64,000 nucleotides of DNA from Microglena sp. YARC (Eukaryota; Chlorophyta; Chlorophyceae; Chlamydomonadales; Chlamydomonadaceae): positions 44,558,700-44,622,699 of the forward strand of contig CM039465.1 of the NCBI GenBank assembly GCA_022414725.1. The letters run 5' to 3'. The position numbers were made by a program, and so were the translations under genes. How positions within the stretch are numbered: position 1 is the stretch's first letter; the number at the start of each line of letters is the position of its first letter. Of the stretch, positions 1 to 64,000 are shown in pieces. The notes under the pieces were generated by a model that saw nothing but the letters and a program-made list of their open reading frames with translations, was not told the DNA's origin and did no database searches.

Positions 1-63
1 TCGTAGTGTCGAATGGGGACACAAAACCCAGAGCAGAGAGCGTCTCCTCTATCACCACGATAT

Positions 64-633
64 TCAGAAGAAGCAGCTCAGGGCACAGAATAGATGTTCC
101 TTCTCTCGCTCATTCTCGCGTTCCTTCTCTCGCTCATTCTCGCGTTCCTTCTCTCGCTCATTCTCGCGTTCCTTCTCTCGCTCATTCTCGCGTTCCTTCT
201 CTCGCTCATTCTCGCGTACCTTCTCTCGCTCAACAACGGCAAAGATGGGGGGGTCTGGCGGCACGTCCTCGGTGCCGCAATCAATGCTGTCGACGCCACC
301 TGTCCACACGTACTGGAATACGACATCGGCCATCTCCCGAAAGACGGCACCTGAATCACTTGCGTCAAGTTGGTAGTACTCGTACCCAACGTCGAGACGG
401 GTCTTGACTCGAGGGTCTCCTCGAAGGTACCGGAGCAGGACAGTCTCAGCCTCCACACAAGCACGCGGATTAAGTACGTGGATTTCGAAGATCATCTTTG
501 AGTTCTTCGGGTACTGAGAAAGTCGCTTACCAAAGGGCTTCGACGTCCTGCCCACCTTGACGACAATCTCATCCTTCTGAATGAACTTGTGCTCAACCAA
601 CGCGTACACGACATTGGTTGTCATGTGCGCCAT
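64..633 (-). CDS. GIY-YIG/T5orf172-like protein with a charged repeat tail
   Basis: This encodes 189 residues. Residues about 8-110 match the first domain of the protein at 2811-4094: V-Y-A-L-V-E near residue 9, K-V-G-R-T near 27, K-R-L-S-Q-Y-P and an A-E-T-V-L helix carrying the likely catalytic Glu. That is the layout of the GIY-YIG-related T5orf172/MUG113 family, common in large DNA viruses and phages. From about residue 135 the protein becomes an R-E-N-E-R-E-K-E repeat encoded by a 24-bp DNA repeat, then ends in an unrelated short tail. The paralogue has a second domain of about 300 residues that is missing here, so this is probably a truncated copy. A GTTTACAC motif lies at 674-681, about 40 bp upstream of the ATG. 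The nuclease-like fold is inferred from motifs; activity is unknown. Confidence 0.7.
   Translation of the reverse strand: MAHMTTNVVYALVEHKFIQKDEIVVKVGRTSKPFGKRLSQYPKNSKMIFEIHVLNPRACVEAETVLLRYLRGDPRVKTRLDVGYEYYQLDASDSGAVFREMADVVFQYVWTGGVDSIDCGTEDVPPDPPIFAVVEREKVRENEREKERENEREKERENEREKERENEREKERENEREKEHLFCALSCFF
95..232. repeat. 24-bp coding minisatellite, about 5.7 copies
   Basis: A unit reading TTCCTTCTCTCGCTCATTC on the plus strand, 24 bp long, is repeated almost without change. Because 24 is a multiple of three, it adds eight charged residues per unit to the protein at 64-633 without breaking the frame. Confidence 0.9.
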
Positions 634-652
634 GATCGCTGTCGAGCTGCTC

Positions 653-870
653 CTATGCTATCCCAATGCGCGCGTTTACACCACTTCCACGAGACGATGA
701 TCCGCCACCGTGTGTCATGAATGGATGGACGGACGGACGGACGGACGGTGTGGATGCGACAGTTTTCCACAGTTTTGCGTGTGATGATTGATGCCTTGAC
801 ATGTTTCTGCAGCTCAATTTCCCTACCCCACTCCGTGGGGCCCGCAATTCCCCTATCGATATACGTTTTC
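653..870. promoter_or_regulatory. Upstream region shared with 2363-2545
   Basis: This block sits directly upstream of the minus-strand gene at 64-633. It is closely similar to 2363-2545, which is upstream of the D5-like gene. Both contain GTTTACAC followed by CACTTCCACGAGACGATG, a GGAC run of variable length, a CAGTTTTCCACAGTTTTGCG segment and a CCCCAC-TCC hairpin stretch ending in CTATCGATATACG. Two different genes keep the same upstream block, so it is probably a promoter unit. The hairpin CCCCAC/GTGGGG is at 826-840. Confidence 0.55.
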
Positions 871-939
871 ACGATAAAAACATAGAATCAAGCCAACTTC
901 TGTTTTGTTTCACTTGTTTCACCTATATCTGACACGTGT

Positions 940-1061
940 TTTCGCGCGCCTCGAAGCTTCACACGAGTCAGCAGCTGAATTCCACTGCCCCACTCCGTGG
1001 GTCCCGTGATTCATCCTTCATAATCCCGATATAGTTGTCAAGCAGAAGTCTGCTTGAAGAC
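940..1061 (+). promoter_or_regulatory. Bipartite hairpin/palindrome intergenic element
   Basis: A CCCAC-TCC-GTGGG hairpin at 989-1001 is followed 36 bp later by the palindrome TCAAGCAGAAGTCTGCTTGA at 1038-1057. The element lies just 3' of the minus-strand D5-like gene and before the upstream block of the next gene. The same pair recurs near 8083, 9713, 25613, 37324 and 37612. Its position suggests an mRNA 3'-end or boundary signal; that role is inferred. Confidence 0.6.
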
Positions 1062-1111
1062 TACACGTGTTTCCGCGCACCCTCGACCCACGTGTGTAAA
1101 CAATCAATTAT

Positions 1112-2278
1112 TTAAACCAGCCTGTATACTTTGAAAACCCCTCGCAAATTTTCGTTTCCGCGGCTTTTGACGCGGCTTTGCTCTAGACACCTGACGCTTA
1201 GGTGACGTTCCAGGTCCGTCTTGATCGTGCTGAGTTTCCCGTTGAAATATTCGCATGTCTTGAAGCGTTCTTTGGCCTCCTTCAGCAGAAATGCGCTGTC
1301 CGGGCTGGCCGCGACGTGCTCTTCTACGAACATAGCCACGGCGTCGTTCTCGTTCAAGTACATCGCACCGGTCTTCTTTAACGAATCGGGCATATCGAAC
1401 TCGTACTCGTATGCAAACGCGTGTAGAAGGGTGCGTAGGAACTCCATGCGCATCGCTCCGTCTGCCTTGAATGACTCTACAAGCCCTGCGTCTCGTGGGA
1501 AGAGGAATTTGGCGGCGTCCGCCTCATCCGCGTCCACAAACCGACTGATGTAGTCGCCCAATGCGATCTCCATGACTTCGAAGAAGTTTGTCTTCCCGTT
1601 AGAGGCGGACGCGTTGGCTCCGGCGTGTATGTGAAAGAGCTCTTGTCCGCTGTCTCCGTACAGCTGTCTAGCAAATGTGTGGATGAGTTGGTTGTCGTCG
1701 GGGTGCATCGTGTCCCAGTATTTCCGCACGCGGTCTGCTGATTCCGCGCACACTGCGACATTGTAATCGAATCCCACGGACATGGAGACCATGTCATCCG
1801 GATGCCCTTGACGGAAGACGCCGTTTTTTAGGTCCCACACGCCGTTGTTGAACCCTAAGAGGTTTGGGTCGGCGTCGAGTTTCTTCATGAAGTCCGGGTC
1901 GTAAAAGTACTCGAGCATCTCTTTCAGGACGTTGTTCTTGAAGGTCGTGTTCTTGAGGCGCTCGGTGATGTTCGCTAGCCGTTCGGCGGTCTCGTTCTTT
2001 GTGATCATATTTAGCAGGTTGCTCTGCATGGCGTAAGCTCTCTCCTTGTGCAGAGCGGTCATGAAGTGATCTCGAACAACGGTGGACAGCTCGTGCTTGA
2101 CTTGGAACTTGGCGACCGTCACCCATCGCCCGTCGAATACGTACCATAATAGCTTCTTTCCGTTCGTACTCGCGGCAGCGATGCGGTTTCCAAGTATTCG
2201 TTTCGCGATGCGTGCGATCTCGTTATGGCTCCCGTTGCACGCGCGGACGTCCTCCTCCTCCTCAATGTGTAGGACCAT
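1112..2278 (-). pseudogene. D5-like primase-helicase lacking its helicase core
   Basis: I start the gene at the ATG at 2278 (388 residues). The open frame reaches 2449, but that upstream DNA is the duplicated non-coding block. Residues about 30-200 resemble the D5 N-terminal region, with W-Y-V-F-D-G, then G-F-N-N-G-V-W-D-L and D-M-V-S-M-S-V-G-F-D-Y. An SF3-type Walker A follows (G-A-N-A-S-A-S-N-G-K-T). Directly after G-D-Y-I-S-R-F the protein jumps to R-F-V-D-A-D-E-A-D-A-A-K-F, which in the relative at 22203-24458 lies beyond Walker B, motif C and the arginine finger. About 100 or more residues are therefore missing, in frame. The C-terminal part (Y-L-N-E-N-D, then a winged-helix-like end with R-G-V-F-K-V-Y) is present. 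ATP hydrolysis is unlikely. A GTTTACAC motif lies at 2365-2372. Confidence 0.75.
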
Positions 2279-2362
2279 GACCGAACAATAATAAAATGTA
2301 TGTATGTATGTGTCTTGCTGGATGTGAAGAGGAGAATAAGGTTCGTCACAGGGTTGCAACAG

Positions 2363-2545
2363 TTGTTTACACCACTTCCACGAGACGATGATCCGCCACC
2401 GTGTGTCATGAATGGACGGACGGACGGTGTGGATGCGACAGTTTTCCACAGTTTTGCGTGTGATGATTGATGCCTTGACACACTTGGTTTCTGCAGCTCA
2501 ATTCCCCTACCCCACTCCGCGATTACCCTATCGATATACGAGATC
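2363..2545. promoter_or_regulatory. Upstream region of the D5-like gene, copy of 653-870
   Basis: This block holds GTTTACAC at 2365-2372, about 85 bp before the start codon of the D5-like gene, and the same CACTTCCACGAGACGATG and CAGTTTTCCACAG segments as 653-870. The CCCCAC hairpin has lost its right arm here. The remainder up to 2810 contains a CA run and a TATAAAG at 2746-2752, about 60 bp upstream of the plus-strand ATG at 2811, which may be the TATA box of that gene. Confidence 0.5.
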
Positions 2546-2810
2546 TATTGTCTAGCAGACATGTGATCACCATTTGCGACCCCGTCCATCATTCATTCGC
2601 ACACACACACACACACATATGCCATGGCGGCTTTCATGCCACACGGATTCTCGTCACTCCTTGTCATATGTGTGACATGGTGGATGTGCATGGACCTGAA
2701 GATCTGAAGATCTCCAAAACTCGTAAAAACGCTCGATTATCACGATATAAAGCTCGCGACAAGCATATTGGTTGAGTCAAGCCTTCCCTTCCCTTGTGTA
2801 TCATCCATCC

Positions 2811-4094
2811 ATGGCGCACCACACCCAGCACGTCGTGTACGCCCTCGTCGAGCGAGAGTTCCTAGGCAAGTTCCCGTTGGTCGTCAAGGTCGGCCGGACC
2901 AGCCAGCCGTTCTGCAAGAGGCTCTCGCAGTACCCCAATGGATCCCAGCTCATTTTTGCCATCCATGTTCGAGATGCACAAGCGTGCGTGGATGCAGAGG
3001 CGGAACTGCTCTGGTACATGCGCGGTGGTTACGATTCCAGAATCCAGTCACGAAGAGATGTGGGTGCCGAGTACTTTGAGGTGGGCGAAGCCACAGTTTA
3101 CAATGGTATGTTAGCGGTCGTTTTGAAGTACGCCTGGTATGGCGACGACTGCGGTGGCAAACAGGAGGAGTGTGACACTCCACGTGATGACTCCGTTGAA
3201 TCTGAGGGATCCGTGGAATCCGCCGTTGAATCTGAGGAGACGGACCAGGAGCGTATGGATCGTGAGATGTACGTCTCACGTGTGGTGACTGTGATTTTTG
3301 ACAACGTCGTTCAGGCTAACATCGAGTGTTACGATACGGTGCACGACTTTGTCGAGGCCAATGCAACAGAGCTGTCTGGTGCGGTGTTGGATCAGGGCGC
3401 ATTTGTCGCTCGGGTACTGTCGAAGCTATCTGCCGCCCTCAGGTCTAGCTTCACCGCCAAGAAAGTGGTATCATCGCTCAAGGATCTGGGCATCCAACCC
3501 ATCCATTACATTTTCGACGGCCTGCTGCTTCCCCGTCGTGCCCTGCGGTTCCCCAACTTCACTCGCCACAAGAATATCCTCCGCTTTCTGGATGAGCGGT
3601 GCATTGCCACCAACCCCGGCGATCTGCGACCGCATATCGCCACGACCCCGGGCATGTACAACGCTTACGTCACGTTCTGCGAGGAGGGGCTACATGCGAC
3701 TGTTGCTGACGTTGTCGAGCTGGTGCAGGTCGTCCAGGAGTGCGGCCTGGACACGAGGTACACCCTGCAAAAAGCTACCCCCGAAGTCATCCTGCTGATT
3801 GAGTCCCAATTCCTCTTGCACCTGATGCAAGAGCAGAGCGTCTCGCATCCCCGTATCGATGATTCTGTGAGCTTCACGGCGGCCACCTTGTTCTCCATGT
3901 TCAATGACTGGCTATCCCCGATCCCTGGTTCTCCTAAACATGAAACCACCTTGATCAAGTTTGGTCTCAAGATGTCCAAGCTTGGCTTGAGGGGCGTCTC
4001 CAAGCGACGCTGCAACACGGGTGCTGTTTACTCTTTCTGCATTACGGATGTCATCAATGACATGCGTGATAAGATGTGGCCTGTATTGGATTGA
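2811..4094 (+). CDS. Two-domain GIY-YIG/T5orf172-like viral protein
   Basis: The ATG at 2811 is used because the longer frame opens with TTG; this gives 427 residues ending in TGA. Residues 8-110 form a T5orf172-like domain with V-V-Y-A-L at 8-12, V-K-V-G-R-T at 25-30, K-R-L-S-Q-Y-P at 36-42 and a candidate catalytic Glu in D-A-E-A-E-L-L near 63-65. An acidic Ser/Glu linker follows (about 120-155). The rest is an alpha-rich region with H-Y-I-F-D-G-L-L-L-P near 240 and a C-terminal segment (F-S-M-F-N-D-W-L then G-L-R-G-V-S) that resembles the winged-helix tails of D5 primases. Such proteins occur in large algal DNA viruses. The frame is intact, unlike most of its neighbours. The function of the second half is unknown. 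Confidence 0.75.
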   Translation: MAHHTQHVVYALVEREFLGKFPLVVKVGRTSQPFCKRLSQYPNGSQLIFAIHVRDAQACVDAEAELLWYMRGGYDSRIQSRRDVGAEYFEVGEATVYNGMLAVVLKYAWYGDDCGGKQEECDTPRDDSVESEGSVESAVESEETDQERMDREMYVSRVVTVIFDNVVQANIECYDTVHDFVEANATELSGAVLDQGAFVARVLSKLSAALRSSFTAKKVVSSLKDLGIQPIHYIFDGLLLPRRALRFPNFTRHKNILRFLDERCIATNPGDLRPHIATTPGMYNAYVTFCEEGLHATVADVVELVQVVQECGLDTRYTLQKATPEVILLIESQFLLHLMQEQSVSHPRIDDSVSFTAATLFSMFNDWLSPIPGSPKHETTLIKFGLKMSKLGLRGVSKRRCNTGAVYSFCITDVINDMRDKMWPVLD

Positions 4095-4295
4095 TCTCTG
4101 TTATCCATTGCTGCACGCACGCACACACATATAAAGCACGCGTATGATGCGGTCGTGAGACTGAATGGACGAGGCTGCGAAAGCTGCCGTGGCGTGTGTG
4201 TGAGAATGAATGAATGAATGTACGGACACTACTCTTCGAAAGCCGCCGTGGCCCGTGTGATAATGAATGGACGAACGGGGGGCCCGCACAGTTTT
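4095..4295. other. Intergenic spacer with dispersed GCCGCCGTGG repeat
   Basis: This spacer lies between convergent genes. It holds two copies of a motif of the form AAGCTGCCGTGGCGTGTGTG followed by GAGAATGAATGAATG. Related copies occur at about 19,595, 24,620 and in a short array at 36,480-36,660. This supports a common origin for these segments. No gene is seen. Confidence 0.5.
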
Positions 4296-5123
4296 TTAGC
4301 TATTGTGTTCTGTCAAGTGCAAGTGCGTCCGTAGTTCCTCTGGCAGCGGCACGCCCCTCTCCGAGAGGACCCTGACGCAGGTCCGGCTGTGCAGGGCCAT
4401 GCCCTGCATGGCCCTGAAGGTGACGGAGCCGGCGCCTCCCTGGAGGAAGGCGGCGTCGTCCACGTACTTGCTTGCTTCTGCCGGGTTCACCCTGCTCATT
4501 CGCTGCACGATGCTCCTGAGCACCGGCAGCAGCGAGTCTTGCAGGTCCGCCTTCGCCCAGCGGCAGTCCCGTCCGTACACGTACGTCTGCTGGTAGCAGG
4601 CGGGGTCCATGATGATGTTCATGTACTGCGGGTGCGCGGGGTTGAAGTGCGATAGCTGCAGCAGCTTGACCAGGTTATACCCGCACTCATTGAATTGAGC
4701 GACCGAGAGGAACTCTGACTCGGGCGTGACCTCCTCCCCGAAGGGGTGCATGTCCTCCACCGGTGTCGTCGCAGCTGGAGATAGCGCCGCCGCATCTGGA
4801 GCAGTATTGTTGTTGTTGTTGGTGGTGGTGTTGGTGAAATTTTCGCATGTAACGACATAGTTGTTGGTGGCCGACCCGAAGCTGTTGTTGATTGTGAAAG
4901 TGTGTTTTTTCCGCAACGCCTCCAGTTCCGCTTGCATTTCATCGATCCGATTCTCGAGGTACTCCATGCGCCTCTCCATGAAGTCAACATCAACAGCTCC
5001 CTTGGGGTGAGACCTCCGCTTGTGTGAAGACTTCGAATACCGGTTACTGAACTGCTTGTCACACAACTCGCACGCGAACAAACAGGAGGGGGGTGGTTTT
5101 TTCTCCATGGTGCATTTCTCCAT
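4296..5123 (-). CDS. C2H2 zinc-finger, coiled-coil protein, NCLDV-like
   Basis: This encodes 275 residues ending in TAA. A single C2H2 finger spans residues 18-39 with C-x2-C-x12-H-x4-H spacing. A short coiled coil follows (about 48-75, M-E-Y-L-E-N-R-I-D-E-M), then an Asn/Thr-rich linker and a C-terminal region containing L-S-H-F-N-P-A-H-P-Q-Y-M-N-I near 160 and a V-Y-G-R-D-C-R-W segment. The finger, coiled coil and N-P-x-x-P-x-x-x-N-I order resembles zinc-finger proteins of unknown role in giant viruses; that link is from memory of the family pattern. Met6 is an alternative start. The frame is uninterrupted. It is probably a nucleic-acid-binding regulator, but no target is visible. Confidence 0.65.
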   Translation of the reverse strand: MEKCTMEKKPPPSCLFACELCDKQFSNRYSKSSHKRRSHPKGAVDVDFMERRMEYLENRIDEMQAELEALRKKHTFTINNSFGSATNNYVVTCENFTNTTTNNNNNTAPDAAALSPAATTPVEDMHPFGEEVTPESEFLSVAQFNECGYNLVKLLQLSHFNPAHPQYMNIIMDPACYQQTYVYGRDCRWAKADLQDSLLPVLRSIVQRMSRVNPAEASKYVDDAAFLQGGAGSVTFRAMQGMALHSRTCVRVLSERGVPLPEELRTHLHLTEHNS

Positions 5124-5295
5124 GAGGAGAGAACCCCCTTATGTTTGTTACATTGTAGTCGTCATACATGTGTTCTTCCACAAGGGGGTCACGGCAACCT
5201 CCCCCCTAGCTCGCTCGCGGTGCAGGCATCGATCGCTAGGGTTGGGCAATGCTCGGCCAAACACATCGGGTCGCCATGGAATCATTTGATTGACC

Positions 5296-6470
5296 GATAA
5301 ATACTGAAGAATGCCGGAGGCTCACATCAATCCCTATTTTAAACGTGTTCACATGAATACCTCTGAAAAGACTCTCCATCTCGGTAACAACAATTATTTC
5401 AACAAAAAATAAATACTGAAGAATGCCGGAGGCTTACATCAATCCCTATTTTAAACGTGTTCACATGAACACCTCTGAAAAGACTCTCCATCTCTGGAAC
5501 AACAATTATTTCAACAAAAAATAAATACTGAAGAATGCCGGAGGCTCACATCAATCCCTATTTTAAACGTGTTCACATGAACACCTCTGAAAAGACTCTC
5601 CATCTCGGTAACAACAATTATTTCAACAAAATATAAATACTGAAGAATGCCGGATGCTCACATCAATCCCTATTTTAAACGTGTTCACATGAACACCTCT
5701 GAAAAGACTCTCCATCTCTGGAACAACAATTATTTCAACAAAAAATAAATACTGAAGAATGCCGGAGGCTCACATCAATCCCTATTTTAAACGTGTTCAC
5801 ATGAACACCTCTGAAAAGACTCTCCATCTCTGGAACAACAATTATTTCAACAAAAAATAAATACTGAAGAATGCCGGAGGCTCACATCAATCCCTATTTT
5901 AAACGTGTTCACATGAACACCTCTGAAAAGACTCTCCATCTCTGGAACAACAATTATTTCAACAAAAAATAAATACTGAAGAATGCCGGAGGCTCACATC
6001 AATCCCTATTTTAAACGTGTTCACATGAACACCTCTGAAAAGACTCTCCATCTCTGGAACAACAATTATTTCAACAAAAAATAAATACTGAAGAATGCCG
6101 GATGCTCACATCAATCCCTATTTTAAACGTGTTCACATGAACACCTCTGAAAAGACTCTCCATCTCTGGAACAACAATTATTTCAACAAAAAATAAATAC
6201 TGAAGAATGCCGGAGGCTCACATCAATCCCTATTTTAAACGTGTTCACATGAACACCTCTGAAAAGACTCTCCATCTCTGGAACAACAATTATTTCAACA
6301 AAAAATAAATACTGAAGAATGCCCGGAGGCTCACATCAATCATTTTAAAAACATGAACACCTCTCTCTCCATCTCGGTAACAACAATTATTTCAACAAAA
6401 AATAAATACTGAAGAATGCCGGAGGCTCACAATCCCTATTTTAAACGTGTTCACATGACACCTCTGAAAA
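5296..6470. repeat. 112-bp tandem array with a palindrome in each unit
   Basis: About ten copies of a 112-bp unit begin with AATAAATACTGAAGAATGCC; successive GAAGAATGCCGG occurrences are 112-113 bp apart. Each unit holds the inverted repeat GTGTTCA-CA-TGAACAC. The last two copies are shortened and diverged. The array lies between two coding clusters of the EVE and has no open frame. It could be a replication-origin-like iteron array or a plain satellite; sequence alone cannot decide. Confidence 0.9.
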
Positions 6471-7407
6471 GAGAGCATGGCGCCTGCTTGAAACCTTGCG
6501 GATTTCTTTTGTAGACGCTCCCTAAGACACGATCCGGTGTTCTGTAGCGTTTGTATCGTTTGTACGGCTCTCAGCAATAGTTTCAACATGTCGTTCCATA
6601 GTGTTTTCGCGCGCCTCGAAGCTTCACACGAGTCCTCAACTGAATTCCCCTGCCCCACTCCGTGGGTCCCGCGATTCATCTTTCATCCGATGATGATGTC
6701 CCTAGCTGTATGTGCATCCATGAACGTTGTTTCGATTTACCGTGCGTGCGTTCGTGAGTCTGTGCATGAGGTCTATGTGTCTGAAGTTGTGTCAATATGA
6801 AAGAGTCGGTCGGCCTGCGCTGCTTGGGTCCGGCTCCGGTTTCTTCTGTGACGCATGCTGCCATCGATTCTAAAAAAAGCAGACGACACCAATCCACCAA
6901 GGAGACACCAACACCTCTAGACGACGTCCGCCGTCATCGAATCACATCCAATCTGTTTGTTTGTTTGTTTGTTTGTGTTCTTGTTTTGTTTCACTTGTTT
7001 CACCAAAATCAAAACTATTCCTATTTTCTTCTCCCTATATAGACTTTTCTTTTTGATGAAACAAGTGAAACAAATATTATATAGTAATATATGAATATAC
7101 AACGATCTTACCAATAGTTTTTTCTCGAGCAGGCGTCTGCTCGACATCCATTTAGTTTTTTTGATATGGGTGGACGGATCTAGGGAGGTGTTACAGGATG
7201 ATGAGTGACGGAATCATATCCAATGGCTGACCAAGACTTCTTCAGACTCATGGCATGACAGAGATTGAGTGTTGGTTGGGTTATTTATTTGTTTGTAAAA
7301 GCTTCTCTACGACTTTGAAGGTTTTAAGGGAGCATAACTGCTAGTGACCGTTATTACAATTGTAACCACAAACAACTGAACAAAAAAGACTGGATAAATC
7401 GCACACA
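6471..7407. other. Intergenic EVE DNA with two inverted repeats
   Basis: This stretch holds a copy of the TGTTTTCGCGCGCCTCGAAG repeat with the CCCAC-TCC-GTGGG hairpin (6654-6666), nearly the same as at 25,561. It also has a 17-bp perfect inverted repeat, TTGTTTCACTTGTTTCA at 6986-7002 and its complement at 7057-7073, around an AT-rich loop, and a TCGAGCAGGCGTCTGCTCGA palindrome at 7125-7144. Short frames overlap on both strands but none looks coding. Confidence 0.5.
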
Positions 7408-7722
7408 ATGAACTCGTCGAGGAAGGTGACGAAGTTCGTCACGCCAACAAACCAAAATGGAGACAAGGGGATTTCAACGCTGTCAAAGAAACGATACTTC
7501 GAGATGGAAGAGAGAGTGAAGATGATACTGGGGGGTAAATTACAGGAAGAGGCGGGCATGGTCATGAAGGCGATGCGTGAGATCATGAAGTTCGACCCGA
7601 ATGTATCAAGGTACAGTGAGGAGGTCAGGGAGGCGCTTGAGGAGAACTCAAGAAAGTGGAGGCAACGGAATAAGGACGAGAAAAATGCGGTAAGATTAAA
7701 TTATGGTTTAGAAGTTTTATAA
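7408..7722 (+). CDS. Small charged helical protein, unknown
   Basis: This encodes 104 residues, ATG to TAA. The composition is rich in Lys, Glu and Arg with long predicted helices (E-M-E-E-R-V-K-M-I near 32 and V-R-E-A-L-E-E-N near 73). The base composition looks coding compared with the AT-rich flanks. I do not recognise a family. It is flanked by viral intergenic repeats on both sides, so it is probably an EVE gene. Confidence 0.45.
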   Translation: MNSSRKVTKFVTPTNQNGDKGISTLSKKRYFEMEERVKMILGGKLQEEAGMVMKAMREIMKFDPNVSRYSEEVREALEENSRKWRQRNKDEKNAVRLNYGLEVL

Positions 7723-8299
7723 AGAGGTCAAGTATGATTTTTCATGCCTCACCCTCAAGCTTCTCCAGATCCGTCTCTAACAGATGGCGATGTCTCAAGC
7801 AGACACCGTGTCTGTGATAAGGTGACCTTATGATGAATTGTGTCAAGCAGACGCCTTCTTGAGCCTGCGCGTGTCCGCGCGTGTGCGTGATGACTCGACA
7901 CATCCGCCGGCGCCGCATTCGTACCGCGATCGATCCATCGTTTGACACTGTAGCCTCCGGCGAGCTCCCTAAACACTTTAGTCTTTTCTTTGCGGACGCT
8001 CTCTAAGACGAGGGGTGTGGGCCTGTAGCGTTTGTATGGCTCTCATAAATAATACGCATTGCTGGAGGCGCTGAATTCCACTGCCCCACTCCGTGGGGCC
8101 CGCGATTTCCCTTTCATAATACCGACATAGTTCTCAAGCAGACTTCTGCTTGAGGGTTGTTTTTTAGAGAGTGTTACATCCATCTGGGGGAGAGGGGGAA
8201 CGTTACATACTTAGCAAAACAATGCCGAGACCTGTATGGATCAAAGTTATTTACACTCGTTTTTATTAAAACAATAGTTTTAGTTGCTAATCTGTCAAC
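7723..8299. other. Intergenic with hairpin/palindrome element
   Basis: This contains the perfect hairpin GCCCCAC-TCC-GTGGGGC at 8083-8099 and the palindrome TCAAGCAGACTTCTGCTTGA at 8134-8153, plus a promoter-like TTTACACTCGTTTTT at 8250-8264 with no intact gene below it on the minus strand. A segment at about 7970-8060 resembles 6500-6590. No credible gene is seen. Confidence 0.5.
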
Positions 8300-8412
8300 G
8301 GGGTTGTAGCACAGTGGTAGAGCGTGATGTTAAAAGTCAATTTTATTCATTAATTGATCATGTCGCCCACTGAGCGATATATAAGATCCGGGTTCGAATC
8401 TCGGTACCTCCA
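8300..8412 (+). pseudogene. Degenerate tRNA-like sequence, possibly intron-containing
   Basis: A tRNA-like A box (GTAGCACAGTGGTAGAGC) and B box (GGTTCGAATCTC) are separated by about 70 bp, which is too long without an intron. The T arm CCGGG/CTCGG pairs. The acceptor stem (GGGGTTG against TACCTCC) has one mismatch and two wobble pairs. The D arm has one mismatch and the anticodon stem does not close. It is probably a tRNA relic or a tRNA-derived insertion. A second relic sits in the same position next to the paralogous gene at 18,637. Confidence 0.5.
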
Positions 8413-8478
8413 GTGTTTTGCCAAAGTTCCACCTTCAGTTAATCAAGTTACCTGAGTTAGTCAATTAAGTTAACTAAG

Positions 8479-9081
8479 TTAATCAATTTCCTGGCTGCGG
8501 ATATCTTGACTGAAGACGCGTCCACCGCGATCCACAGCTGTCACGATCATACGACGAATTGTCACAGATCCAAGTGTTGTTCCGTCTTTCATGTCAATGT
8601 TGATGAGATGCGGTATCCAGGACGAAAGTCTACTCGCTCACATAGTGGCCTGCTGTATGGCTTTCAACACCTTGGCATTTCCAGTTTTGGCAGGGGCTTT
8701 GAGGATTTTCGTCTCCACCACGAAAAGTGTGTTGATAGCATGTGAGAATACAAGGGCGTCCCCGTTGGCGCGCTTGAAGCATCCGTCATCGAAGACGTAC
8801 TCCACAGCGACAAGGAACAAACGTGACGATGGGGATGTGTGGTGTTTTTGTTTAATTAGGTGGCGCAATGCGTTATACTCCAACACGCGTGGATCGCCGG
8901 AAGTAGCCGATGACGTCCGCAGTGCATTGAGACTGTTGACATTCCGGCAGTGGAGGCGATCAAGAAACTTGGATGTGTCGAGACTGTCCATGTCCAGCGC
9001 CCTTCCTAGTTGGCGGACTGGCTTTGAAATGGGCTGACAAGGTTGTGTCGGCATCGCGTCGATGAAGACTCTTTTCTTCAC
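8479..9081 (-). pseudogene. PD-(D/E)XK-like nuclease paralogue with one stop codon
   Basis: This region is collinear with the intact protein at 18637-19233 over its whole length. Translation from 9081 gives 147 residues and stops at TGA where the relative has TGC (Cys). After that codon the frame continues with W-I-P-H-L-I-N-I-D and ends at TAA near 8479. The conserved core L-F-V-V-E-T-K has an E-x-K pair preceded by G-D-A-L-V-F-S, matching the acidic-then-ExK order of PD-(D/E)XK nucleases; the fold assignment is inferred. Unlike the intact copy it has its own ATG before K-K-R-V-F-I-D-A-M. It is broken by a single substitution. Confidence 0.7.
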
Positions 9082-9804
9082 GCATACGTGGATTTGGCAA
9101 TGACTCCAATCTCAAAAGAAGGCTTTACATATCCGTCTGTGTGGCGTGTGGAAAGAGAGAGAGAGCGAGATAGAAAGATAGAGAGAGAGAAAGAGAGAGA
9201 GAGAGAGAGGGATAGATATTCGCGTGTGTATGTATTTTGCGTTATTTGTAGATGGAAGAAAGGAAAGAGTAGGGTGGTGTGCGAATGACGCGCTAGTGAA
9301 GAGGCTGATGAGGAGAATAAAAGAAAAATATGCAGTCTCTGGGCGAGGAGGTCCTTTTATGATGCCCGGCTATCGTACCTCCAGCAATACACAATGATTG
9401 GGCATGCCTGTGTACGCAAAGCGCCGGTCCCTTTAATCTGAGTGAGTGAGTGATTGAGTGATGTACTATGAAGATGAGTCTACATGTGTTCCGCCGTTTG
9501 CTTGTGTCAATGAGTGTCCTGCGTGCGCCATTCGGTGTCCTATACATTCGACAGTGTTCCGCATCTTGTGTCCTGCGTGTGCCATTCGACCGTGTCCCGC
9601 CGTTTGCGTGTGTCCTCCTATACATTCGACAGTGTTCCGCCGTTTGCTTGTGCCATTCGGTGTCCGATACATTTCGACAGTGTTCCGCGAGTCCGCAGCT
9701 GAATTCCCCTGCCCCACTCCGTGGGTCCCGCGATTCCTCTTTCATGATCCCGGAATAGTTGGTTAAGCAGACGTCTGCTTGAGACAACACGTGTCCCCAT
9801 GCGC
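9082..9804. other. Intergenic: GA microsatellite and CATTCGACAGTGTTCCGC repeats
   Basis: A GA-rich microsatellite lies at about 9150-9215. Several direct copies of a unit with TACATTCGACAGTGTTCCGC and TTTGCGTGTGTCC follow at 9480-9690; the unit recurs at 24,650-24,720. The hairpin CCCAC-TCC-GTGGG is at 9713-9725. Open frames here only reflect the repeats. Confidence 0.5.
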
Positions 9805-9824
9805 TCATGAAAGAGGAATCGCGG
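9728..9824. repeat. Cruciform: 20-bp arms enclosing a palindrome
   Basis: CCGCGATTCCTCTTTCATGA at 9728-9747 is repeated exactly, inverted, at 9805-9824. The 57-bp loop contains the palindrome TTAAGCAGACGTCTGCTTGA at 9763-9782. The right arm overlaps the 3' end of the coiled-coil gene, supplying its last codons and TGA stop. It looks like the dispersed intergenic element folded back on an inverted copy of itself. Confidence 0.8.
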
Positions 9825-10003
9825 AATCGAGGCATGACTCCTGAATGTTGGGGAAGGGGATTCCGTATTGTTTGCAAAGATCCTCATTGAGACGCCTGTC
9901 ATGATCGTTCAGGGAATTCCATTGCTCGGCAGTCATGCTTGACAGTTCGTACCTCAGTTGCTTCTCAAGTGCTTCTGCGCGCTCAGTCTCAATCTTCAGT
10001 CTA
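9805..10003 (-). pseudogene. Coiled-coil gene, 3' part, cut by the left 7.45-kb element
   Basis: This encodes the C-terminal part of a charged helical protein (R-L-K-I-E-T-E-R-A-E-A-L-E-K, then M-T-A-E-Q-W-N-S-L and K-Q-Y-G-I-P-F-P) ending in TGA. The 5' part is at 18156-18402. The mobile element begins at 10004, next to TA at 10002-10003. When the element and one TA are left out, the codons of the two parts join in frame within one R-L-K-I-E-type repeat, with no stop. The joined protein would be about 147 residues. The function is unknown. Confidence 0.75.
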
Positions 10004-10159
10004 CGTCGGTATTTAGTACTTCTTTGAGGGTCGTTTGAAACAAAGAAAATCCTGTTTGAATTGTTCGTTTGATTCATTCTTAGATTCAATCGGAGATAAC
10101 CTTGATTCAATCGATCTTTGTTTCCTGTTTGAATCAGTCGGCCATCAAACCTACCGATT

Positions 10160-10410
10160 GAGATCCGTTTGAAACAAGGTTGGTTGTTTCAAACATGACT
10201 CAAACCATGTTCAAATAGATCTTAATCAAGCCGTCATCAACGTGCCCCTTGAAAAAGGTTTGAAACAAGGTTGGTTGTTTCAAACATGACTCAAACCATG
10301 TTCAAATAGATCTTAATCAAGCCGTCATCAACGTGCCCCTTGAAAAAGGTTTGAAACAAGGTTGGTTGTTTCAAACATGACTCAAATGATGTTCAAATAG
10401 ATCTGTTTTT
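10160..10410. repeat. 92-bp subterminal repeats, left copy
   Basis: About two and a half copies of a 92-bp unit contain GTTTGAAACAAGGTTGGTTG and CATGACTCAAACCATGTTC. The mirror array is at 35458-35690 in the other copy. The opposite end of the element (17,960-18,130) is rich in TGATTCAAAC. Subterminal repeats of this kind are often transposase-binding sites; that role is inferred. Confidence 0.75.
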
Positions 10411-10600
10411 TCGTAAAGCAATGCAAGCACTGAAGACTGAGGGCGCATATTTGGACAGCAGGACTCTTCAATCTTTGTTACAGAAATTGAAAGCACCATA
10501 ATGAATGAATCCTTAGATAGTTAAACATGATAGTAATTAGTGATTGAAGAGCTAGATATATATGCTACTAAGGAAGTGCAGTTGGCCACGAAGTAGTTCC

Positions 10601-10879
10601 TCAGGTACGAATTGACGAAACTCCAGCATGCTGTGCTTCTTGTTCATCAACGACATCGTCTTCAGCCTCAAGGTCATCAGCATCCAGGCGTTCTGACGCG
10701 AGACCAGTCGCAAGAGTGAGACCTGCAGACAAATGTTCGTTGGTGAGCGTTAGTTGAGATACATTGGCAGCAATGCGCATTCTTCCGACTTTCAAATAGC
10801 AGCCATGGTTCAAACCAAATTCGCTATCTGAATGCGCACCTGTTTTGCACCTCGAGCATTGGAACTCTTGCGGCTCCAT
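10601..10879 (-). CDS. Small open frame in the element, left copy, unknown
   Basis: This encodes 92 residues opening M-E-P-Q-E-F-Q-C-S-R-C-K with a CxxC pair and an acidic C-terminal half (L-E-A-E-D-D-V-V-D-E-Q-E). The right copy (34969-35247) encodes the same protein with one Glu-to-Gly change. A second, related opening M-E-P-Q-E-F-Q-C-S-R-C-E lies at 11016-11270. Conservation between copies may only reflect recent duplication. It may be an exon or a remnant of a transposase, but I recognise no family. Confidence 0.3.
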   Translation of the reverse strand: MEPQEFQCSRCKTGAHSDSEFGLNHGCYLKVGRMRIAANVSQLTLTNEHLSAGLTLATGLASERLDADDLEAEDDVVDEQEAQHAGVSSIRT

Positions 10880-11560
10880 GATGAGCTGGACGATAGGTCG
10901 ACTTGCTGCAGCTGCCTTAATGCCTGCGGAACAACTCGAAAAAGCAAGTCAGTCAAAGTCGAGACAAATTCTGGTCAAGTAAGGCACCACTTGACGAGAC
11001 GCAAAACGCAGTACCTTAACCGCACGCGCGGGGGCGGAGAAGCAGGTCGCTACAGTCTTGGGTTGAAGCACAACAATTCCCAAAGCAAAGTACCGCGGAA
11101 GCAAAGTGCTCGCGCGTGTAGGTATTGACGGATCTCAGAAGTAATTCGGGAATGGCTGAAGCTATGAAAGCAAGCTCAGTCCAAGTTAATTCAAGGAAAG
11201 CAGGCAGCATGTCGCTATCTGACTGCGCACCTGTTTCACACCTCGAGCATTGGAACTCTTGCGGCTCCATGATAGGTCATTTTGCTGCAGCTGCCTTAAT
11301 GCCTGCGACACAAATCTGGTCAAGTAAGGCACCACTTGACGAAACGAAAAATGCAGTACCTTAACCGCACGCGCCGGCGTGGGCGGAGAAGAAGGTCGCT
11401 ACAGTCTTGAGTTGAAGCACAACCATTCCCAAAGCAAAGTGCCGCGGAAGCAAAGTGCTCGCGCATGTAGGTATTGACGGATCTAGGAAGCAACTCGGGA
11501 ATGGCTGAAGCTATGAATAGATCAGTCCAAGTTATTTCAAGGAAAGCAGGCAGCATGGTG
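10830..11560. repeat. About 380-bp internal duplication in the left element
   Basis: Two diverged direct copies share CACCTCGAGCATTGGAACTC, the GCAGCTGCCTTAATGCCTGC segment and GGTACTTTGC/CCGCGGAAGC blocks. The corresponding region in the right copy is about 34,290-35,010. Short frames on both strands repeat as a consequence. Confidence 0.65.
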
Positions 11561-11799
11561 CGCTATTCTGCAGGAATATCGCTGAGTCGAGAACCAATTG
11601 ACGCGCAGTGAACAGTGACAGCTTGCACAGCCGCTAAGTTGAAGCGCTAACCCATTGCGCTGACCAGTTTGAACTGTACAGCATGCAGTACCGCCGTAAC
11701 CGCACGCGCATGGGCGGAGAAGCAGGTCGCCATATTTGAATCGGATTCTCGGGCCTGCGCCTCCGGTGCATGCGGGATCTGCGTCGCAGGACCTAGACA

Positions 11800-13413
11800 A
11801 CCCTGATGGGGGTCATGCTAATCAAACCTGATGAACAATGGGGGATAATGATCCCGAAACTTCTCATGTACCCAAATATGATTATTCCGATTCTGGAAAA
11901 CAAAAGATCATAACCAGATTCAAAGGGACGAGGAAGTTCTGAGCTTAGAGAAGTGGTTACACATCCGCGCCTTTCGAACAGCGACCAGTTGGGACCCTGC
12001 ACACCAGTAGGCTATCCTCCACTATGATAATGGTTTCTAAACTTCTCATGTACCTATATATGATTATTTAGATTCAGGAAAACAAAAGATCATAACCAGA
12101 TTCGAAGGGACGAGGAAGTTCTGAGCTTAGAGAACTGGTTACAGATCCGTGCCTTTCGAACGGCGACCAGTTGGGACCCTGCACGCCAGTAGGCTATCCT
12201 ACACCTAGATAATGGTTTCTAAACTTCTTAGGTACCTATATATGATTATATCGATTCAGGAAAACAAAATATCATAACCAGAATCGAAGGGACGGGGAAG
12301 TTCTGAGCTTAGAGAACTAGTTACAGATCCGCGCCTTTCGAACAGCTACCAATTGGGACCCTGCACGCCAGTAGGCTATCCTACACTACGATAATGGTTT
12401 CTAAACTTCTTAGGTACCTATATCTGATAAATTAGATTCAGGTAAACAAAATGTCATAACCAGATTCGAAGGGACGGGGAAGTTCTGAGCTTAGAGAACT
12501 GGTTACAGATCCGCACCTTTCGAACAGCGCAGATCGGTATCTACTGATTTAAACTCAGAACTTCCTCGTTCCTTCGAATCTGCTTCTGATCTTTGGTTTT
12601 CCTGAATCGGACTGATCACATATAGGCACCTGACAAGTTCAGGGACCATTTTCCTACTGTAGGATAGTTTATGGGGTTCAGGATCTCAACTGGTTACGGT
12701 TTAAACAGCGCAGATCGGTAACTACTGATGTAAACTCAGAACTTCCTCGTTCCTTCGAATCTGCTTCTGATCTTTGGTTTTCCTGAATCGGACTGATCAC
12801 ATATAGTTACCTGACAAGTTCAGGGACCATTTTCCTACTGTAGGATAGTCTATGGGGGTCAGGATCTCAACTGGTTACGGTTTAAACAGCAGAGATCTGT
12901 AACTTGTGATTTAAACTCAGAACTTCCTCGTTCCTTCGAATCTGCTTCTGATCTTTGGTTTTCCTGAATCGGACTGATCACATATAGGCACCTGACAAGT
13001 TCAGGGACCATTTTCCTACTGTAGGATAGTTTATGGGGTTCAGGATCTCAACTGGTTACGGTTTAAACAGCACAGATCGGTAACTACTGATTTAAACTCA
13101 GAACTTCCTCGTTCCTTCGAATCTGCTTCTGATCTTTGGTTTTCCTGAATCGGACTGATCACATATAGTTACCTGACAAGTTCAGGGACCATTTTCCTAC
13201 TGTAGGATAGTTTATGGGGTTCAGGATCTCAACTGGTTACGGTTTAAACAGCGCAGATCGGTAACTACTGATTTAAACTCAGAACTTCCTCGTTCCTTCG
13301 AATCTGCTTCTGATCTTTGGTTTTCCTGAATCGGACTGATCACATATAGGCACCTGACAAGTTCAGGGACCATTTTCCTACTGTAGGATAGTTTATGGGG
13401 TTCAGGATCTCAA
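11800..13413. repeat. About 181-184-bp satellites, two subfamilies head to head, left copy
   Basis: From about 11,800 to 12,530 there are four diverged units (GGTTTCTAAACTTCTTAGGT type). From about 12,530 the same ancestral repeat runs in the opposite orientation as well-conserved 181-bp units (CAGATCGGTAACTACTGATT type). The second array is interrupted by the LINE fragment and resumes at 14,127-14,480. The right copy has the same order mirrored (32,090-34,020) without interruption. Confidence 0.85.
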
Positions 13414-14126
13414 ATGGCTTGATTCCCTTTACATCCGCCTTACATAAGCAGGATCAGATTCGTTCTATAGCACAGTTTAGAATGGGTTCCCATTGGCTGA
13501 ACACAGAAAGAATGAGGGTGGTGGATAGAGCACACATCCCTCGCTCAATGAGACACTGTCAAATGTGTGGGTTCCAAAAAACTGAGGATGAAATGCATAT
13601 GTTTGAGTGCCCTTTTCATAATGATATTCGCCTCCGCTACCAGAATCTGTTTACAGATATTTATAGGCATGTCCATGAGGATACCGACTTAACCGTATGG
13701 AATGTGGAATTCTGCGATTCCACATTCAGAACCTTTATGAATGGAAATGGCACTAAGTCTTTTTGGAGCAACCTAGCCGACTATCTTTCTACTTGTAGAA
13801 GAGCAAGACAGGAAGCCCTGGACTGCTTAGTGGCACCGTAATTTATTATCCCTTTTTTTTCTTCTTGAGACTTCTCATTTGTTAGCTTCTTACCTCCGCC
13901 ACTGTAAGTGGTTGAGATCTGGGTCCTGCTCTAAGGGGTTTAATACCTACGCCACCAAAACGGTGGTTGGGAGTTTGGTTTGTTTGTCCTCGACACACCC
14001 CTGATGTAATGGGGTTTTTTGCTTTGTGGGTGCTTTTTCTTTTTGTTTAAAGCACAGAGTCTCATACACCCTCGCGGTGTCAAGTAGACTTTAACATGTA
14101 ATGTAATGTAATGTAATGTAATGTAA
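13414..14126 (+). mobile_element. 5'-truncated LINE fragment inside the left element
   Basis: The open frame to 13841 matches the C-terminal end of a non-LTR retrotransposon ORF2. It has a zf-RVT-like C-x2-C-x9-H-x3-C cluster (C-Q-M-C-G-F then M-H-M-F-E-C) and ends at TAA. A 3' UTR and a (TGTAA)n tail follow, typical of some LINE clades. The fragment splits a 181-bp satellite unit after CTCAA and is absent from the matching position in the right element, so it inserted after the two copies diverged. The same 3' end is found inverted at 21155-22205. Confidence 0.85.
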
Positions 14127-15007
14127 CTGGTTACGGTTTAAACAGCGCAGATCGGTAACTACTGATTTAAACTCAGAACTTCCTCGTTCCTTCGAATCTG
14201 CTTCTGATCTTTGGTTTTCCTGAATCGGACTGATCACATATAGGTACCTGACAAGTTCAGGGACCATTTTCCTACTGTAGGATAGTCTATGGGTTCAGGA
14301 TCTCAACTGGTTACGGTTTAAACAGCGCAGATCGGTAACTACTGATTTGAACTCAGAACTTCCTCGTTCCTTCGAATCTGCTTCTGATCTTTGGTTTTCC
14401 TGAATCGGACTGATCCCATATGGGTACCTGACAAGTTCAGGGACCATTTTCCTACTGTAGGATAGTCTTTGGGGGTATGTTATAAAAATGTTTTAATACA
14501 TTGATGACCTCTTTGACATATATTCCAAAGCATCCCTTATTCATATCTAAGTCTATGTAACTTAAAGGAAGTACGGTATGCAAAGATTTGAATAGTTATT
14601 CATTAAATAATGCAGTTGTATTCACTGCTGAAATTGGGCCGAAATACCTACGGTTAATAAGCAATATAGACCCTTGTGCTAACCGTATATTCCCTTTCCT
14701 ACCCTTGCTGGCCCTTCACCGTTGGTTCCTCTCTTCCCTGTTCCAATAAATCCGGGACGCGAACTGTTGTAGTGCTAGCTGGACTGTTGTTCCAAGCAAC
14801 CGTGTACCGTACTCCTGTCCGGCTCTCAGCTGTCCCCGCGCCCAGTAGAAGATCCCTGGCAACGGAGCCCACGCACGCCAAACCCTGAACCCACAAACTG
14901 AACCGGCCAAGTGCAATTCGAGCCACCAGATTGTAAACTCGCATTCTGAACGCTATGCTACGATCCTCCTCTTCCTCTTTTTTTCTTCACTTCGACTGGA
15001 GACAACT

Positions 15008-15100
15008 ACTAACGAGGCAACGATCACAAGGCATACATGCATCGGTGAGCAGCCCTGGTCGCCAACTGCATCTTGGCCTTGTGATTGTTGCCTCGTTAGT
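15008..15100. repeat. About 24-bp inverted repeat before the H3 exon
   Basis: CTAACGAGGCAACGATCACA and its near complement (TGTGATTGTTGCCTCGTTAG) are separated by about 40 bp. In the right copy the arms pair exactly (about 31,455-31,550). It lies just upstream of the H3 exon and may shape that region; no function is known. Confidence 0.7.
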
Positions 15101-15104
15101 GCAA

Positions 15105-15684
15105 GCTGCTCCTCGTAGTTACACGAGGCTAGTTCGACAAATTGTACAAGATTTCGGAAATTACAGAATCCAAGCAGGGGCAAATTTGGCCCTTCAGGAA
15201 GCGACAGAGGCCTACTTGGTGGGCCTCTTCGAGAACACTAATCTGGCGGCTATACATGCCAAGCGGGTAACCATTATGCCCAAGGATATGCAGGTGCGCT
15301 ATCTACAGGGGTTGGGGGTGGGGTGGGGGGTGGGTGGGCGGGTTGGGGGGTAAGAGTTGGATCCACACAAAATATGCTGCAGCTTCTGGGCAGATCCCTA
15401 GGTGGGCAGTTGGCCTTCGGTAAAAATATGCTGCAGCTGCTGGGACCCGTACACGACAAAACACAACAGTACATTACACTACACTACACAACAGTACACA
15501 ACACTATACAACACTACACAACACTACACAACACTACACAACACTATAGAACAAGGGGTTGGGAGGGGGATGGGGGGGGGGGGGGGGGGGGGACTGAGCT
15601 ACTTGAAACACTCACTCATTCACTAACTTTGATGTCTGTTTCCACTTGCAGCTCGCTCGGAGGATTCGAGGGGAGCAAAACTAG
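15105..15684 (+). CDS. Histone H3-like gene, two exons, left element
   Basis: Exon 1 (15105-15293) encodes [10 protein letters not shown], then [16 protein letters not shown] and [15 protein letters not shown]: the H3 alpha1, alpha2 and start of alpha3. It ends at CAG|GTGCGC. Exon 2 (15652-15684) follows CCACTTGCAG and encodes [10 protein letters not shown] then TAG, completing the H3 C-terminus in phase 0. The intron holds a G-rich stretch, an ACAACACT-type microsatellite and a poly-G run. Loop 1 is one residue shorter than canonical H3, and the usual Cys in N-L-C-A-I-H is Ala. No N-terminal tail exon was found; the exon 1 start is estimated. The right copy has the canonical Arg (G-E-R-N). 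It may be an active variant or a captured fragment. Confidence 0.85.
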
Positions 15685-15724
15685 GACTTGGCAAGAAGTT
15701 GTGGTGAGTTATGTTTTCATGCCT

Positions 15725-16500
15725 GAACCACCCTCATGTAACAACTTAATTAATGCATGTTACTTATCAATAATATCATAATATGGCTTAGCTGAACCTA
15801 CCCATACTGTAGCCCGATAAGCGCCCTTGAGGCTGCTTGCTACAGAATGGGCGGGAGATGCGATTTGCCTTGTATGGTATGCCTTAACCACCCTCATGTA
15901 ACAACTTAATTAATGCATGTTACTTATCAATAATATCAGAATATGGCTTAGCTGAACCTACCCATACTGTAGCCCGATAAGCGCCCTTGAGGCTGCTTGC
16001 TACAGAATGGGCGGGAGATGCGATTTGCCTTGTATGGTATGCCTGAACCACCCTCATGTAACAACTTAATTAATGCATGTTACTTATCAATAATATCATA
16101 ATATGGCTTAGCTGAACCTACCCATACTGTAGCCCGATAAGCGCCCTTGAGGCTGCTTGCTACAGAATGGGCGGGAGATGCGATTTGCCTTGTATGGTAT
16201 GCCTTAACCACCCTCATGTAACAACTTAATTAATGCATGTTACTTATCAATAATATCAGAATATGGCTTAGCTGAACCTACCCATACTGTAGCCCGATAA
16301 GCGCCCTTGAGGCTGCTTGCTACAGAATGGGCGGGAGATGCGATTTGCCTTGTATGGTATGCCTGAACCACCCTCATGTAACAACTTAATTAATGCATGT
16401 CAGTAATAAAAAATATGGCTTAGCTGCACCTGCCCATTATGTAGCCGCATAAGCGCCCTTGAGGCTGCTTGCTACAAAATGGGTGGTCAATGCGTTTAGC
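15725..16500. repeat. 160-bp tandem repeat, five copies, left element
   Basis: Units containing CCACCCTCATGTAACAACTT and TGTAGCCCGATAAGCGCCC repeat about every 160 bp from 15,728. The last unit is diverged. The right copy has the same array at 30,030-30,830. An exon-like segment follows at 16,608, after the acceptor-like TTTTTCCCTTGCAG, but its frame could not be tied to H3, which already has a stop. Confidence 0.85.
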
Positions 16501-16776
16501 CATGTATGCATCCACCACCCTCTGCACACACTTAAGTCACCAACATGATAAGTGCAGCACATTCTAAGCAGCATTATCTTACTCATTCTAATGTTTTTCC
16601 CTTGCAGGTCATTCATGAATGCTGGCTGTTGGGAGCAAGTAAAGGACGAATATGCAGTAGTGGAGCTGCCTGGAAGCTGCCATCATGTGGTGCCAAGCTT
16701 AGCCAATGGGATATTAATGCATGTTAGTGCCCTGAATATATAGTAGCATGGAGCAGTAATCATAGGGTGACTTTAG

Positions 16777-16868
16777 TTTGGGTTTTGTTTATGAGGGTTT
16801 AAAGGTACTGCCTGTCCTTGTTGACCAGGACAGGCAGTACCTTTAAACCCTCATACAAAAAACCCAAA
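16777..16868. repeat. Long hairpin, about 40-bp arms, left element
   Basis: The two arms carry GAGGGTTTAAAGGTACTGCC and its complement around a 10-bp loop, extending to GGGTTTTGTTT and ACAAAAAACCC at the base with small mismatches. The right copy has it at 29677-29769. It could be a small foldback element nested in the larger one. Confidence 0.85.
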
Positions 16869-17039
16869 AATTTAATTTGAAATTTCAAGCACAGCAGTAG
16901 ATAGGCCTATTATCCCTTCCACCACCTTGGACAATAGCCGGGCCTGGTAGTTGACAATATACAGCCTTCTTGTGCGATACCCACGAGAGCACTGTATTGT
17001 ATTCATCAATTGTGCGATACCCACAACGATGAATACTTT

Positions 17040-17760
17040 CCCGACTCCTGAATTAGACCTAACTTCCAGCCAGCTCCATTAGGTTGTACAGCTTCCAGCC
17101 ATGGGTTGTACAGCTTCCAGCTAGCTCCTTAGGTTGTAGAACTTCCAGCCAGCTTCAATAGACTTTTACTTTGTGTGACAGGTTGTACAGCTTCTAGCCA
17201 GATCCATTAGGTTGTACAGCTTCCAGCCAGCTGCATTAGGTTGTACAGCTTCTAGCCAGCTCCATTAGGTTGTAGAGCTTCCAGCCAGCTCCATTAGACT
17301 TTCACTTGTGTGCAGGTTGTAAAGCTTCCACCCAGCTCCATTAGGTTGTACAGCTTCCAGCCAGCTCCATAAGACTTTCACTTTGTGTGCCAGGTTGTAT
17401 AGCTTCCAGCCAGCTCCATTAGGCTGTCTCTCTGTATATTAGGTTGTTGTGTAGCTTCGAGCCAGCTAAGCCGTCCTCAGCAGGAAAATTAAATATATGA
17501 TACCAATTTGTTTTCTGGCATTATATTTGTTTCCTTTCTTGTAAAAGTTTCTTTCCTACCATTGTCCAAAGTGCGAGTATTTAAACACGCACACACACCC
17601 TACTTGGGCTGTTTCCAAACTCCTACATTCAACTTCAACTTGGTTACATAGCCAGACTTCAACTTGGTTACATAGCCAGACTTCAACTTGGTTACGTAGC
17701 CAGACTTCAACTTGGTTACATAGCCAGACTTCAACTTGGTTACATAGCCAGTTGTGACAC
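17040..17760. repeat. Two short minisatellites, left element
   Basis: From 17,040 to 17,470 a roughly 30-bp unit (GGTTGTACAGCTTCCAGCCA type) repeats irregularly. From 17,625 to 17,755 a 30-bp unit (AACTTGGTTACATAGCCAG type) repeats five times and keeps one frame open (Y-V-T-K-L-K-S-G). Mirrored copies are at 28,785-28,915 and 29,080-29,480. Nothing suggests a real protein. Confidence 0.85.
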
Positions 17761-18155
17761 TTGAGATTACAGCCATCATCTTGCTAGCACCTACACCCCA
17801 CCCTAGATTTTTGTCTAGCCAATGAAAGCACAACTAATGTACTACAAGGTACGGATTTGTGCCGGTTATCGCTAGGCGCTCGCCCGCCTCGGATTCAAAG
17901 CTTCCTACCTCTCGGCAGCCTACATATGGGAGCTTAGCTACATTTCGAAGTGCAATATCTTCGACCACCTTGAATTCCGTTTGATATTGTCTTGATTGAC
18001 TTCCGTCTGATTCAATGAATAAGCTGCTTGAATTGAATCACTGATTCAAACTGTTTTCAAGGTACCCTGATTCAAGGGGAAAACCGCTTGATAGGGGTTC
18101 ATTGATTCAAACCAGTTGATTCAAACGATTTCAAAGGTCTGCCTAAATACCGACG

Positions 18156-18402
18156 TAGCAACATATGCCTTATTTCGAGCGCGCTCAGTCTCAAGCTCAA
18201 TCTCCAGACTATTCACTCGAGATGCATCTGCCTTCTTTAGAGAGTGCTCAAGCTCAAGCTCAATCTTCAGTCGAGCAGCATCTGCCTTATTTCGAGCGCG
18301 CTCAGTCTCAATCTCAATCTTCAGTCGAGCTATGTAAATAAAAGCGAAGGTAGCGATGCAGATAGGTATTACACTCGACGGAATACTAAAATGAAACCGC
18401 AT
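18156..18402 (-). pseudogene. Membrane-anchored coiled-coil gene, 5' part
   Basis: The start codon is at 18402. Residues about 9-26 (S-V-I-P-I-C-I-A-T-F-A-F-I-Y-I-A) form one hydrophobic segment, likely a signal anchor. Heptad-like repeats follow (A-R-L-K-I-E-I-E-T-E-R, S-L-K-K-A-D-A-S-R and E-L-E-T-E-R-A-R-N-K-A). The coding frame meets the element end at 18155 after TA. The 3' part is at 9805-10003. The insertion disrupts the gene. Confidence 0.75.
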
Positions 18403-18590
18403 TCTGAAGTGTACGGTACACCTTATGGTGTAACCTTATGGTGTAGCAACCCACATTGCAGTGGAACACCATCATGTTTTTTTGTAGCCCATCAACAACA
18501 CGCATCCCTGCAAAATGAAAGCAGTGGCTGGAGACGCGAGTTAGGATTCTCTTCTTTCCAGTCAATCTCATGGTGCCCGATACCAACAGA

Positions 18591-18616
18591 CCCGGGTTCG
18601 AATCTCGGCAACTCCA
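18591..18616 (+). pseudogene. tRNA 3'-end relic (T arm and acceptor)
   Basis: CCCGGGTTCGAATCTCGGCA followed by ACTCCA is a T arm plus a 3' acceptor strand. It ends about 20 bp from the 3' end of the nuclease-like gene at 18637. The paralogous locus at 8,300-8,480 has a tRNA-like sequence in the same relative place, so the two were duplicated together. Confidence 0.5.
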
Positions 18617-18636
18617 CAATTTTGCTCCTCCAATTC

Positions 18637-19233
18637 TTAGTAAATTTCCTGGCTGTGGATATCTTGACAGAAGACGCGTCCACCGCGATTCACAGCTGTC
18701 ACGATCATACGAGAAATTGTCACAGATCCAAGTGAGGTTCCGTCTTTCAGGTCCATGTTTATGAGATGCGGTAGCCAGGACAAAAGTCTAGTCGCGCACA
18801 TAGTGGCCTGCTGTATGGCTTTCAACACCTTGTCATGTCCATACCGGGCAGGGGGGTCTTTGAGGATTTTCGTCTCCACAACGAAAAGGGTGTTGATAGC
18901 ATGTGAGAATACAAGGGCGCCCCCGTTGGCGATCTTGCAGCAGCCGTCATCGAAGAAGTACTCCACAGCGACGAGGAACAAACGTGACGGTGGGGATGTG
19001 TGGTGTCTTTGTTTAATAAGGTGAAGCAATGCGTTATACTTCAAGATGCGTGGATCACCGGAAACATCCGATGACGCCCGCAGTGCATGGAGACGGCTGA
19101 CATTCTGGCATTGGAGGCGATTAAGAAACTTGGTTGTGCCGAGACTGTCCATGTCCATCGACAACGCCTTTCCTAGTTTGCGGACTGGTTTTGAAATGGG
19201 CTGACAAGGCGGGATATATATATCGGTCGGCAT
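18637..19233 (-). CDS. PD-(D/E)XK nuclease-like protein
   Basis: This encodes 198 residues, ending in TAA. The core at about 90-145 reads F-L-V-A-V-E-Y-F-F-D-D-G, G-A-L-V-F-S, L-F-V-V-E-T-K-I-L, then a Q-Q-A-T-M helix and L-S-W-L-P. The E-x-K in V-V-E-T-K, followed by a helix with a Gln, suits a PD-(D/E)XK nuclease, but the preceding acidic residue kept in the paralogue (G-D-A-L) is missing here (G-G-A-L), so catalysis is doubtful. Homology to the paralogue extends upstream of the ATG (K-R-V-F-I-D-A-M), so the original start may have been lost. The promoter-like GTTTACACTCGTTTTT is at 19315-19330, 82 bp upstream. Confidence 0.6.
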   Translation of the reverse strand: MPTDIYIPPCQPISKPVRKLGKALSMDMDSLGTTKFLNRLQCQNVSRLHALRASSDVSGDPRILKYNALLHLIKQRHHTSPPSRLFLVAVEYFFDDGCCKIANGGALVFSHAINTLFVVETKILKDPPARYGHDKVLKAIQQATMCATRLLSWLPHLINMDLKDGTSLGSVTISRMIVTAVNRGGRVFCQDIHSQEIY

Positions 19234-19314
19234 CGCGTCGATGAATACTCTTTTTCTTCTCGCAATCGCGCAATGGTTTTTATAAGATCATGTATATGGT
19301 ATGGATTTTGCGTT

Positions 19315-19330
19315 GTTTACACTCGTTTTT
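19315..19330 (-). promoter_or_regulatory. Promoter-like motif GTTTACACTCGTTTTT
   Basis: An exact copy lies 82 bp before the start codon at 19233. It is embedded in TGGATTTTGCG and GCGCACGAAACACTTGTCGTCG segments shared with 25,449-25,510. Equivalent copies lie at 24539-24554, 25459-25477, 36385-36400 and, on the other strand, 37788-37803. Confidence 0.65.
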
Positions 19331-19672
19331 AGAAGCGCGCACGAAACACTTGTCGTCGATTAAAGCCGCATTGAGTCTTACGCAACCGCATTCACTGTGG
19401 TTCGGTACTCAAAAGAAGCCTTGTATCAAGCAGGTGTCTGCTTGACAATCCTAGTGAAGTTCTGAAGGGGGGAGGGCGGGCACCGCGGAGCGGTGCAGAG
19501 GGATTCTTCTGCTGACTTGCGATACAGTCAACATAATACTAAAATGAAACCGCCCGCGCTCCCCCTTCAGAAACCAATCGAGCAGGAGTCTGCTTTAAGC
19601 CGCCGTGTGAGAATGAGTATGTAAGTATGTCACCGTGATCCCCGCAATCGGCACGACTGCCGACATGATCGA
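19331..19672. other. Intergenic with palindrome
   Basis: The palindrome TCAAGCAGGTGTCTGCTTGA is at 19426-19445, between the promoter of the nuclease-like gene and the 3' end of the primase fragment. A half copy (GAGCAGGAGTCTGCTTTAAG) is near 19,578, with one GCCGCCGTGTGAGAATGAGT copy. No gene is seen. Confidence 0.5.
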
Positions 19673-20050
19673 TCATGTATGTATCATCTTCTGTGTCAAG
19701 TTTAAGTTGTCGTCGACCGTGATGTAGTGTTTGGCTGTCTTCACAATATTTCGTGCACCTGCGCGCGTGCTGCTGTACTTTCTTGATTTCCCCGAATCGT
19801 TTATCATATGTTTGTTTGCTTCTTCGCACGCCCTGAACATGATGTCTTTGACGGCATTCTTGTCATTGGTCCAAACGTCTCCATGTTTTACCAAGACGAC
19901 CCCGTTGGACTTGACAAGCTTCCCTTCCAAATCCTTGAGCAGTATCTTTGCTGCAACGTTGTCTCCTACCACGTACCGAGGCGCACGTACGTGTGAGCCC
20001 ATGCACGCAGACGGCGTGACGATATCGATATCGATATCGATAGTCGTCAT
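19673..20050 (-). pseudogene. Fragment of a second TVpol/SF3 gene
   Basis: The 125 residues align with about residues 200-320 of the frame at 22203-24221 (R-A-P-R-Y-V-V-G-D-N-V-A-A-K-I-L-L-K-D-L, K-H-G-D-V-W-T-N-D-K, N-I-V-K-T-A-K-H-Y-I). Both the polymerase-like part and the helicase are absent. This is a truncated duplicate, with clear divergence from the larger copy. Confidence 0.8.
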
Positions 20051-20277
20051 GTCCTTTTATTCTCATTCAGATTTGTTGATGGAAGTGAATGCCCCCAGTA
20101 GTTATACTCCGTTTGGGGCTTCGAACCCCCCCGCCATGGCGTGTGGGGGGTGGGGGGTGTGAGGATCCCCCCGTGTCCTGTTGAGGGGGGTGGGTGGCCA
20201 TGGAACGACAAGACATAATCCCCCGCCGTGCGTGTGTGCGGGGGCGCCTATCATCACGGTGAGAGAGCCTGATGATG

Positions 20278-21150
20278 GACACTCAACGAACTAACGAACG
20301 AGTACAATGATGATGCGGTCGGTCGGTCGGTCGGTCGCTCACACACGGCAACCAACAACCACCTGATTCCTTCACCAATCTGAACTACAAATGTGACAGA
20401 TGTGACAGATGCGACAGTTATTTTACCAAACTATAAATTGACATATGGCATACTATATTTGTCAAGGAGGTCTATCAGATAATAGTTATGTCTATAACCT
20501 GTCACATTTGTCACATTGTCACAATTGTCTATCTTCATCGATAAGACGATCTTCCTGAACACACACACCTGATTCCCCCCTTTCCCACCATCTAGTTGTC
20601 TAGCAGAAGTCTGAGACATCCAGCCTCCGCCTATCACTACGACAGAGAGGGTATGTTTCCTTAATTTTGTTATTTCTGGTTATTTGGGGAGGGGGGAATA
20701 GCTCTACACACAAGCACTTCTCTGCTTTAAGTTGCCGTGAAATGTCATATGTGAGCGTGCACGAGTATGCAAAAGTCCCCATACAGTCTGATACAGAAAT
20801 TACTGTGTGAGAATGGACACTCAACGAACTAACAAACGAGTACAATGATGATGGATGATGCGGTCGGTCGGTCGCTCACACACTGCAAATGCGGCAACCA
20901 ACAACCACCTGATTCCTTCACCAATCTGAAATACAAATGTGACAGATGTGACAGATGCGACAGTTATTTTACCAAACTATAAATTGACATATGGCATACT
21001 ATATTTGTTAAGGAGGTCTATCAGATAATAGTTATGTCTATAACCTGTCACATTTGTCACATTGTCACAATTGTCAATCTTCATCTCTGTAAAATCATAC
21101 TCCCATGTCATCAATATCATCACCAAGTAGCGATAAGACGATCTTCCTGA
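20278..21150. repeat. About 290-bp direct repeat, each copy with a MITE-like foldback
   Basis: The segment from GGACACTCAACGAACTAAC at 20278 to about 20560 is repeated from 20815 to about 21150. Each contains an inverted-repeat core, with ends of the form ACAAATGTGACAGATGTGAC, at 20387-20528 and 20933-21074. A third, inverted core is at 36674-36812. GGTC microsatellites and short frames fill the rest. No gene is seen between the primase fragment and the LINE. Confidence 0.75.
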
Positions 21151-21154
21151 GTAC

Positions 21155-22205
21155 ACATTACATTACATTACATGTTAAAGTCTACTTGACACCGCGAGGG
21201 TGTATGAGACTCTGTGCTTTAAACAAAAAGAAAAAGCACCCACAAAGCAAAAAACCCCATTACATCAGGGGTGTGTCGAGGACAAACAAACCAAACTCCC
21301 AACCACCGTTTTGGTGGCGTAGGTATTAAACCCCTTAGAGCAGGACCCAGATCTCAACCACTTACAGTGGCGGAGGTAAGAAGCTAACAAATGAGAAGTC
21401 TCAAGAAGAAAAAAAAGGGATAATAAATTACGGTGCCACTAAGCAGTCCAGGGCTTCCTGTCTTGCTCTTCTACAAGTAGAAAGATAGTCGGCTAGGTTG
21501 CTCCAAAAAGACTTAGTGCCATTTCCATTCATAAAGGTTCTGAATGTGGAATCGCAGAATTCCACATTCCATACGGTTAAGTCGGTATCCTCATGGACAT
21601 GCCTATAAATATCTGTAAACAGATTCTGGTAGCGGAGGCGAATATCATTATAAAAAGGGCACTCAAACATATGCATTTCATCCTCAGTTTTTTGGAACCC
21701 ACACATTTGACAGTGTCTCATTGAGCGAGGGATGTGTGCTCTATCCACCACCCTCATTCTTTCTGTGTTCAGCCAATGGGAACCCATTCTAAACTGTGCT
21801 ATAGAACGAATCTGATCCTGCTTATGTAAGGCGGATGTAAAGGGAATCAAGCCATTCTCATCATTGCTGTTGGCTGCGAACCATTTTTGGTATCGGAGGC
21901 GTTTAAAGCCAACCCTTCTCTCATCAGGGATGTCTCTAACTGCATTGGTGTCACTTGGGTACTTAAACCTCCATGACTCAAAAACTTCAGACATAATACC
22001 TTCGACATCGACAGCCTCCAAAATGTTGATGTTTTTACTGGATCTTAGCTTGTGGAGAGCACAACGCAAGTCATGAACCCAGCCAGTGTTGGAGTCAAAA
22101 GATTCCTCAAGAGCCATTCTAATGAGATCCTCAGGTTCTTTATGTATGGTCTTGTTCCAGAAGCGCAAAGCTTGTTTAAGCCAAGCAAAACACAACGGGG
22201 TTCTA
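21155..22205 (-). mobile_element. 5'-truncated LINE fragment at the 3' end of the TVpol/SF3 gene
   Basis: About 260 codons (21428-22205, minus strand) encode the end of a LINE ORF2: L-K-Q-A-L-R-F-W-N-K near the start, D-E-R-R-V-G-F-K-R-L-R-Y-Q-K-W-F in the middle, and the C-x2-C-x9-H-x3-C cluster. A 3' UTR and ATTACATTACATTACATG tail follow, the complement of (TGTAA)n. The first LINE codons overlap the last bases and TAG stop of the replication gene, so the insertion probably removed that gene's natural end. It is nearly identical to the shorter copy at 13414-14126, indicating recent activity. Confidence 0.85.
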
Positions 22206-24458
22206 GACACGAACTTGAATCCCCCCCTCCTGACGCATTCGATCCGCTACTGCCCCCATTTTCTCCAACCTTCCCCTCAATCCGCGCGTTTTCATCTTTT
22301 TATCCTTTGCAAACTCGTTGACATCAGCCACCGTCACGACGTCTGCAAGGTCCTTTGTTATCTTGAAGTGCGCATTGATCAGCGAGAGCTCGTCGCCCTC
22401 ATCCATCCTGAGCTTCTCTGTGTCCCGACTGACGACATCAGATATCTGGAGTGGCTGCTCTTGATCGAAGGCATCTATCACGAGCCATATGAACGCATCC
22501 CTCACGTCCTCCCGGGCGCAGAATCCGTCCTTGAGCGAGGGGTCTGCAGGCCTGAAGAACTTCAACCACTTTGCCTCATCTACGTCCTTAGGATTGACGA
22601 ACTTGTGCGGGAACTCTATAACAACCACCGTGTCCAGAGCATCCACTGCTGAAATCTCTGGGAGGTCATTCAGGTTCATGAATAATTGTGAAGCGCTCTT
22701 GAGCGCCCTCTCGTTCTCGTACAACTGGCGTGCCTTCAGGACGTCGCCTCCAGATTGAAATTTCTTGATGAGCCCACCGTCCAGCTTGATGTGCTTGTTC
22801 CCTGGATCCACCTTGATTTCATTGGTGTACGTCTGCCTCGTGAACTCACACTCGATCATCCAACCCTGCGACTTGACGTCGTTCGTAAAGTTGTTGAGCA
22901 TGAGGACGCTTGAATCTATCGTGTTGACATACTGACCCCAGGCCCTCTCATTCAGCGCCTGCAACAGGCCCTTTCCTGAGTTGCGCTCCCCGATCATCAT
23001 CCCCCAGTTCTTGTCCCCGTGCTTCCCTGCCATCGCGCGGGCAATCATCTTAAGGTATGTCTTGACCCTCCCCTCTTCCCCCAGAGTCGATACGAGCACC
23101 TTCTCCTTGACGTGTTCCAATAATTCGTCAGTCGGCCTCTCGCTTGGAAAGTCCCTGTCGATGACAATGACGGGCATGACTTCCGGCCTCTCCGAGAAGG
23201 GGGCGAATGACTTGTCCCGGAACCTGAAAACGCCATTTCGGAAGCATAGGACTCCCAGGTTTGACTCCCATATCTTTTTTACAAAGTTGTCGTCGACCGG
23301 GATGTAGTGCTTGGCCGTCTTCACAATGTTGATAGCCTTTGTGTACAAGCAGCTGTACTTCCTTGAAGTCCCAGATTCGTCGACAAACTTAATGTTCGCC
23401 ATTTGACACGCCGTGAACATGAAGGATTCGACGACATCCTTGTCATTGGTCCAAACGTCTCCATGTTTTCCAAAGACGACCCTTTTGGACTTGACCAGCT
23501 TCCCTCTCAAATCCTTGAGCAGTATCTTTGCTGCAACGTCGTCTCCTCCTGCGTACCTAGGTGCATGTACGGGTGCGCCCATGTACGCAGATGCCGGTAC
23601 GTCCAGCATATCGATCGTCATGTCCTTAATCTTGATTTGAAGCCTGTATCCCGTCCTGTCCCACACGTAATCTGACGCCTCATCGAGCATCTCCTGCGTG
23701 ACCCCTCCATCCTTGGAGTCTGCAAACTCCTTTTTCTTCTCGACCATTGCTCCGTCAAATACCAGCACACCGACTTTGAACAATTTTTTGTCGAGGTATT
23801 CTAGCATCGCCATGAGGCACTCGTTCTCCAAATCGCATAGCATGAGGTTCACAGCCGATGCATATGTGTTCCTGTCCTTGCGCGCAATATCTATGTAAAA
23901 CTCGTCCGCGCCTCCCGGAGCCATGATCTCATCCCTGGCCTGATTCATCTCATTCTGAAAGTCGCGCAGCCATACTGAATCCTGATGCGTGTATACGGCA
24001 GTCTTGCTTCCATTCATGACGGATAGGACAGCCGTCTTCCCCTGCACCGCGTCCGCATCGATGTCGCCTAGGACCTCCGTCCGGTTTCCACAGAAATGAT
24101 CGAGGAGCGGACATGCCACCCCCCGTTTCCTGCAGCGTTGCGAGAATAGCGTGGGGTGACAGTTGACAAAATCGAGGTCGACATAAAACGGGTGCGCCAC
24201 CGCGTTCCTGACCTCCCGCATGACACACTACATAGAAAGCCCGCGTTTCGCAAACAGCCTCCCCCTTCCGTGTTTATTCTTTGCGTATTCCACGTGGACC
24301 GAGTCTCCGTCAGCTGCAGCAAAGTATCGTTGGATGGTGTCTAGAGATTTTGACTTGTCCTTATCCTTTCGGAAGTCCCACGACTCCCAGTGCTCCATGA
24401 CATGTTCGAGTGCGCCGCGCGAAAAGCGTTCAGTGAGACTGCAAGCTATCATCTTCAC
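22203..24458 (-). pseudogene. TVpol-like DNA polymerase/SF3 helicase fusion, one in-frame TAG
   Basis: Reading from 24458, 76 codons end at a TAG (24228-24230); the same frame then continues for 672 residues. Across the stop the order G-R-G-R-L-F-A-K-R-G-L-S-M, stop, C-V-M-R-E-V-R-N-A-V follows the pattern of related viral proteins, where a Gln is usual at that spot. The polymerase-like region has Y-V-D-L-D-F-V-N-C-H-P (near 13 of the 672) and L-V-F-D-G-A-M-V (near 150). The SF3 helicase has Walker A G-E-R-N-S-G-K-G (near 410), the Walker B-like M-I-E-C-E-F, F-Q-S-G-G-D, and motif C F-M-N-L-N-D-L-P. The C-terminus is cut by the LINE at 22205. The combination suggests TVpol, known from virophages and polinton-like viruses; the assignment is by motif. 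Confidence 0.75.
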
Positions 24459-24538
24459 TCGATTATCGATGCTGCTGCTGTTGGATTTTCAATATTTTTT
24501 CATAAAAAACGGATGAATGGGAATGTTTTCCCCCCTCC

Positions 24539-24554
24539 GTTTACACTCGTTTTT
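24539..24554 (-). promoter_or_regulatory. Promoter-like motif GTTTACACTCGTTTTT
   Basis: An exact copy lies 81 bp upstream of the first ATG of the TVpol/SF3 gene, with the CCCCCCTCC context also found at 36,377. This supports 24458, not 24221, as the true gene start. Confidence 0.65.
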
Positions 24555-24852
24555 AGAAAACCGCCGCCGCAGCCTCCGTGGTGTCTTGTGGAAACAGATG
24601 GACGAATGGGGGGGCATGCGCAAGCCGCCGTGGCACATGCGGCCTCTTGTGTCCTCCTATACATTCGACAGTGTTCCGCCGTTTGCGTGTGTCCTCCGAT
24701 GGACCAGTCAGATCCTAGGACACGTGTTTCCGCGAGTCCGCATCTGAATTCCCCTGCCCCACTCCGTGGGTCCCGCGATTGATTGATTGTTTATAAAGTA
24801 TAGCTTTCCACTTGTTGTCTCAAACAGGCTTAAGACGGGCACCGAGGACTAC
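24555..24852. other. Intergenic EVE repeats
   Basis: This stretch holds a GCCGCCGTGG copy near 24,627, the TACATTCGACAGTGTTCCGC unit near 24,658, and the CCCAC-TCC-GTGGG hairpin at 24758-24770 without the following palindrome. No gene is seen. Confidence 0.5.
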
Positions 24853-25428
24853 TTACTTTGGCCTTGCTACGGCCAGTAAGACCTTGCCCCCTAACCTGCT
24901 CCCGGTCATGGCGTAGAAAACGAATGACCACCCCCTTGTGAGAATTAGGTGCGCTCCTCCCAAACGGTGCGCATCATCATGCGAGTCGATGAGTGTGTAC
25001 CTTGCAGCACCGGGTGTGTGTGACAAAATGTTGACTGCCTCCTTCAGCATCTCAAAGACCGACGCTGTATAAATTGATCCGTTTGGTAAATGTAGGCAAT
25101 GCAACCATACTGCGTTGCACTCCCATATATCGTCATCGAATGTAACATGGTCCACGTACTTGAAGCGAAGTCTTGGCTCGATACTAGAGATGTTGCACCA
25201 CAGCCTATCGGCTCCCGGCCTCAACCAACCTCGTAGACGCGGCATTTGCTTGCGCTCACCACGGAATTCGATCATAAGGCGGTCTTGATTCCGACTTGAT
25301 TCCGACACGCTATCCTGCTTTTGCTGATCTGAAGAAGCACTTGGGGGCTTGCAAGAGTTGTCTTCGAGCTTCGCTGGACTGTACTTAGGCGTGGCCAAGG
25401 CCCCCTTAAAAGTATTGAGTGTATCCAT
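24853..25428 (-). CDS. Hypothetical EVE protein
   Basis: This encodes 191 residues, an intact frame with the promoter-like motif TTTCTTACACTCGTTTTTTT starting 31 bp upstream of the ATG. The N-terminal 50 residues are Ser/Gln-rich and probably disordered. The rest is a compact domain with W-L-R-P-G-A-D-R-L-W, D-D-D-I-W-E-C-N-A-V-W-L-H-C-L and Y-T-L-I-D-S-H-D-D-A-H-R-L-G-G-A-H-L. I recognise no family. The shared promoter and intact frame make a real gene likely. Confidence 0.55.
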   Translation of the reverse strand: MDTLNTFKGALATPKYSPAKLEDNSCKPPSASSDQQKQDSVSESSRNQDRLMIEFRGERKQMPRLRGWLRPGADRLWCNISSIEPRLRFKYVDHVTFDDDIWECNAVWLHCLHLPNGSIYTASVFEMLKEAVNILSHTPGAARYTLIDSHDDAHRLGGAHLILTRGWSFVFYAMTGSRLGGKVLLAVARPK

Positions 25429-25458
25429 TGTACATCTGTAATCTGTACGGATTTTGCG

Positions 25459-25477
25459 TTTCTTACACTCGTTTTTT
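25459..25477 (-). promoter_or_regulatory. Promoter-like motif, variant GTTTCTTACACTCGTTTTT
   Basis: This copy has a small change in the GTTTACAC part. The flanking GGATTTTGCG and GCGCACACGAAACCCTTGTC segments match 19,300-19,355. It is the closest of the set to its start codon (31 bp). Confidence 0.6.
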
Positions 25478-25560
25478 TGAGGCGCACACGAAACCCTTGT
25501 CGTCGACTAAATCCGCATTATGACGCGCGTCCCAACTCTCTATCAAGGCGTAATCCAAGG

Positions 25561-25681
25561 TGTTTTCGCGCGCCTCGAAGCTTCACACGAGTCCTCAACT
25601 GAATTCCCCTGCCCCACTCCGTGGGTCCCGCGATTCATCTTTCATACTCCCGACATAGTTGTCAATCAGAAGTCTGCTTGA
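25561..25681 (+). promoter_or_regulatory. Bipartite hairpin/palindrome intergenic element
   Basis: The hairpin CCCAC-TCC-GTGGG (25613-25625) is followed by TCAATCAGAAGTCTGCTTGA (25662-25681). The first 85 bp are nearly the same as 6,602-6,687. Confidence 0.6.
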
Positions 25682-26636
25682 GACGACACGTGTCCCCATG
25701 CGCATCGAACCACGAGTGTAAACAAGTCATATCCGACACGTGTCCCCATGCGCCTCGAAAAATACGAACCCTACTTGACGCACCCAGGCCAAGCCACACA
25801 CACCCCAGCCATGTCAATCTTAACCAAGTACCGAAGTACTCCAATTCTTCTCTCACGAACTCAGTGTGTTCGGGAGTATCCAGCGAACTCCGAAAGCTAA
25901 TTCCGAGGGTGAACTCAGTGTGTTAGGGAGCATCCAGCGAACTCCGAAAGCTAATTCCGAGGGTGAGTTCAATAGTAGCAGTCATCGAGATCTAGTCATG
26001 GTTACTTTCATTGCTGCTATTATTTGCGAGGCTTGCTAGCTCTATGTCTCCACCTGCGAAAGCATTATCCAGTCATGGTTACTTTCATTGCTGCTAGTAT
26101 TTGCGAGGCTTGCTAGCTCTATGTCTCCACCTGCGAAAGCATTATCCAGTCATGGTTACTTTCATTGCTGCTAGTATTTGCGAGGCTTGCTAGCTCTATG
26201 GCTCTACCTGCGAAAGCATTATCCAGTCATGGTTACTTTCATTGCTGCTAGTATTTGCGAGGCTTGCTAGCTCTATGGCTCTACCTGCGAAAGCATTATC
26301 CAGTCATGGTTACTTTCATTGCTGCTAGTATTTGCGAGGCTTGCTAGCTCTATGGCTCTACCTGCGAAAGCATTATCCAGTCATGGTTACTTTCATTGCT
26401 GCTAGTATTTGCGCTGGCTTGCTAGCTCTATGGCTCCACCTACCTGCGAAAGCATTATCCAGTCATGGTTACTTTCATTGCTGCTAGTATTTGCGAAGTT
26501 CGCGTTTGGATTGCGCTGGCTTGCTATCTCTATGGCTCCACTGCGAAAGCATTATCCAGTAATTGATTGCGAAGATTGTGCTGGCTGCGAAAGCATGAGC
26601 TGACCAAACATCCACCCATGTTCGCAGGCACTGAAG
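25682..26636. repeat. 56-bp duplication and a 77-79-bp tandem array
   Basis: ACTCAGTGTGTTCGGGAGTA and the 56 bp around it are duplicated at 25,857-25,966. From 25,990 to 26,560, seven units with AGTCATGGTTACTTTCATTG and GCGAGGCTTGCTAGCTCTAT repeat every 77-79 bp; the last units are rearranged. The rest of this stretch holds no gene. Confidence 0.85.
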
Positions 26637-26909
26637 ATGGCTATGAAGAAGAAAGGGTCTATCAAGATTCGGCTCCGAACTGAAAGGTGTATGGAGTTCG
26701 AGTATGTAGGAAGTTTGCCGTACATAAAGCATGGCAACTTTTGCATCATCGACGAGGATGGTGGCGAGGATGTCTACAGAGAAGGGGTTCGACTGCGAAA
26801 TTTGAAGCACTCGTCATCTCCATATTTTCGTGTCCTAATTCTGGAGATGTTTGGTATGCCTCTCCCTTTGCTGGTGAATTGCAGGGATTGCCCTGCAAAT
26901 GCAGTTTGA
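26637..26909 (+). CDS. Possible small gene or exon, unknown
   Basis: This encodes 90 residues opening M-A-M-K-K-K-G-S-I-K-I-R-L. The segment with M-E-F-E-Y-V-G-S-L-P-Y-I-K and I-I-D-E-D-G-G-E-D-V-Y looks like folded protein rather than repeat translation. The C-terminal ten residues look like read-through into non-coding DNA. A GCAG precedes the ATG by eleven bases, so it could be an exon. No family is recognised. A GGAGAT microsatellite follows at 27,004-27,041, and nothing is seen from there to 27,388. Confidence 0.35.
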   Translation: MAMKKKGSIKIRLRTERCMEFEYVGSLPYIKHGNFCIIDEDGGEDVYREGVRLRNLKHSSSPYFRVLILEMFGMPLPLLVNCRDCPANAV

Positions 26910-27388
26910 CAGTCGATCACTCGACTACATTCGTAGCCTATAACTGTGGTGTATGCCCACTTAGCATGGCGGCGGGTGGGGCTGGAGGTTGATGAGGTGG
27001 GGGATGGAGATGGAGATGGAGATGGAGATGGAGATGGAGATCTATTGATTGAGAGCTATTGTAACCAGTTGCATCCGCCCACTCTTCTCCTTGTCCCACT
27101 CATTGTCCCTGTGACACTCCAGGTATTTTGTCTTTTGTCTTTTTGAATTTGTATGAGACGTTCTGGAGGCTCTAAATTCTGAGTAGACATTTTTAAAAAT
27201 CCGCCCGGAGGAAGGAACGCCCATTACATGCATAATCGTCCGCACTGCGTGTATACCTTGGGCGAGAAGGGAGTAGTGGGACACTTTGTATTTCATGCTA
27301 AAGTGTGCTTAAGGAAATGTGGTGCATGATTTTATCACCAAAAGAATAAGAGAGGATCTTAACATCATCATTATAATGCAAACATAGA

Positions 27389-27959
27389 ATGGGTGATGCA
27401 AATCATCCTTTACCTGTTCTACAAAATAGTGCATGTACCCCCAATGACAGTAACCACATCGTCAATAATGTGCTCCATTATGTAAACAAATGCACAAGTA
27501 AGGTATTAATCATTGTATTTCCAGAGTGTGGCAGCGGATATCATGAGTGGAATGTGTTAATAGCCCTCATTCAAACCGGTTATAACATCAATACAGCGAT
27601 TTTCATGGATAGCCATATCGATCCCCCATTCGGTGGACGAGTGGCTTAGGCTGTCTCAAGTGCACCATGTCGAGACAAAAGTTGTTGACTCGTACGTAGC
27701 GCTAGAGCATTGGACGAAGCAGCAAACCTTCCCAAACAAAGTGTTTGTAATTTACATCAATGGTGGGCTGAAGTTCGGTGAGTCGTATTGTGCCAAACAC
27801 GGATCCCCTGCATGTCTCACTGCGGCGGCACAATTCTGGAAGTGGTGTGACCAGAACGCATCTAACCAACTCACAATTAATTTCATTGGACGAGACATGC
27901 GACACCCTGCCGATTGCAAGTCATGGACTGAATTGGCTAACACGTTCACTAAACTGTGA
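27389..27959 (+). pseudogene. Unknown gene with one frameshift
   Basis: Two frames follow one another. The first (27389-27649) has V-L-I-I-V-F-P-E-C-G-S-G-Y-H-E-W-N-V-L and A-I-F-M-D-S-H-I. The second (open through 27959) continues V-D-E-W-L-R-L-S-Q-V-H-H-V and K-V-F-V-I-Y-I-N-G-G-L-K-F-G. The frame changes between about 27,609 and 27,648. The alternating strand-and-helix pattern suggests a Rossmann-like enzyme fold, but no motif identifies it. This is probably one gene of about 185-190 residues with a single indel. Confidence 0.5.
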
Positions 27960-28063
27960 TATACATTTTGATCTGGTCGTTGACAGGGTTGATCCTATCC
28001 GGTATGATAATTAAATCAGGCCAAAAAGCATAAGGCGATGATAATTCTTAAAGAAAAACTAAG

Positions 28064-28387
28064 ATGAACGCTTGTCGCTTGGTTATTCAGGCATCTACTC
28101 ACCCCGTGTCTGATATAGATAGAGTTGTTTCGCGTCAAGACTGCTACATACATGTCGATCTGAACAGGGAGATATGTGAAGACTTCAACGAAATACAAGT
28201 TGATTTACCTTACATGCAAACAACTAGAGAACCAGGGAGATTGCTGGTGTTCAAAGAAAATGATTTCTTGCATGCAATTAATAACATGAGTCAAACGCGT
28301 CCACATAGTATCGAAACAGCCCTCCGATTTGCTAACCTATTCGGACTACATTCAACTGAGCTGCACTTTCTTAGAATTTGCAGTAAA
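28064..28387 (+). pseudogene. Unknown gene truncated by the right 7.45-kb element
   Basis: The frame opens M-N-A-C-R-L-V-I-Q-A and runs 108 codons to L-R-I-C-S-K, where the element begins at 28388; the remaining codons up to 28444 are element sequence. Beyond the far end of the element (35842) the frame would continue for only eight codons to a TGA. The family is not recognised. The segment D-F-L-H-A-I-N-N-M looks like a structured domain. Confidence 0.45.
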
Positions 28388-28784
28388 CGTCGGTATTTAG
28401 GCAGACCTTTGAAATCGTTTGAATCAACTGGTTTGAATCAATGAACCCCTATCAAGCGGTTTTCCCCTTGAATCAGGGTACCTTGAAAACAGTTTGAATC
28501 AGTGATTCAATTCAAGCAGCTTATTCATTGAATCAGACGGAAGTCAATCAAGACAATATCAAACGGAATTCAAGGTGGTCGAAGATATTGCACTTCGAAA
28601 TGTAGCTAAGCTCCCATATGTAGGCTGCCGAGAGGTAGGAAGCTTTGAATCCGAGGCGGGCGAGCGCCTAGCGATAACCGGCACAAATCCGTACCTTGTA
28701 GTACATTAGTTGTGCTTTCATTGGCTAGACAAAAATCTAGGGTGGGGTGTAGGTGCTAGCAAGATGATGGCTGTAATCTCAAGT

Positions 28785-29480
28785 GTCACAACTGGCTATG
28801 TAACCAAGTTGAAGTCTGGCTATGTAACCAAGTTGAAGTCTGGCTACGTAACCAAGTTGAAGTCTGGCTATGTAACCAAGTTGAAGTCTGGCTATGTAAC
28901 CAAGTTGAAGTTGAATGTAGGAGTTTGGAAACAGCCCAAGTAGGGTGTGTGTGCGTGTTTAAGTACTCGCACTTTGGACAATGGTAGGAAAGAAACTTTT
29001 ACAAGAAAGGAAACAAATATAATGCCAGAAAACAAATTGGCATCATATATTTAATTTTCCTGCTGAGGACGGCTTAGCTGGCTCGAAGCTACACAACAAC
29101 CTAATATACAGAGAGACAGCCTAATGGAGCTGGCTGGAAGCTATACAACCTGGCACACAAAGTGAAAGTCTTATGGAGCTGGCTGGAAGCTGTACAACCT
29201 AATGGAGCTGGGTGGAAGCTTTACAACCTGCCACACAAGTGAAAGTCTAATGGAGCTGGCTGGAAGCTCTACAACCTAATGGAGCTGGCTAGAAGCTGTA
29301 CAACCTAATGCAGCTGGCTGGAAGCTGTACAACCTAATGGATCTGGCTAGAAGCTGTACAACCTGTCACACAAAGTGAAAGTCTATTGAAGGTGGCTGGA
29401 AGTTCTACAACCTAAGGAGCTAGCTGGAAGCTGTACAACCCATGGCTGGAAGCTGTACAACCTAATGGAGCTGGCTGGAA
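28785..29480. repeat. Minisatellites of the right element
   Basis: The 30-bp AACTTGGTTACATAGCCAG-type repeat and the irregular roughly 30-bp GGTTGTACAGCTTCCAGCC-type repeat appear here in reverse, matching 17,040-17,760. Confidence 0.85.
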
Positions 29481-29676
29481 GTTAGGTCTAATTCAGTTGT
29501 AGGGAAAGTATTCATCGTTGTGGGTATCGCACAATTGATGAATACAATACAGTGCTCTCGTGGGTATCGCACAAGAAGGCTGTATATTGTCAACTACCAG
29601 GCCCGGCTATTGTCCAAGGTGGTGGAAGGGATAATAGGCCTATCTACTGCTGTGCTTGAAATTTCAAATTAAATTT

Positions 29677-29769
29677 TTGGGTTTTTTGTATGAGGGTTTA
29701 AAGGTACTGCCTGTCCTGGTCAACAAGGACAGGCAGTACCTTTAAAACCCTCATAAACAAAACCCAAAC
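29677..29769. repeat. Long hairpin, right element
   Basis: This is the counterpart of 16777-16868, with arms carrying GAGGGTTTAAAGGTACTGCC and its complement around a short loop. One extra A in the right arm distinguishes it from the left element. Confidence 0.85.
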
Positions 29770-30029
29770 TAAAGTCACCCTATGATTACTGCTCCATGCT
29801 ACTATATATTCAGGGCACTAACATGCCTTAATATCCCATTGGCTAAGCTTGGCACCACATGATGGCAGCTTCCAGGCAGCTCCACTACTGCATATTCGTC
29901 CTTTACTTGCTCCCAACAGCCAGCATTCATGAATGACCTGCAAGGGAAAAACATTAGAATGAGTAAGATAAATGCTGCTTAGAATGTGCTGCACTTATCA
30001 TGTTGGTGACTTAAGTGTGTGCAGAGGGT

Positions 30030-30830
30030 GGTGGATGCATACATGGCTAAACGCATTGACCACCCATTTTGTAGCAAGCAGCCTCAAGGGCGCTTATGCG
30101 GCTACATAATGGGCAGGTGCAGCTAAGCCATATTTTTTATTACTGACATGAATTAATTAAGTTGTTACATGAGGGTGGTTCAGGCATACCATACAAGGCA
30201 AATCGCATCTCCCGCCCATTCTGTAGCAAGCAGCCTCAAGGGCGCTTATCGGGCTACAGTATGGGTAGGTTCAGCTAAGCCATATTATGATATTATTGAT
30301 AAGTAACATGCATTCATTAAGTTGCTACATGAGGGTGGTTCAGGCATACCATACAAGGCAAATCGCATCTCCCGCCCATTCTGTAGCAAGCAGCCTCAAG
30401 GGCGCTTATCGGGCTACAGTATGGGTAGGTTCAGCTAAGCCATATTATGATATTATTGATAAGTAACATGCATTCATTAAGTTGTTACATGAGGGTGGTT
30501 CAGGCATACCATACAAGGCAAATCGCATCTCCCGCCCATTCTGTAGCAAGCAGCCTCAAGGGCGCTTATCGGGCTACAGTATGGGTAGGTTCAGCTAAGC
30601 CATATTCTGATATTATTGATAAGTAACATGCATTAATTAAGTTGTTATATGAGGGTGGTTAAGGCATACCATACAAGGCAAATCGCATCTCCCGCCCATT
30701 CTGTAGCAAGCAGCCTCAAGGGCGCTTATCGGGCTACAGTATGGGTAGGTTCAGCTAAGCCATATTATGATATTATTGATAAGTAACATGCATTCATTAA
30801 GTTGTTACATGAGGGTGGTTCAGGCATGAA
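30030..30830. repeat. 160-bp tandem repeat, right element
   Basis: This is the mirror of 15,725-16,500, about five units. It has private differences, for example CATTCATTAAGTTG in several units where the left copy has the equivalent of CATTAATTAAGTTG. Confidence 0.85.
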
Positions 30831-30862
30831 AGCATAAACTCACCACAACTTCTTGCCAAGTC

Positions 30863-30951
30863 CTAGTTTCGCTCCCCTCGAATCCTCCGAGCGAGCTGCA
30901 AGTGGAAACAGACATCAAAGTTAGTGAATGAGTGAGTGTTTCAAGTAGCTC

Positions 30952-30985
<34 letters not shown>

Positions 30986-31452
30986 ATCCCCCTCCCAACC
31001 CCCTTGTTCTATAGTGTTGTGTAGTGTTGTGTAGTGTTGTGTAGTGTTGTATAGTGTTTGTGTACTGTTGTGTAGTGTAGTGTAGTGTACTGTTGTGTTT
31101 TGTCGTGTACGGGTCCCAGCAGCTGCAGCATATTTTTACCAAAGGCCAACTGCCCACCTAGGGATCTGCCCAGAAGCTGCAGCATATTTTGTGTGGATCC
31201 AACTCTTACCCCCACCCCGCCCACCCACCCCCACCCCACCCCCAACCCCTGTAGATAGCGCACCTGCATATCCTTGGGCATAATGGTTACCCGCTTGGCA
31301 TGTATAGCCGCCAGATTAGTGTTCTCGAAGAGGCCCACCAAGTAGGCCTCTGTCGCTTCCTGAAGGGCCAAATTTGCCCCTGCTTGGATTCTGTAATTTC
31401 CGAAATCTTGTACAATTTGTCGAACTAGCCTCGTGTAACTACGAGGAGCAGC
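30863..31452 (-). CDS. Histone H3-like gene, two exons, right element
   Basis: Exon 1 (31264-31452) encodes the same residues as the left copy, from about [10 protein letters not shown] to K-D-M-Q, and ends at CAG|GTGCGC. Exon 2 (30863-30895) follows TTCCACTTGCAG and encodes [10 protein letters not shown], then TAG. The Arg here is the canonical H3 residue, so the left copy's Gln (CGA to CAA) is the derived state. The intron carries a long poly-C run on the plus strand and an ACAACACT-like microsatellite. No tail exon was identified upstream. Conserved exon sequence beside variable intron repeats is compatible with selection, but the sample is only two copies. Confidence 0.85.
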
Positions 31453-32089
31453 TTGCACTAACGAGGCAACGATCACAAGGCCAAGATGCAGTTGGCGACC
31501 AGGGCTGCTCACCGATGCATGTATGCCTTGTGATCGTTGCCTCGTTAGTAGTTGTCTCCAGTCGAAGTGAAGAAAAAAAGAGGAAGAGGAGGATCGTAGC
31601 GTAGCGTTCAGAATGCGAGTTTACAATCTGGTGGCTCGAATTGCACTTGGCCGGTTCAGTTTGTGGGTTCAGGGGTTTGGCGTGCGTGGGCTCCGTTGCC
31701 AGGGATCTTCTACTGGGCGCGGGGGACAGCTGAGAGCCGGACAGGAGTACGGTACACGGTTGCTTGGAACAACAGTCCAGCTAGCACTACAACAGTTCGC
31801 GTCCCGGATTTATTGGAACAGGGAAGAGAGGAACCAACGGTGAAGGGCCAGCAAGGGTAGGAAAGGGAATATACGGTTAGCACAAGGGTCTATATTGCTT
31901 ATTAACCGTAGGTATTTCGGCCCAATTTCAGCAGTGAATACAACTGCATTATTTAATGAGTAACTATTCAAATCTTTGCATACCGTACTTCCTTTAAGTT
32001 ACATAGACTTAGATATGAATAAGGGATGCTTTGGAATATATGTCAAAGAGGTCATCAATGTAATAAAACATGTTTATAACATACCCCCA

Positions 32090-34020
32090 TAGACTATCCT
32101 ACAGTAGGAAAATGGTCCCTGAACTTGTCAGGTACCCATATGGGATCAGTCCGATTCAGGAAAACCAAAGATCAGAAGCAGATTCGAAGGAACGAGGAAG
32201 TTCTGAGTTCAAATCAGTAGTTACCGATCTGCGCTGTTTAAACTGTAACCAGTTGAGATCCTGAACCCCATAGACTATCCTACAGTAGGAAAATGGTCCC
32301 TGAACTTGTCAGGTACCTATATGTGATCAGTCCGATTCAGGAAAACCAAAGATCAGAAGCAGATTCGAAGGAACGAGGAAGTTCTGAGTTCAAATCAGTA
32401 GTTACTGATCTGCGCTGTTTAAACCGTAACCAGTTGAGATCCTGAACCCCATAGACTATCCTACAGTAGGAAAATGGTCCCTGAACTTGTCAGGTACCTA
32501 TATGTGATCAGTCCGATTCAGGAAAACCAAAGATCAGAAGCAGATTCGAAGGAACGAGGAAGTTCTGAGTTCAAATCAGTAGTTACCGATCTGCGCTGTT
32601 TAAACCGTAACCAGTTGAGATCCTGAACCCCATAAACTATCCTAGAGGTAGGAAAATGGTCCCTGAACTTGTCAGGTAACTATATGTGATCAGTCCGATT
32701 CAGGAAAACCAAAGATCAGAAGCAGATTCGAAGGAACGAGGAAGTTCTGAGTTTAAATCAGTAGTTACCGATCTGTGCTGTTTAAACCGTAACCAGTTGA
32801 GATCCTGAACCCCATAAACTATCCTACAGTAGGAAAATGGTCCCTGAACTTGTCAGGTGCCTATATGTGATCAGTCCGATTCAGGAAAACCAAAGATCAG
32901 AAGCAGATTCGAAGGAACGAGGAAGTTCTGAGTTTAAATCACAAGTTACAGATCTCTGCTGTTTAAACCGTAACCAGTTGAGATCCTGACCCCCATAGAC
33001 TATCCTACAGTAGGAAAATGGTCCCTGAACTTATCAGGTACCTATATGTGATCAGTCCGATTCAGGAAAACCAAAGATCAGAAGCAGATTCGAAGGAACG
33101 AGGAAGTTCTGAGTTTACATCAGTAGTTACCGATCTGCGCTGTTTAAACCGTAACCAGTTGAGATCCTGAACCCCATAAACTATCCTACAGTAGGAAAAT
33201 GGTCCCTGAACTTGTCAGGTACCTATATGTGATCAGTCCGATTCAGGAAAACCAAAGATCAGAAGCAGATTCGAAGGAACCAGGAAGTTCTGAGTTTAAA
33301 TCAGTAGTTACCGATCTGCGCTGTTCGAAAGGTGCGGATCTGTAACCAGTTCTCTAAGCTCAGAACTTCCCCGTCCCTTCGAATCTGGTTATGACATTTT
33401 GTTTACCTGAACCTAATTTATCAGATATAGGTACCTAAGAAGTTTAGAAACCATTATCGTAGCGTAGGATAGCCTACTGGCGTGCAGGGTCCCAACTGGT
33501 AGCTGTTCGAAAGGCGCGGATCTGTAACTAGTTCTCTAAGCTCAGAACTTCCCCGTCCCTTCGATTCTGGTTATGATATTTTGTTTTCCTGAATCGATAT
33601 AATCATATATAGGTACCTAAGAAGTTTAGAAACCATTATCTAGGTGTAGGATAGCCTACTGGCGTGCAGGGTCCCAACTGGTCGCCGTTCGAAAGGCACG
33701 GATCTGTAACCAGTTCTCTAAGCTCAGAACTTCCTCGTCCCTTCGAATCTGGTTATGATCTTTTGTTTTCCTGAATCTAAATAATCATATATAGGTACCT
33801 AAGAAGTTTAGAAACCATTATCATAGTGGAGGATAGCCTACTGGTGTGCAGGGTCCCAACTGGTCGCTGTTCGAAAGGCGCGGATGTGTAACCAGTTCTC
33901 TAAGCTCAGAACTTCCTCGTCCCTTTGAATCTGGTTATGATATTTTGTTTTCCAGAATCGGAATAATCATATTTGGGTACATGAGAAGTTTCGGGATCAT
34001 TATCCCCATTGTTCATCAGG
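32090..34020. repeat. About 181-184-bp satellites, right element
   Basis: Seven conserved units (TACTACTGATT-type on the minus strand) run from about 32,090 to 33,325, then four diverged units in the opposite orientation run to 34,020. This is the uninterrupted version of the left array and shows the pre-LINE structure. Confidence 0.85.
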
Positions 34021-34289
34021 TTTGATTAGCATGACCCCCATCAGGGTTGTCTAGGTCCTGCGACGCAGATCCCGCATGCACCGCAGGCGCAGGCCCCGAG
34101 AATCCGATTCAAATATGGCGACCTGCTTCTCCGACCATGCGCGTGCGGTTACGGCGGTACTGCATGCTGTACAGTTCAAACTGGTCAGCGCAATGGGTTA
34201 GCGCTTCAACTTAGCGGCTGTGCAAGCTTTCACTGTTCACTGCGCGTCAATTGGTTCTCGACTCAGCGATATTCCTGCAGAATAGCGCA

Positions 34290-35010
34290 CCATGCTGCCT
34301 GCTTTCCTTGAATTAACTTGGACTGATCTATTCATAGCTTCAGCCATTCCCGAATTGCTTCCTAGATCCGTCAATACCTACATGCGCGAGCACTTTGCTT
34401 CCGCGGCACTTTGCTTTGGGAATGGTTGTGCTTCAACTCAAGACTGTAGCGACCTTCTTCTCCGCCCACGCCGGCGCGTGCGGTTAAGGTACTGCATTTT
34501 TCGTTTCGTCAAGTGGTGCCTTACTTGACCAGATTTGTGTCGCAGGCATTAAGGCAGCTGCAGCAAAATGACCTATCATGGAGCCGCAAGAGTTCCAATG
34601 CTCGAGGTGTGAAACAGGTGCGCAGTCAAATAGCGACATGCTGCCTGCTTTCCTTGAATTAACTTGGACTGAGCCTGCTTTCATAGCTTCAGCCATTCCC
34701 GAATTACTTCTGAGATCCGTCAATACCTACACGCGCGAGCACTTTGCTTCCGCGGTACTTTGCTTTGGGAATTGTTGTGCTTCAACCCAAGACTGTAGCG
34801 ACCTGCTTCTCCGCCCCCGCGCGTGCGGTTAAGGTACTGCGTTTTGCGTCTCGTCAAGTGGTGCCTTACTTGACCAGAATTTGTCTCGACTTTGACTGAC
34901 TTGCTTTTTCGAGTTGTTCCGCAGGCATTAAGGCAGCTGCAGCAAGTCGACCTATCGTCCAGCTCATCATGGAGCCGCAAGAGTTCCAATGCTCGAGGTG
35001 CAAAACAGGT
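34290..35010. repeat. Internal duplication of the right element
   Basis: This is the counterpart of 10,830-11,560: two diverged direct copies with CACCTCGAGCATTGGAACTC-type segments in reverse. The repeated small frames (M-L-P-A-F-L-E-L-T-W-T) are carried along. Confidence 0.65.
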
Positions 35011-35247
35011 GCGCATTCAGATAGCGAATTTGGTCTGAACCATGGCTGCTATTTGAAAGTCGGAAGAATGCGCATTGCTGCCAATGTATCTCAACTAACG
35101 CTCACCAACGGACATTTGTCTGCAGGTCTCACTCTTGCGACTGGTCTCGCGTCAGAACGCCTGGATGCTGATGACCTTGAGGCTGAAGACGATGTCGTTG
35201 ATGAACAAGAAGCACAGCATGCTGGAGTTTCGTCAATTCGTACCTGA
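34969..35247 (+). CDS. Small open frame in the element, right copy, unknown
   Basis: This encodes 92 residues, identical to the frame at 10601-10879 except for one Glu-to-Gly change (L-T-N-E-H against L-T-N-G-H). It has a CxxC near the N-terminus and an acidic C-terminal half. The family is not recognised. Confidence 0.3.
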   Translation: MEPQEFQCSRCKTGAHSDSEFGLNHGCYLKVGRMRIAANVSQLTLTNGHLSAGLTLATGLASERLDADDLEAEDDVVDEQEAQHAGVSSIRT

Positions 35248-35457
35248 GGAACTACTTCGTGGCCAACTGCACTTCCTTAGTAGCATATATATATAGCCCT
35301 TCAATCACTAATTACTATCATGTTTAACTATCTAAGGATTCATTCATTATGGTGCTTTCAATTTCTGTAACAAAGATCGAAGAGTCCTGCTGTCCAAATA
35401 TGCGCCCTCAGTCTTCAGTGCTTGCATTGCTTTACGAAAAAACAGATCTATTTGAAC

Positions 35458-35690
35458 ATCATTTGAGTCATGTTTGAAACAACCAACCTTGTTTCAAACC
35501 TTTTTCAAGGGGCACGTTGATGACGGCTTGATTAAGATCTATTTGAACATGGTTTGAGTCATGTTTGAAACAACCAACCTTGTTTCAAACCTTTTTCAAG
35601 GGGCACGTTGATGACGGCTTGATTAAGATCTATTTGAACATGGTTTGAGTCATGTTTGAAACAACCAACCTTGTTTCAAACGGATCTCAA
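35458..35690. repeat. 92-bp subterminal repeats, right copy
   Basis: This is the mirror of 10,160-10,410: two and a half units with CAACCAACCTTGTTTCAAAC near the element end. Confidence 0.75.
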
Positions 35691-35841
35691 TCGGTAGGTT
35701 TGATGGCCGACTGATTCAAACAGGAAACAAAGATCGATTGAATCAAGGTTATCTCCGATTGAATCTAAGAATGAATCAAACGAACAATTCAAACAGGATT
35801 TTCTTTGTTTCAAACCCTCAAAGAAGTACTAAATACCGACG

Positions 35842-36060
35842 GTTGTCAAGAAGAAGCCTGCTTGAAGACCGTCGACATTCTCTCTCCTCCACACTCCCTA
35901 AGACCTCGAGACCATCATCTATAGTGTTACACAAAAGCTAAAAAGTTGGTAATTTGTAAGAACTGAAAACCAACAAGAGATGTCAAGCTGAATGCCTGCT
36001 TGATACCACAGGGCCTTTGTAGAAGACGGAATCATAACGAAGAAGAATGAATCGTATCCA
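35842..36060. other. EVE DNA resuming after the right element
   Basis: A degraded palindrome (TCAAGAAGAAGCCTGCTTGA) sits four bases after the element end, and a second one (TCAAGCTGAATGCCTGCTTG) near 35,983. These are EVE intergenic marks, so the EVE continues on this side. Confidence 0.5.
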
Positions 36061-36357
36061 ATGCATCATCATCGAACCCTCAGGGGGGACCGTACAGAGT
36101 GCCCTGGGAGCTTTCCAAGCTTGGAAGTTGCGAGTCTAACGGTTCCCAAGAGGAGGAACTGCTCGTCTTCACAAGCTGTGGGCGGCTTCATTCACAGCAC
36201 TCTCATCGATCCTATAGGTAAGCCAACCTTGAGTGTGTTATCAGACATCGGGGTTTTGGCAATCCCCATCGATGCTGTCGGGCGTGAGCCACACACTTCA
36301 CTCGAGGTTCGATATGATCATGAAGATTTGTTAAGCAAACCGTATATAAGTGGATGA
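36061..36357 (+). CDS. Possible small EVE gene, unknown
   Basis: This encodes 98 residues from an ATG to TGA. The middle part (L-E-V-A-S-L-T-V-P-K-R-R-N then F-I-H-S-T-L-I-D-P-I-G-K-P) alternates strands and polar turns like a beta-rich domain. There is no recognisable family and no promoter motif upstream on this strand. It could be chance. Confidence 0.3.
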   Translation: MHHHRTLRGDRTECPGSFPSLEVASLTVPKRRNCSSSQAVGGFIHSTLIDPIGKPTLSVLSDIGVLAIPIDAVGREPHTSLEVRYDHEDLLSKPYISG

Positions 36358-36384
36358 TTTATAATTTTGGATGTTCCCCCCTCC

Positions 36385-36400
36385 GTTTACACTCGTTTTT
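36385..36400 (-). promoter_or_regulatory. Orphan promoter-like motif GTTTACACTCGTTTTT
   Basis: An exact copy in the same CCCCCCTCC context as 24539. It faces the minus strand, where no open gene remains before the mobile element at 35841, so its gene has probably been lost. Confidence 0.6.
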
Positions 36401-36409
36401 CGACAGCCG

Positions 36410-36812
36410 CCGCCGCAAGCCTCCGTGCGGTGTGTCGTGTGGAGACAGATGGGAGTCTGCGCAAGCCACCGTGTCATGTGTGTGCGGTCTGTCTGTCTGA
36501 TGGACAAGGAGTCTGCGCAAGCAGCCTGGGTGGCGTGTGTGAGAATGAATGAATGGATGGGGAGGATGCGCAAGCCGCTTGGGTGGCGTGTGTGAGAATG
36601 AATGTATGGACGGGGGGATGCGCAAGCCGCCGTGGCATGTGTGAGGATGATGGACAACACCGATGACGATTTTATGTGACAATTGTGACAAATGTGACAG
36701 TTTATAGATATCACTATTATCTGATGAGACCTCCTTAACAAAGTATGCCATTATGTCAATTTATAGTTTGTTACAATAACTGTCACATTTGTCACATTTG
36801 TCACAATTTGTC
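36410..36812. repeat. GCCGCCGTGG repeat array and a MITE-like foldback
   Basis: About three to four units with GCGCAAGCCGC and GTGTGAGAATGAATG lie at 36,410-36,655. They are followed at 36674-36812 by the third, inverted copy of the TGTGACAAATGTGACAG-ended foldback seen at 20387 and 20933. Confidence 0.7.
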
Positions 36813-36917
36813 AATCTGCCTCTCTGTAAAATCAGACTCCCAAGACGAGCTTCCTGAGCACACGCATCTGAATCCATCTGCCCCAATCTGCGGGGCCGCG
36901 CGCTCCCCTTGTTTGTG

Positions 36918-37290
36918 TTTTAGAGGTTGTTTGTGTGTGAAATGATTCTCTCTATTTGAAAGGCATTTTGAAGAGTCCGCATATGCAGACATATGTTTTA
37001 GAGGTTGTTTGTGTCTGAAATGATTCTCTCTATTTGAAAGGTATTTTGAAGAGTCCGCATATGCAGACATATGTTTTAGAGGTTGTTTGTGTGTGAAATG
37101 ATTCTCTCTATTTGAAAGGCATTTTGAAGAGTCCGCATATGCAGACATATGTTTTAGAGGTTGTTTGTGTGTGAAATGATTCTCTCTATTTGAAAGGCAT
37201 TTTGAAGAGTCCGCATATGCAGACATATGTTTTAGAGGTTGTTTGTGTGTGAAATGATTCTCTCTATTTGAAAGGCAATTTTGAAGAGTC
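36918..37290. repeat. 81-bp tandem repeat, about 4.5 copies
   Basis: The unit contains GAGGTTGTTTGTGTGTGAAA and TCCGCATATGCAGACATATG. Since 81 is a multiple of three, it leaves a long repetitive frame on the minus strand that is unlikely to be a gene. Confidence 0.9.
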
Positions 37291-37300
37291 TTTGTAAAGG

Positions 37301-37700
37301 ATGCTGAACCCCTCTGCCCCCCTGCCCCGCTCCGCGGGGCCCGCGCTCCCCCCCTTCATAAATCCAATAGGGTATATGTCAAGCAGAAGCCTGCTTGAGA
37401 CATACCTTTTGTTTTCAACAAACGGGTCTTCCTCATCCGGTAGGAAAGTAGGCAAAGTAGTGCCCTTTAATTTATTTAGTAGGGTACTGCTTGTTGTCAA
37501 GATGGGTATTTTTGAATTTGTATACGGAACCGCCAAGCCGCAGCTGGGTTGTTGCTTGACTGATGGTGCCACATGGGATCAGACAGTGAGTCAGCAGCTC
37601 AATTCCACTGCCCCGCTCCGCGGGACCCGCGATCCCCCCTTCATAATTCCAAAAGGGTTGTCAAGCAGAAGCCTGCTTGAGACAATGCGGTTTCTTTTGA
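37301..37700 (+). promoter_or_regulatory. Two bipartite hairpin/palindrome elements in tandem
   Basis: The first has GCCCCGC-TCC-GCGGGGC (37324-37340) and TCAAGCAGAAGCCTGCTTGA (37379-37398). The second has CCCGC-TCC-GCGGG (37612-37624) and the same palindrome at 37661-37680. In both, the hairpin has changed A-T pairs to G-C pairs on both arms compared with the left-hand copies. Such compensatory changes favour a folded structure being what matters. Confidence 0.65.
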
Positions 37701-37787
37701 GAACCGGACCATATTGAATGCGGTTGCGTAAGACGCGACACAATGCGGCTTTAATCAATCGAAGACAAGTGTTCCGAGTGCGACTCG

Positions 37788-37916
37788 AAAAACGAGTGTA
37801 AACAACGCAAAATCCGTACAGATTACAGCCTTCCACACTCTCTCTGTCGAACTGCGACTCATTCAATGCGCGCTAACAAACCAGAATTCGCCCCCGTACA
37901 GACAGTTTTAGGATAG
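37788..37916 (+). pseudogene. Promoter motif and 5' stub of a lost gene at the EVE edge
   Basis: AAAAACGAGTGTAAAC (37788-37803) is the promoter motif facing right. An ATG follows 63 bp later (37866) with 16 codons (M-R-A-N-K-P-E-F-A-P-V) before TAG. EVE-type repeats end here, and tandem satellite starts about 120 bp on. This is probably the cut end of the viral segment, with the rest of a gene lost. Confidence 0.45.
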
Positions 37917-38034
37917 ATCCGAATTAGATTTGTGTTAGATGTACATCGGATTTGTGTTAGATACGCGTCGGTATCACACCGTGCGCGACACCCGATGCGG
38001 TGAGATGACATTTTAGAAATTCAGGCCAAATTGC

Positions 38035-41000
38035 GTGGGGTAAAGTGTCTAGGCACATCCAGGTTTGGGGAATCACATCCAGGCGTGGGGTAAAGTGTCC
38101 AGTCACATCCAGGTTTGATATTTCTAGTCCAGGTGTGGGGTAAAGTGTCCAGTCACATCCAGGTTTGGGGAATCACATTCAGGCGTGGGATAAAGTGTCT
38201 AGTCACACCCAGGTTTGATTTTTTAGTCTAGGTGTGGGGTAAAGTGTCTAGTCACATCCAGGTTTGGTGAATCACATCCTGGCGTGGGGTAAAGTGTTTA
38301 GGCACATCCAGGTTAGGGGAATCACATCCATGCGTGGGGTAAAGTGTCCAGTCACATCCAGGTTTGATGTTTCTAGTCCAGGTGTGGGGTAAAGTGTCCA
38401 GGCACATCCAGGTTTGATTTTTCTAGTCCAGGGGTGGGGTAAAGTGTCCAGTCACATCCAGGCTTGGGGAATCACATCCAGGCGTGGGGTTAAGTGTCTA
38501 CGCACATCCAGGTTTGGGGAATCACATCTAGGCGTGGGGTAAAGTGTCCACGCACATCCAAGTTTGGTTTTTCTAGTCCAGGCGTGGGGTAAAGTGTCTA
38601 GGCACATCCAGGTTTGGGGAATCACATCCAGGCGTGGGGTAAAGTGTCCAGTCACATCCAGGTTTGGGGAAATACATCCAGGCGTGGGGTAAAGTGTCCA
38701 GGCACATCTAAGTTTGATTTTTTAGTCCAGGCGTGGGGTAAAGTGTCCATGCACATCCAGGTTTGGGGAATCGCATCCAGGCGTGGGGTAAAGTGTCCAG
38801 TCACATCCCGGTTTGGGGAATCACATCCAGGCGTGGGGTAAAGTGTCCAGGCACATCCTGGTTTGGGGATTTACATCCAAGCGTGGGGTAAAGTGTCCAG
38901 TCACATCTAGGTTAGGTGAATCACATCCATGCGTGGGATAAAGTGTCGAGTCACATCCATGTTTGATGTTTCTAGTCCTGGTGTGGGGTAAAGTGTCCAG
39001 GCACATCCAGGTTTAATGTATCTAGTCCAGGCGTGGGGTAAAGTGTCCAGTCACATCCAGGTTTGGGGAAACACATCTAGGCATGGGGTAAAGTGTCGAG
39101 TCACATCCAGGTTTGGGAAATCACATCCTGGTGTGGGGTAAAGTGTCAAGTCACATCCAGGTTTGAGGAATCACATCTAGGCGTGGGGTAAAGTGTCTAG
39201 GCACATCCAGGTTTGGGGAATCACATCCAGGCGTGGGGTAAAGTGTCCAGTCACATCCAGGTTTGATATTTCTAGTCCAGGTGTGGGGTAAAGTGTCCAG
39301 TCACATCCAGGTTTGGGGAATCACATTCAGGCGTGGGATAAAGTGTCTAATCACATCCCGGTTTGGGGAATCACATCCAGGCGTGGGGTAAAGTGTCCAG
39401 TCACATCCAGGTTTGGAATATCACATCCAGGCGTGGGGTAAAGTGTCCACGCACATCCAGGTTTGTTTTTTCTAGTCCAGGTGTGGGGTAAAGTGTCTAG
39501 TTACATCCAGGTTTGGGGAATCGCATCCAGGCGTGGGGTAAAGTGTCTAATCACATCCAGGTTTGATTTTTCTAGTCCAGGTGTGGGGTAAAGTGTCCAG
39601 TCACATCCAGATTTGGGAAATCACATCCAGGCGTGGGGTAAAGTGACCAGTCACATCCCTGTTTGGGGAATCACATCCAGGCGTGGGGTAAAGTGTCCTG
39701 TCACATCCTGGTTCGGGGAATCACATCCAGGCGTGGGCTAAAGTGTCCAGTCACATCCAGGTTTGATTTTTCTAGTCGAGGTGTAGGGTAAAGTGTACAG
39801 GCACATCCAGGTTAAGGGAATCACATCCAGGCGTGGGGTAAGGTGTCTAGGCACATCCAGGTTTGGGGAATCACATCCAGGCGTGGGGTAAAGTGTCCGG
39901 TCACATCTAGGTTTGATTTTTCTAGTCCAGGTGTGGGGTAAAGTGTCCAGGCACATCCAGGTTTGGGAAATCACATCCAGACATGGGGTAAAGTGTCCAC
40001 GCACATCCCGGTTTGGGGAATCACATCCAGGCGTGGGGTAAAGTGTCCAGTCACATCTAGGTTTGATTTTTCTAGTCAAGGTGGGGGGTAAAGTGTCCAG
40101 TCACATCCAGGTTTGTGGAATCACATCCAGGCGTGGGGTAAAGTGTCCAGTCACATCCAGGTTTGGGAAATCACATCTAGGTGTGGGGTAAATGTCCAGT
40201 CATATCCAGGTTTGGGGAATCACATCGAGGTGTGGGGTAAAGTGTCCAGGCACAACTAGGTTTGATTTTTCTAGTCAAGGTGTGGGGTAAAGTGTCCAGG
40301 CACATCCAGGTTTGGGGAATCACATCTAGGCGTGGGGCAAAGTGTCCATGCACATCCACGTTTGGGGAATCGCATCCAGGCTTGGGGTAAAGTGTCTAGG
40401 CACATCCAGGTTCGGGGAATCACATCTAGGCGTGGGGTAAAGTGTCCAGTCACATACAGGTTTAAGGAATCACATCCAGGCGTGGGGTAAAGTGTCCAGG
40501 CACATCCAGGTTTGAATTTTTAGTCTAGGTGTGGGGTAAAGTGTCCAGTCACATCCAGGTTTGGGGAATCACATCCAGGCGTGGGGTAAAGTGTCCAGGC
40601 ACATCCAGGTTAGGGGAAACACATCCATGCGTGGGGTAAAGTGTTCAGTCACATCCAGGTTTGATTTTTCTAGTCCAGGTGTGGGGTAAAGTGTCTTGGC
40701 ACATTCAGGTTTGATTTTTCTAGTCGAGGTGTGGGGTAAAGTGTCCAGTCACAACTAGGTTTGATTTTTCTAGTCGAGGTGTGGGTTAAAGTGTCCAGGC
40801 ATCTCCAGGTTTTGGGAATCACATCTAGGCGTGGGCAAAGTGTTAATGCACATCCAGGTTTGGGGAATCGCATCCAGGCTTGGGGTAAAGTTTCTAGGCA
40901 CATCCAGGTTTGGGGAATCACATCCAGGCATGGGGTAAAGAGTCAAGGCACATCCAGGTTTGATTTTTCTAGTCTAGGTGTGGGGTAAGGTGTCCAGTCA

Positions 41001-44000
41001 CATCCTGGTTTGGGGAATCACATCTAGGCCTGGGTTGAAGTGTCCAGGCACATCCAAGTTTGATTTTTCTAGTCCGGGTGTGGGGTAAAGTGTCCAGTCA
41101 AATCCAGGTTTGATTTTTCTAGTCCAGTCGTGGGGTAAAGTGTCCAATCACATCCAGGTTTGTTTTTTCTAGTCCTGGTGTGGGGTAAAGTGTCTAGTTA
41201 CATCCAGGTTTGGGGAATCACATCCAGGTGTGGGGTAAAGTGTCTGGTCACATCCAGGTTTGGAAAATCACATCCAGGCGTGGGGTTAAGTGTCCAGTCA
41301 CAACTAGGTTTGATTTTTCTAGTCGAGGTGTAGGGTAAAGTGTCCAGGCACATCCAGGTTTGGGGAATCACATCTAGGCGTGGGGTAAAGTGTCCGGGCA
41401 CATCCAGGTTTGGGGAATCACATCGAGATGTGGGGTAAAGTGTCCAGGCACATCCAGGTTTGATTTTTCTAGTCCAGGTGTGGGGTAAAGTGTCCAGTCA
41501 CATCCAGGTTTGGGGAATCACATCTAGGCGTGGGATAAAGTGTCTAGTCACATCCAGGTTTGATTTTTTAGTCTAGGTGTGGGGTAAAGTGTCCAGTCAC
41601 ATCCAGGTTTGGGGAATCACATCTAGGCGTGGGGTAAAGTGTCCAGTCACATCCAGGTTAGGGGAATCACATCCATGTGTGGGGTAAAGTGTCCAGTCAC
41701 ATCCAGGTTTGATGTTTCTAGTCCTGGTGTGGGGTAAAGTGTCAAGGCACATCCAGGCTTGATTTTTCTAGTCCAGGCGTGGGGTAAAGTGTCCAAGCAC
41801 ATCCAGGTTTGGGGAATCACATCTAGGCGCGGGGTAAAGTGTCTAGGCACATCCAGGTTTGGGGAATCACATCTAGGCGTGGGGTAAAGTGTCCAAGCAC
41901 ATCCAGGTTTGGGGAATCACATCTAGGCGTGGGGTAAAGTGTCTAGGCACATCCAGGTTTGAGGAATCACATCCAGGAGTGGGGTAAAGTGTCCAGTCAC
42001 ATCCAGGTTTGGGGAATCACATCTAGGCGCGGGGTAAAGTGTCCAGGCACATCCAGGTTTGGTTTTTGTAGTCCATGCGTGGGGTAAAGTGTCCAGTCAC
42101 ATCCAGGTTTGGGGAATCACATCCAGGTGTGGGGTAAAGTGTTCAGTCACATCCAGGTTTGATTTTTATAGTCCAGGTGTGGGGTAAAGTGTCCAGTCAC
42201 ATCCAGGTTTGGGAAACCACTTCCAGGCGTGGGGTAAAGTGTCCTGTCACATCCAGGATAGGGGAATCACATCCAGGCGTGGGGTAAAGTGTCCAGTCAC
42301 ATCCAGGTTTGGGGAATCACATCTAGGCGCGGGGTAAAGTGTCCAGGCACATCCAGGTTTGGTTTTTGTAGTCCATGCGTGGGGTAAAGTGTCCAGTCAC
42401 ATCCAGGTTTGGGGAATCACATCCAGGTGTGGGGTAAAGTGTCTAGTCACATCCAGGTTTGATTTTTCTAGTCCAGGTGTGGGGTAAAGTGTCCAATCAC
42501 ATCCAGGTTTGGGAAACCACTTCCAGGCGTGGGGTAAAGTGACCAGTCACATCCAGGTTTGGGGAATCACATCCAGGCGTGGGTAAAGTGCCTAGTCACA
42601 TCCAGGTTTTGGGAATCACATCCAGGCGTGGGGTAAAGTGTCCAGTCAAATCCAGGTTTGATTTTTCTAGTCCAGTCGTGGGGTAAAGTGTCCAATCACA
42701 TCCAGGTTTGTTTTTTTCTAGTCCTGGTGTGGGGTAAAGTGTCTAGTTACATCCAGGTTTGGGGAATCACATCCAGGTGTGGGGTAAAGTGTCTGGTCAC
42801 ATCCAGGTTTGGGAAATCACATCCAGGCGTGGGGTTAAGTGTCCAGTCACAACTAGGTTTGATTTTTCTAGTCGAGGTGTAGGGTAAAGTGTCCAGGCAC
42901 ATCCAGGTTTTGGGAATCACATCTAGGCGCGGGGTAAAGTGTCCAGGCACATCCAGGTTTGGTTTTTGTAGTCCATGCGTCGGGTAAAGTGTCCTGTCAC
43001 ATCCAGGTTTGGGGAATCACATTCAGGTGTGGGGTAAAGTGTTCAATCACATCCAGGTTTGGGGAATCACATCCCGGCGTGGGGTAAAGTGTCCGGGCAT
43101 ATCCAGGTTTGATTTTTTAGTCTAGGCGTGGGGTAAAGTGTCCAGGCACATCCAGGTTCGGGGAATCACATCTAGGCGTGGGGTAAAGTGTCCAGTCACA
43201 TACAGGTTTAAGGAATCACATCCAGGCGTGGGGTAAAGTGTCCAGGCACATCCAGGTTTGAATTTTTAGTCTAGGTGTGGGGTAAAGTGTCCAGTCACAT
43301 CCAGGTTTGGGGAATCACATCCAGGCGTGGGGTAAAGTGTCCAGGCACATCCAGGTTAGGGGAAACACATCCATGCGTGGGGTAAAGTGTTCAGTCACAT
43401 CCAGGTTTGATTTTTCTAGTCCAGGTGTGGGGTAAAGTGTCTTGGCACATTCAGGTTTGATTTTTCTAGTCGAGGTGTGGGGTAAAGTGTCCAGTCACAA
43501 CTAGGTTTGATTTTTCTAGTCGAGGTGTGGGTTAAAGTGTCCAGGCATCTCCAGGTTTTGGGAATCACATCTAGGCGTGGGGCAAAGTGTTAATGCACAT
43601 CCAGGTTTGGGGAATCGCATCCAGGCTTGGGGTAAAGTTTCTAGGCACATCCAGGTTTGGGGAATCACATCCAGGCATGGGGTAAAGAGTCAAGGCACAT
43701 CCAGGTTTGATTTTTCTAGTCTAGGTGTGGGGTAAGGTGTCCAGTCACATCCTGGTTTGGGGAATCACATCTAGGCCTGGGTTGAAGTGTCCAGGCACAT
43801 CCAAGTTTGATTTTTCTAGTCCGGGTGTGGGGTAAAGTGTCCAGTCAAATCCAGGTTTGATTTTTCTAGTCCAGTCGTGGGGTAAAGTGTCCAATCACAT
43901 CCAGGTTTGTTTTTTCTAGTCCTGGTGTGGGGTAAAGTGTCTAGTTACATCCAGGTTTGGGGAATCACATCCAGGTGTGGGGGTAAAGTGTCTGGTCACA

Positions 44001-47000
44001 TCCAGGTTTGGAAAATCACATCCAGGCGTGGGGTTAAGTGTCCAGTCACAACTAGGTTTGATTTTTCTAGTCGAGGTGTAGGGTAAAGTGTCCAGGCACA
44101 TCCAGGTTTGGGGAATCACATCTAGGCGTGGGGTAAAGTGTCCGGGCACATCCAGGTTTGGGGAATCACATCGAGATGTGGGGTAAAGTGTCCAGGCACA
44201 TCCAGGTTTGATTTTTCTAGTCCAGGTGTGGGGTAAAGTGTCCAGTCACATCCAGGTTTGGGGAATCACATCTAGGCGTGGGATAAAGTGTCTAGTCACA
44301 TCCAGGTTTGATTTTTTAGTCTAGGTGTGGGGTGAAGTGTCCAGTCACATCCAGGTTTGGGGAATCACATCTAGGCGTGGGGTAAAGTGTCCAGTCACAT
44401 CCAGGTTAGGGAATCACATCCATGTGTGGGGTAAAGTGTCCAGTCACATCCAGGTTTGATGTTTCTAGTCCTGGTGTGGGGTAAAGTGTCAAGGCACATC
44501 CAGGCTTGATTTTTCTAGTCCAGGCGTGGGGTAAAGTGTCCAAGCACATCCAGGTTTGGGGAATCACATCTAGGCGCGGGGTAAAGTGTCTAGGCACATC
44601 CAGGTTTGGGGAATCACATCTAGGCGTGGGGTAAAGTGTCCAATCACATCCAGTTTTGGGGAATCACATCTAGGCGTGGGGTAAAGTGTCCAGGCACATC
44701 CAGGTTTAAGGAATCACATCCAGGAGTGGGGTAAAGTGTCCAGTCACATCCAGGTTTGGGGAATCACATCTAGGCGCGGGGTAAAGTGTCCAGGCACATC
44801 CAGGTTTGGTTTTTTGTAGTCCATGCGTGGGGTAAAGTGTCCAGTCACATCCAGGTTTGGGGAATCACATCCAGGTGTGGGGTAAAGTGTTCAGTCACAT
44901 CCAGGTTTGATTTTTATAGTCCAGGTGTGGGGTAAAGTGTCCAGTCACATCCAGGTTTGGGAAACCACTTCCAGGCGTGGGGTAAAGTGTCCTGTCACAT
45001 CCAGGATAGGGGAATCACATCCAGGCGTGGGGTAAAGTGTCCCAGTCACATCCAGGTTTGGGGAATCACATCTAGGCGCGGGGTAAAGTGTCCAGGCACA
45101 TCCAGGTTTGGTTTTTGTAGTCCATGCGTGGGGTAAAGTGTCCAGTCACATCCAGGTTTGGGGAATCACATCCAGGTGTGGGGTAAAGTGTCTAGTCACA
45201 TCCAGGTTTGATTTTTCTAGTCCAGGTGTGGGGTAAAGTGTCCAATCACATCCAGGTTTGGGAAACCACTTCCAGGCGTGGGGTAAAGTGACCAGTCACA
45301 TCCAGGTTTGGGGAATCACATCCAGGCGTGGGGTAAAGTGCCTAGTCACATCCAGGTTTTGGGAATCACATCCAGGCGTGGGGTAAAGTGTCCAGTCAAA
45401 TCCAGGTTTGATTTTTCTAGTCCAGTCGTGGGGTAAAGTGTCCAATCACATCCAGGTTTGTTTTTTCTAGTCCTGGTGTGGGGTAAAGTGTCTAGTTACA
45501 TCCAGGTTTGGGGAATCACATCCAGGTGTGGGGTAAAAGTGTCTGGTCACATCCAGGTTTGGGAAATCACATCCAGGCGTGGGGTTAAGTGTCCAGTCAC
45601 AACTAGGTTTGATTTTTCTAGTCGAGGTGTAGGGTAAAGTGTCCAGGCACATCCAGGTTTTGGGAATCACATCTAGGCGCGGGGTAAAGTGTCCAGGCAC
45701 ATCCAGGTTTGGTTTTTGTAGTCCATGCGTCGGGTAAAGTGTCCTGTCACATCCAGGTTTGGGGAATCACATTCAGGTGTGGGGTAAAGTGTTCAATCAC
45801 ATCCAGGTTTGGGGAATCACATCCCGGCGTGGGGTAAAGTGTCCGGGCATATCCAGGTTTGATTTTTTAGTCTAGGCGTGGGGTAAAGTGTCCAGGCACA
45901 TCCAGGTTAGGGGAATTACATCCAGGAGTAGGGTAAAGTGTCCAGGCACATCCAGGTTTGAGGAATCACATCCAGGCGTGGGGTAAAGTGTCCAGTCACA
46001 TCCAGGTTTGATTTTTCTAGTCCAGGTGTGGGGTAAAGTGTCCAATCACATCCAGGTTTGGGAAACCACTTCCAGGCGTGGGGTAAAGTGACCAGTCACA
46101 TCCAGGTTTGGGTAATCACATCCAGGCGTGGGGTAAAGTGTCTAGTCACATCCAGGTTTGGTGAATCACAACCAGGCGTGGGGTAAAGTGTCCTGTCACA
46201 TCCAGGTTTTATCTTTCTAGTCCATGTGTGGGGTAAAGTGTCCAGTCACAACTAGGTTTGATTTTTCTAGTCGAGGTGTGGGGTTAAGTGTCCAGGCACA
46301 TCCAGGTTTGGGGAATCACATCTAGGCGTGGGGTAAAGTGTCTAGGCACATCCAGGTTTGGGGAATCACATCCCGGCGTGGGTAAAGTGTCCAGTCACAT
46401 CCAGGTTTGATTTTTCTAGTCCAGGTGTGGGGTAAAGTGTCGAGTCACATCCAGGTTTGGGGAATCACATCCAAGCGTGGGATAAAGTATCTAGTCACAT
46501 CCTGGTTTGATTTTTTAGTCTAGGTTTTGGGTAAAGTGTCCAGTCACATCCAGGTTTGGGGAATCACAACCAGGTGTGGGGTACAGTGTCCAGGCACATC
46601 CAGGTTAGGGGAATCACATCCAGGCGTGAGGTAAAGTGTCCAGTCACATGCAGGTTTGATGTTTCTAGTCCAGGTGTGGGGTAAAGTGTCCAGGCACATC
46701 CAGGTTTGTTTTTTCTAGTCCAGGCGTGGGGTAAAGTGTCCAGGCACATCCAGGTTTGGGGGATCACATCCAGGCGTGGGGTAAAGTGTCCAGCAGGCAC
46801 ATCCAGGTTTGGGGAATCACATCTAGGCGTGGGTTAAAGTGTCCAGGCACATCCAGGTTTAATATTTCTAGTCTTGGTGTGGGGTAAAGTGTCTAGTCAC
46901 ATCCAGGTTTGGGGAATCACATCTAGGCGTTGGGTAAAGTGTCCAGTCACATCCAGGTTTGGGGAATCACATCCAGGCGTGGGGTAAAGTGTCCAATCAC

Positions 47001-47668
47001 ATCCAGGTTTGATTGTTCTAGTCCAGGTGTGGGGTTAAGTGTCCAGTCACATCCAGGTTTGATTTTTCTAGTCGAGGTGTGGGGTAAAGTGTCCAGTCAC
47101 AACTAGGTTTGATTTTTCTAGTCGAGGTGTGGGGTAAAGTGTCCAGTCACATCCAGGTTTGGGGAATCACATCTAGGCGTGGGGTAAAGTGTCCAGTCAC
47201 ATCCAGGTTTGGGGAATCACGTCCAGGCGTGGGGTAAAGTGTCTAGTCACATCCAGGTTTGATTTTTCTAGTCCAGGTGTGGGGTAAAGTGTCCAGTCAC
47301 ATCCAGGTTTGGGGAATCACATCCAGGCGTGGGATAAAGTGTACAGGCACATCCAGGTTTGATTTTCTAGTCCAGGCGTGGGGTAAAGTGTCCAGTCACA
47401 TCCAGGTTTGGGGAATCACATCCAGGCGTGGGTTAAAGTGTCCAGTCACATCCAGGTTTGGGGAATCTAGTCTAGGCGTGGGGTAAAGTGTCCAGTCACA
47501 TCCAGGTTTGGGGAATCACATCTAGGCGTGGGGTAAAGTGTCCAGGCACATCCAGGTTTGGGGAATCACATCCAGGCGTGGGTTAAAGTGTCCAGTCACA
47601 TCCAGGTTTGGGGAATCTAGTCTAGGCGTGGGTTAAAGTGTCTTGGCACATCCAGGTTTGGTTTAAAG
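38035..47668. repeat. 50-bp minisatellite, about 190 units, with higher-order structure
   Basis: There are two interchangeable unit types, CACATCCAGGTTTGGGGAAT- and CACATCCAGGTTTGATTTTT-, each completed by a GTGGGGTAAAGTGTCCAG half. A 2.75-kb block is tandemly duplicated: 40,398-43,145 and 43,146 to about 45,890, recognisable by the same series of rare variants in both. Many open frames on the minus strand are repeat translations. It could be centromeric, heterochromatic or neutral satellite. Confidence 0.95.
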
Positions 47669-48675
47669 TGTAACCTGGCGTCTCGTCCAGGTTACGTCCA
47701 GGTTCGAAACCTGGACGTAAACCTAGACGTTAACCTAGACCCCTTTAGGTTAGAACTAGACCCCATCGGCAGGCTCTCCTGCCCCTGCAGCGTGAATTTC
47801 ACCAAGATTTCCTGGATTCCTTTAGGGCGTGTTTCCAGTGGGGTCAACAGTTGGCATTTGAGTGCCAGCGTGGCACGAGTGTTATCAGTGGACGCATTTT
47901 GGTGCAACAGTTGAAATTTGCGATGCCAGCTCGGCTGCCACATTGACCCTAAGCCCGCAATTGTCCGTCGGAATTGATGCGCCCCCCCCCAAATTCCAGC
48001 AGGCCTTCGGAGGCTCCGACGGCATTTGAGTCAACAGTTGGCATTTGTAACCAAAATACCAGACAAAAAAGGCTGGGCTGTCGTTGACCTTCCACTCACA
48101 ACAGCAATACAATAGCAAGCACCTGCACCTGATCGTCGAGATCCGAACAACAGCGAACATTTCGCCGCGCAATTTTGCGACTCATTGTAAGCACGCCCCA
48201 TTGGGAACGATCTTTCTTTCTTCCTTCCTATCTGTCTTGCTTTGCTCATTTCCTCGTCCGCACTTGCTTCCGCAAGGATGGCTGACATCCCTCCCCGAAG
48301 GGAGTTCCCCATGGAGAACTAGAACAAGTTGAGCAGCAGCAGAAGCGACAGAGGCAGGTACCTGCGGTCCAGGCACCTGCGGTCCAGGCACCTGCTCCAA
48401 AGCATAGGAGGATACTTCGAACAGGGAGGGTCAACGCACGATGTACTTGCAGCGACCAAGGGGGGCAGCGCTGGACCCTCTGATGGACCAGAGCGCCAGT
48501 GATGGACAACACTGCTGACCTGCGCAATGACATTACACTGATCGGCCAGCTCGGCTTCTCAAATTTCAACTGTAGGGTAGAGGGCCTACTATTCAGATTT
48601 CAACTGTTGCGCCACTGGAAACACGCCCTTTGTAGACGCGAGGGAGAATATTCTGCCATTCGCTGCTGCCCCTGT
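47669..48675. other. Satellite edge, palindrome, then unannotated DNA
   Basis: A palindrome ACGTCCAGGTT-CGA-AACCTGGACGT lies at 47694-47718 at the array edge. GTCAACAGTTGGCATTTG-like words recur at 47,847 and 48,031. Short overlapping frames exist on both strands without coding character. No gene is supported. Confidence 0.6.
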
Positions 48676-49049
48676 CCTCCTGTCAAGTTAAAAATCTATG
48701 AGCAGAAGTCTATGAGAAGGGTTTACAGCCTGTTCACAAGGAATGACAGGTCACCCTACAGCATCGTAGACAGGTCACTCGCCCCGATTCGAGATTCGAC
48801 AGGGGAATAAATCTAGCTTCGTAAAGTCACATCGGAGTACTGCTTCTTTCTGTTCGCAGTGATTTTTTGACCTGTCGATTCCAGCAGCAAATAAATTCAG
48901 CTTGCGATTGTTTGTTCAGGATGGCCAAACGAGCACTTCATTTCTATAACCTTGTTTCCGACGAGGGCGAGGGTGGGAGTCCCAGCCAATCCGGAAATCT
49001 AGCTTCGAAAAGTCCATCGTCACGCAACCGTCGGGCATTCGACCCTACC

Positions 49050-49760
49050 CAAACGGCAACGACCTGAGGTTTCCCCCAAAACACAAATTGTCAGAATAAG
49101 ATGAGAAAAGATGGACAGCAATTCTGAATGCATAGGGAGTCCAAACCAACAACTCCCATCACATTCTGAGCTCATCACTTTGGGGGACTGTAGGACTGGT
49201 CGGGCCTTCAACCCTACCAAAACGGCAACGACGTGAGGTTTCCCCCCAAACACAAATTGTCAGAATAAGATGTGAAAAGATGGACATTGATTCTGAATGC
49301 ATAGGGATTCTAAACCAACAACTCCCATCACATTCTGAGCTCATCACTTTGGGGGAATGTAGGACCGGTCGGGCCTTCGACCCTATCCAAACGGCAACGA
49401 CGTGAGGTTTCCCCCCAAAAACACAAATCGTCAGAATAAGATGAGAAAAGATGGACAGTGATTCTGAATGCATAGGGAGTCCAAACCAACAATTCCCATC
49501 ACATTCTGAGCTCATCACTTTGGGGGAATGTAGGACTGGTCGGGCCTTCGACCCTATCCAAACGGCAACGACGTGAGGTTTCCCCCCAAAAACACAAATT
49601 GTCAGAATAAGATGAGAAAAGATGGACAGTGATTCTGAATGCATAGGGAGTCCAAACCAACAACTCCCATCACATTCTGAGCTCATCACTTTGGGGGAAT
49701 GAAGGACTGGTCGGACCTTCGACCCTACCCAAACGGCAACGACCTGAGGTTTCCCCCAAA
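49050..49760. repeat. 171-bp tandem repeat, four copies
   Basis: Units with AACGGCAACGACGTGAGGTT and AAGATGGACAGTGATTCTGA repeat every 171 bp. Since 171 is a multiple of three, a 263-codon frame remains open on the minus strand; I treat it as an artefact. Confidence 0.9.
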
Positions 49761-49829
49761 CACAGATTGTCAGCACCAGCAGCTCCTTGCAGTATCCCTC
49801 ACCCTTCTGTTCCTTCACAGCAAACCACA

Positions 49830-49950
49830 AGGCAAGACAAGACGAGACAAGACGAGACGAGACGAGACAAGGCAAGGCAAGGCAAGACAAGACAAGGCAA
49901 GGCAAGGCAAAGCAAGGCAAGGCAAGGCAAGGCAAGGCAAGGCAAGACAC
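49830..49950. repeat. GACAA/GGCAA pentanucleotide microsatellite
   Basis: Runs of GACAA and GGCAA units, purine-rich on the plus strand. The same CACCAGCAGCTCCTTGCAG sequence flanks it on both sides (49,775 and 49,967), so the microsatellite sits between direct repeats. Confidence 0.9.
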
Positions 49951-50191
49951 CTACCTGCCCCTGGAAGCACCAGCAGCTCCTTGCAGTATCCCTTCCCCTT
50001 CTGTTCCTTCACAAGGTCATCGTCGGCATTAGCTTCACCCTTGGGCAGTAGCAGCAGTAGAGGTGCAGCGCCAAAGAACTCCTTGTTCCTGGAGCCCAGT
50101 GACGTAGGGCGTTGGTGGTGGACAATAATCTGGGCGGGGGAGAGAAGGAGAAGGTGTAAGAGGAAGTTTTGTAGATTATTTGCTCACCTTC

Positions 50192-50689
50192 TCAAGTCGG
50201 GTCTTTTAAAACCCTGCACCTTACAAAGGAAGCCGTTGCAATGCCCTGACAAAGTGGTACAAGCACAGGAAGAACTGTGTCTTGGAATTGATCTTCCTCA
50301 CAATGTCCTGTGCCCTGCATTTTGGTAAAAAACAGAAGTTCGGGACACTTCTGCAATGAGGAGGTATTCGATTCACTGGGGCGGGCGACAAGGCACTTCG
50401 TACTCGGGATGGTAGGACACGCTAACCGACGAAATGTGGCATGCGCCTTCGTATCTTTGGTGGGGAAGGCAGGAATGAAGTGTTCGGGCATACCGGGCAT
50501 CGCGTCGAGCATGGCTTTGAAGTGCTCCGCCAGCCGAGCCTCCAGCCCTGTCCTGAACTGCAACTGCCCAGCACTGTCATCAAGCAAATGTCTCTTCAAG
50601 AATGCTTGGTCAACAGGAGCCTTATGACCAGCGCCCAGCGTCTTGCACTCAAAGGATCCAAGCTCCACTTTCAGATTAGGCGTGGGCAA
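50192..50689 (-). CDS. Open frame inside the TIR element, unknown
   Basis: This encodes 165 residues with a non-repetitive sequence (V-D-Q-A-F-L-K-R-H-L-L-D-D, L-E-A-R-L-A-E-H-F-K-A-M-L-D). A shorter frame overlaps on the other strand. It has no recognisable transposase motif. It might be a remnant of the element's gene or a captured fragment. Confidence 0.25.
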   Translation of the reverse strand: MPTPNLKVELGSFECKTLGAGHKAPVDQAFLKRHLLDDSAGQLQFRTGLEARLAEHFKAMLDAMPGMPEHFIPAFPTKDTKAHATFRRLACPTIPSTKCLVARPSESNTSSLQKCPELLFFTKMQGTGHCEEDQFQDTVLPVLVPLCQGIATASFVRCRVLKDPT

Positions 50690-51178
50690 ATCTCTTGGTT
50701 CACATGTCGCTCTTGGGAAGCCCCAATTGAATAGCTAACATTACATGCAATGTAATGCTAATCGGACACGACATCGCGCATTAAATCGAGGAACTGTTGC
50801 TGTGAAATCTCCTCAAAAGGAAAGAGAGAGAAAATCACTATGCCCAGTCGGCGGAAAGATTAGATGAAAGAAGGACGCGAATCAGATTAGAAGATAGATT
50901 CGCAAGCGCCAGCTCAGTCGTTCGCAGGCGACAGCGTGTTTATTCACTGGCAACAGCGTGGCGCCAGTACCCTAAGTGTAATGGAGTGTAATCTCATAGA
51001 CTTCTGCTCATAGACTTTTAACTTGACAGGAGGGCCCCTGTTCCTAACTGCCAGCGTCACCCTTCACATCGTCAGCGTCACTCATTTCAGGCTGTACAGG
51101 ACCTTCCTTGCCGCGCCTTCCTTCACTTGACGAAACTTATATAAGCATCATGAACTTCGACTTCGACCAGGTAATAAA

Positions 51179-52163
51179 TCTATACTATTATAGTTGCGTT
51201 GTCCGTCCGTGCGTCCGGGGCTCAGGGCTTAACTGGCAATGGTTCCGCTTATCTGGCAAGCATTTCCCTGCTGATCTGTAACATTTTCGCCTCAATCGTC
51301 GACTGCTGATCTGGCACATTTCCACCTCAACCCTCGATATTCAAACGCTATACTGGTTCACCTCCCCCGACGATTTCAAACACGCATCTTTCACCTGCTT
51401 TCACAATGCGACTGCGCCCAGCGCGCTCTTTGCGCTCCGCGATCTGACAATGTCTTTGCCCACACCACAATGGGAGCTGTGCTCGGCTGTGCTCCCTCAC
51501 CCAAGCATGTTTGTCTTCAACTTTTTCTCCCTTCCCGGATTTGCACGCACTTCTGCTGTCCACTAACTTCGATGACAGCTCTTGCTTAACCACCTAACCT
51601 TGCTGCTCTCCCCGTCACAACACTCTCTTCTCCTTCTCCTGCGCTCTCACTCCTGCTCGCTCGCTGACTGCTTTTCCATCGCATGATCCCCAGCTCCTCG
51701 CAAAATCTTTCAATCTACACAAGCATGTACCAGCCCGAACACCAGCCCCGGGAACCTCAAATCAGCGTCAGACAGATGCTTAAGACCAGTCGAGGCCAAA
51801 CCTCAGTCGCTTATGAGCGCTGACAATTTCGCGCTGCTTCGTGCAGCTTGATCCCGAACCTCTCACTGACAGCTGCTGCTCCCTGCTTTTTCCCCCTAGC
51901 CTTTAATTCCAGCGCGGGCATAGCTGATAGCTGATGGGCATCGCATTTGTTCCTGCAGCGATGTGTCGCTTTGTACGAAACGAGTGACTCTTTGGTTCAT
52001 GCCGTCATGCGTGGGTGGGGTGGGAAGGGTCCGCTCGCGAGATGCTGCGCCCAACATGCTCCCTGGATGCCATTTCCCCTTCACTTGCCCTCTATCTTCG
52101 GCCAAACCTGAAAGGCATCGTATTGATTCCTACAACGCTGTGTCCGTTTTCCAGGAATTGCTC

Positions 52164-52196
<33 letters not shown>

Positions 52197-52424
52197 TACA
52201 TGCATGGGTTGGGGATGGTAATGGTGTTGCATGTACATATGTGTTGTGGCCATCTGCCACTCGAGTGCCATTGTGATGATCATGGCAACAGTGCACGATG
52301 ATAAGCCACCTGATGTGAATGGGGATGGAAAATGAGTGGGTGGGTGACCCTCCAAAACTCATTGAATTGGGGGGTGGGGGGAGGCAGGGGGGCTGCCGTC
52401 GGTACGACGGGCTAAATGCCCTAG
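51179..52424 (+). mobile_element. Probable non-autonomous Helitron
   Basis: The 5' end TCTATACTATTATAG resembles the starts of many Helitrons. The 3' end has the hairpin CCGTCG-GTA-CGACGG (about 52395-52409) followed 11 bp later by CTAG at 52421-52424. The flanking bases are A on the left and T on the right, the usual Helitron target. There is no target duplication and no Rep/helicase gene. The interior includes a long poly-G run (52,166-52,195). The 5' motif and 3' hairpin together are suggestive, not proof. Confidence 0.5.
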
Positions 52425-53142
52425 TGAGGTAATAAAGTGGTGCCCTTTCTATACAGGTACCCCCTTAGTGTGACTGTAGTGGAGTGTAGTGCGAAATCAC
52501 CCTTTTCCACCGCTTGTCGTTTTGTACCTTCACTCTGTTTACCACTCTGTACTAAGGCCATCCCTGTAGTATGGAACACCTGCAACTTCTTTTGGAAATA
52601 CCCACCACTAGCGTTCCTGCGCTAACTTCCACGCCGCATCCTTCGCAGCTCACCTACAGGTCGTAGACTGTAGATAACCAGGGACCGCCCCCTTCAGTTC
52701 AGTGTTTCCTCATGAGACATACGAAGTATATTTACAAGTGCTGGCCGTCTTTAAACTAGCAGCAAAGTAGCCAATGTCTAGATCAATGGAGCGATGGGGA
52801 TCTCCAGCTGGACGAAGCGCTCACTCGGCTATTATCCTCTCTTAAGCCTCACCTTCGGGCATCCTGCTTCTAAGTATTGCCTATAAGTGCCGACCCCTGT
52901 TAACTATCAACGGAGGACCGCAATTTGCGAACACTTTCCGGACTTTGGTCACGAGGTCACGCATCTCTTGGCGTTTCTGTTCCCTAGCTCTCGGCTGTTC
53001 CTCTTTCCTATATCTTCTGCAAAATTTGCAATTCCTTGCTATCATGGCGTAATCGGCTCCTACTATGAGGCCCTGGCTGAAGCGCTCACGTCACCCCGCT
53101 TCGACGATGCAGCGAACTGTGTGGTCCGCTGCCTCCTGTCGG
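52425..53142. other. Host DNA upstream of the secreted-protein gene
   Basis: There are no repeats of note and no convincing gene. Overlapping frames run into the first exon from 52,887 in another phase. It probably contains the promoter and 5' UTR of the gene beginning near 53,143. Confidence 0.35.
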
Positions 53143-53241
53143 ATGCGTGCAGCACAGCATTATATCCTACTGTTGCTGCTGCTGCTCCTCCCTTGCTGGA
53201 TTGTGGAATCGCGAGACGTGCAGGAGGAAGTTCGTTGCATC
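53143..53241 (+). CDS. Exon 1 of a secreted/membrane protein gene (signal peptide)
   Basis: M-R-A-A-Q-H-Y-I followed by eight Leu, P-C-W-I-V-E-S, is a classic signal peptide; in-frame ATGs at 53065 and 53107 are alternatives. The exon ends in V-R-C-I at C|GTAAGA, phase 0. Exon 2 (54829-54954) begins in phase 0, exon 3 (58318-58505) follows in phase 0 and ends in phase 2, and exon 4 (59611-59790) begins with the single base that completes the codon. Consistent phases over three junctions support one gene of at least 197 codons that continues beyond what I can follow. I do not recognise the protein. All introns are filled with tandem repeats. Confidence 0.6.
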
Positions 53242-53649
53242 GTAAGAAAATGACTGTTGGGGAGCATTCTAGGCCCAGAAGTGACAGACCAACATACCCA
53301 ACTGTGTAGGGGCCAAGCTTATGGCAGGGATCCCTCTCGAGGGGCTCATCTCAGGGAGAGAAGCTAGGCATCAGCAGTGTTCCTCTTGACACCTTTAAGG
53401 CCGAGGGTGCATCTGAAGTCCAGTTGGGCACCAGGATAATGCAACCATCATCATAGGTGTCCAGGCCCAGAAGTTACAGACCCACCTGTCTCTTGAGTTT
53501 GTGGATGAGCATGCTGCAGGGACCTATACACATGGCCATGCCTAAGGGGGTGGAGCTAGAAAACAGCTGTGCATGTGTGTGTTGTCTCAGGTAGACTGGG
53601 AGTCCGAGGCACTCCTGTACCTGAGTTGGGACCAATCAGGCTTAGATCT

Positions 53650-54828
53650 TTCCAATGACCATACTCCAACCACACGTCAACCACAAACCAACCACACTCC
53701 AACCACACTCCAGCCACATACCAACCACACTCCAACAACACTCTAACCACGCTCCAACCACACTCCAACCTGATCCTCCTACAACGACACTCCAACCACT
53801 CTCCAACCACAATCCAACCACACTACAACCTGATTCTCTTACAACCTTGCAGGGTGCTTTGGTGGAGAGTATAGACCAAAGCTCCTACCACAATCCAACC
53901 ACACTCCAACCACACTCCAACCACACTCCAACCGCACTCCAGCCACAATCCTACCACACTACAACCACACTACAACCTGATCCTCCTCCAACGACACTTC
54001 AACCACACTCCAACCACAATCCAACCATACTTCAACCACACCCCAAAAACACTCCAACCACAATCCAACCACACTACATTCACACTACAACCACACTCCA
54101 ACCACACTCCAACCATACTTCAACCACACTCCAAAAACACTCCAACCACAATCCAACCACACTACATCCACACTCCAACCACACTCCAACCACAATCCAA
54201 CCACACTACAACCACACTACAACCTGATCCTCCTCCAACGACACTTCAACCACACTCCAACCACAATCCAACTTCACTACAACCACACTTCAACCACACT
54301 CCAACCACAATCCAAGCACATTCCAACCTGAGCCTCCTACAACCTTGAAGGGTGCTTTGGTGGAGAGTATAGAGCGAAGCTCCAACCACACTCCAACCAC
54401 ACTCCAACCACACTTCAAGCACACTCCAACCTGATCCTCCTACAACAACACTCCAACCACACTCCAACCTGATCCTCCTACAGCGATACTCCAACCACAC
54501 TCCAACCACATTCCAACCACAATCCATGCACACTCCAACCTGATCCTCCTACAACAACACTCCGACCACAATCCAAGCACACTCCAACCTGAGCCTCCTA
54601 CAACCTTGCAGGGAACATTGGTGGAGAGTATAGAGCGAAGCTCCAACCACACTCCAACCACACTACAACCACAATCCAACCACACTTCAAGCACACTGCA
54701 AGCTGAGCCCCCTACAACCTTGCAGGGAGCATTGGTGGAGAGTATAGAGCGAAGCTCCTACCACACTCCAACCACAATCCAACCACACTACAACCACACT
54801 CCAACCTGAGCCTCCTACAACCTTGCAG
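53650..54828. repeat. Intron 1 minisatellite with repeated acceptor and exon start
   Basis: A roughly 10-bp unit (CCAACCACACT) fills the intron. Four extra copies of the exon 2 acceptor and first 33 coding bases (CCTTGCAG then GGAGCATTGGTGGAGAG) occur, with exon starts at 53853, 54351, 54612 and 54726, before the real exon at 54829. The copy at 54351 has lost the CAG (GAAG). Confidence 0.85.
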
Positions 54829-54954
54829 GGAGCATTGGTGGAGAGTATAGAGCGAAGCTGTACCCGACTAGGAGATCTGAGCGAAAACTATGTGTCAAAT
54901 ATGTTAACATCTGAGATCGGGCGATGTTTTCACAACATTGAAGACTTCACCCAG
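54829..54954 (+). CDS. Exon 2 of the secreted/membrane protein gene
   Basis: The exon is preceded by ACAACCTTGCAG and followed by CAG|GTCAGT. Its 42 codons in phase 0 read G-A-L-V-E-S-I-E-R-S-C-T-R-L-G-D-L, then M-L-T-S-E-I-G-R-C-F-H-N-I-E-D-F-T-Q. It is not repetitive after the first 33 bases, which are shared with the upstream copies. Confidence 0.7.
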
Positions 54955-54999
54955 GTCAGTTTCCCAGAGCATTCCTTACAGCATTTACGAATCGCTGCG

Positions 55000-55490
55000 A
55001 GATGGTGATGGTGGTGGTGATGTTGGGGAGGGGGAGTGAGGGGGTGGGGGGTGATGATAATGGGTGTGAGGAGGAGAGGATGGGGAGGGTGTTGATGGTG
55101 GTGGTAAGGGGGGGTGATGGTGGTGATGGGATGGAGAGGGGGAGGGGGGTGATGATAATGGGTGTGAGGAGGAGAGGGATGGGGAGGATGTTGATGGTGG
55201 TGGTAAGGGGGGTGATGGGGATCGAGAGGGGGAGGGGGGTGATGATAATGGTGCTTAGGGCGAGGGAGGTGGTGAGGGGGATGATAGGGATAACGTTGGT
55301 GATGGCGATGGTGTTGATGATGGTGGTGTTGATGGTGAGGGGGAGGGGGGTGATGGTAAGGGGGATGGTGATGGTGTTGAGGGTGAGAGGGATGGTGATG
55401 GTGATGGTGGTGATTAAGTTGGGGATAATGATGGTGGTGATGAAATTGGTGATGGGGATGGGGATTGTAATGATGGAAGCCATGGTCATG
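55000..55490. repeat. GGTGAT/GGGTGATGATAATG repeats in intron 2
   Basis: A purine-rich simple repeat begins 45 bp after the donor site. Long open frames on both strands here are repeat translations. Confidence 0.85.
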
Positions 55491-55510
55491 GCCACAGGTC
55501 AAGTTATAGT

Positions 55511-55722
55511 TAGGGGTCGGCTATGTTGCATAATATTAGTGAATAAATAATAAAATAATAAACGTTACTTAAAAAGTTTAACGATCATATTATATAATAC
55601 GAGTCGGATGAGCCGACTCACCAGAATTTCGAATTTATTTGAAAAACTAATATTATTGTGACACTTAAATAATAATAGTTAATATTAGTTTTTCAAACAC
55701 TAATATTAGTTGCCGTTCTCTA
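55511..55722. mobile_element. Small hAT-like MITE, diverged
   Basis: The ends are TAGGGGTCGGC and the complement of TAGAGAACGGC. The flanks GTTATAGT and GTAATAGG match at six of eight bases, consistent with an old 8-bp duplication. Inside are ACTAATATTAGT-type palindromes. The right end is the same as that of the element at 60443-60601. Confidence 0.6.
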
Positions 55723-55914
55723 GTAATAGGTATGTTTCCTTTTTAGCTATGAGCAGCAGCTTCTAAGCAGCTCCTCTTCAAGTCAAAACAGGGATTCTTC
55801 CAATATTATGGAGTTAAAATTAAATAAATGTAAACGAATTTTAGCCGTTGCTGTAATTAATGACAGCAAAGGCTAGAGGTATTTAAAATTGTATGTCTAA
55901 ATTTATATTGTCTT

Positions 55915-56054
55915 TGTTGTATTGGATTGTATTGGATTGTGTTGTATTATTTGGTATTGTTTCGTATTGTTTGTATTGTTTTGTATTGGATTGTGTTGTA
56001 TTGGATTGGATTGGATTGGATTGGATTGCATTGCATTGTATAGTATTGTGTTGT
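55915..56054. repeat. ATTGG/ATTGT microsatellite
   Basis: TTGTATTGGATTG-like repeats run into the hAT-like element at 56063 and resume after it at 56,853, showing that the element inserted into this microsatellite. Confidence 0.85.
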
Positions 56055-56062
56055 ATCGTATC

Positions 56063-56844
56063 TAGGGTTGGGAAGCAAACGTACATTTTTATTTGTATAA
56101 GCCGTATAAACGAATAAACGTATAAAAACGTACATACAAATTAGGCACTTCTTGAGAATATACTTTTACATGGGTTTAAAGGTATTGCCGTGTAGCTTAT
56201 TTCATTGGCATCACATATCAACTCTCAGAAAAATAATCTGGCAAGTTTAGGTTGTCCAAATCTCAGAAAAGAAATCACGACCAGAAAGCGAGGTGCCAAT
56301 CTAAGGGAGCCATTAAATGCTAGTTGGTATATTATACAACTGTGTAAGTGTATAATTATTAAAGTACATAAAGGTATTGCACTATTGTCCATGTTCACAT
56401 TGCACTAGGCTTGCACCATCAATCCTTCAAGCCCACGTAGGAGCACAGCTTGTGGAATGGAAGGCTAGGTGGCGCTCTGATATGTGTGCCATCCTGGCTA
56501 TCTAGATCAACCTGTAGGCCAAATGTGTATACAATGATGCATGTGAATGGTGCATTTTATTGCATATTGTGATAGAGGAGGTCAAAAGCTTTCCAATGAG
56601 CTATCTAAATCAAAAATATAATGCCAACCAAGGAAGTGCCGGGACGTGTGCTGTACTTCTCGACGACGACGTATATAAGGTTGATTTGACAAAAACTATA
56701 CGGCGTATTCATATGTATAAACGTATAAACGTATACTATACGGCGTATTCATATGTATAAACGTATAAACGTATACTATATGGCGTATTCATACGTATAA
56801 ACGTATAAACGTAAACTATACGTTTATATGTCGGCCCAACCCTA
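56063..56844. mobile_element. hAT-like non-autonomous element, 782 bp
   Basis: The ends are TAGGGTTGGG and CCCAACCCTA (10 bp, perfect), flanked by ATCGTATC on both sides (56055-56062 and 56845-56852). An 8-bp duplication with TAGGG ends is characteristic of hAT elements. The right part has three copies of a TATACGGCGTATTCATATGT unit. There is no transposase frame. Because the flank is a simple repeat, part of the 8-bp match could be chance. Confidence 0.8.
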
Positions 56845-56934
56845 ATCGTATCGTATTGTTTTGTGCTGCATTGTTTTGTTTTGTATTGATTGTTGATCAC
56901 AATATAATACAATACAACAATCCACACGCCACAC

Positions 56935-58317
56935 TCATGCCACCCACCCACCACAGAAACACCACACTACCACAACCACCCACCCACCACAGGAGCACCA
57001 CACTACCACAACACCACCACGGAGCACCACACTACCACAACCACCCACCCACCACAGGAACACCACACTACCACAACCACCCACCCACCACAGAGACACC
57101 ACACTACCACAACCACCCACCCACCACAGAGACACCACACAACCACAACCACCCACCCACCCACCACAGGAACACCACACTACCACAACCACCCACCCAC
57201 CACAGAAACACCACACTACCACAACCACCCACCCACCACAGGAACACCACACTACTACAACCACCCACCCACCACAGAAACACCACACTACCACAACCAC
57301 CCACCCACCACAGAAACACCACACTACCACAACCACCCACCCACCACAGAAACACCACACTACCACAACCACCCACCCACCACAGAAACACCACACTACC
57401 ACAACCACCCACCCACCCACCACAGGAACACCACACTACCACAACCACCCACCCACCACAGAAACACCACACTACCACAACCACCCACCCACACACAGAA
57501 ACACCACACTACCACAACCACCCACCCACCACAGAAACACCACACTACCACAACCACCCACCCACCACAGAAACACCACACTACCACAACCACCCACCCA
57601 CCACCACAGAAACACCACACTACCACAACCACCCACCCACCACAGAAACACCACACTACCACACAGACCACCCACACACACTACCACACCACCCACCCAC
57701 CACAGAAACACCACACTACCACAACCACCCACCCACCACTGCAACACCACACTACCACAACCACCCACCCACTCACCACAGAAACGCCACACTACCACAA
57801 CCACCCACCCACCACAGGACCCAACCACAGGAACACCACACAACCACAAGTACCCACCAACCACCCACCAACCACTGCAACACCACACAACTACCCACCA
57901 ACCACCCGCCAACCACAGGAACACCACACTACCACAACTACCCACCGACCACCCACCAACCACCCACCAACCACTGCAACACCACCCAACCACGACCACC
58001 CAACCACCACAGGACCCAACCACTGCAACACCACACAACCACTGCCACTCACCAACCACCCGCCAACCACTGGAACACCAAACAACCGCAACCACCCAAC
58101 CACCACAGGACCCAACCACAGGAACACCACACAACCACAACCACCCACCACCCACCCGCCACCCCGCCACCCACTGCAACACCACACAACCACACCCACC
58201 CACCACCCACCCGCCACCCACTGCAACACCACACAACCACTGCCACCCACCACCCACCCGCCAACCACTGCAACACCACACAACCACTGCCACCCTCCAA
58301 CCACCCGCCAACCACAG
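56935..58317. repeat. Intron 2 minisatellite reaching the acceptor site
   Basis: Units of about 36 bp (CCACCCACCACAGAAACACC type) repeat for nearly 1.4 kb up to the acceptor ACCACAG|GAA of exon 3. Each unit contains CCACAG followed by GAA or similar, the same word as the real acceptor. The 511-codon frame here is a repeat translation. Confidence 0.9.
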
Positions 58318-58505
58318 GAAATTGGTGTGGAGGTACCTGGTCTTGGCCTCGAGTCAGACGCCTTCTTCAGGACCAGTTTGGGTGCAAATGACGAAGGAAG
58401 CGTTTCCTTGTCAATTGACTTCCCCCCTGCGGCGATCAATTCGAACATCCTCTTCTTCATGGAGAACCAGATCTCATTGTCGCCCGATGGCTTTGTCTTA
58501 AACCC
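58318..58505 (+). CDS. Exon 3 of the secreted/membrane protein gene
   Basis: The acceptor is CCACAG and the donor CCC|GTAAGT. 62 codons plus two bases read V-P-G-L-G-L-E-S-D-A-F-F-R-T-S-L, then S-I-D-F-P-P-A-A-I-N-S-N-I-L-F-F-M-E-N and S-P-D-G-F-V-L-N. The pattern suggests an extracellular beta-rich domain; the family is unknown. Confidence 0.7.
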
Positions 58506-58519
58506 GTAAGTCCTGGTTC

Positions 58520-59370
58520 CTAAACTCTGATTCCTCTCCCTCCTGCCCCCCCTCCCCCCCTAGCTGCTCCCCTTCAACTCCTGCCCCTCCTGCCCCCCCA
58601 CTCCAGCCCTCGTCCCTCCCCTTCTCCCCTGCCCCCTTCCCCCCTTTCCCCCCAGCCGTTCCCTTCCCACCTGCCCTCCCTCCCCACCCACCCACCCACC
58701 CTCACCCCTCACCCCTCCCTCCTCCCCGTCCCCTCCCTCCTTCTTTCTCCCCTACCCCCCCTCCCTCCTCCCTCTTCCCCTACCCCCCCTCCCTCCCCTC
58801 CCTCCTCCCCTACCCCTCCCCCTCCCCCCTCTCCTCCCATACCACCCCATGCCCCACCTTCGCTTGAACTGAACAGTTTTATTTTTAACCCTAAATACTC
58901 GATACTTCATCACCATGAATATTCGACGATTCATTACCCTGAAGTCTCGATAATTTCAACTTGTACTTCACCCAAAAGAATGAATAATAAATAATACATA
59001 ACATAACACATAACATAATAATTAATACATAACATAACATATAACATAATAAGTAATACATAACATAACATAACATATAACATAATAAGTAATACATAAC
59101 ATAACATATAACATAATAAGTAATACATAACATAACATAGAACATAATAAATCATACATAACATAACATATAACATAATAAGTAATACATAACATAACAT
59201 ATAACATAATAAATAATACATAACATAACATATAACATAATAAATAATACATAACATAACACATAACATAATAAATCATACATATCATAACACATAACAT
59301 AATAAATAATACATAATACATAACATAACACATAACATAGCAAACAATACATAACATTTGACAATTGATA
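58520..59370. repeat. Intron 3 simple repeats: CCCTCC and ACATAACATA
   Basis: A C/T-rich tract (58,520-58,850) is followed by an ACATAACATAATAA-type repeat (58,990-59,355). A CCCAACCCATCCC repeat follows at 59,455-59,590, close to the exon 4 acceptor. Confidence 0.9.
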
Positions 59371-59610
59371 AACCTAGATACTTGGTAATTAGAGCTCCAT
59401 GAAGGGACGCATAGCTTACACAATGGCTTGTTGGTCTCTCCATACTCACCCCTACCCATTTAAACCCATCCCAACCCATCCCAACCCATCCCAACACAAC
59501 ACAACCCATCCCCAACCCAACCCAACCCATCCCCAACCCATCCCCAAACCAAACCAAACCAACCCATCCCATACCAAACCAAACCAAACACAATGGTGCA
59601 TGGCTTGTAG

Positions 59611-59790
59611 ATTTGTCTTTGGAAGCATCCACAACCTGAATGGCCTGAAGGACTTGTCCAGTCAAGTGGTCGAGTCGCCGAATCTGTTGTGGGACGATGT
59701 GCTGCCCTATGTGCGTGAGCACCACGTTGTGTTTGCAGGCAAGACCTTGGCCATACCCCTCGACTGCAATGTTGAGCTGTTACACTACAG
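59611..59790 (+). CDS. Exon 4 of the secreted/membrane protein gene
   Basis: The acceptor is GGCTTGTAG and the donor ACTACAG|GTGAGC. The first base completes the Pro codon left by exon 3; the exon then reads F-V-F-G-S-I-H-N-L-N-G-L, L-L-W-D-D-V-L-P-Y-V and T-L-A-I-P-L-D-C-N-V-E-L-L-H-Y, ending in phase 2. The next exon was not found in the window. Confidence 0.7.
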
Positions 59791-61510
59791 GTGAGCCCTG
59801 TGCCTGGCCAACCATATTGATTTTTTATTTACCATATGGATTGAGTATTTACCATGTATTTACCATGTATTTACTATGTATTTACTATATTTGTCACTGT
59901 TTATTGACTACATTTCCTGTTTATATTCTATTTTTTATGTTCAGTTACTAGATTTACTCAATAGTTTCGTGGCCTGTTGCACCGTAGGTGAGCCCTGTGC
60001 CTGGCCTACTATATTGATTTTTTATTTACCATATGCATTGAGTATTTACCATGTATTTACTATGTATTTACCATGTATACATGTATTTACTATATTTGCC
60101 ACGGTTTATTGACTACATTTCCTGTTTATTTTCTATTTTTAATGTTCAGTTACTAGATTTACTCAATAGTTTTGTGGCCTGTTGCACTGTAGGTGAGCCA
60201 TGTGCCTGGCCTACCATATTGATTTTGTGTTTACCATATGGATTGAGTATTTACCATGTATTGACTATGTATTTACTATGTATTTACCATGTATTAACCA
60301 TGTACTTACTATGTATTTACCATGTATTTACTATGCATTTACTATATTTGCCACCGTTTATTGACTACATTTCCTGTTTATTTTCTATTTTCCATGCTTA
60401 CCATATTGACTGAGTATTTACCATGTATTTACTATGTATTTATAGGGGACGGCAATATGATATCATATGATGCCGGCGGTCTGACGAGGTAACTTTGGCC
60501 TGGGGCATCATATCATATGATTTAAATTATATGATTTTTGTATGATATCATATGATATCGTACTCGTCTATGGTCAATATCATATGATTTGCCGTTCTCT
60601 ATGTATTTACCATGTATTTACTATAGTTGCTCAATATTGGCTACCGTGTAAGGACTGCATTTCCAGTTTATTTTCTATTTTCAATGTTCAGTTACTAGAT
60701 TTACTCAATAGTTTTGTGGCCTGCTGAAGTATAGGTGATCCCTGTGCCCGGCCTAACATATTTCACTGTTTATTGACCATATTGACTGAGTATTTACCAT
60801 GCATTTACTATAGTTGCTCAATATTTGCCACCGTTTATTGACCACATTTCCTGTTTGTTTCTATTTTCTCTATATATATATATCTTCTCGTCTATTTTCA
60901 ATGTTCAGTTACTAGGTTTACTCAATATTTTTGTGGCCTGGTGAACTGTCGGTGAACCCTGTGCCCGGCCTACCATATTGACTGAGTATTTACCATGTAT
61001 TTACTATAGTTGCTCAATATGGGCCACCGTGTATGGACTTTATTTCCAGTTTATTTTATATTTTCACTGTTCAGTTTCTAGATTTACTCAATAGTTTTTG
61101 TGGCCTGGTGAGTATAGGTGGAGCGCTGTGCCCGGCCTACCATATTTCACTGTTTATTGACCATATTGACTGCGTATTTACCATGCATGTACTATGTATT
61201 TACCATGTTTTTACTATATTTGCTCAATATTTGCCACCGTTTCTTTACTACATTTCCTGTTTGTTTCTATTTCCTCTCTCTATTTTCTCTCTCTATATAT
61301 ATATCTTCTCGTCTATTTTCAATGTTCAGTTACTGGATTTACTCAATAGTTTCGTGGCCTGGTGAACTGTCGGTGAACCCTGTGCCCGGCCGACCATATT
61401 GACTGAGTATTTACCATGTATTTACTATAGTTGCTCAATATTGGCCACCGTTTATTTGACCACATCTCCCGTTTAATTTGCTTTTTTTTTTCAATGTTCG
61501 ATTATTAGAT
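59791..61510. repeat. Intron 4 tandem repeat carrying the donor site
   Basis: Variable units of about 190-250 bp start with a donor-like GGTGAGCCCTGTGCCTGGCC and contain TATTTACCATGTATTTAC runs and GTTCAGTTACTAGATTTACT. Donor-like copies start at 59791, 59988, 60193, 60735, 60952, 61118 and 61373, with remnants at 62091 and 62568. The repeat grew by duplicating the start of the intron together with its splice donor. Confidence 0.8.
60443..60601. mobile_element. 159-bp hAT-like MITE
   Basis: The ends are TAGGGGACGGCAA and the complement of TAGAGAACGGCAA (two mismatches). TGTATTTA is duplicated at 60435-60442 and 60602-60609, although that word is common in the surrounding repeat. The interior is built from ATCATATGAT-type palindromes. 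Confidence 0.7.
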
Positions 61511-61547
61511 TTACACAATATTTTCATTTTGCCTGGCGTCAATACCC

Positions 61548-61693
61548 CGTTAGACGAATGGCTCGGTGGCAAGAGCTCCTAAGAACGACGCAAGGGTGCC
61601 GGTTTCGAATCCCACAGGTGCGCTTGAGTGTTCGTGGTCACTGTTCAACCGCCATGGTAGCGTTGTCCAGGTAAAGTTTAGCAGCCCGTTGCC
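61548..61693 (+). mobile_element. tRNA-derived SINE, copy 1
   Basis: A box-like ATGGCTCGGTGGCAAGAGC (61558-61576) and B box GGTTTCGAATCCC (61601-61613) are followed by a tail with AACCGCCATGGTAGCGTTGT and CCAGGTAAAGTTTAGCAGC. The same body and tail occur inverted at 62870-63003. Confidence 0.75.
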
Positions 61694-62592
61694 CTAAAAC
61701 GCGGCGTAAGACAGGGCCCCCTTTTTAACCCTTATAAGTCGCGCCACCAGGCGTTATCAGTTGTTTTTCCAGGCTATTTCAGCTATTCCAGACTATTTTG
61801 CAGGCTATTCCAGGATATTTCAGCCTAAGTATAGCCCCCCCCCCCCCGTATCCCCCTAATTCGGTGTTGTAGATAGGACTCCCCCCCTACACACACACTA
61901 CACACACCAGCGTTATCAGTACATGTATTTCAACTGTTTGTAGAGGGTACCCGTGCATTTTTGTCAAATTGGTCAGCTTAAAGCGCACGAACATCAAATT
62001 GGTCAGTGCTTTGTAGTGCAAAAACTGCAAAAACTGCGCGTTGCGCCCATGAGGTGTTGAAAAGACCTTTTATGGCCTGGTGAAGCATAGGTGAGGGAAT
62101 AATTTTTTTCCGGAATAATCTTCCGATCGGAATACGAGACCCCGTTCTGGACAAAAAATATTGGAATAAAAAAAAACTAACCATTTTTTTTTACTGAAAT
62201 TGACTTAAAATGGCAAAAATCGACAAAAATCGGAATAAGGATCCTGTTTTGGGAGGAAAACAGGGAGGGAAAAAAAGGAAAGAAATCAGATTTCCTCTTT
62301 TCGATTTGAAAAAAGGATCCCTGCCAAAGTAGGGCGTTTCGTAGACAAAAGTGACCTTCTCAAATCGGGACCAGCTCCGGGAATATGGTTTATCTAATCT
62401 TCAAAAATATTTTCGAGAAAGAAAAAAAAAAACCTTTCGGACCCGAATTGATCCGAAGGGAGCCTAATGACCATAAAACTGGTAAAAATCGGAAGTGCCG
62501 AGATTTTGCCAGAAAAAAGTGGGATTTGTAAAAACATGGGATTTAAAAAAAACGATCCCTGCCATAGGTGAGCAATGTGCCAGGCTTACCAT
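61694..62592. other. Repeat remnants, no gene seen
   Basis: This stretch contains CAGGCTATTCCAGG-type short repeats (61,765-61,830), a poly-C run near 61,840 and A-rich DNA with GGAATAA words. Two donor-like remnants of the intron 4 repeat are at 62091 and 62568. Confidence 0.5.
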
Positions 62593-62858
62593 CTTGACTG
62601 TAATGATAACACCTGGTAGGGCTATAAATACATACATACAGTATGAAGGGAGCTCCACCTTGACTGTAATGATAACACCTGGTAGGGCTATAAATACATA
62701 CATACAGTATGAAGGGAGCTCCACCTTGACTGTAATGATAACACCTGGTAGGGCTATAAATACATACATACAGTATGAAGGGAGCTCCACCTTGACTGTA
62801 ATGATAACACCTGGTAGGGCTATAAATACATACATACAGTATTAAGCGAGCTCCACCT
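62593..62858. repeat. 66-bp tandem repeat, four copies
   Basis: Units beginning CTTGACTGTAATGATAACAC and containing GGCTATAAATACATACATAC repeat exactly every 66 bp. They keep frames open on both strands because 66 is a multiple of three. Confidence 0.95.
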
Positions 62859-62869
62859 TACAGCGGTAG

Positions 62870-63003
62870 AGAACGAGCTGCTACTTTACCTGGACAAAGC
62901 TACCATGGCGGTTGACAGCGACAGCAAACACCAAAGCGCACCCATACGGATTCCAACCCCGCACATTCTGATTTCAACGAGCTCTACCATTGAGCCAATT
63001 GTC
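62870..63003 (-). mobile_element. tRNA-derived SINE, copy 2
   Basis: On the minus strand, TTGGCTCAATGGTAGAGCTC (A box) and GGGTTGGAATCC (B box with one change) precede the same CAACCGCCATGGTAGCTTTG and CCAGGTAAAGTAGCAGC tail as at 61548. Overall similarity is moderate, so the family is old. Confidence 0.75.
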
Positions 63004-63139
63004 AAAACAGGATATAATTACTGAAAACAAGCCAAATCAAATGTACCCCTCCTCTCCCCTCCCCACCCTTAGGCGCGACATTTTCAACGCCCAGGGGGAG
63101 GATGTTCCTCAAACCTAGACATGGAGACCTACATCAAAC

Positions 63140-64000
63140 CTAACCAAACCTACCCCTCCTCCCTCCTCCCTCCTCCCTCCTCCCTCCTCCCTCCTCCCTC
63201 CTCCCACCTCACTCCTCACTCCTCACTCCTCCCACCTCAATCCTCACTCCTCCCTCATCCCTCATCCCTCATCCCACCTCACTCTTCACTCCTCCCTCAT
63301 CCCTCATCCCTCATCCCACCTCACTCTTCACTCCTCCCTCATCCCTCATCCCTCATCCCACCTCACTCCTCCCACCTCACTCTTCACTCCTCCCTCATCC
63401 CTCATCCCTCATCCCACCTCACTCCTCCCACCTCACTCTTCACTCCTCCCTCATCCCTCATCCCACCTCACTCCTCCCACCTCACTCTTCACTCCTCCCT
63501 CATCCCTCATCCCTCATCCCTCATCCGTCATCCCACCTCACTCCTCCCACCTCACTCTCACTCCTCCTCATCCCCTCACCCTCATCCCACCTCACTCTTC
63601 ACTCCTCCCTCATCCCTCATCCCTCATCCCACCTCACTCCTCCCACCTCACTCTTCACTCCTCCCTCATCCCTCATCCCTCATCCCTCATCCCACCTCAC
63701 TCCTCCCACCTCACTCTTCACTCCTCCCTCATCCCTCATCCCTCATCCCTCCTCCCACCTCACTCCTCCCACCTCACTCTTCACTCCTCCCTCATCCCTC
63801 ATCCCTCATCCCACCTCACTCATCCCACCTCACTCCTCCCACCTCACTCTTCACTCATCCCTCATCCCTCATCCCTCATCCCACCTCACTCTTCACTCCT
63901 CCCTCATCCCTCATCCCTCATCCACCTCACTCTTTTCCTCCTCATCCTCATCCCTCATCCTCATCCCTCATCCTCATCCTCATCCACCTCACTCCTCCCG
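63140..64000. repeat. CTCC/TCATCCC simple-sequence satellite
   Basis: CTCATCCCTCATCCC and CACCTCACTCCTCCCACC units alternate in a loose higher-order pattern up to the window end. Confidence 0.95.

Follow-up and report, generated by a model that had tools for sequence, protein, structure and literature searches.

Evidence that a non-autonomous DNA transposon of Microglena sp. YARC carries and multiplies part of a divergent host histone H3 gene

In a stretch of 64,000 nucleotides from the green alga Microglena sp. YARC (contig CM039465.1; hereafter the window) two nearly identical sequences lie in inverted orientation, each with two exons that encode the fold of histone H3. This raises the question of how a core histone gene came to be carried in a repeated sequence and whether it can still act as a histone there. 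The reading preferred here, with a probability of roughly 0.85, is that a non-autonomous DNA transposon with terminal inverted repeats took up the 3' part of an intron-containing, divergent host H3 variant gene at the DNA level and multiplied afterwards, a transduplication of the Pack-TYPE kind. The ends of the element, its target duplications, its copy number, the source family and the two boundaries of the captured stretch were observed directly, as was the lack of a recognisable transposase.

Ends, structure and copy number of the element

Copy 1 (10004..18155, + strand) measures 8152 bp including a 713-bp insertion of a LINE 3' end (13412..14124, +), and its ends were placed where the alignment of both window copies stops; the same ends recur in the copies fetched from elsewhere in the genome. 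Copy 2 (28388..35841, − strand; 7454 bp) is inverted, separated from copy 1 by a spacer of 10 kb and about 99% identical to it, excepting the LINE insertion, which it lacks. Sequence of this LINE 3' end is also present, inverted, at 21155-21856. The left terminal inverted repeat CGTCGGTATTTAG of 13 bp (10004..10016, +) is answered by the right one, CTAAATACCGACG (18143..18155, −), and the 13-bp CGTCGGTATTTAG termini were found in both window copies and in three of four fetched copies, the stretch fetched for the fourth (L039) including the right end alone. Copy 1 is bordered by TA on the left (10002..10003) and on the right (18156..18157; both unstranded) in the context TA/CGTCGG...CCGACG/TA, and sits in one interrupted tandem unit, the empty site being deduced from a 54-bp tandem unit next to it. 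Both ends were seen in five copies; four of these have a 2-bp YA target duplication (TA, TA, CA, CA), and window copy 2 has none.

The longest open reading frame lying within copy 2 is that of H3 itself (203 aa from stop to stop), and the 10 ORFs scanned among the 38 listed for this copy contained neither a transposase domain nor a hAT domain; the target duplication likewise has 2 bp, not the 8 bp of hAT elements. Searches of the genome from which the window comes, allowing up to 3 mismatches, counted 190 left ends (107+83) and 157 H3 cores (90+67), and reversed-pattern controls for both gave 0. When a left end and an exact core on the same strand within 13 kb were counted as a pair, an exact H3 core lay downstream of 68 of the 100 exact left ends among the matches listed; the cores available for pairing were 92 of 100 listed exact ones, the other 8 lying beyond the last listed left end. 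Copies lacking the exons are hence not the norm, which the preliminary description had named as an outcome that would speak against its interpretation. Reading of one pair from the 32 left ends listed as lacking an exact core revealed an H3 core with mismatches and a copy of the 5' half, and no autonomous partner was found. All copies scored were 97-100% identical to the query.

The H3 exons and their source

Exon A of copy 1 (15119..15293, +) covers the stretch from alpha1 up to the Q that precedes the C-terminal exon, and exon B (15652..15684, +) ends in a stop, as does exon B of copy 2 (30863..30895, −; exon A at 31264..31438, −). In both copies exon A ends with CAG/GTGCGC and exon B follows TTGCAG in phase 0; exon A is identical and exon B differs by Q/R. 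The joined product matches Pfam Histone at E=3.2e-24 and solved H3 chains at E down to 1.7e-27, with alpha1 to alpha3 aligning throughout and a single gap in loop 1, which is one residue shorter than in canonical H3. These matches, which bear out an H3 fold with conserved alpha2-alpha3 and C-terminus, are far beyond chance, and the two exons per copy with matching GT-AG sites and phase, as well as the shortened loop, agree with what had first been described. CenH3 is distinguished by a lengthened loop 1, and this identity was rejected, as the loop is one residue short instead and identity to ordinary H3 is high.

The N-tail had been reported as not visible, and a low-threshold tblastn search with seven H3 proteins indeed yielded, among its 60 best alignments, no convincing match to alphaN or tail in copy 1 or copy 2; the sole match of this type inside the element was weak (E=1.6) and fell within the LINE insert of copy 1. 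A continuous upstream reading frame was discarded as N-terminus, its ATG (14955) in window copy 1 being ACG in window copy 2; alignments of the fetched copies begin just past this position. Replication-dependent histone genes are recognised by a 3' histone stem-loop, and this structure was absent among 12 Rfam matches to copy 2 (E<=5); the gene moreover contains introns. A viral origin was dismissed after viral contigs scanned with the element H3, P0161 and a second H3 family revealed no relative, and a scan of viral contigs with P0001 likewise found none. Kinship with P0007 and P0161 via the short loop was also abandoned: in a tree of 24 rows 20 of 21 inner branches stayed open and the element stood beside another row with weak support, and no P0007-like host gene with a short loop was met in the 32 loci read of 150 matches scored. 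P0003 proved to be an unspliced contig translation.

A search with the exon of the element itself uncovered, in the same genome, a small family of H3 variant genes that are full-length and have three exons; two of its loci are intact and three damaged. The source loci on C3 and C4 have a CDS of 405 nt including the stop, three exons and GT-AG introns, and the tail and alphaN that were sought in vain in the element copies are present in the host source gene. For the region of source exons 1 and 2, the 40 scored of 199 candidates gave five long matches, three of them damaged. Element and host gene have a segment of about 1.5 kb in common (15124..16645, +), from early alpha1 onward, which spans part of exon 2, intron 2, exon 3, the 3' UTR intron and the start of the 3' UTR exon, and whose aligned pieces show 95-99% identity to C3:18125747-18127957 (L086/L087), reaching 160/163 in the start of intron 2 and 920/930 in the 3' part. 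Element and source have tandem repeats of unequal length in intron 2 and in the 3' UTR intron; the 160-bp repeat at 15719..16508 (+), which lies in the 3' UTR intron taken up by the element, is found in the source gene too. Beyond either edge the similarity breaks off: it begins at 15124 inside source exon 2 and ends near 16645. As a correction to exon A as first described, H3-derived sequence starts only at 15124, inside alpha1, so that the apparent exon A acceptor adjoins the capture breakpoint. Hairpins flank the captured segment at 15008-15100 and 16777-16868.

Because the source family was found and about 1.5 kb with introns was carried along, DNA-level capture and amplification of the Pack-TYPE kind are indicated, and the original suggestion that a mobile element had captured an H3 gene is borne out by the full-length source family and the two located edges. 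None of the source loci known so far is the exact parent; they are sisters of the ancestor from which the element derives. The host owns, as these loci show, an H3 variant that has introns and whose loop 1 is shortened. The 3' portion of such a gene would have been captured as DNA between the element's ends, and a transposase presumably supplied from elsewhere would afterwards have raised the number to some 150-190 copies. The H3 piece would be a passenger, giving at most a truncated histone core devoid of alphaN and tail or a non-coding RNA, and inserted copies would decay neutrally.

Selection and competing explanations

Compared with 32 host H3 genes (35 were tried and 3 dropped for length), the element shows pS of 0.78-0.91, uncorrected for codon bias, and pN of 0.15-0.19, and its differences from canonical L002 are distributed over codon positions as 18/8/41 (p=2.7e-6). 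The source differs from four canonical H3 genes with pS of 0.80-0.87, again uncorrected for codon bias, and pN of 0.14-0.15. By these measures, the variant lineage was under constraint before capture. Runs simulated under neutrality against P0007 and P0161 had both no stop and a BLOSUM score at least as high as observed in shares of 0.0145 and 0.002; this test was superseded by the host-gene comparison.

Among 31 distinct element copies, which were chosen by similarity, variant sites comprise 8 nonsynonymous and 1 synonymous and fall on codon positions 1/2/3 as 1/5/3; neutral proportions were not rejected (p=0.46). Variation is not concentrated at third positions, in line with a second outcome that the preliminary description had held against its own reading. 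Six of the 31 copies are broken, five by frameshifts, part of which could be assembly errors, and one by a change of the GT donor to GC. The copies give no indication of selection at the protein level. Per-cell variation is lower in exons than in unique flank (1.65 against 4.38 per 1000; Fisher p=0.0005, with non-independent cells and one duplicate row), and variant sites number 10/208 in exons and 95/1188 in flanking sequence (p=0.12, one duplicate row); both counts used 32 rows that represent the 31 distinct copies, L009 being window copy 1 itself. A recount with 31 distinct copies gave 10/208 in exons and 27/305 in upstream sequence plus unique intron. These figures leave room for weak constraint on the exons. 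Between element and source, differences are more frequent in the exon (10/198) than in adjacent non-coding sequence (13/1093; p=0.001), 7 of the 10 lying in codons 3-21, a pattern for which simple capture and drift do not account. The non-coding sequence compared consists in good part of tandem repeat, and choosing the best alignment there may overstate identity. Overall, the element copies look like decaying passengers, not like working histones, and the proposal that the element supplies its own chromatin mark finds no support because the mark-bearing tail is missing and the coding variants show no sign of purifying selection.

It is possible, at low probability, that the captured piece is expressed as a core of 71 residues without tail and alphaN, which enters or poisons nucleosomes and helps the element, for instance by loosening silencing. 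A possible start exon, ATGCATCG followed by GTGAGC (15037..15044, +), would with a short intron (15045-15118) and exons A and B yield this product; the model is predicted from an ATG and a GT-AG pair alone. The ATG is found in 31/31 distinct copies examined, 25/31 keep an intact three-exon frame with its GT-AG sites, and in 18/31 the predicted product is identical; the aligned alpha1 to alpha3, the lower per-cell variation in exons and the ESTs reported for a transposon-borne H3-like gene of Pyrenophora (PMC3538342) also agree with expression. However, intactness is expected because the copies are so young, and they were picked by similarity; the ratio of 8 nonsynonymous to 1 synonymous variants and the missing alphaN and tail further argue against it. 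Equally improbable is an action through RNA, by which the captured exon and intron would give rise to antisense or small RNAs that silence the parental H3 variant genes: the many copies, the long stretches nearly identical to the source and the hairpins beside the captured segment would suit it, but those hairpins fall outside the source-shared segment. Still less credence is given to the idea that the tail-less core under its own start exon builds unmodifiable nucleosomes, which shield the element and its surroundings from silencing, the coding excess near the capture junction being adaptation.

The reversed direction, in which a piece of the element inserted into a host gene and gave rise to the full-length loci, is very improbable: the element far outnumbers the full-length genes, but five loci (one without the exon 1 start) share intron 1, the tail exon and an alphaN-alpha1 exon that is unbroken; two of them have diverged (identity to the C3 locus 91% and 82% across the query) and hold the source state at element-differing sites where aligned, and the element breaks in mid-exon. 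That the window copies are inverted around their spacer could also suggest a long inverted repeat or segmental duplication, a reading practically eliminated by both termini on each window copy, the 190 left ends, the target duplications and the tandem unit interrupted by copy 1.

Comparison with known gene-carrying transposons

Capture and passenger multiplication can be set beside systems known from published accounts. Pack-TYPE transposons (Pack-MULE, Pack-CACTA and others) are described for plants in PMC8903248. As in these, a non-autonomous TIR element multiplies host coding-gene fragments held between its ends, and terminal inverted repeats, target duplication, the lack of a detected transposase and captured host coding DNA with sister-of-parent genes on C3 and C4 occur together; unlike in the plant elements as portrayed there, one captured gene is present in well over a hundred near-identical copies.

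Among the titles and abstract openings surveyed, no other transposon spreading H3 sequence appeared beyond the published fungal cases. In Pyrenophora tritici-repentis a hAT element with full-length H3L copies and ESTs was reported, whose longer form has a full-length transposase (PMC3538342). It resembles the present case in that an H3-like gene was amplified between TIRs, diverged from host H3 and exists in nearly identical copies, but here target duplications have 2 bp, no transposase was found and the gene is an intron-bearing fragment without tail and alphaN. In Pseudocercospora fijiensis and relatives (PMC6710886), the hAT-borne H3 is reported as an intronless, transcript-derived copy inactivated by RIP and accompanied by hAT domains, whereas the source here is a divergent variant and the scored copies remain 97-100% identical.

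The Microglena element thus provides a case of a transposon spreading H3 outside fungi, in which source genes, breakpoints and many copies are readable in one genome, and the fate of a captured core histone becomes testable, be it through effects on dosage, small RNAs directed at the parental variant or production of a truncated histone. H3 capture by fungal hAT elements was already published; what appears new, measured against the literature surveyed, is the DNA-level capture of an intron-bearing divergent H3 variant, which the introns and 3' UTR within the element set apart from the transcript-derived copy of P. fijiensis (PMC6710886).

Element structure and H3 exons

Two inverted blocks of the window, ~99% identical to each other, could be aligned up to ends lying exactly at CGTCGGTATTTAG / CTAAATACCGACG. 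Copy 1 (10004-18155, +) is flanked by TA on both sides, and its flanks continue one 54-bp tandem unit on either side, which points to an empty site with a single TA; copy 2 (28388-35841, -) is without target duplication. Four more copies were fetched from the genome (G000; 568 Mb, 2390 contigs), of which three displayed both ends (CA/CA, CA/CA and TA/TA) and the fourth (L039) the right end alone. A 713-bp LINE 3' end (13412-14124) is present in copy 1 and absent from copy 2. The longest ORF within copy 2 is the H3 frame with 203 aa from stop to stop, and no transposase domain was found in the 10 ORFs scanned of 38 listed.

Exon A (15119-15293 +; 31264-31438 -) and exon B (15652-15684 +; 30863-30895 -) were borne out in both copies as given in the preliminary description, likewise the loop 1 shorter by one residue, which was confirmed against solved H3 structures. 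Their product matched the Pfam Histone domain (E=3.2e-24), and its best solved-structure matches were H3 (E=1.7e-27). The N-tail, reported earlier as not visible, was also not recovered: tblastn with seven H3 proteins (E up to 50, 60 best alignments) gave no convincing match to alphaN or tail in either copy. The Rfam matches of copy 2 do not include a histone 3' stem-loop. Hairpins adjoin the captured segment at 15008-15100 (81% self-complementarity) and 16777-16868 (91%; copy 2: 29676-29768), the latter with microRNA-family matches far below gathering scores. Two database H3 variants (P0007, P0161) likewise possess a loop 1 shorter by one residue (GxYRIQ); their tails are divergent and, with the alignment judged by eye, apparently have other residues in place of canonical K9 and K27.

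Host source genes and capture

A genome search with the peptide of the element gave 443 first-look candidates; of the 150 that were scored, ordinary H3 genes (79-81%) were the sole matches to reach residue 68. Four rows of lower identity were read and proved to be two damaged element copies and two full-length H3 variant genes (C3:18125743 and C4:8828299). In the latter, three coding exons separated by GT-AG introns make up a CDS of 405 nt, stop included; the two genes are one residue apart and have an unbroken exon 2 leading from PGTVALREIRK through the short-loop stretch to KDMQ. Element and source are similar from window position 15124, within alpha1, to about 16645, which lies in the 3' UTR exon; the element holds 68 of the 134 source codons, and besides intron 2 the shared segment takes in the 3' UTR intron with its 160-bp repeats. 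With these full-length genes found elsewhere in the genome, the proposed capture of an H3 gene by a mobile element is supported, and because introns and UTR were carried along, it took place at the DNA level. When the exon 1/exon 2 region of the source served as query (40 scored of 199 candidates), five long matches were obtained, namely the two intact loci, a third with 100% identity over bases 63-381, one with 91% and one with 82%, the three non-intact loci each showing frameshifts or stops, as well as a short split match on C6.

Element and source differ at 10 of 198 exon bases (window 15124-15293 against L086:648-817 of the C3 locus in the exon 2 part) and at 13 of 1093 non-coding bases (start of intron 2 and 3' part), the exon thus being more divergent than adjoining non-coding sequence (p=0.001). 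Seven of the ten exon differences fall in codons 3-21 (p=3e-5), clustered beside the capture breakpoint. A mosaic with an unsampled paralog is a possible origin of this excess, as is damage at the capture junction; at the differing sites other source-family loci share the source state, where aligned, and at two of them V and D of the element are the canonical residues, the source having L and G.

Selection and H3 carriage among copies

Uncorrected for codon bias, pS was 0.78-0.91 and pN 0.15-0.19 between the element and 32 host H3 genes (20 canonical and 12 from a second family; 35 were tried, and 3 were left out owing to their length), and 0.80-0.87 and 0.14-0.15 between the source gene and four canonical genes. 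The H3 variant lineage is old and was formerly under constraint. Between element and source, the 68 codons show 5 synonymous and 7 nonsynonymous changes, or 5 and 5 without two breakpoint codons.

Synonymous against nonsynonymous change across copies, named as a check in the preliminary description, was analyzed in 31 distinct copies, that is copy 2 and 30 loci, one of them copy 1, chosen by similarity from 40 scored of 522 candidates. The 68 codons contained 8 nonsynonymous and 1 synonymous variant sites (codon positions 1/2/3: 1/5/3), with one further site in the split codon at 15119. Neutral proportions were not rejected (p=0.46); per-cell variation was lower in the exons than in unique flanks, contrary to neutrality, and by site count this difference was not significant (p=0.12). 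In 25 of the 31, the GT-AG sites and the reading frame of both exons are preserved. A 71-residue protein, starting with ATG at 15037 and followed by a 74-base GT-AG intron and exon A, is predicted, and although its frame is likewise unbroken in 25 of 31, this intactness proves little because the copies are so young.

With up to 3 mismatches allowed, the genome contains 190 left ends and 157 H3 cores, reversed-pattern controls giving 0 matches. Of 100 listed exact left ends, 68 are followed on their own strand, no more than 13 kb downstream, by one of 92 listed exact cores, the distance being 3.5-5.5 kb in 57 of these 68 pairs; 24 listed cores are without a listed left end. One seemingly H3-less pair of left ends was read: the first end leads to a mismatched core and the second belongs to a 5'-half copy. 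Judging by this pairing and by the pair that was read, the H3 piece is common in element copies and its presence probably the rule; a prevalence of copies lacking the exons, which would have spoken against the preliminary description, was not seen.

Genomic surroundings and known systems

The ~80 top-scoring matches to canonical H3 were each continuous (intronless) in the search, and the genes read have NLAAIH in place of the commoner NLCAIH. The second amplified H3 family (L055-L069, L076-L078; 15 loci read) mostly comprises full-length intronless variants with normal loop 1, an altered tail (MARIKQIARKSTCSK...) and common 5' flanks (mean identity 95.7% over ~82 bases). ORFs in the vicinity gave matches to a transmembrane domain of minor capsid P9 (L078:421-1068 -, E=5.6e-9), to a DDE_3 domain (also L078) and, just below threshold, to a Cas12f1-like TNB domain (L077); this family may hence be located in mobile DNA, whether endogenous viral or of another kind.

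In the window, a D5_N-type protein (1112-2449, -), a T5orf172 match that is weak and below threshold (2772-4094, +) and dispersed repeats common to 1-9800, 24600-25700 and 37300-37800, look like virus-derived DNA into which transposons were inserted. A 672-aa ORF (22203-24221, -) without Pfam match has relatives in EukProt and metagenome sources, some near-identical and others more distant, a few of them with a D5_N domain; two of the 90% clusters have 14 and 26 members. A 50-bp minisatellite of ~193 copies occupies 38033-47661.

Capture of H3 by hAT elements is described in Pyrenophora (PMC3538342) and in Pseudocercospora and relatives (PMC6710886), and in the parts of the literature consulted on H3 capture by mobile elements no case outside fungi was found. 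The element described here falls under the general class of Pack-TYPE elements (PMC8903248).
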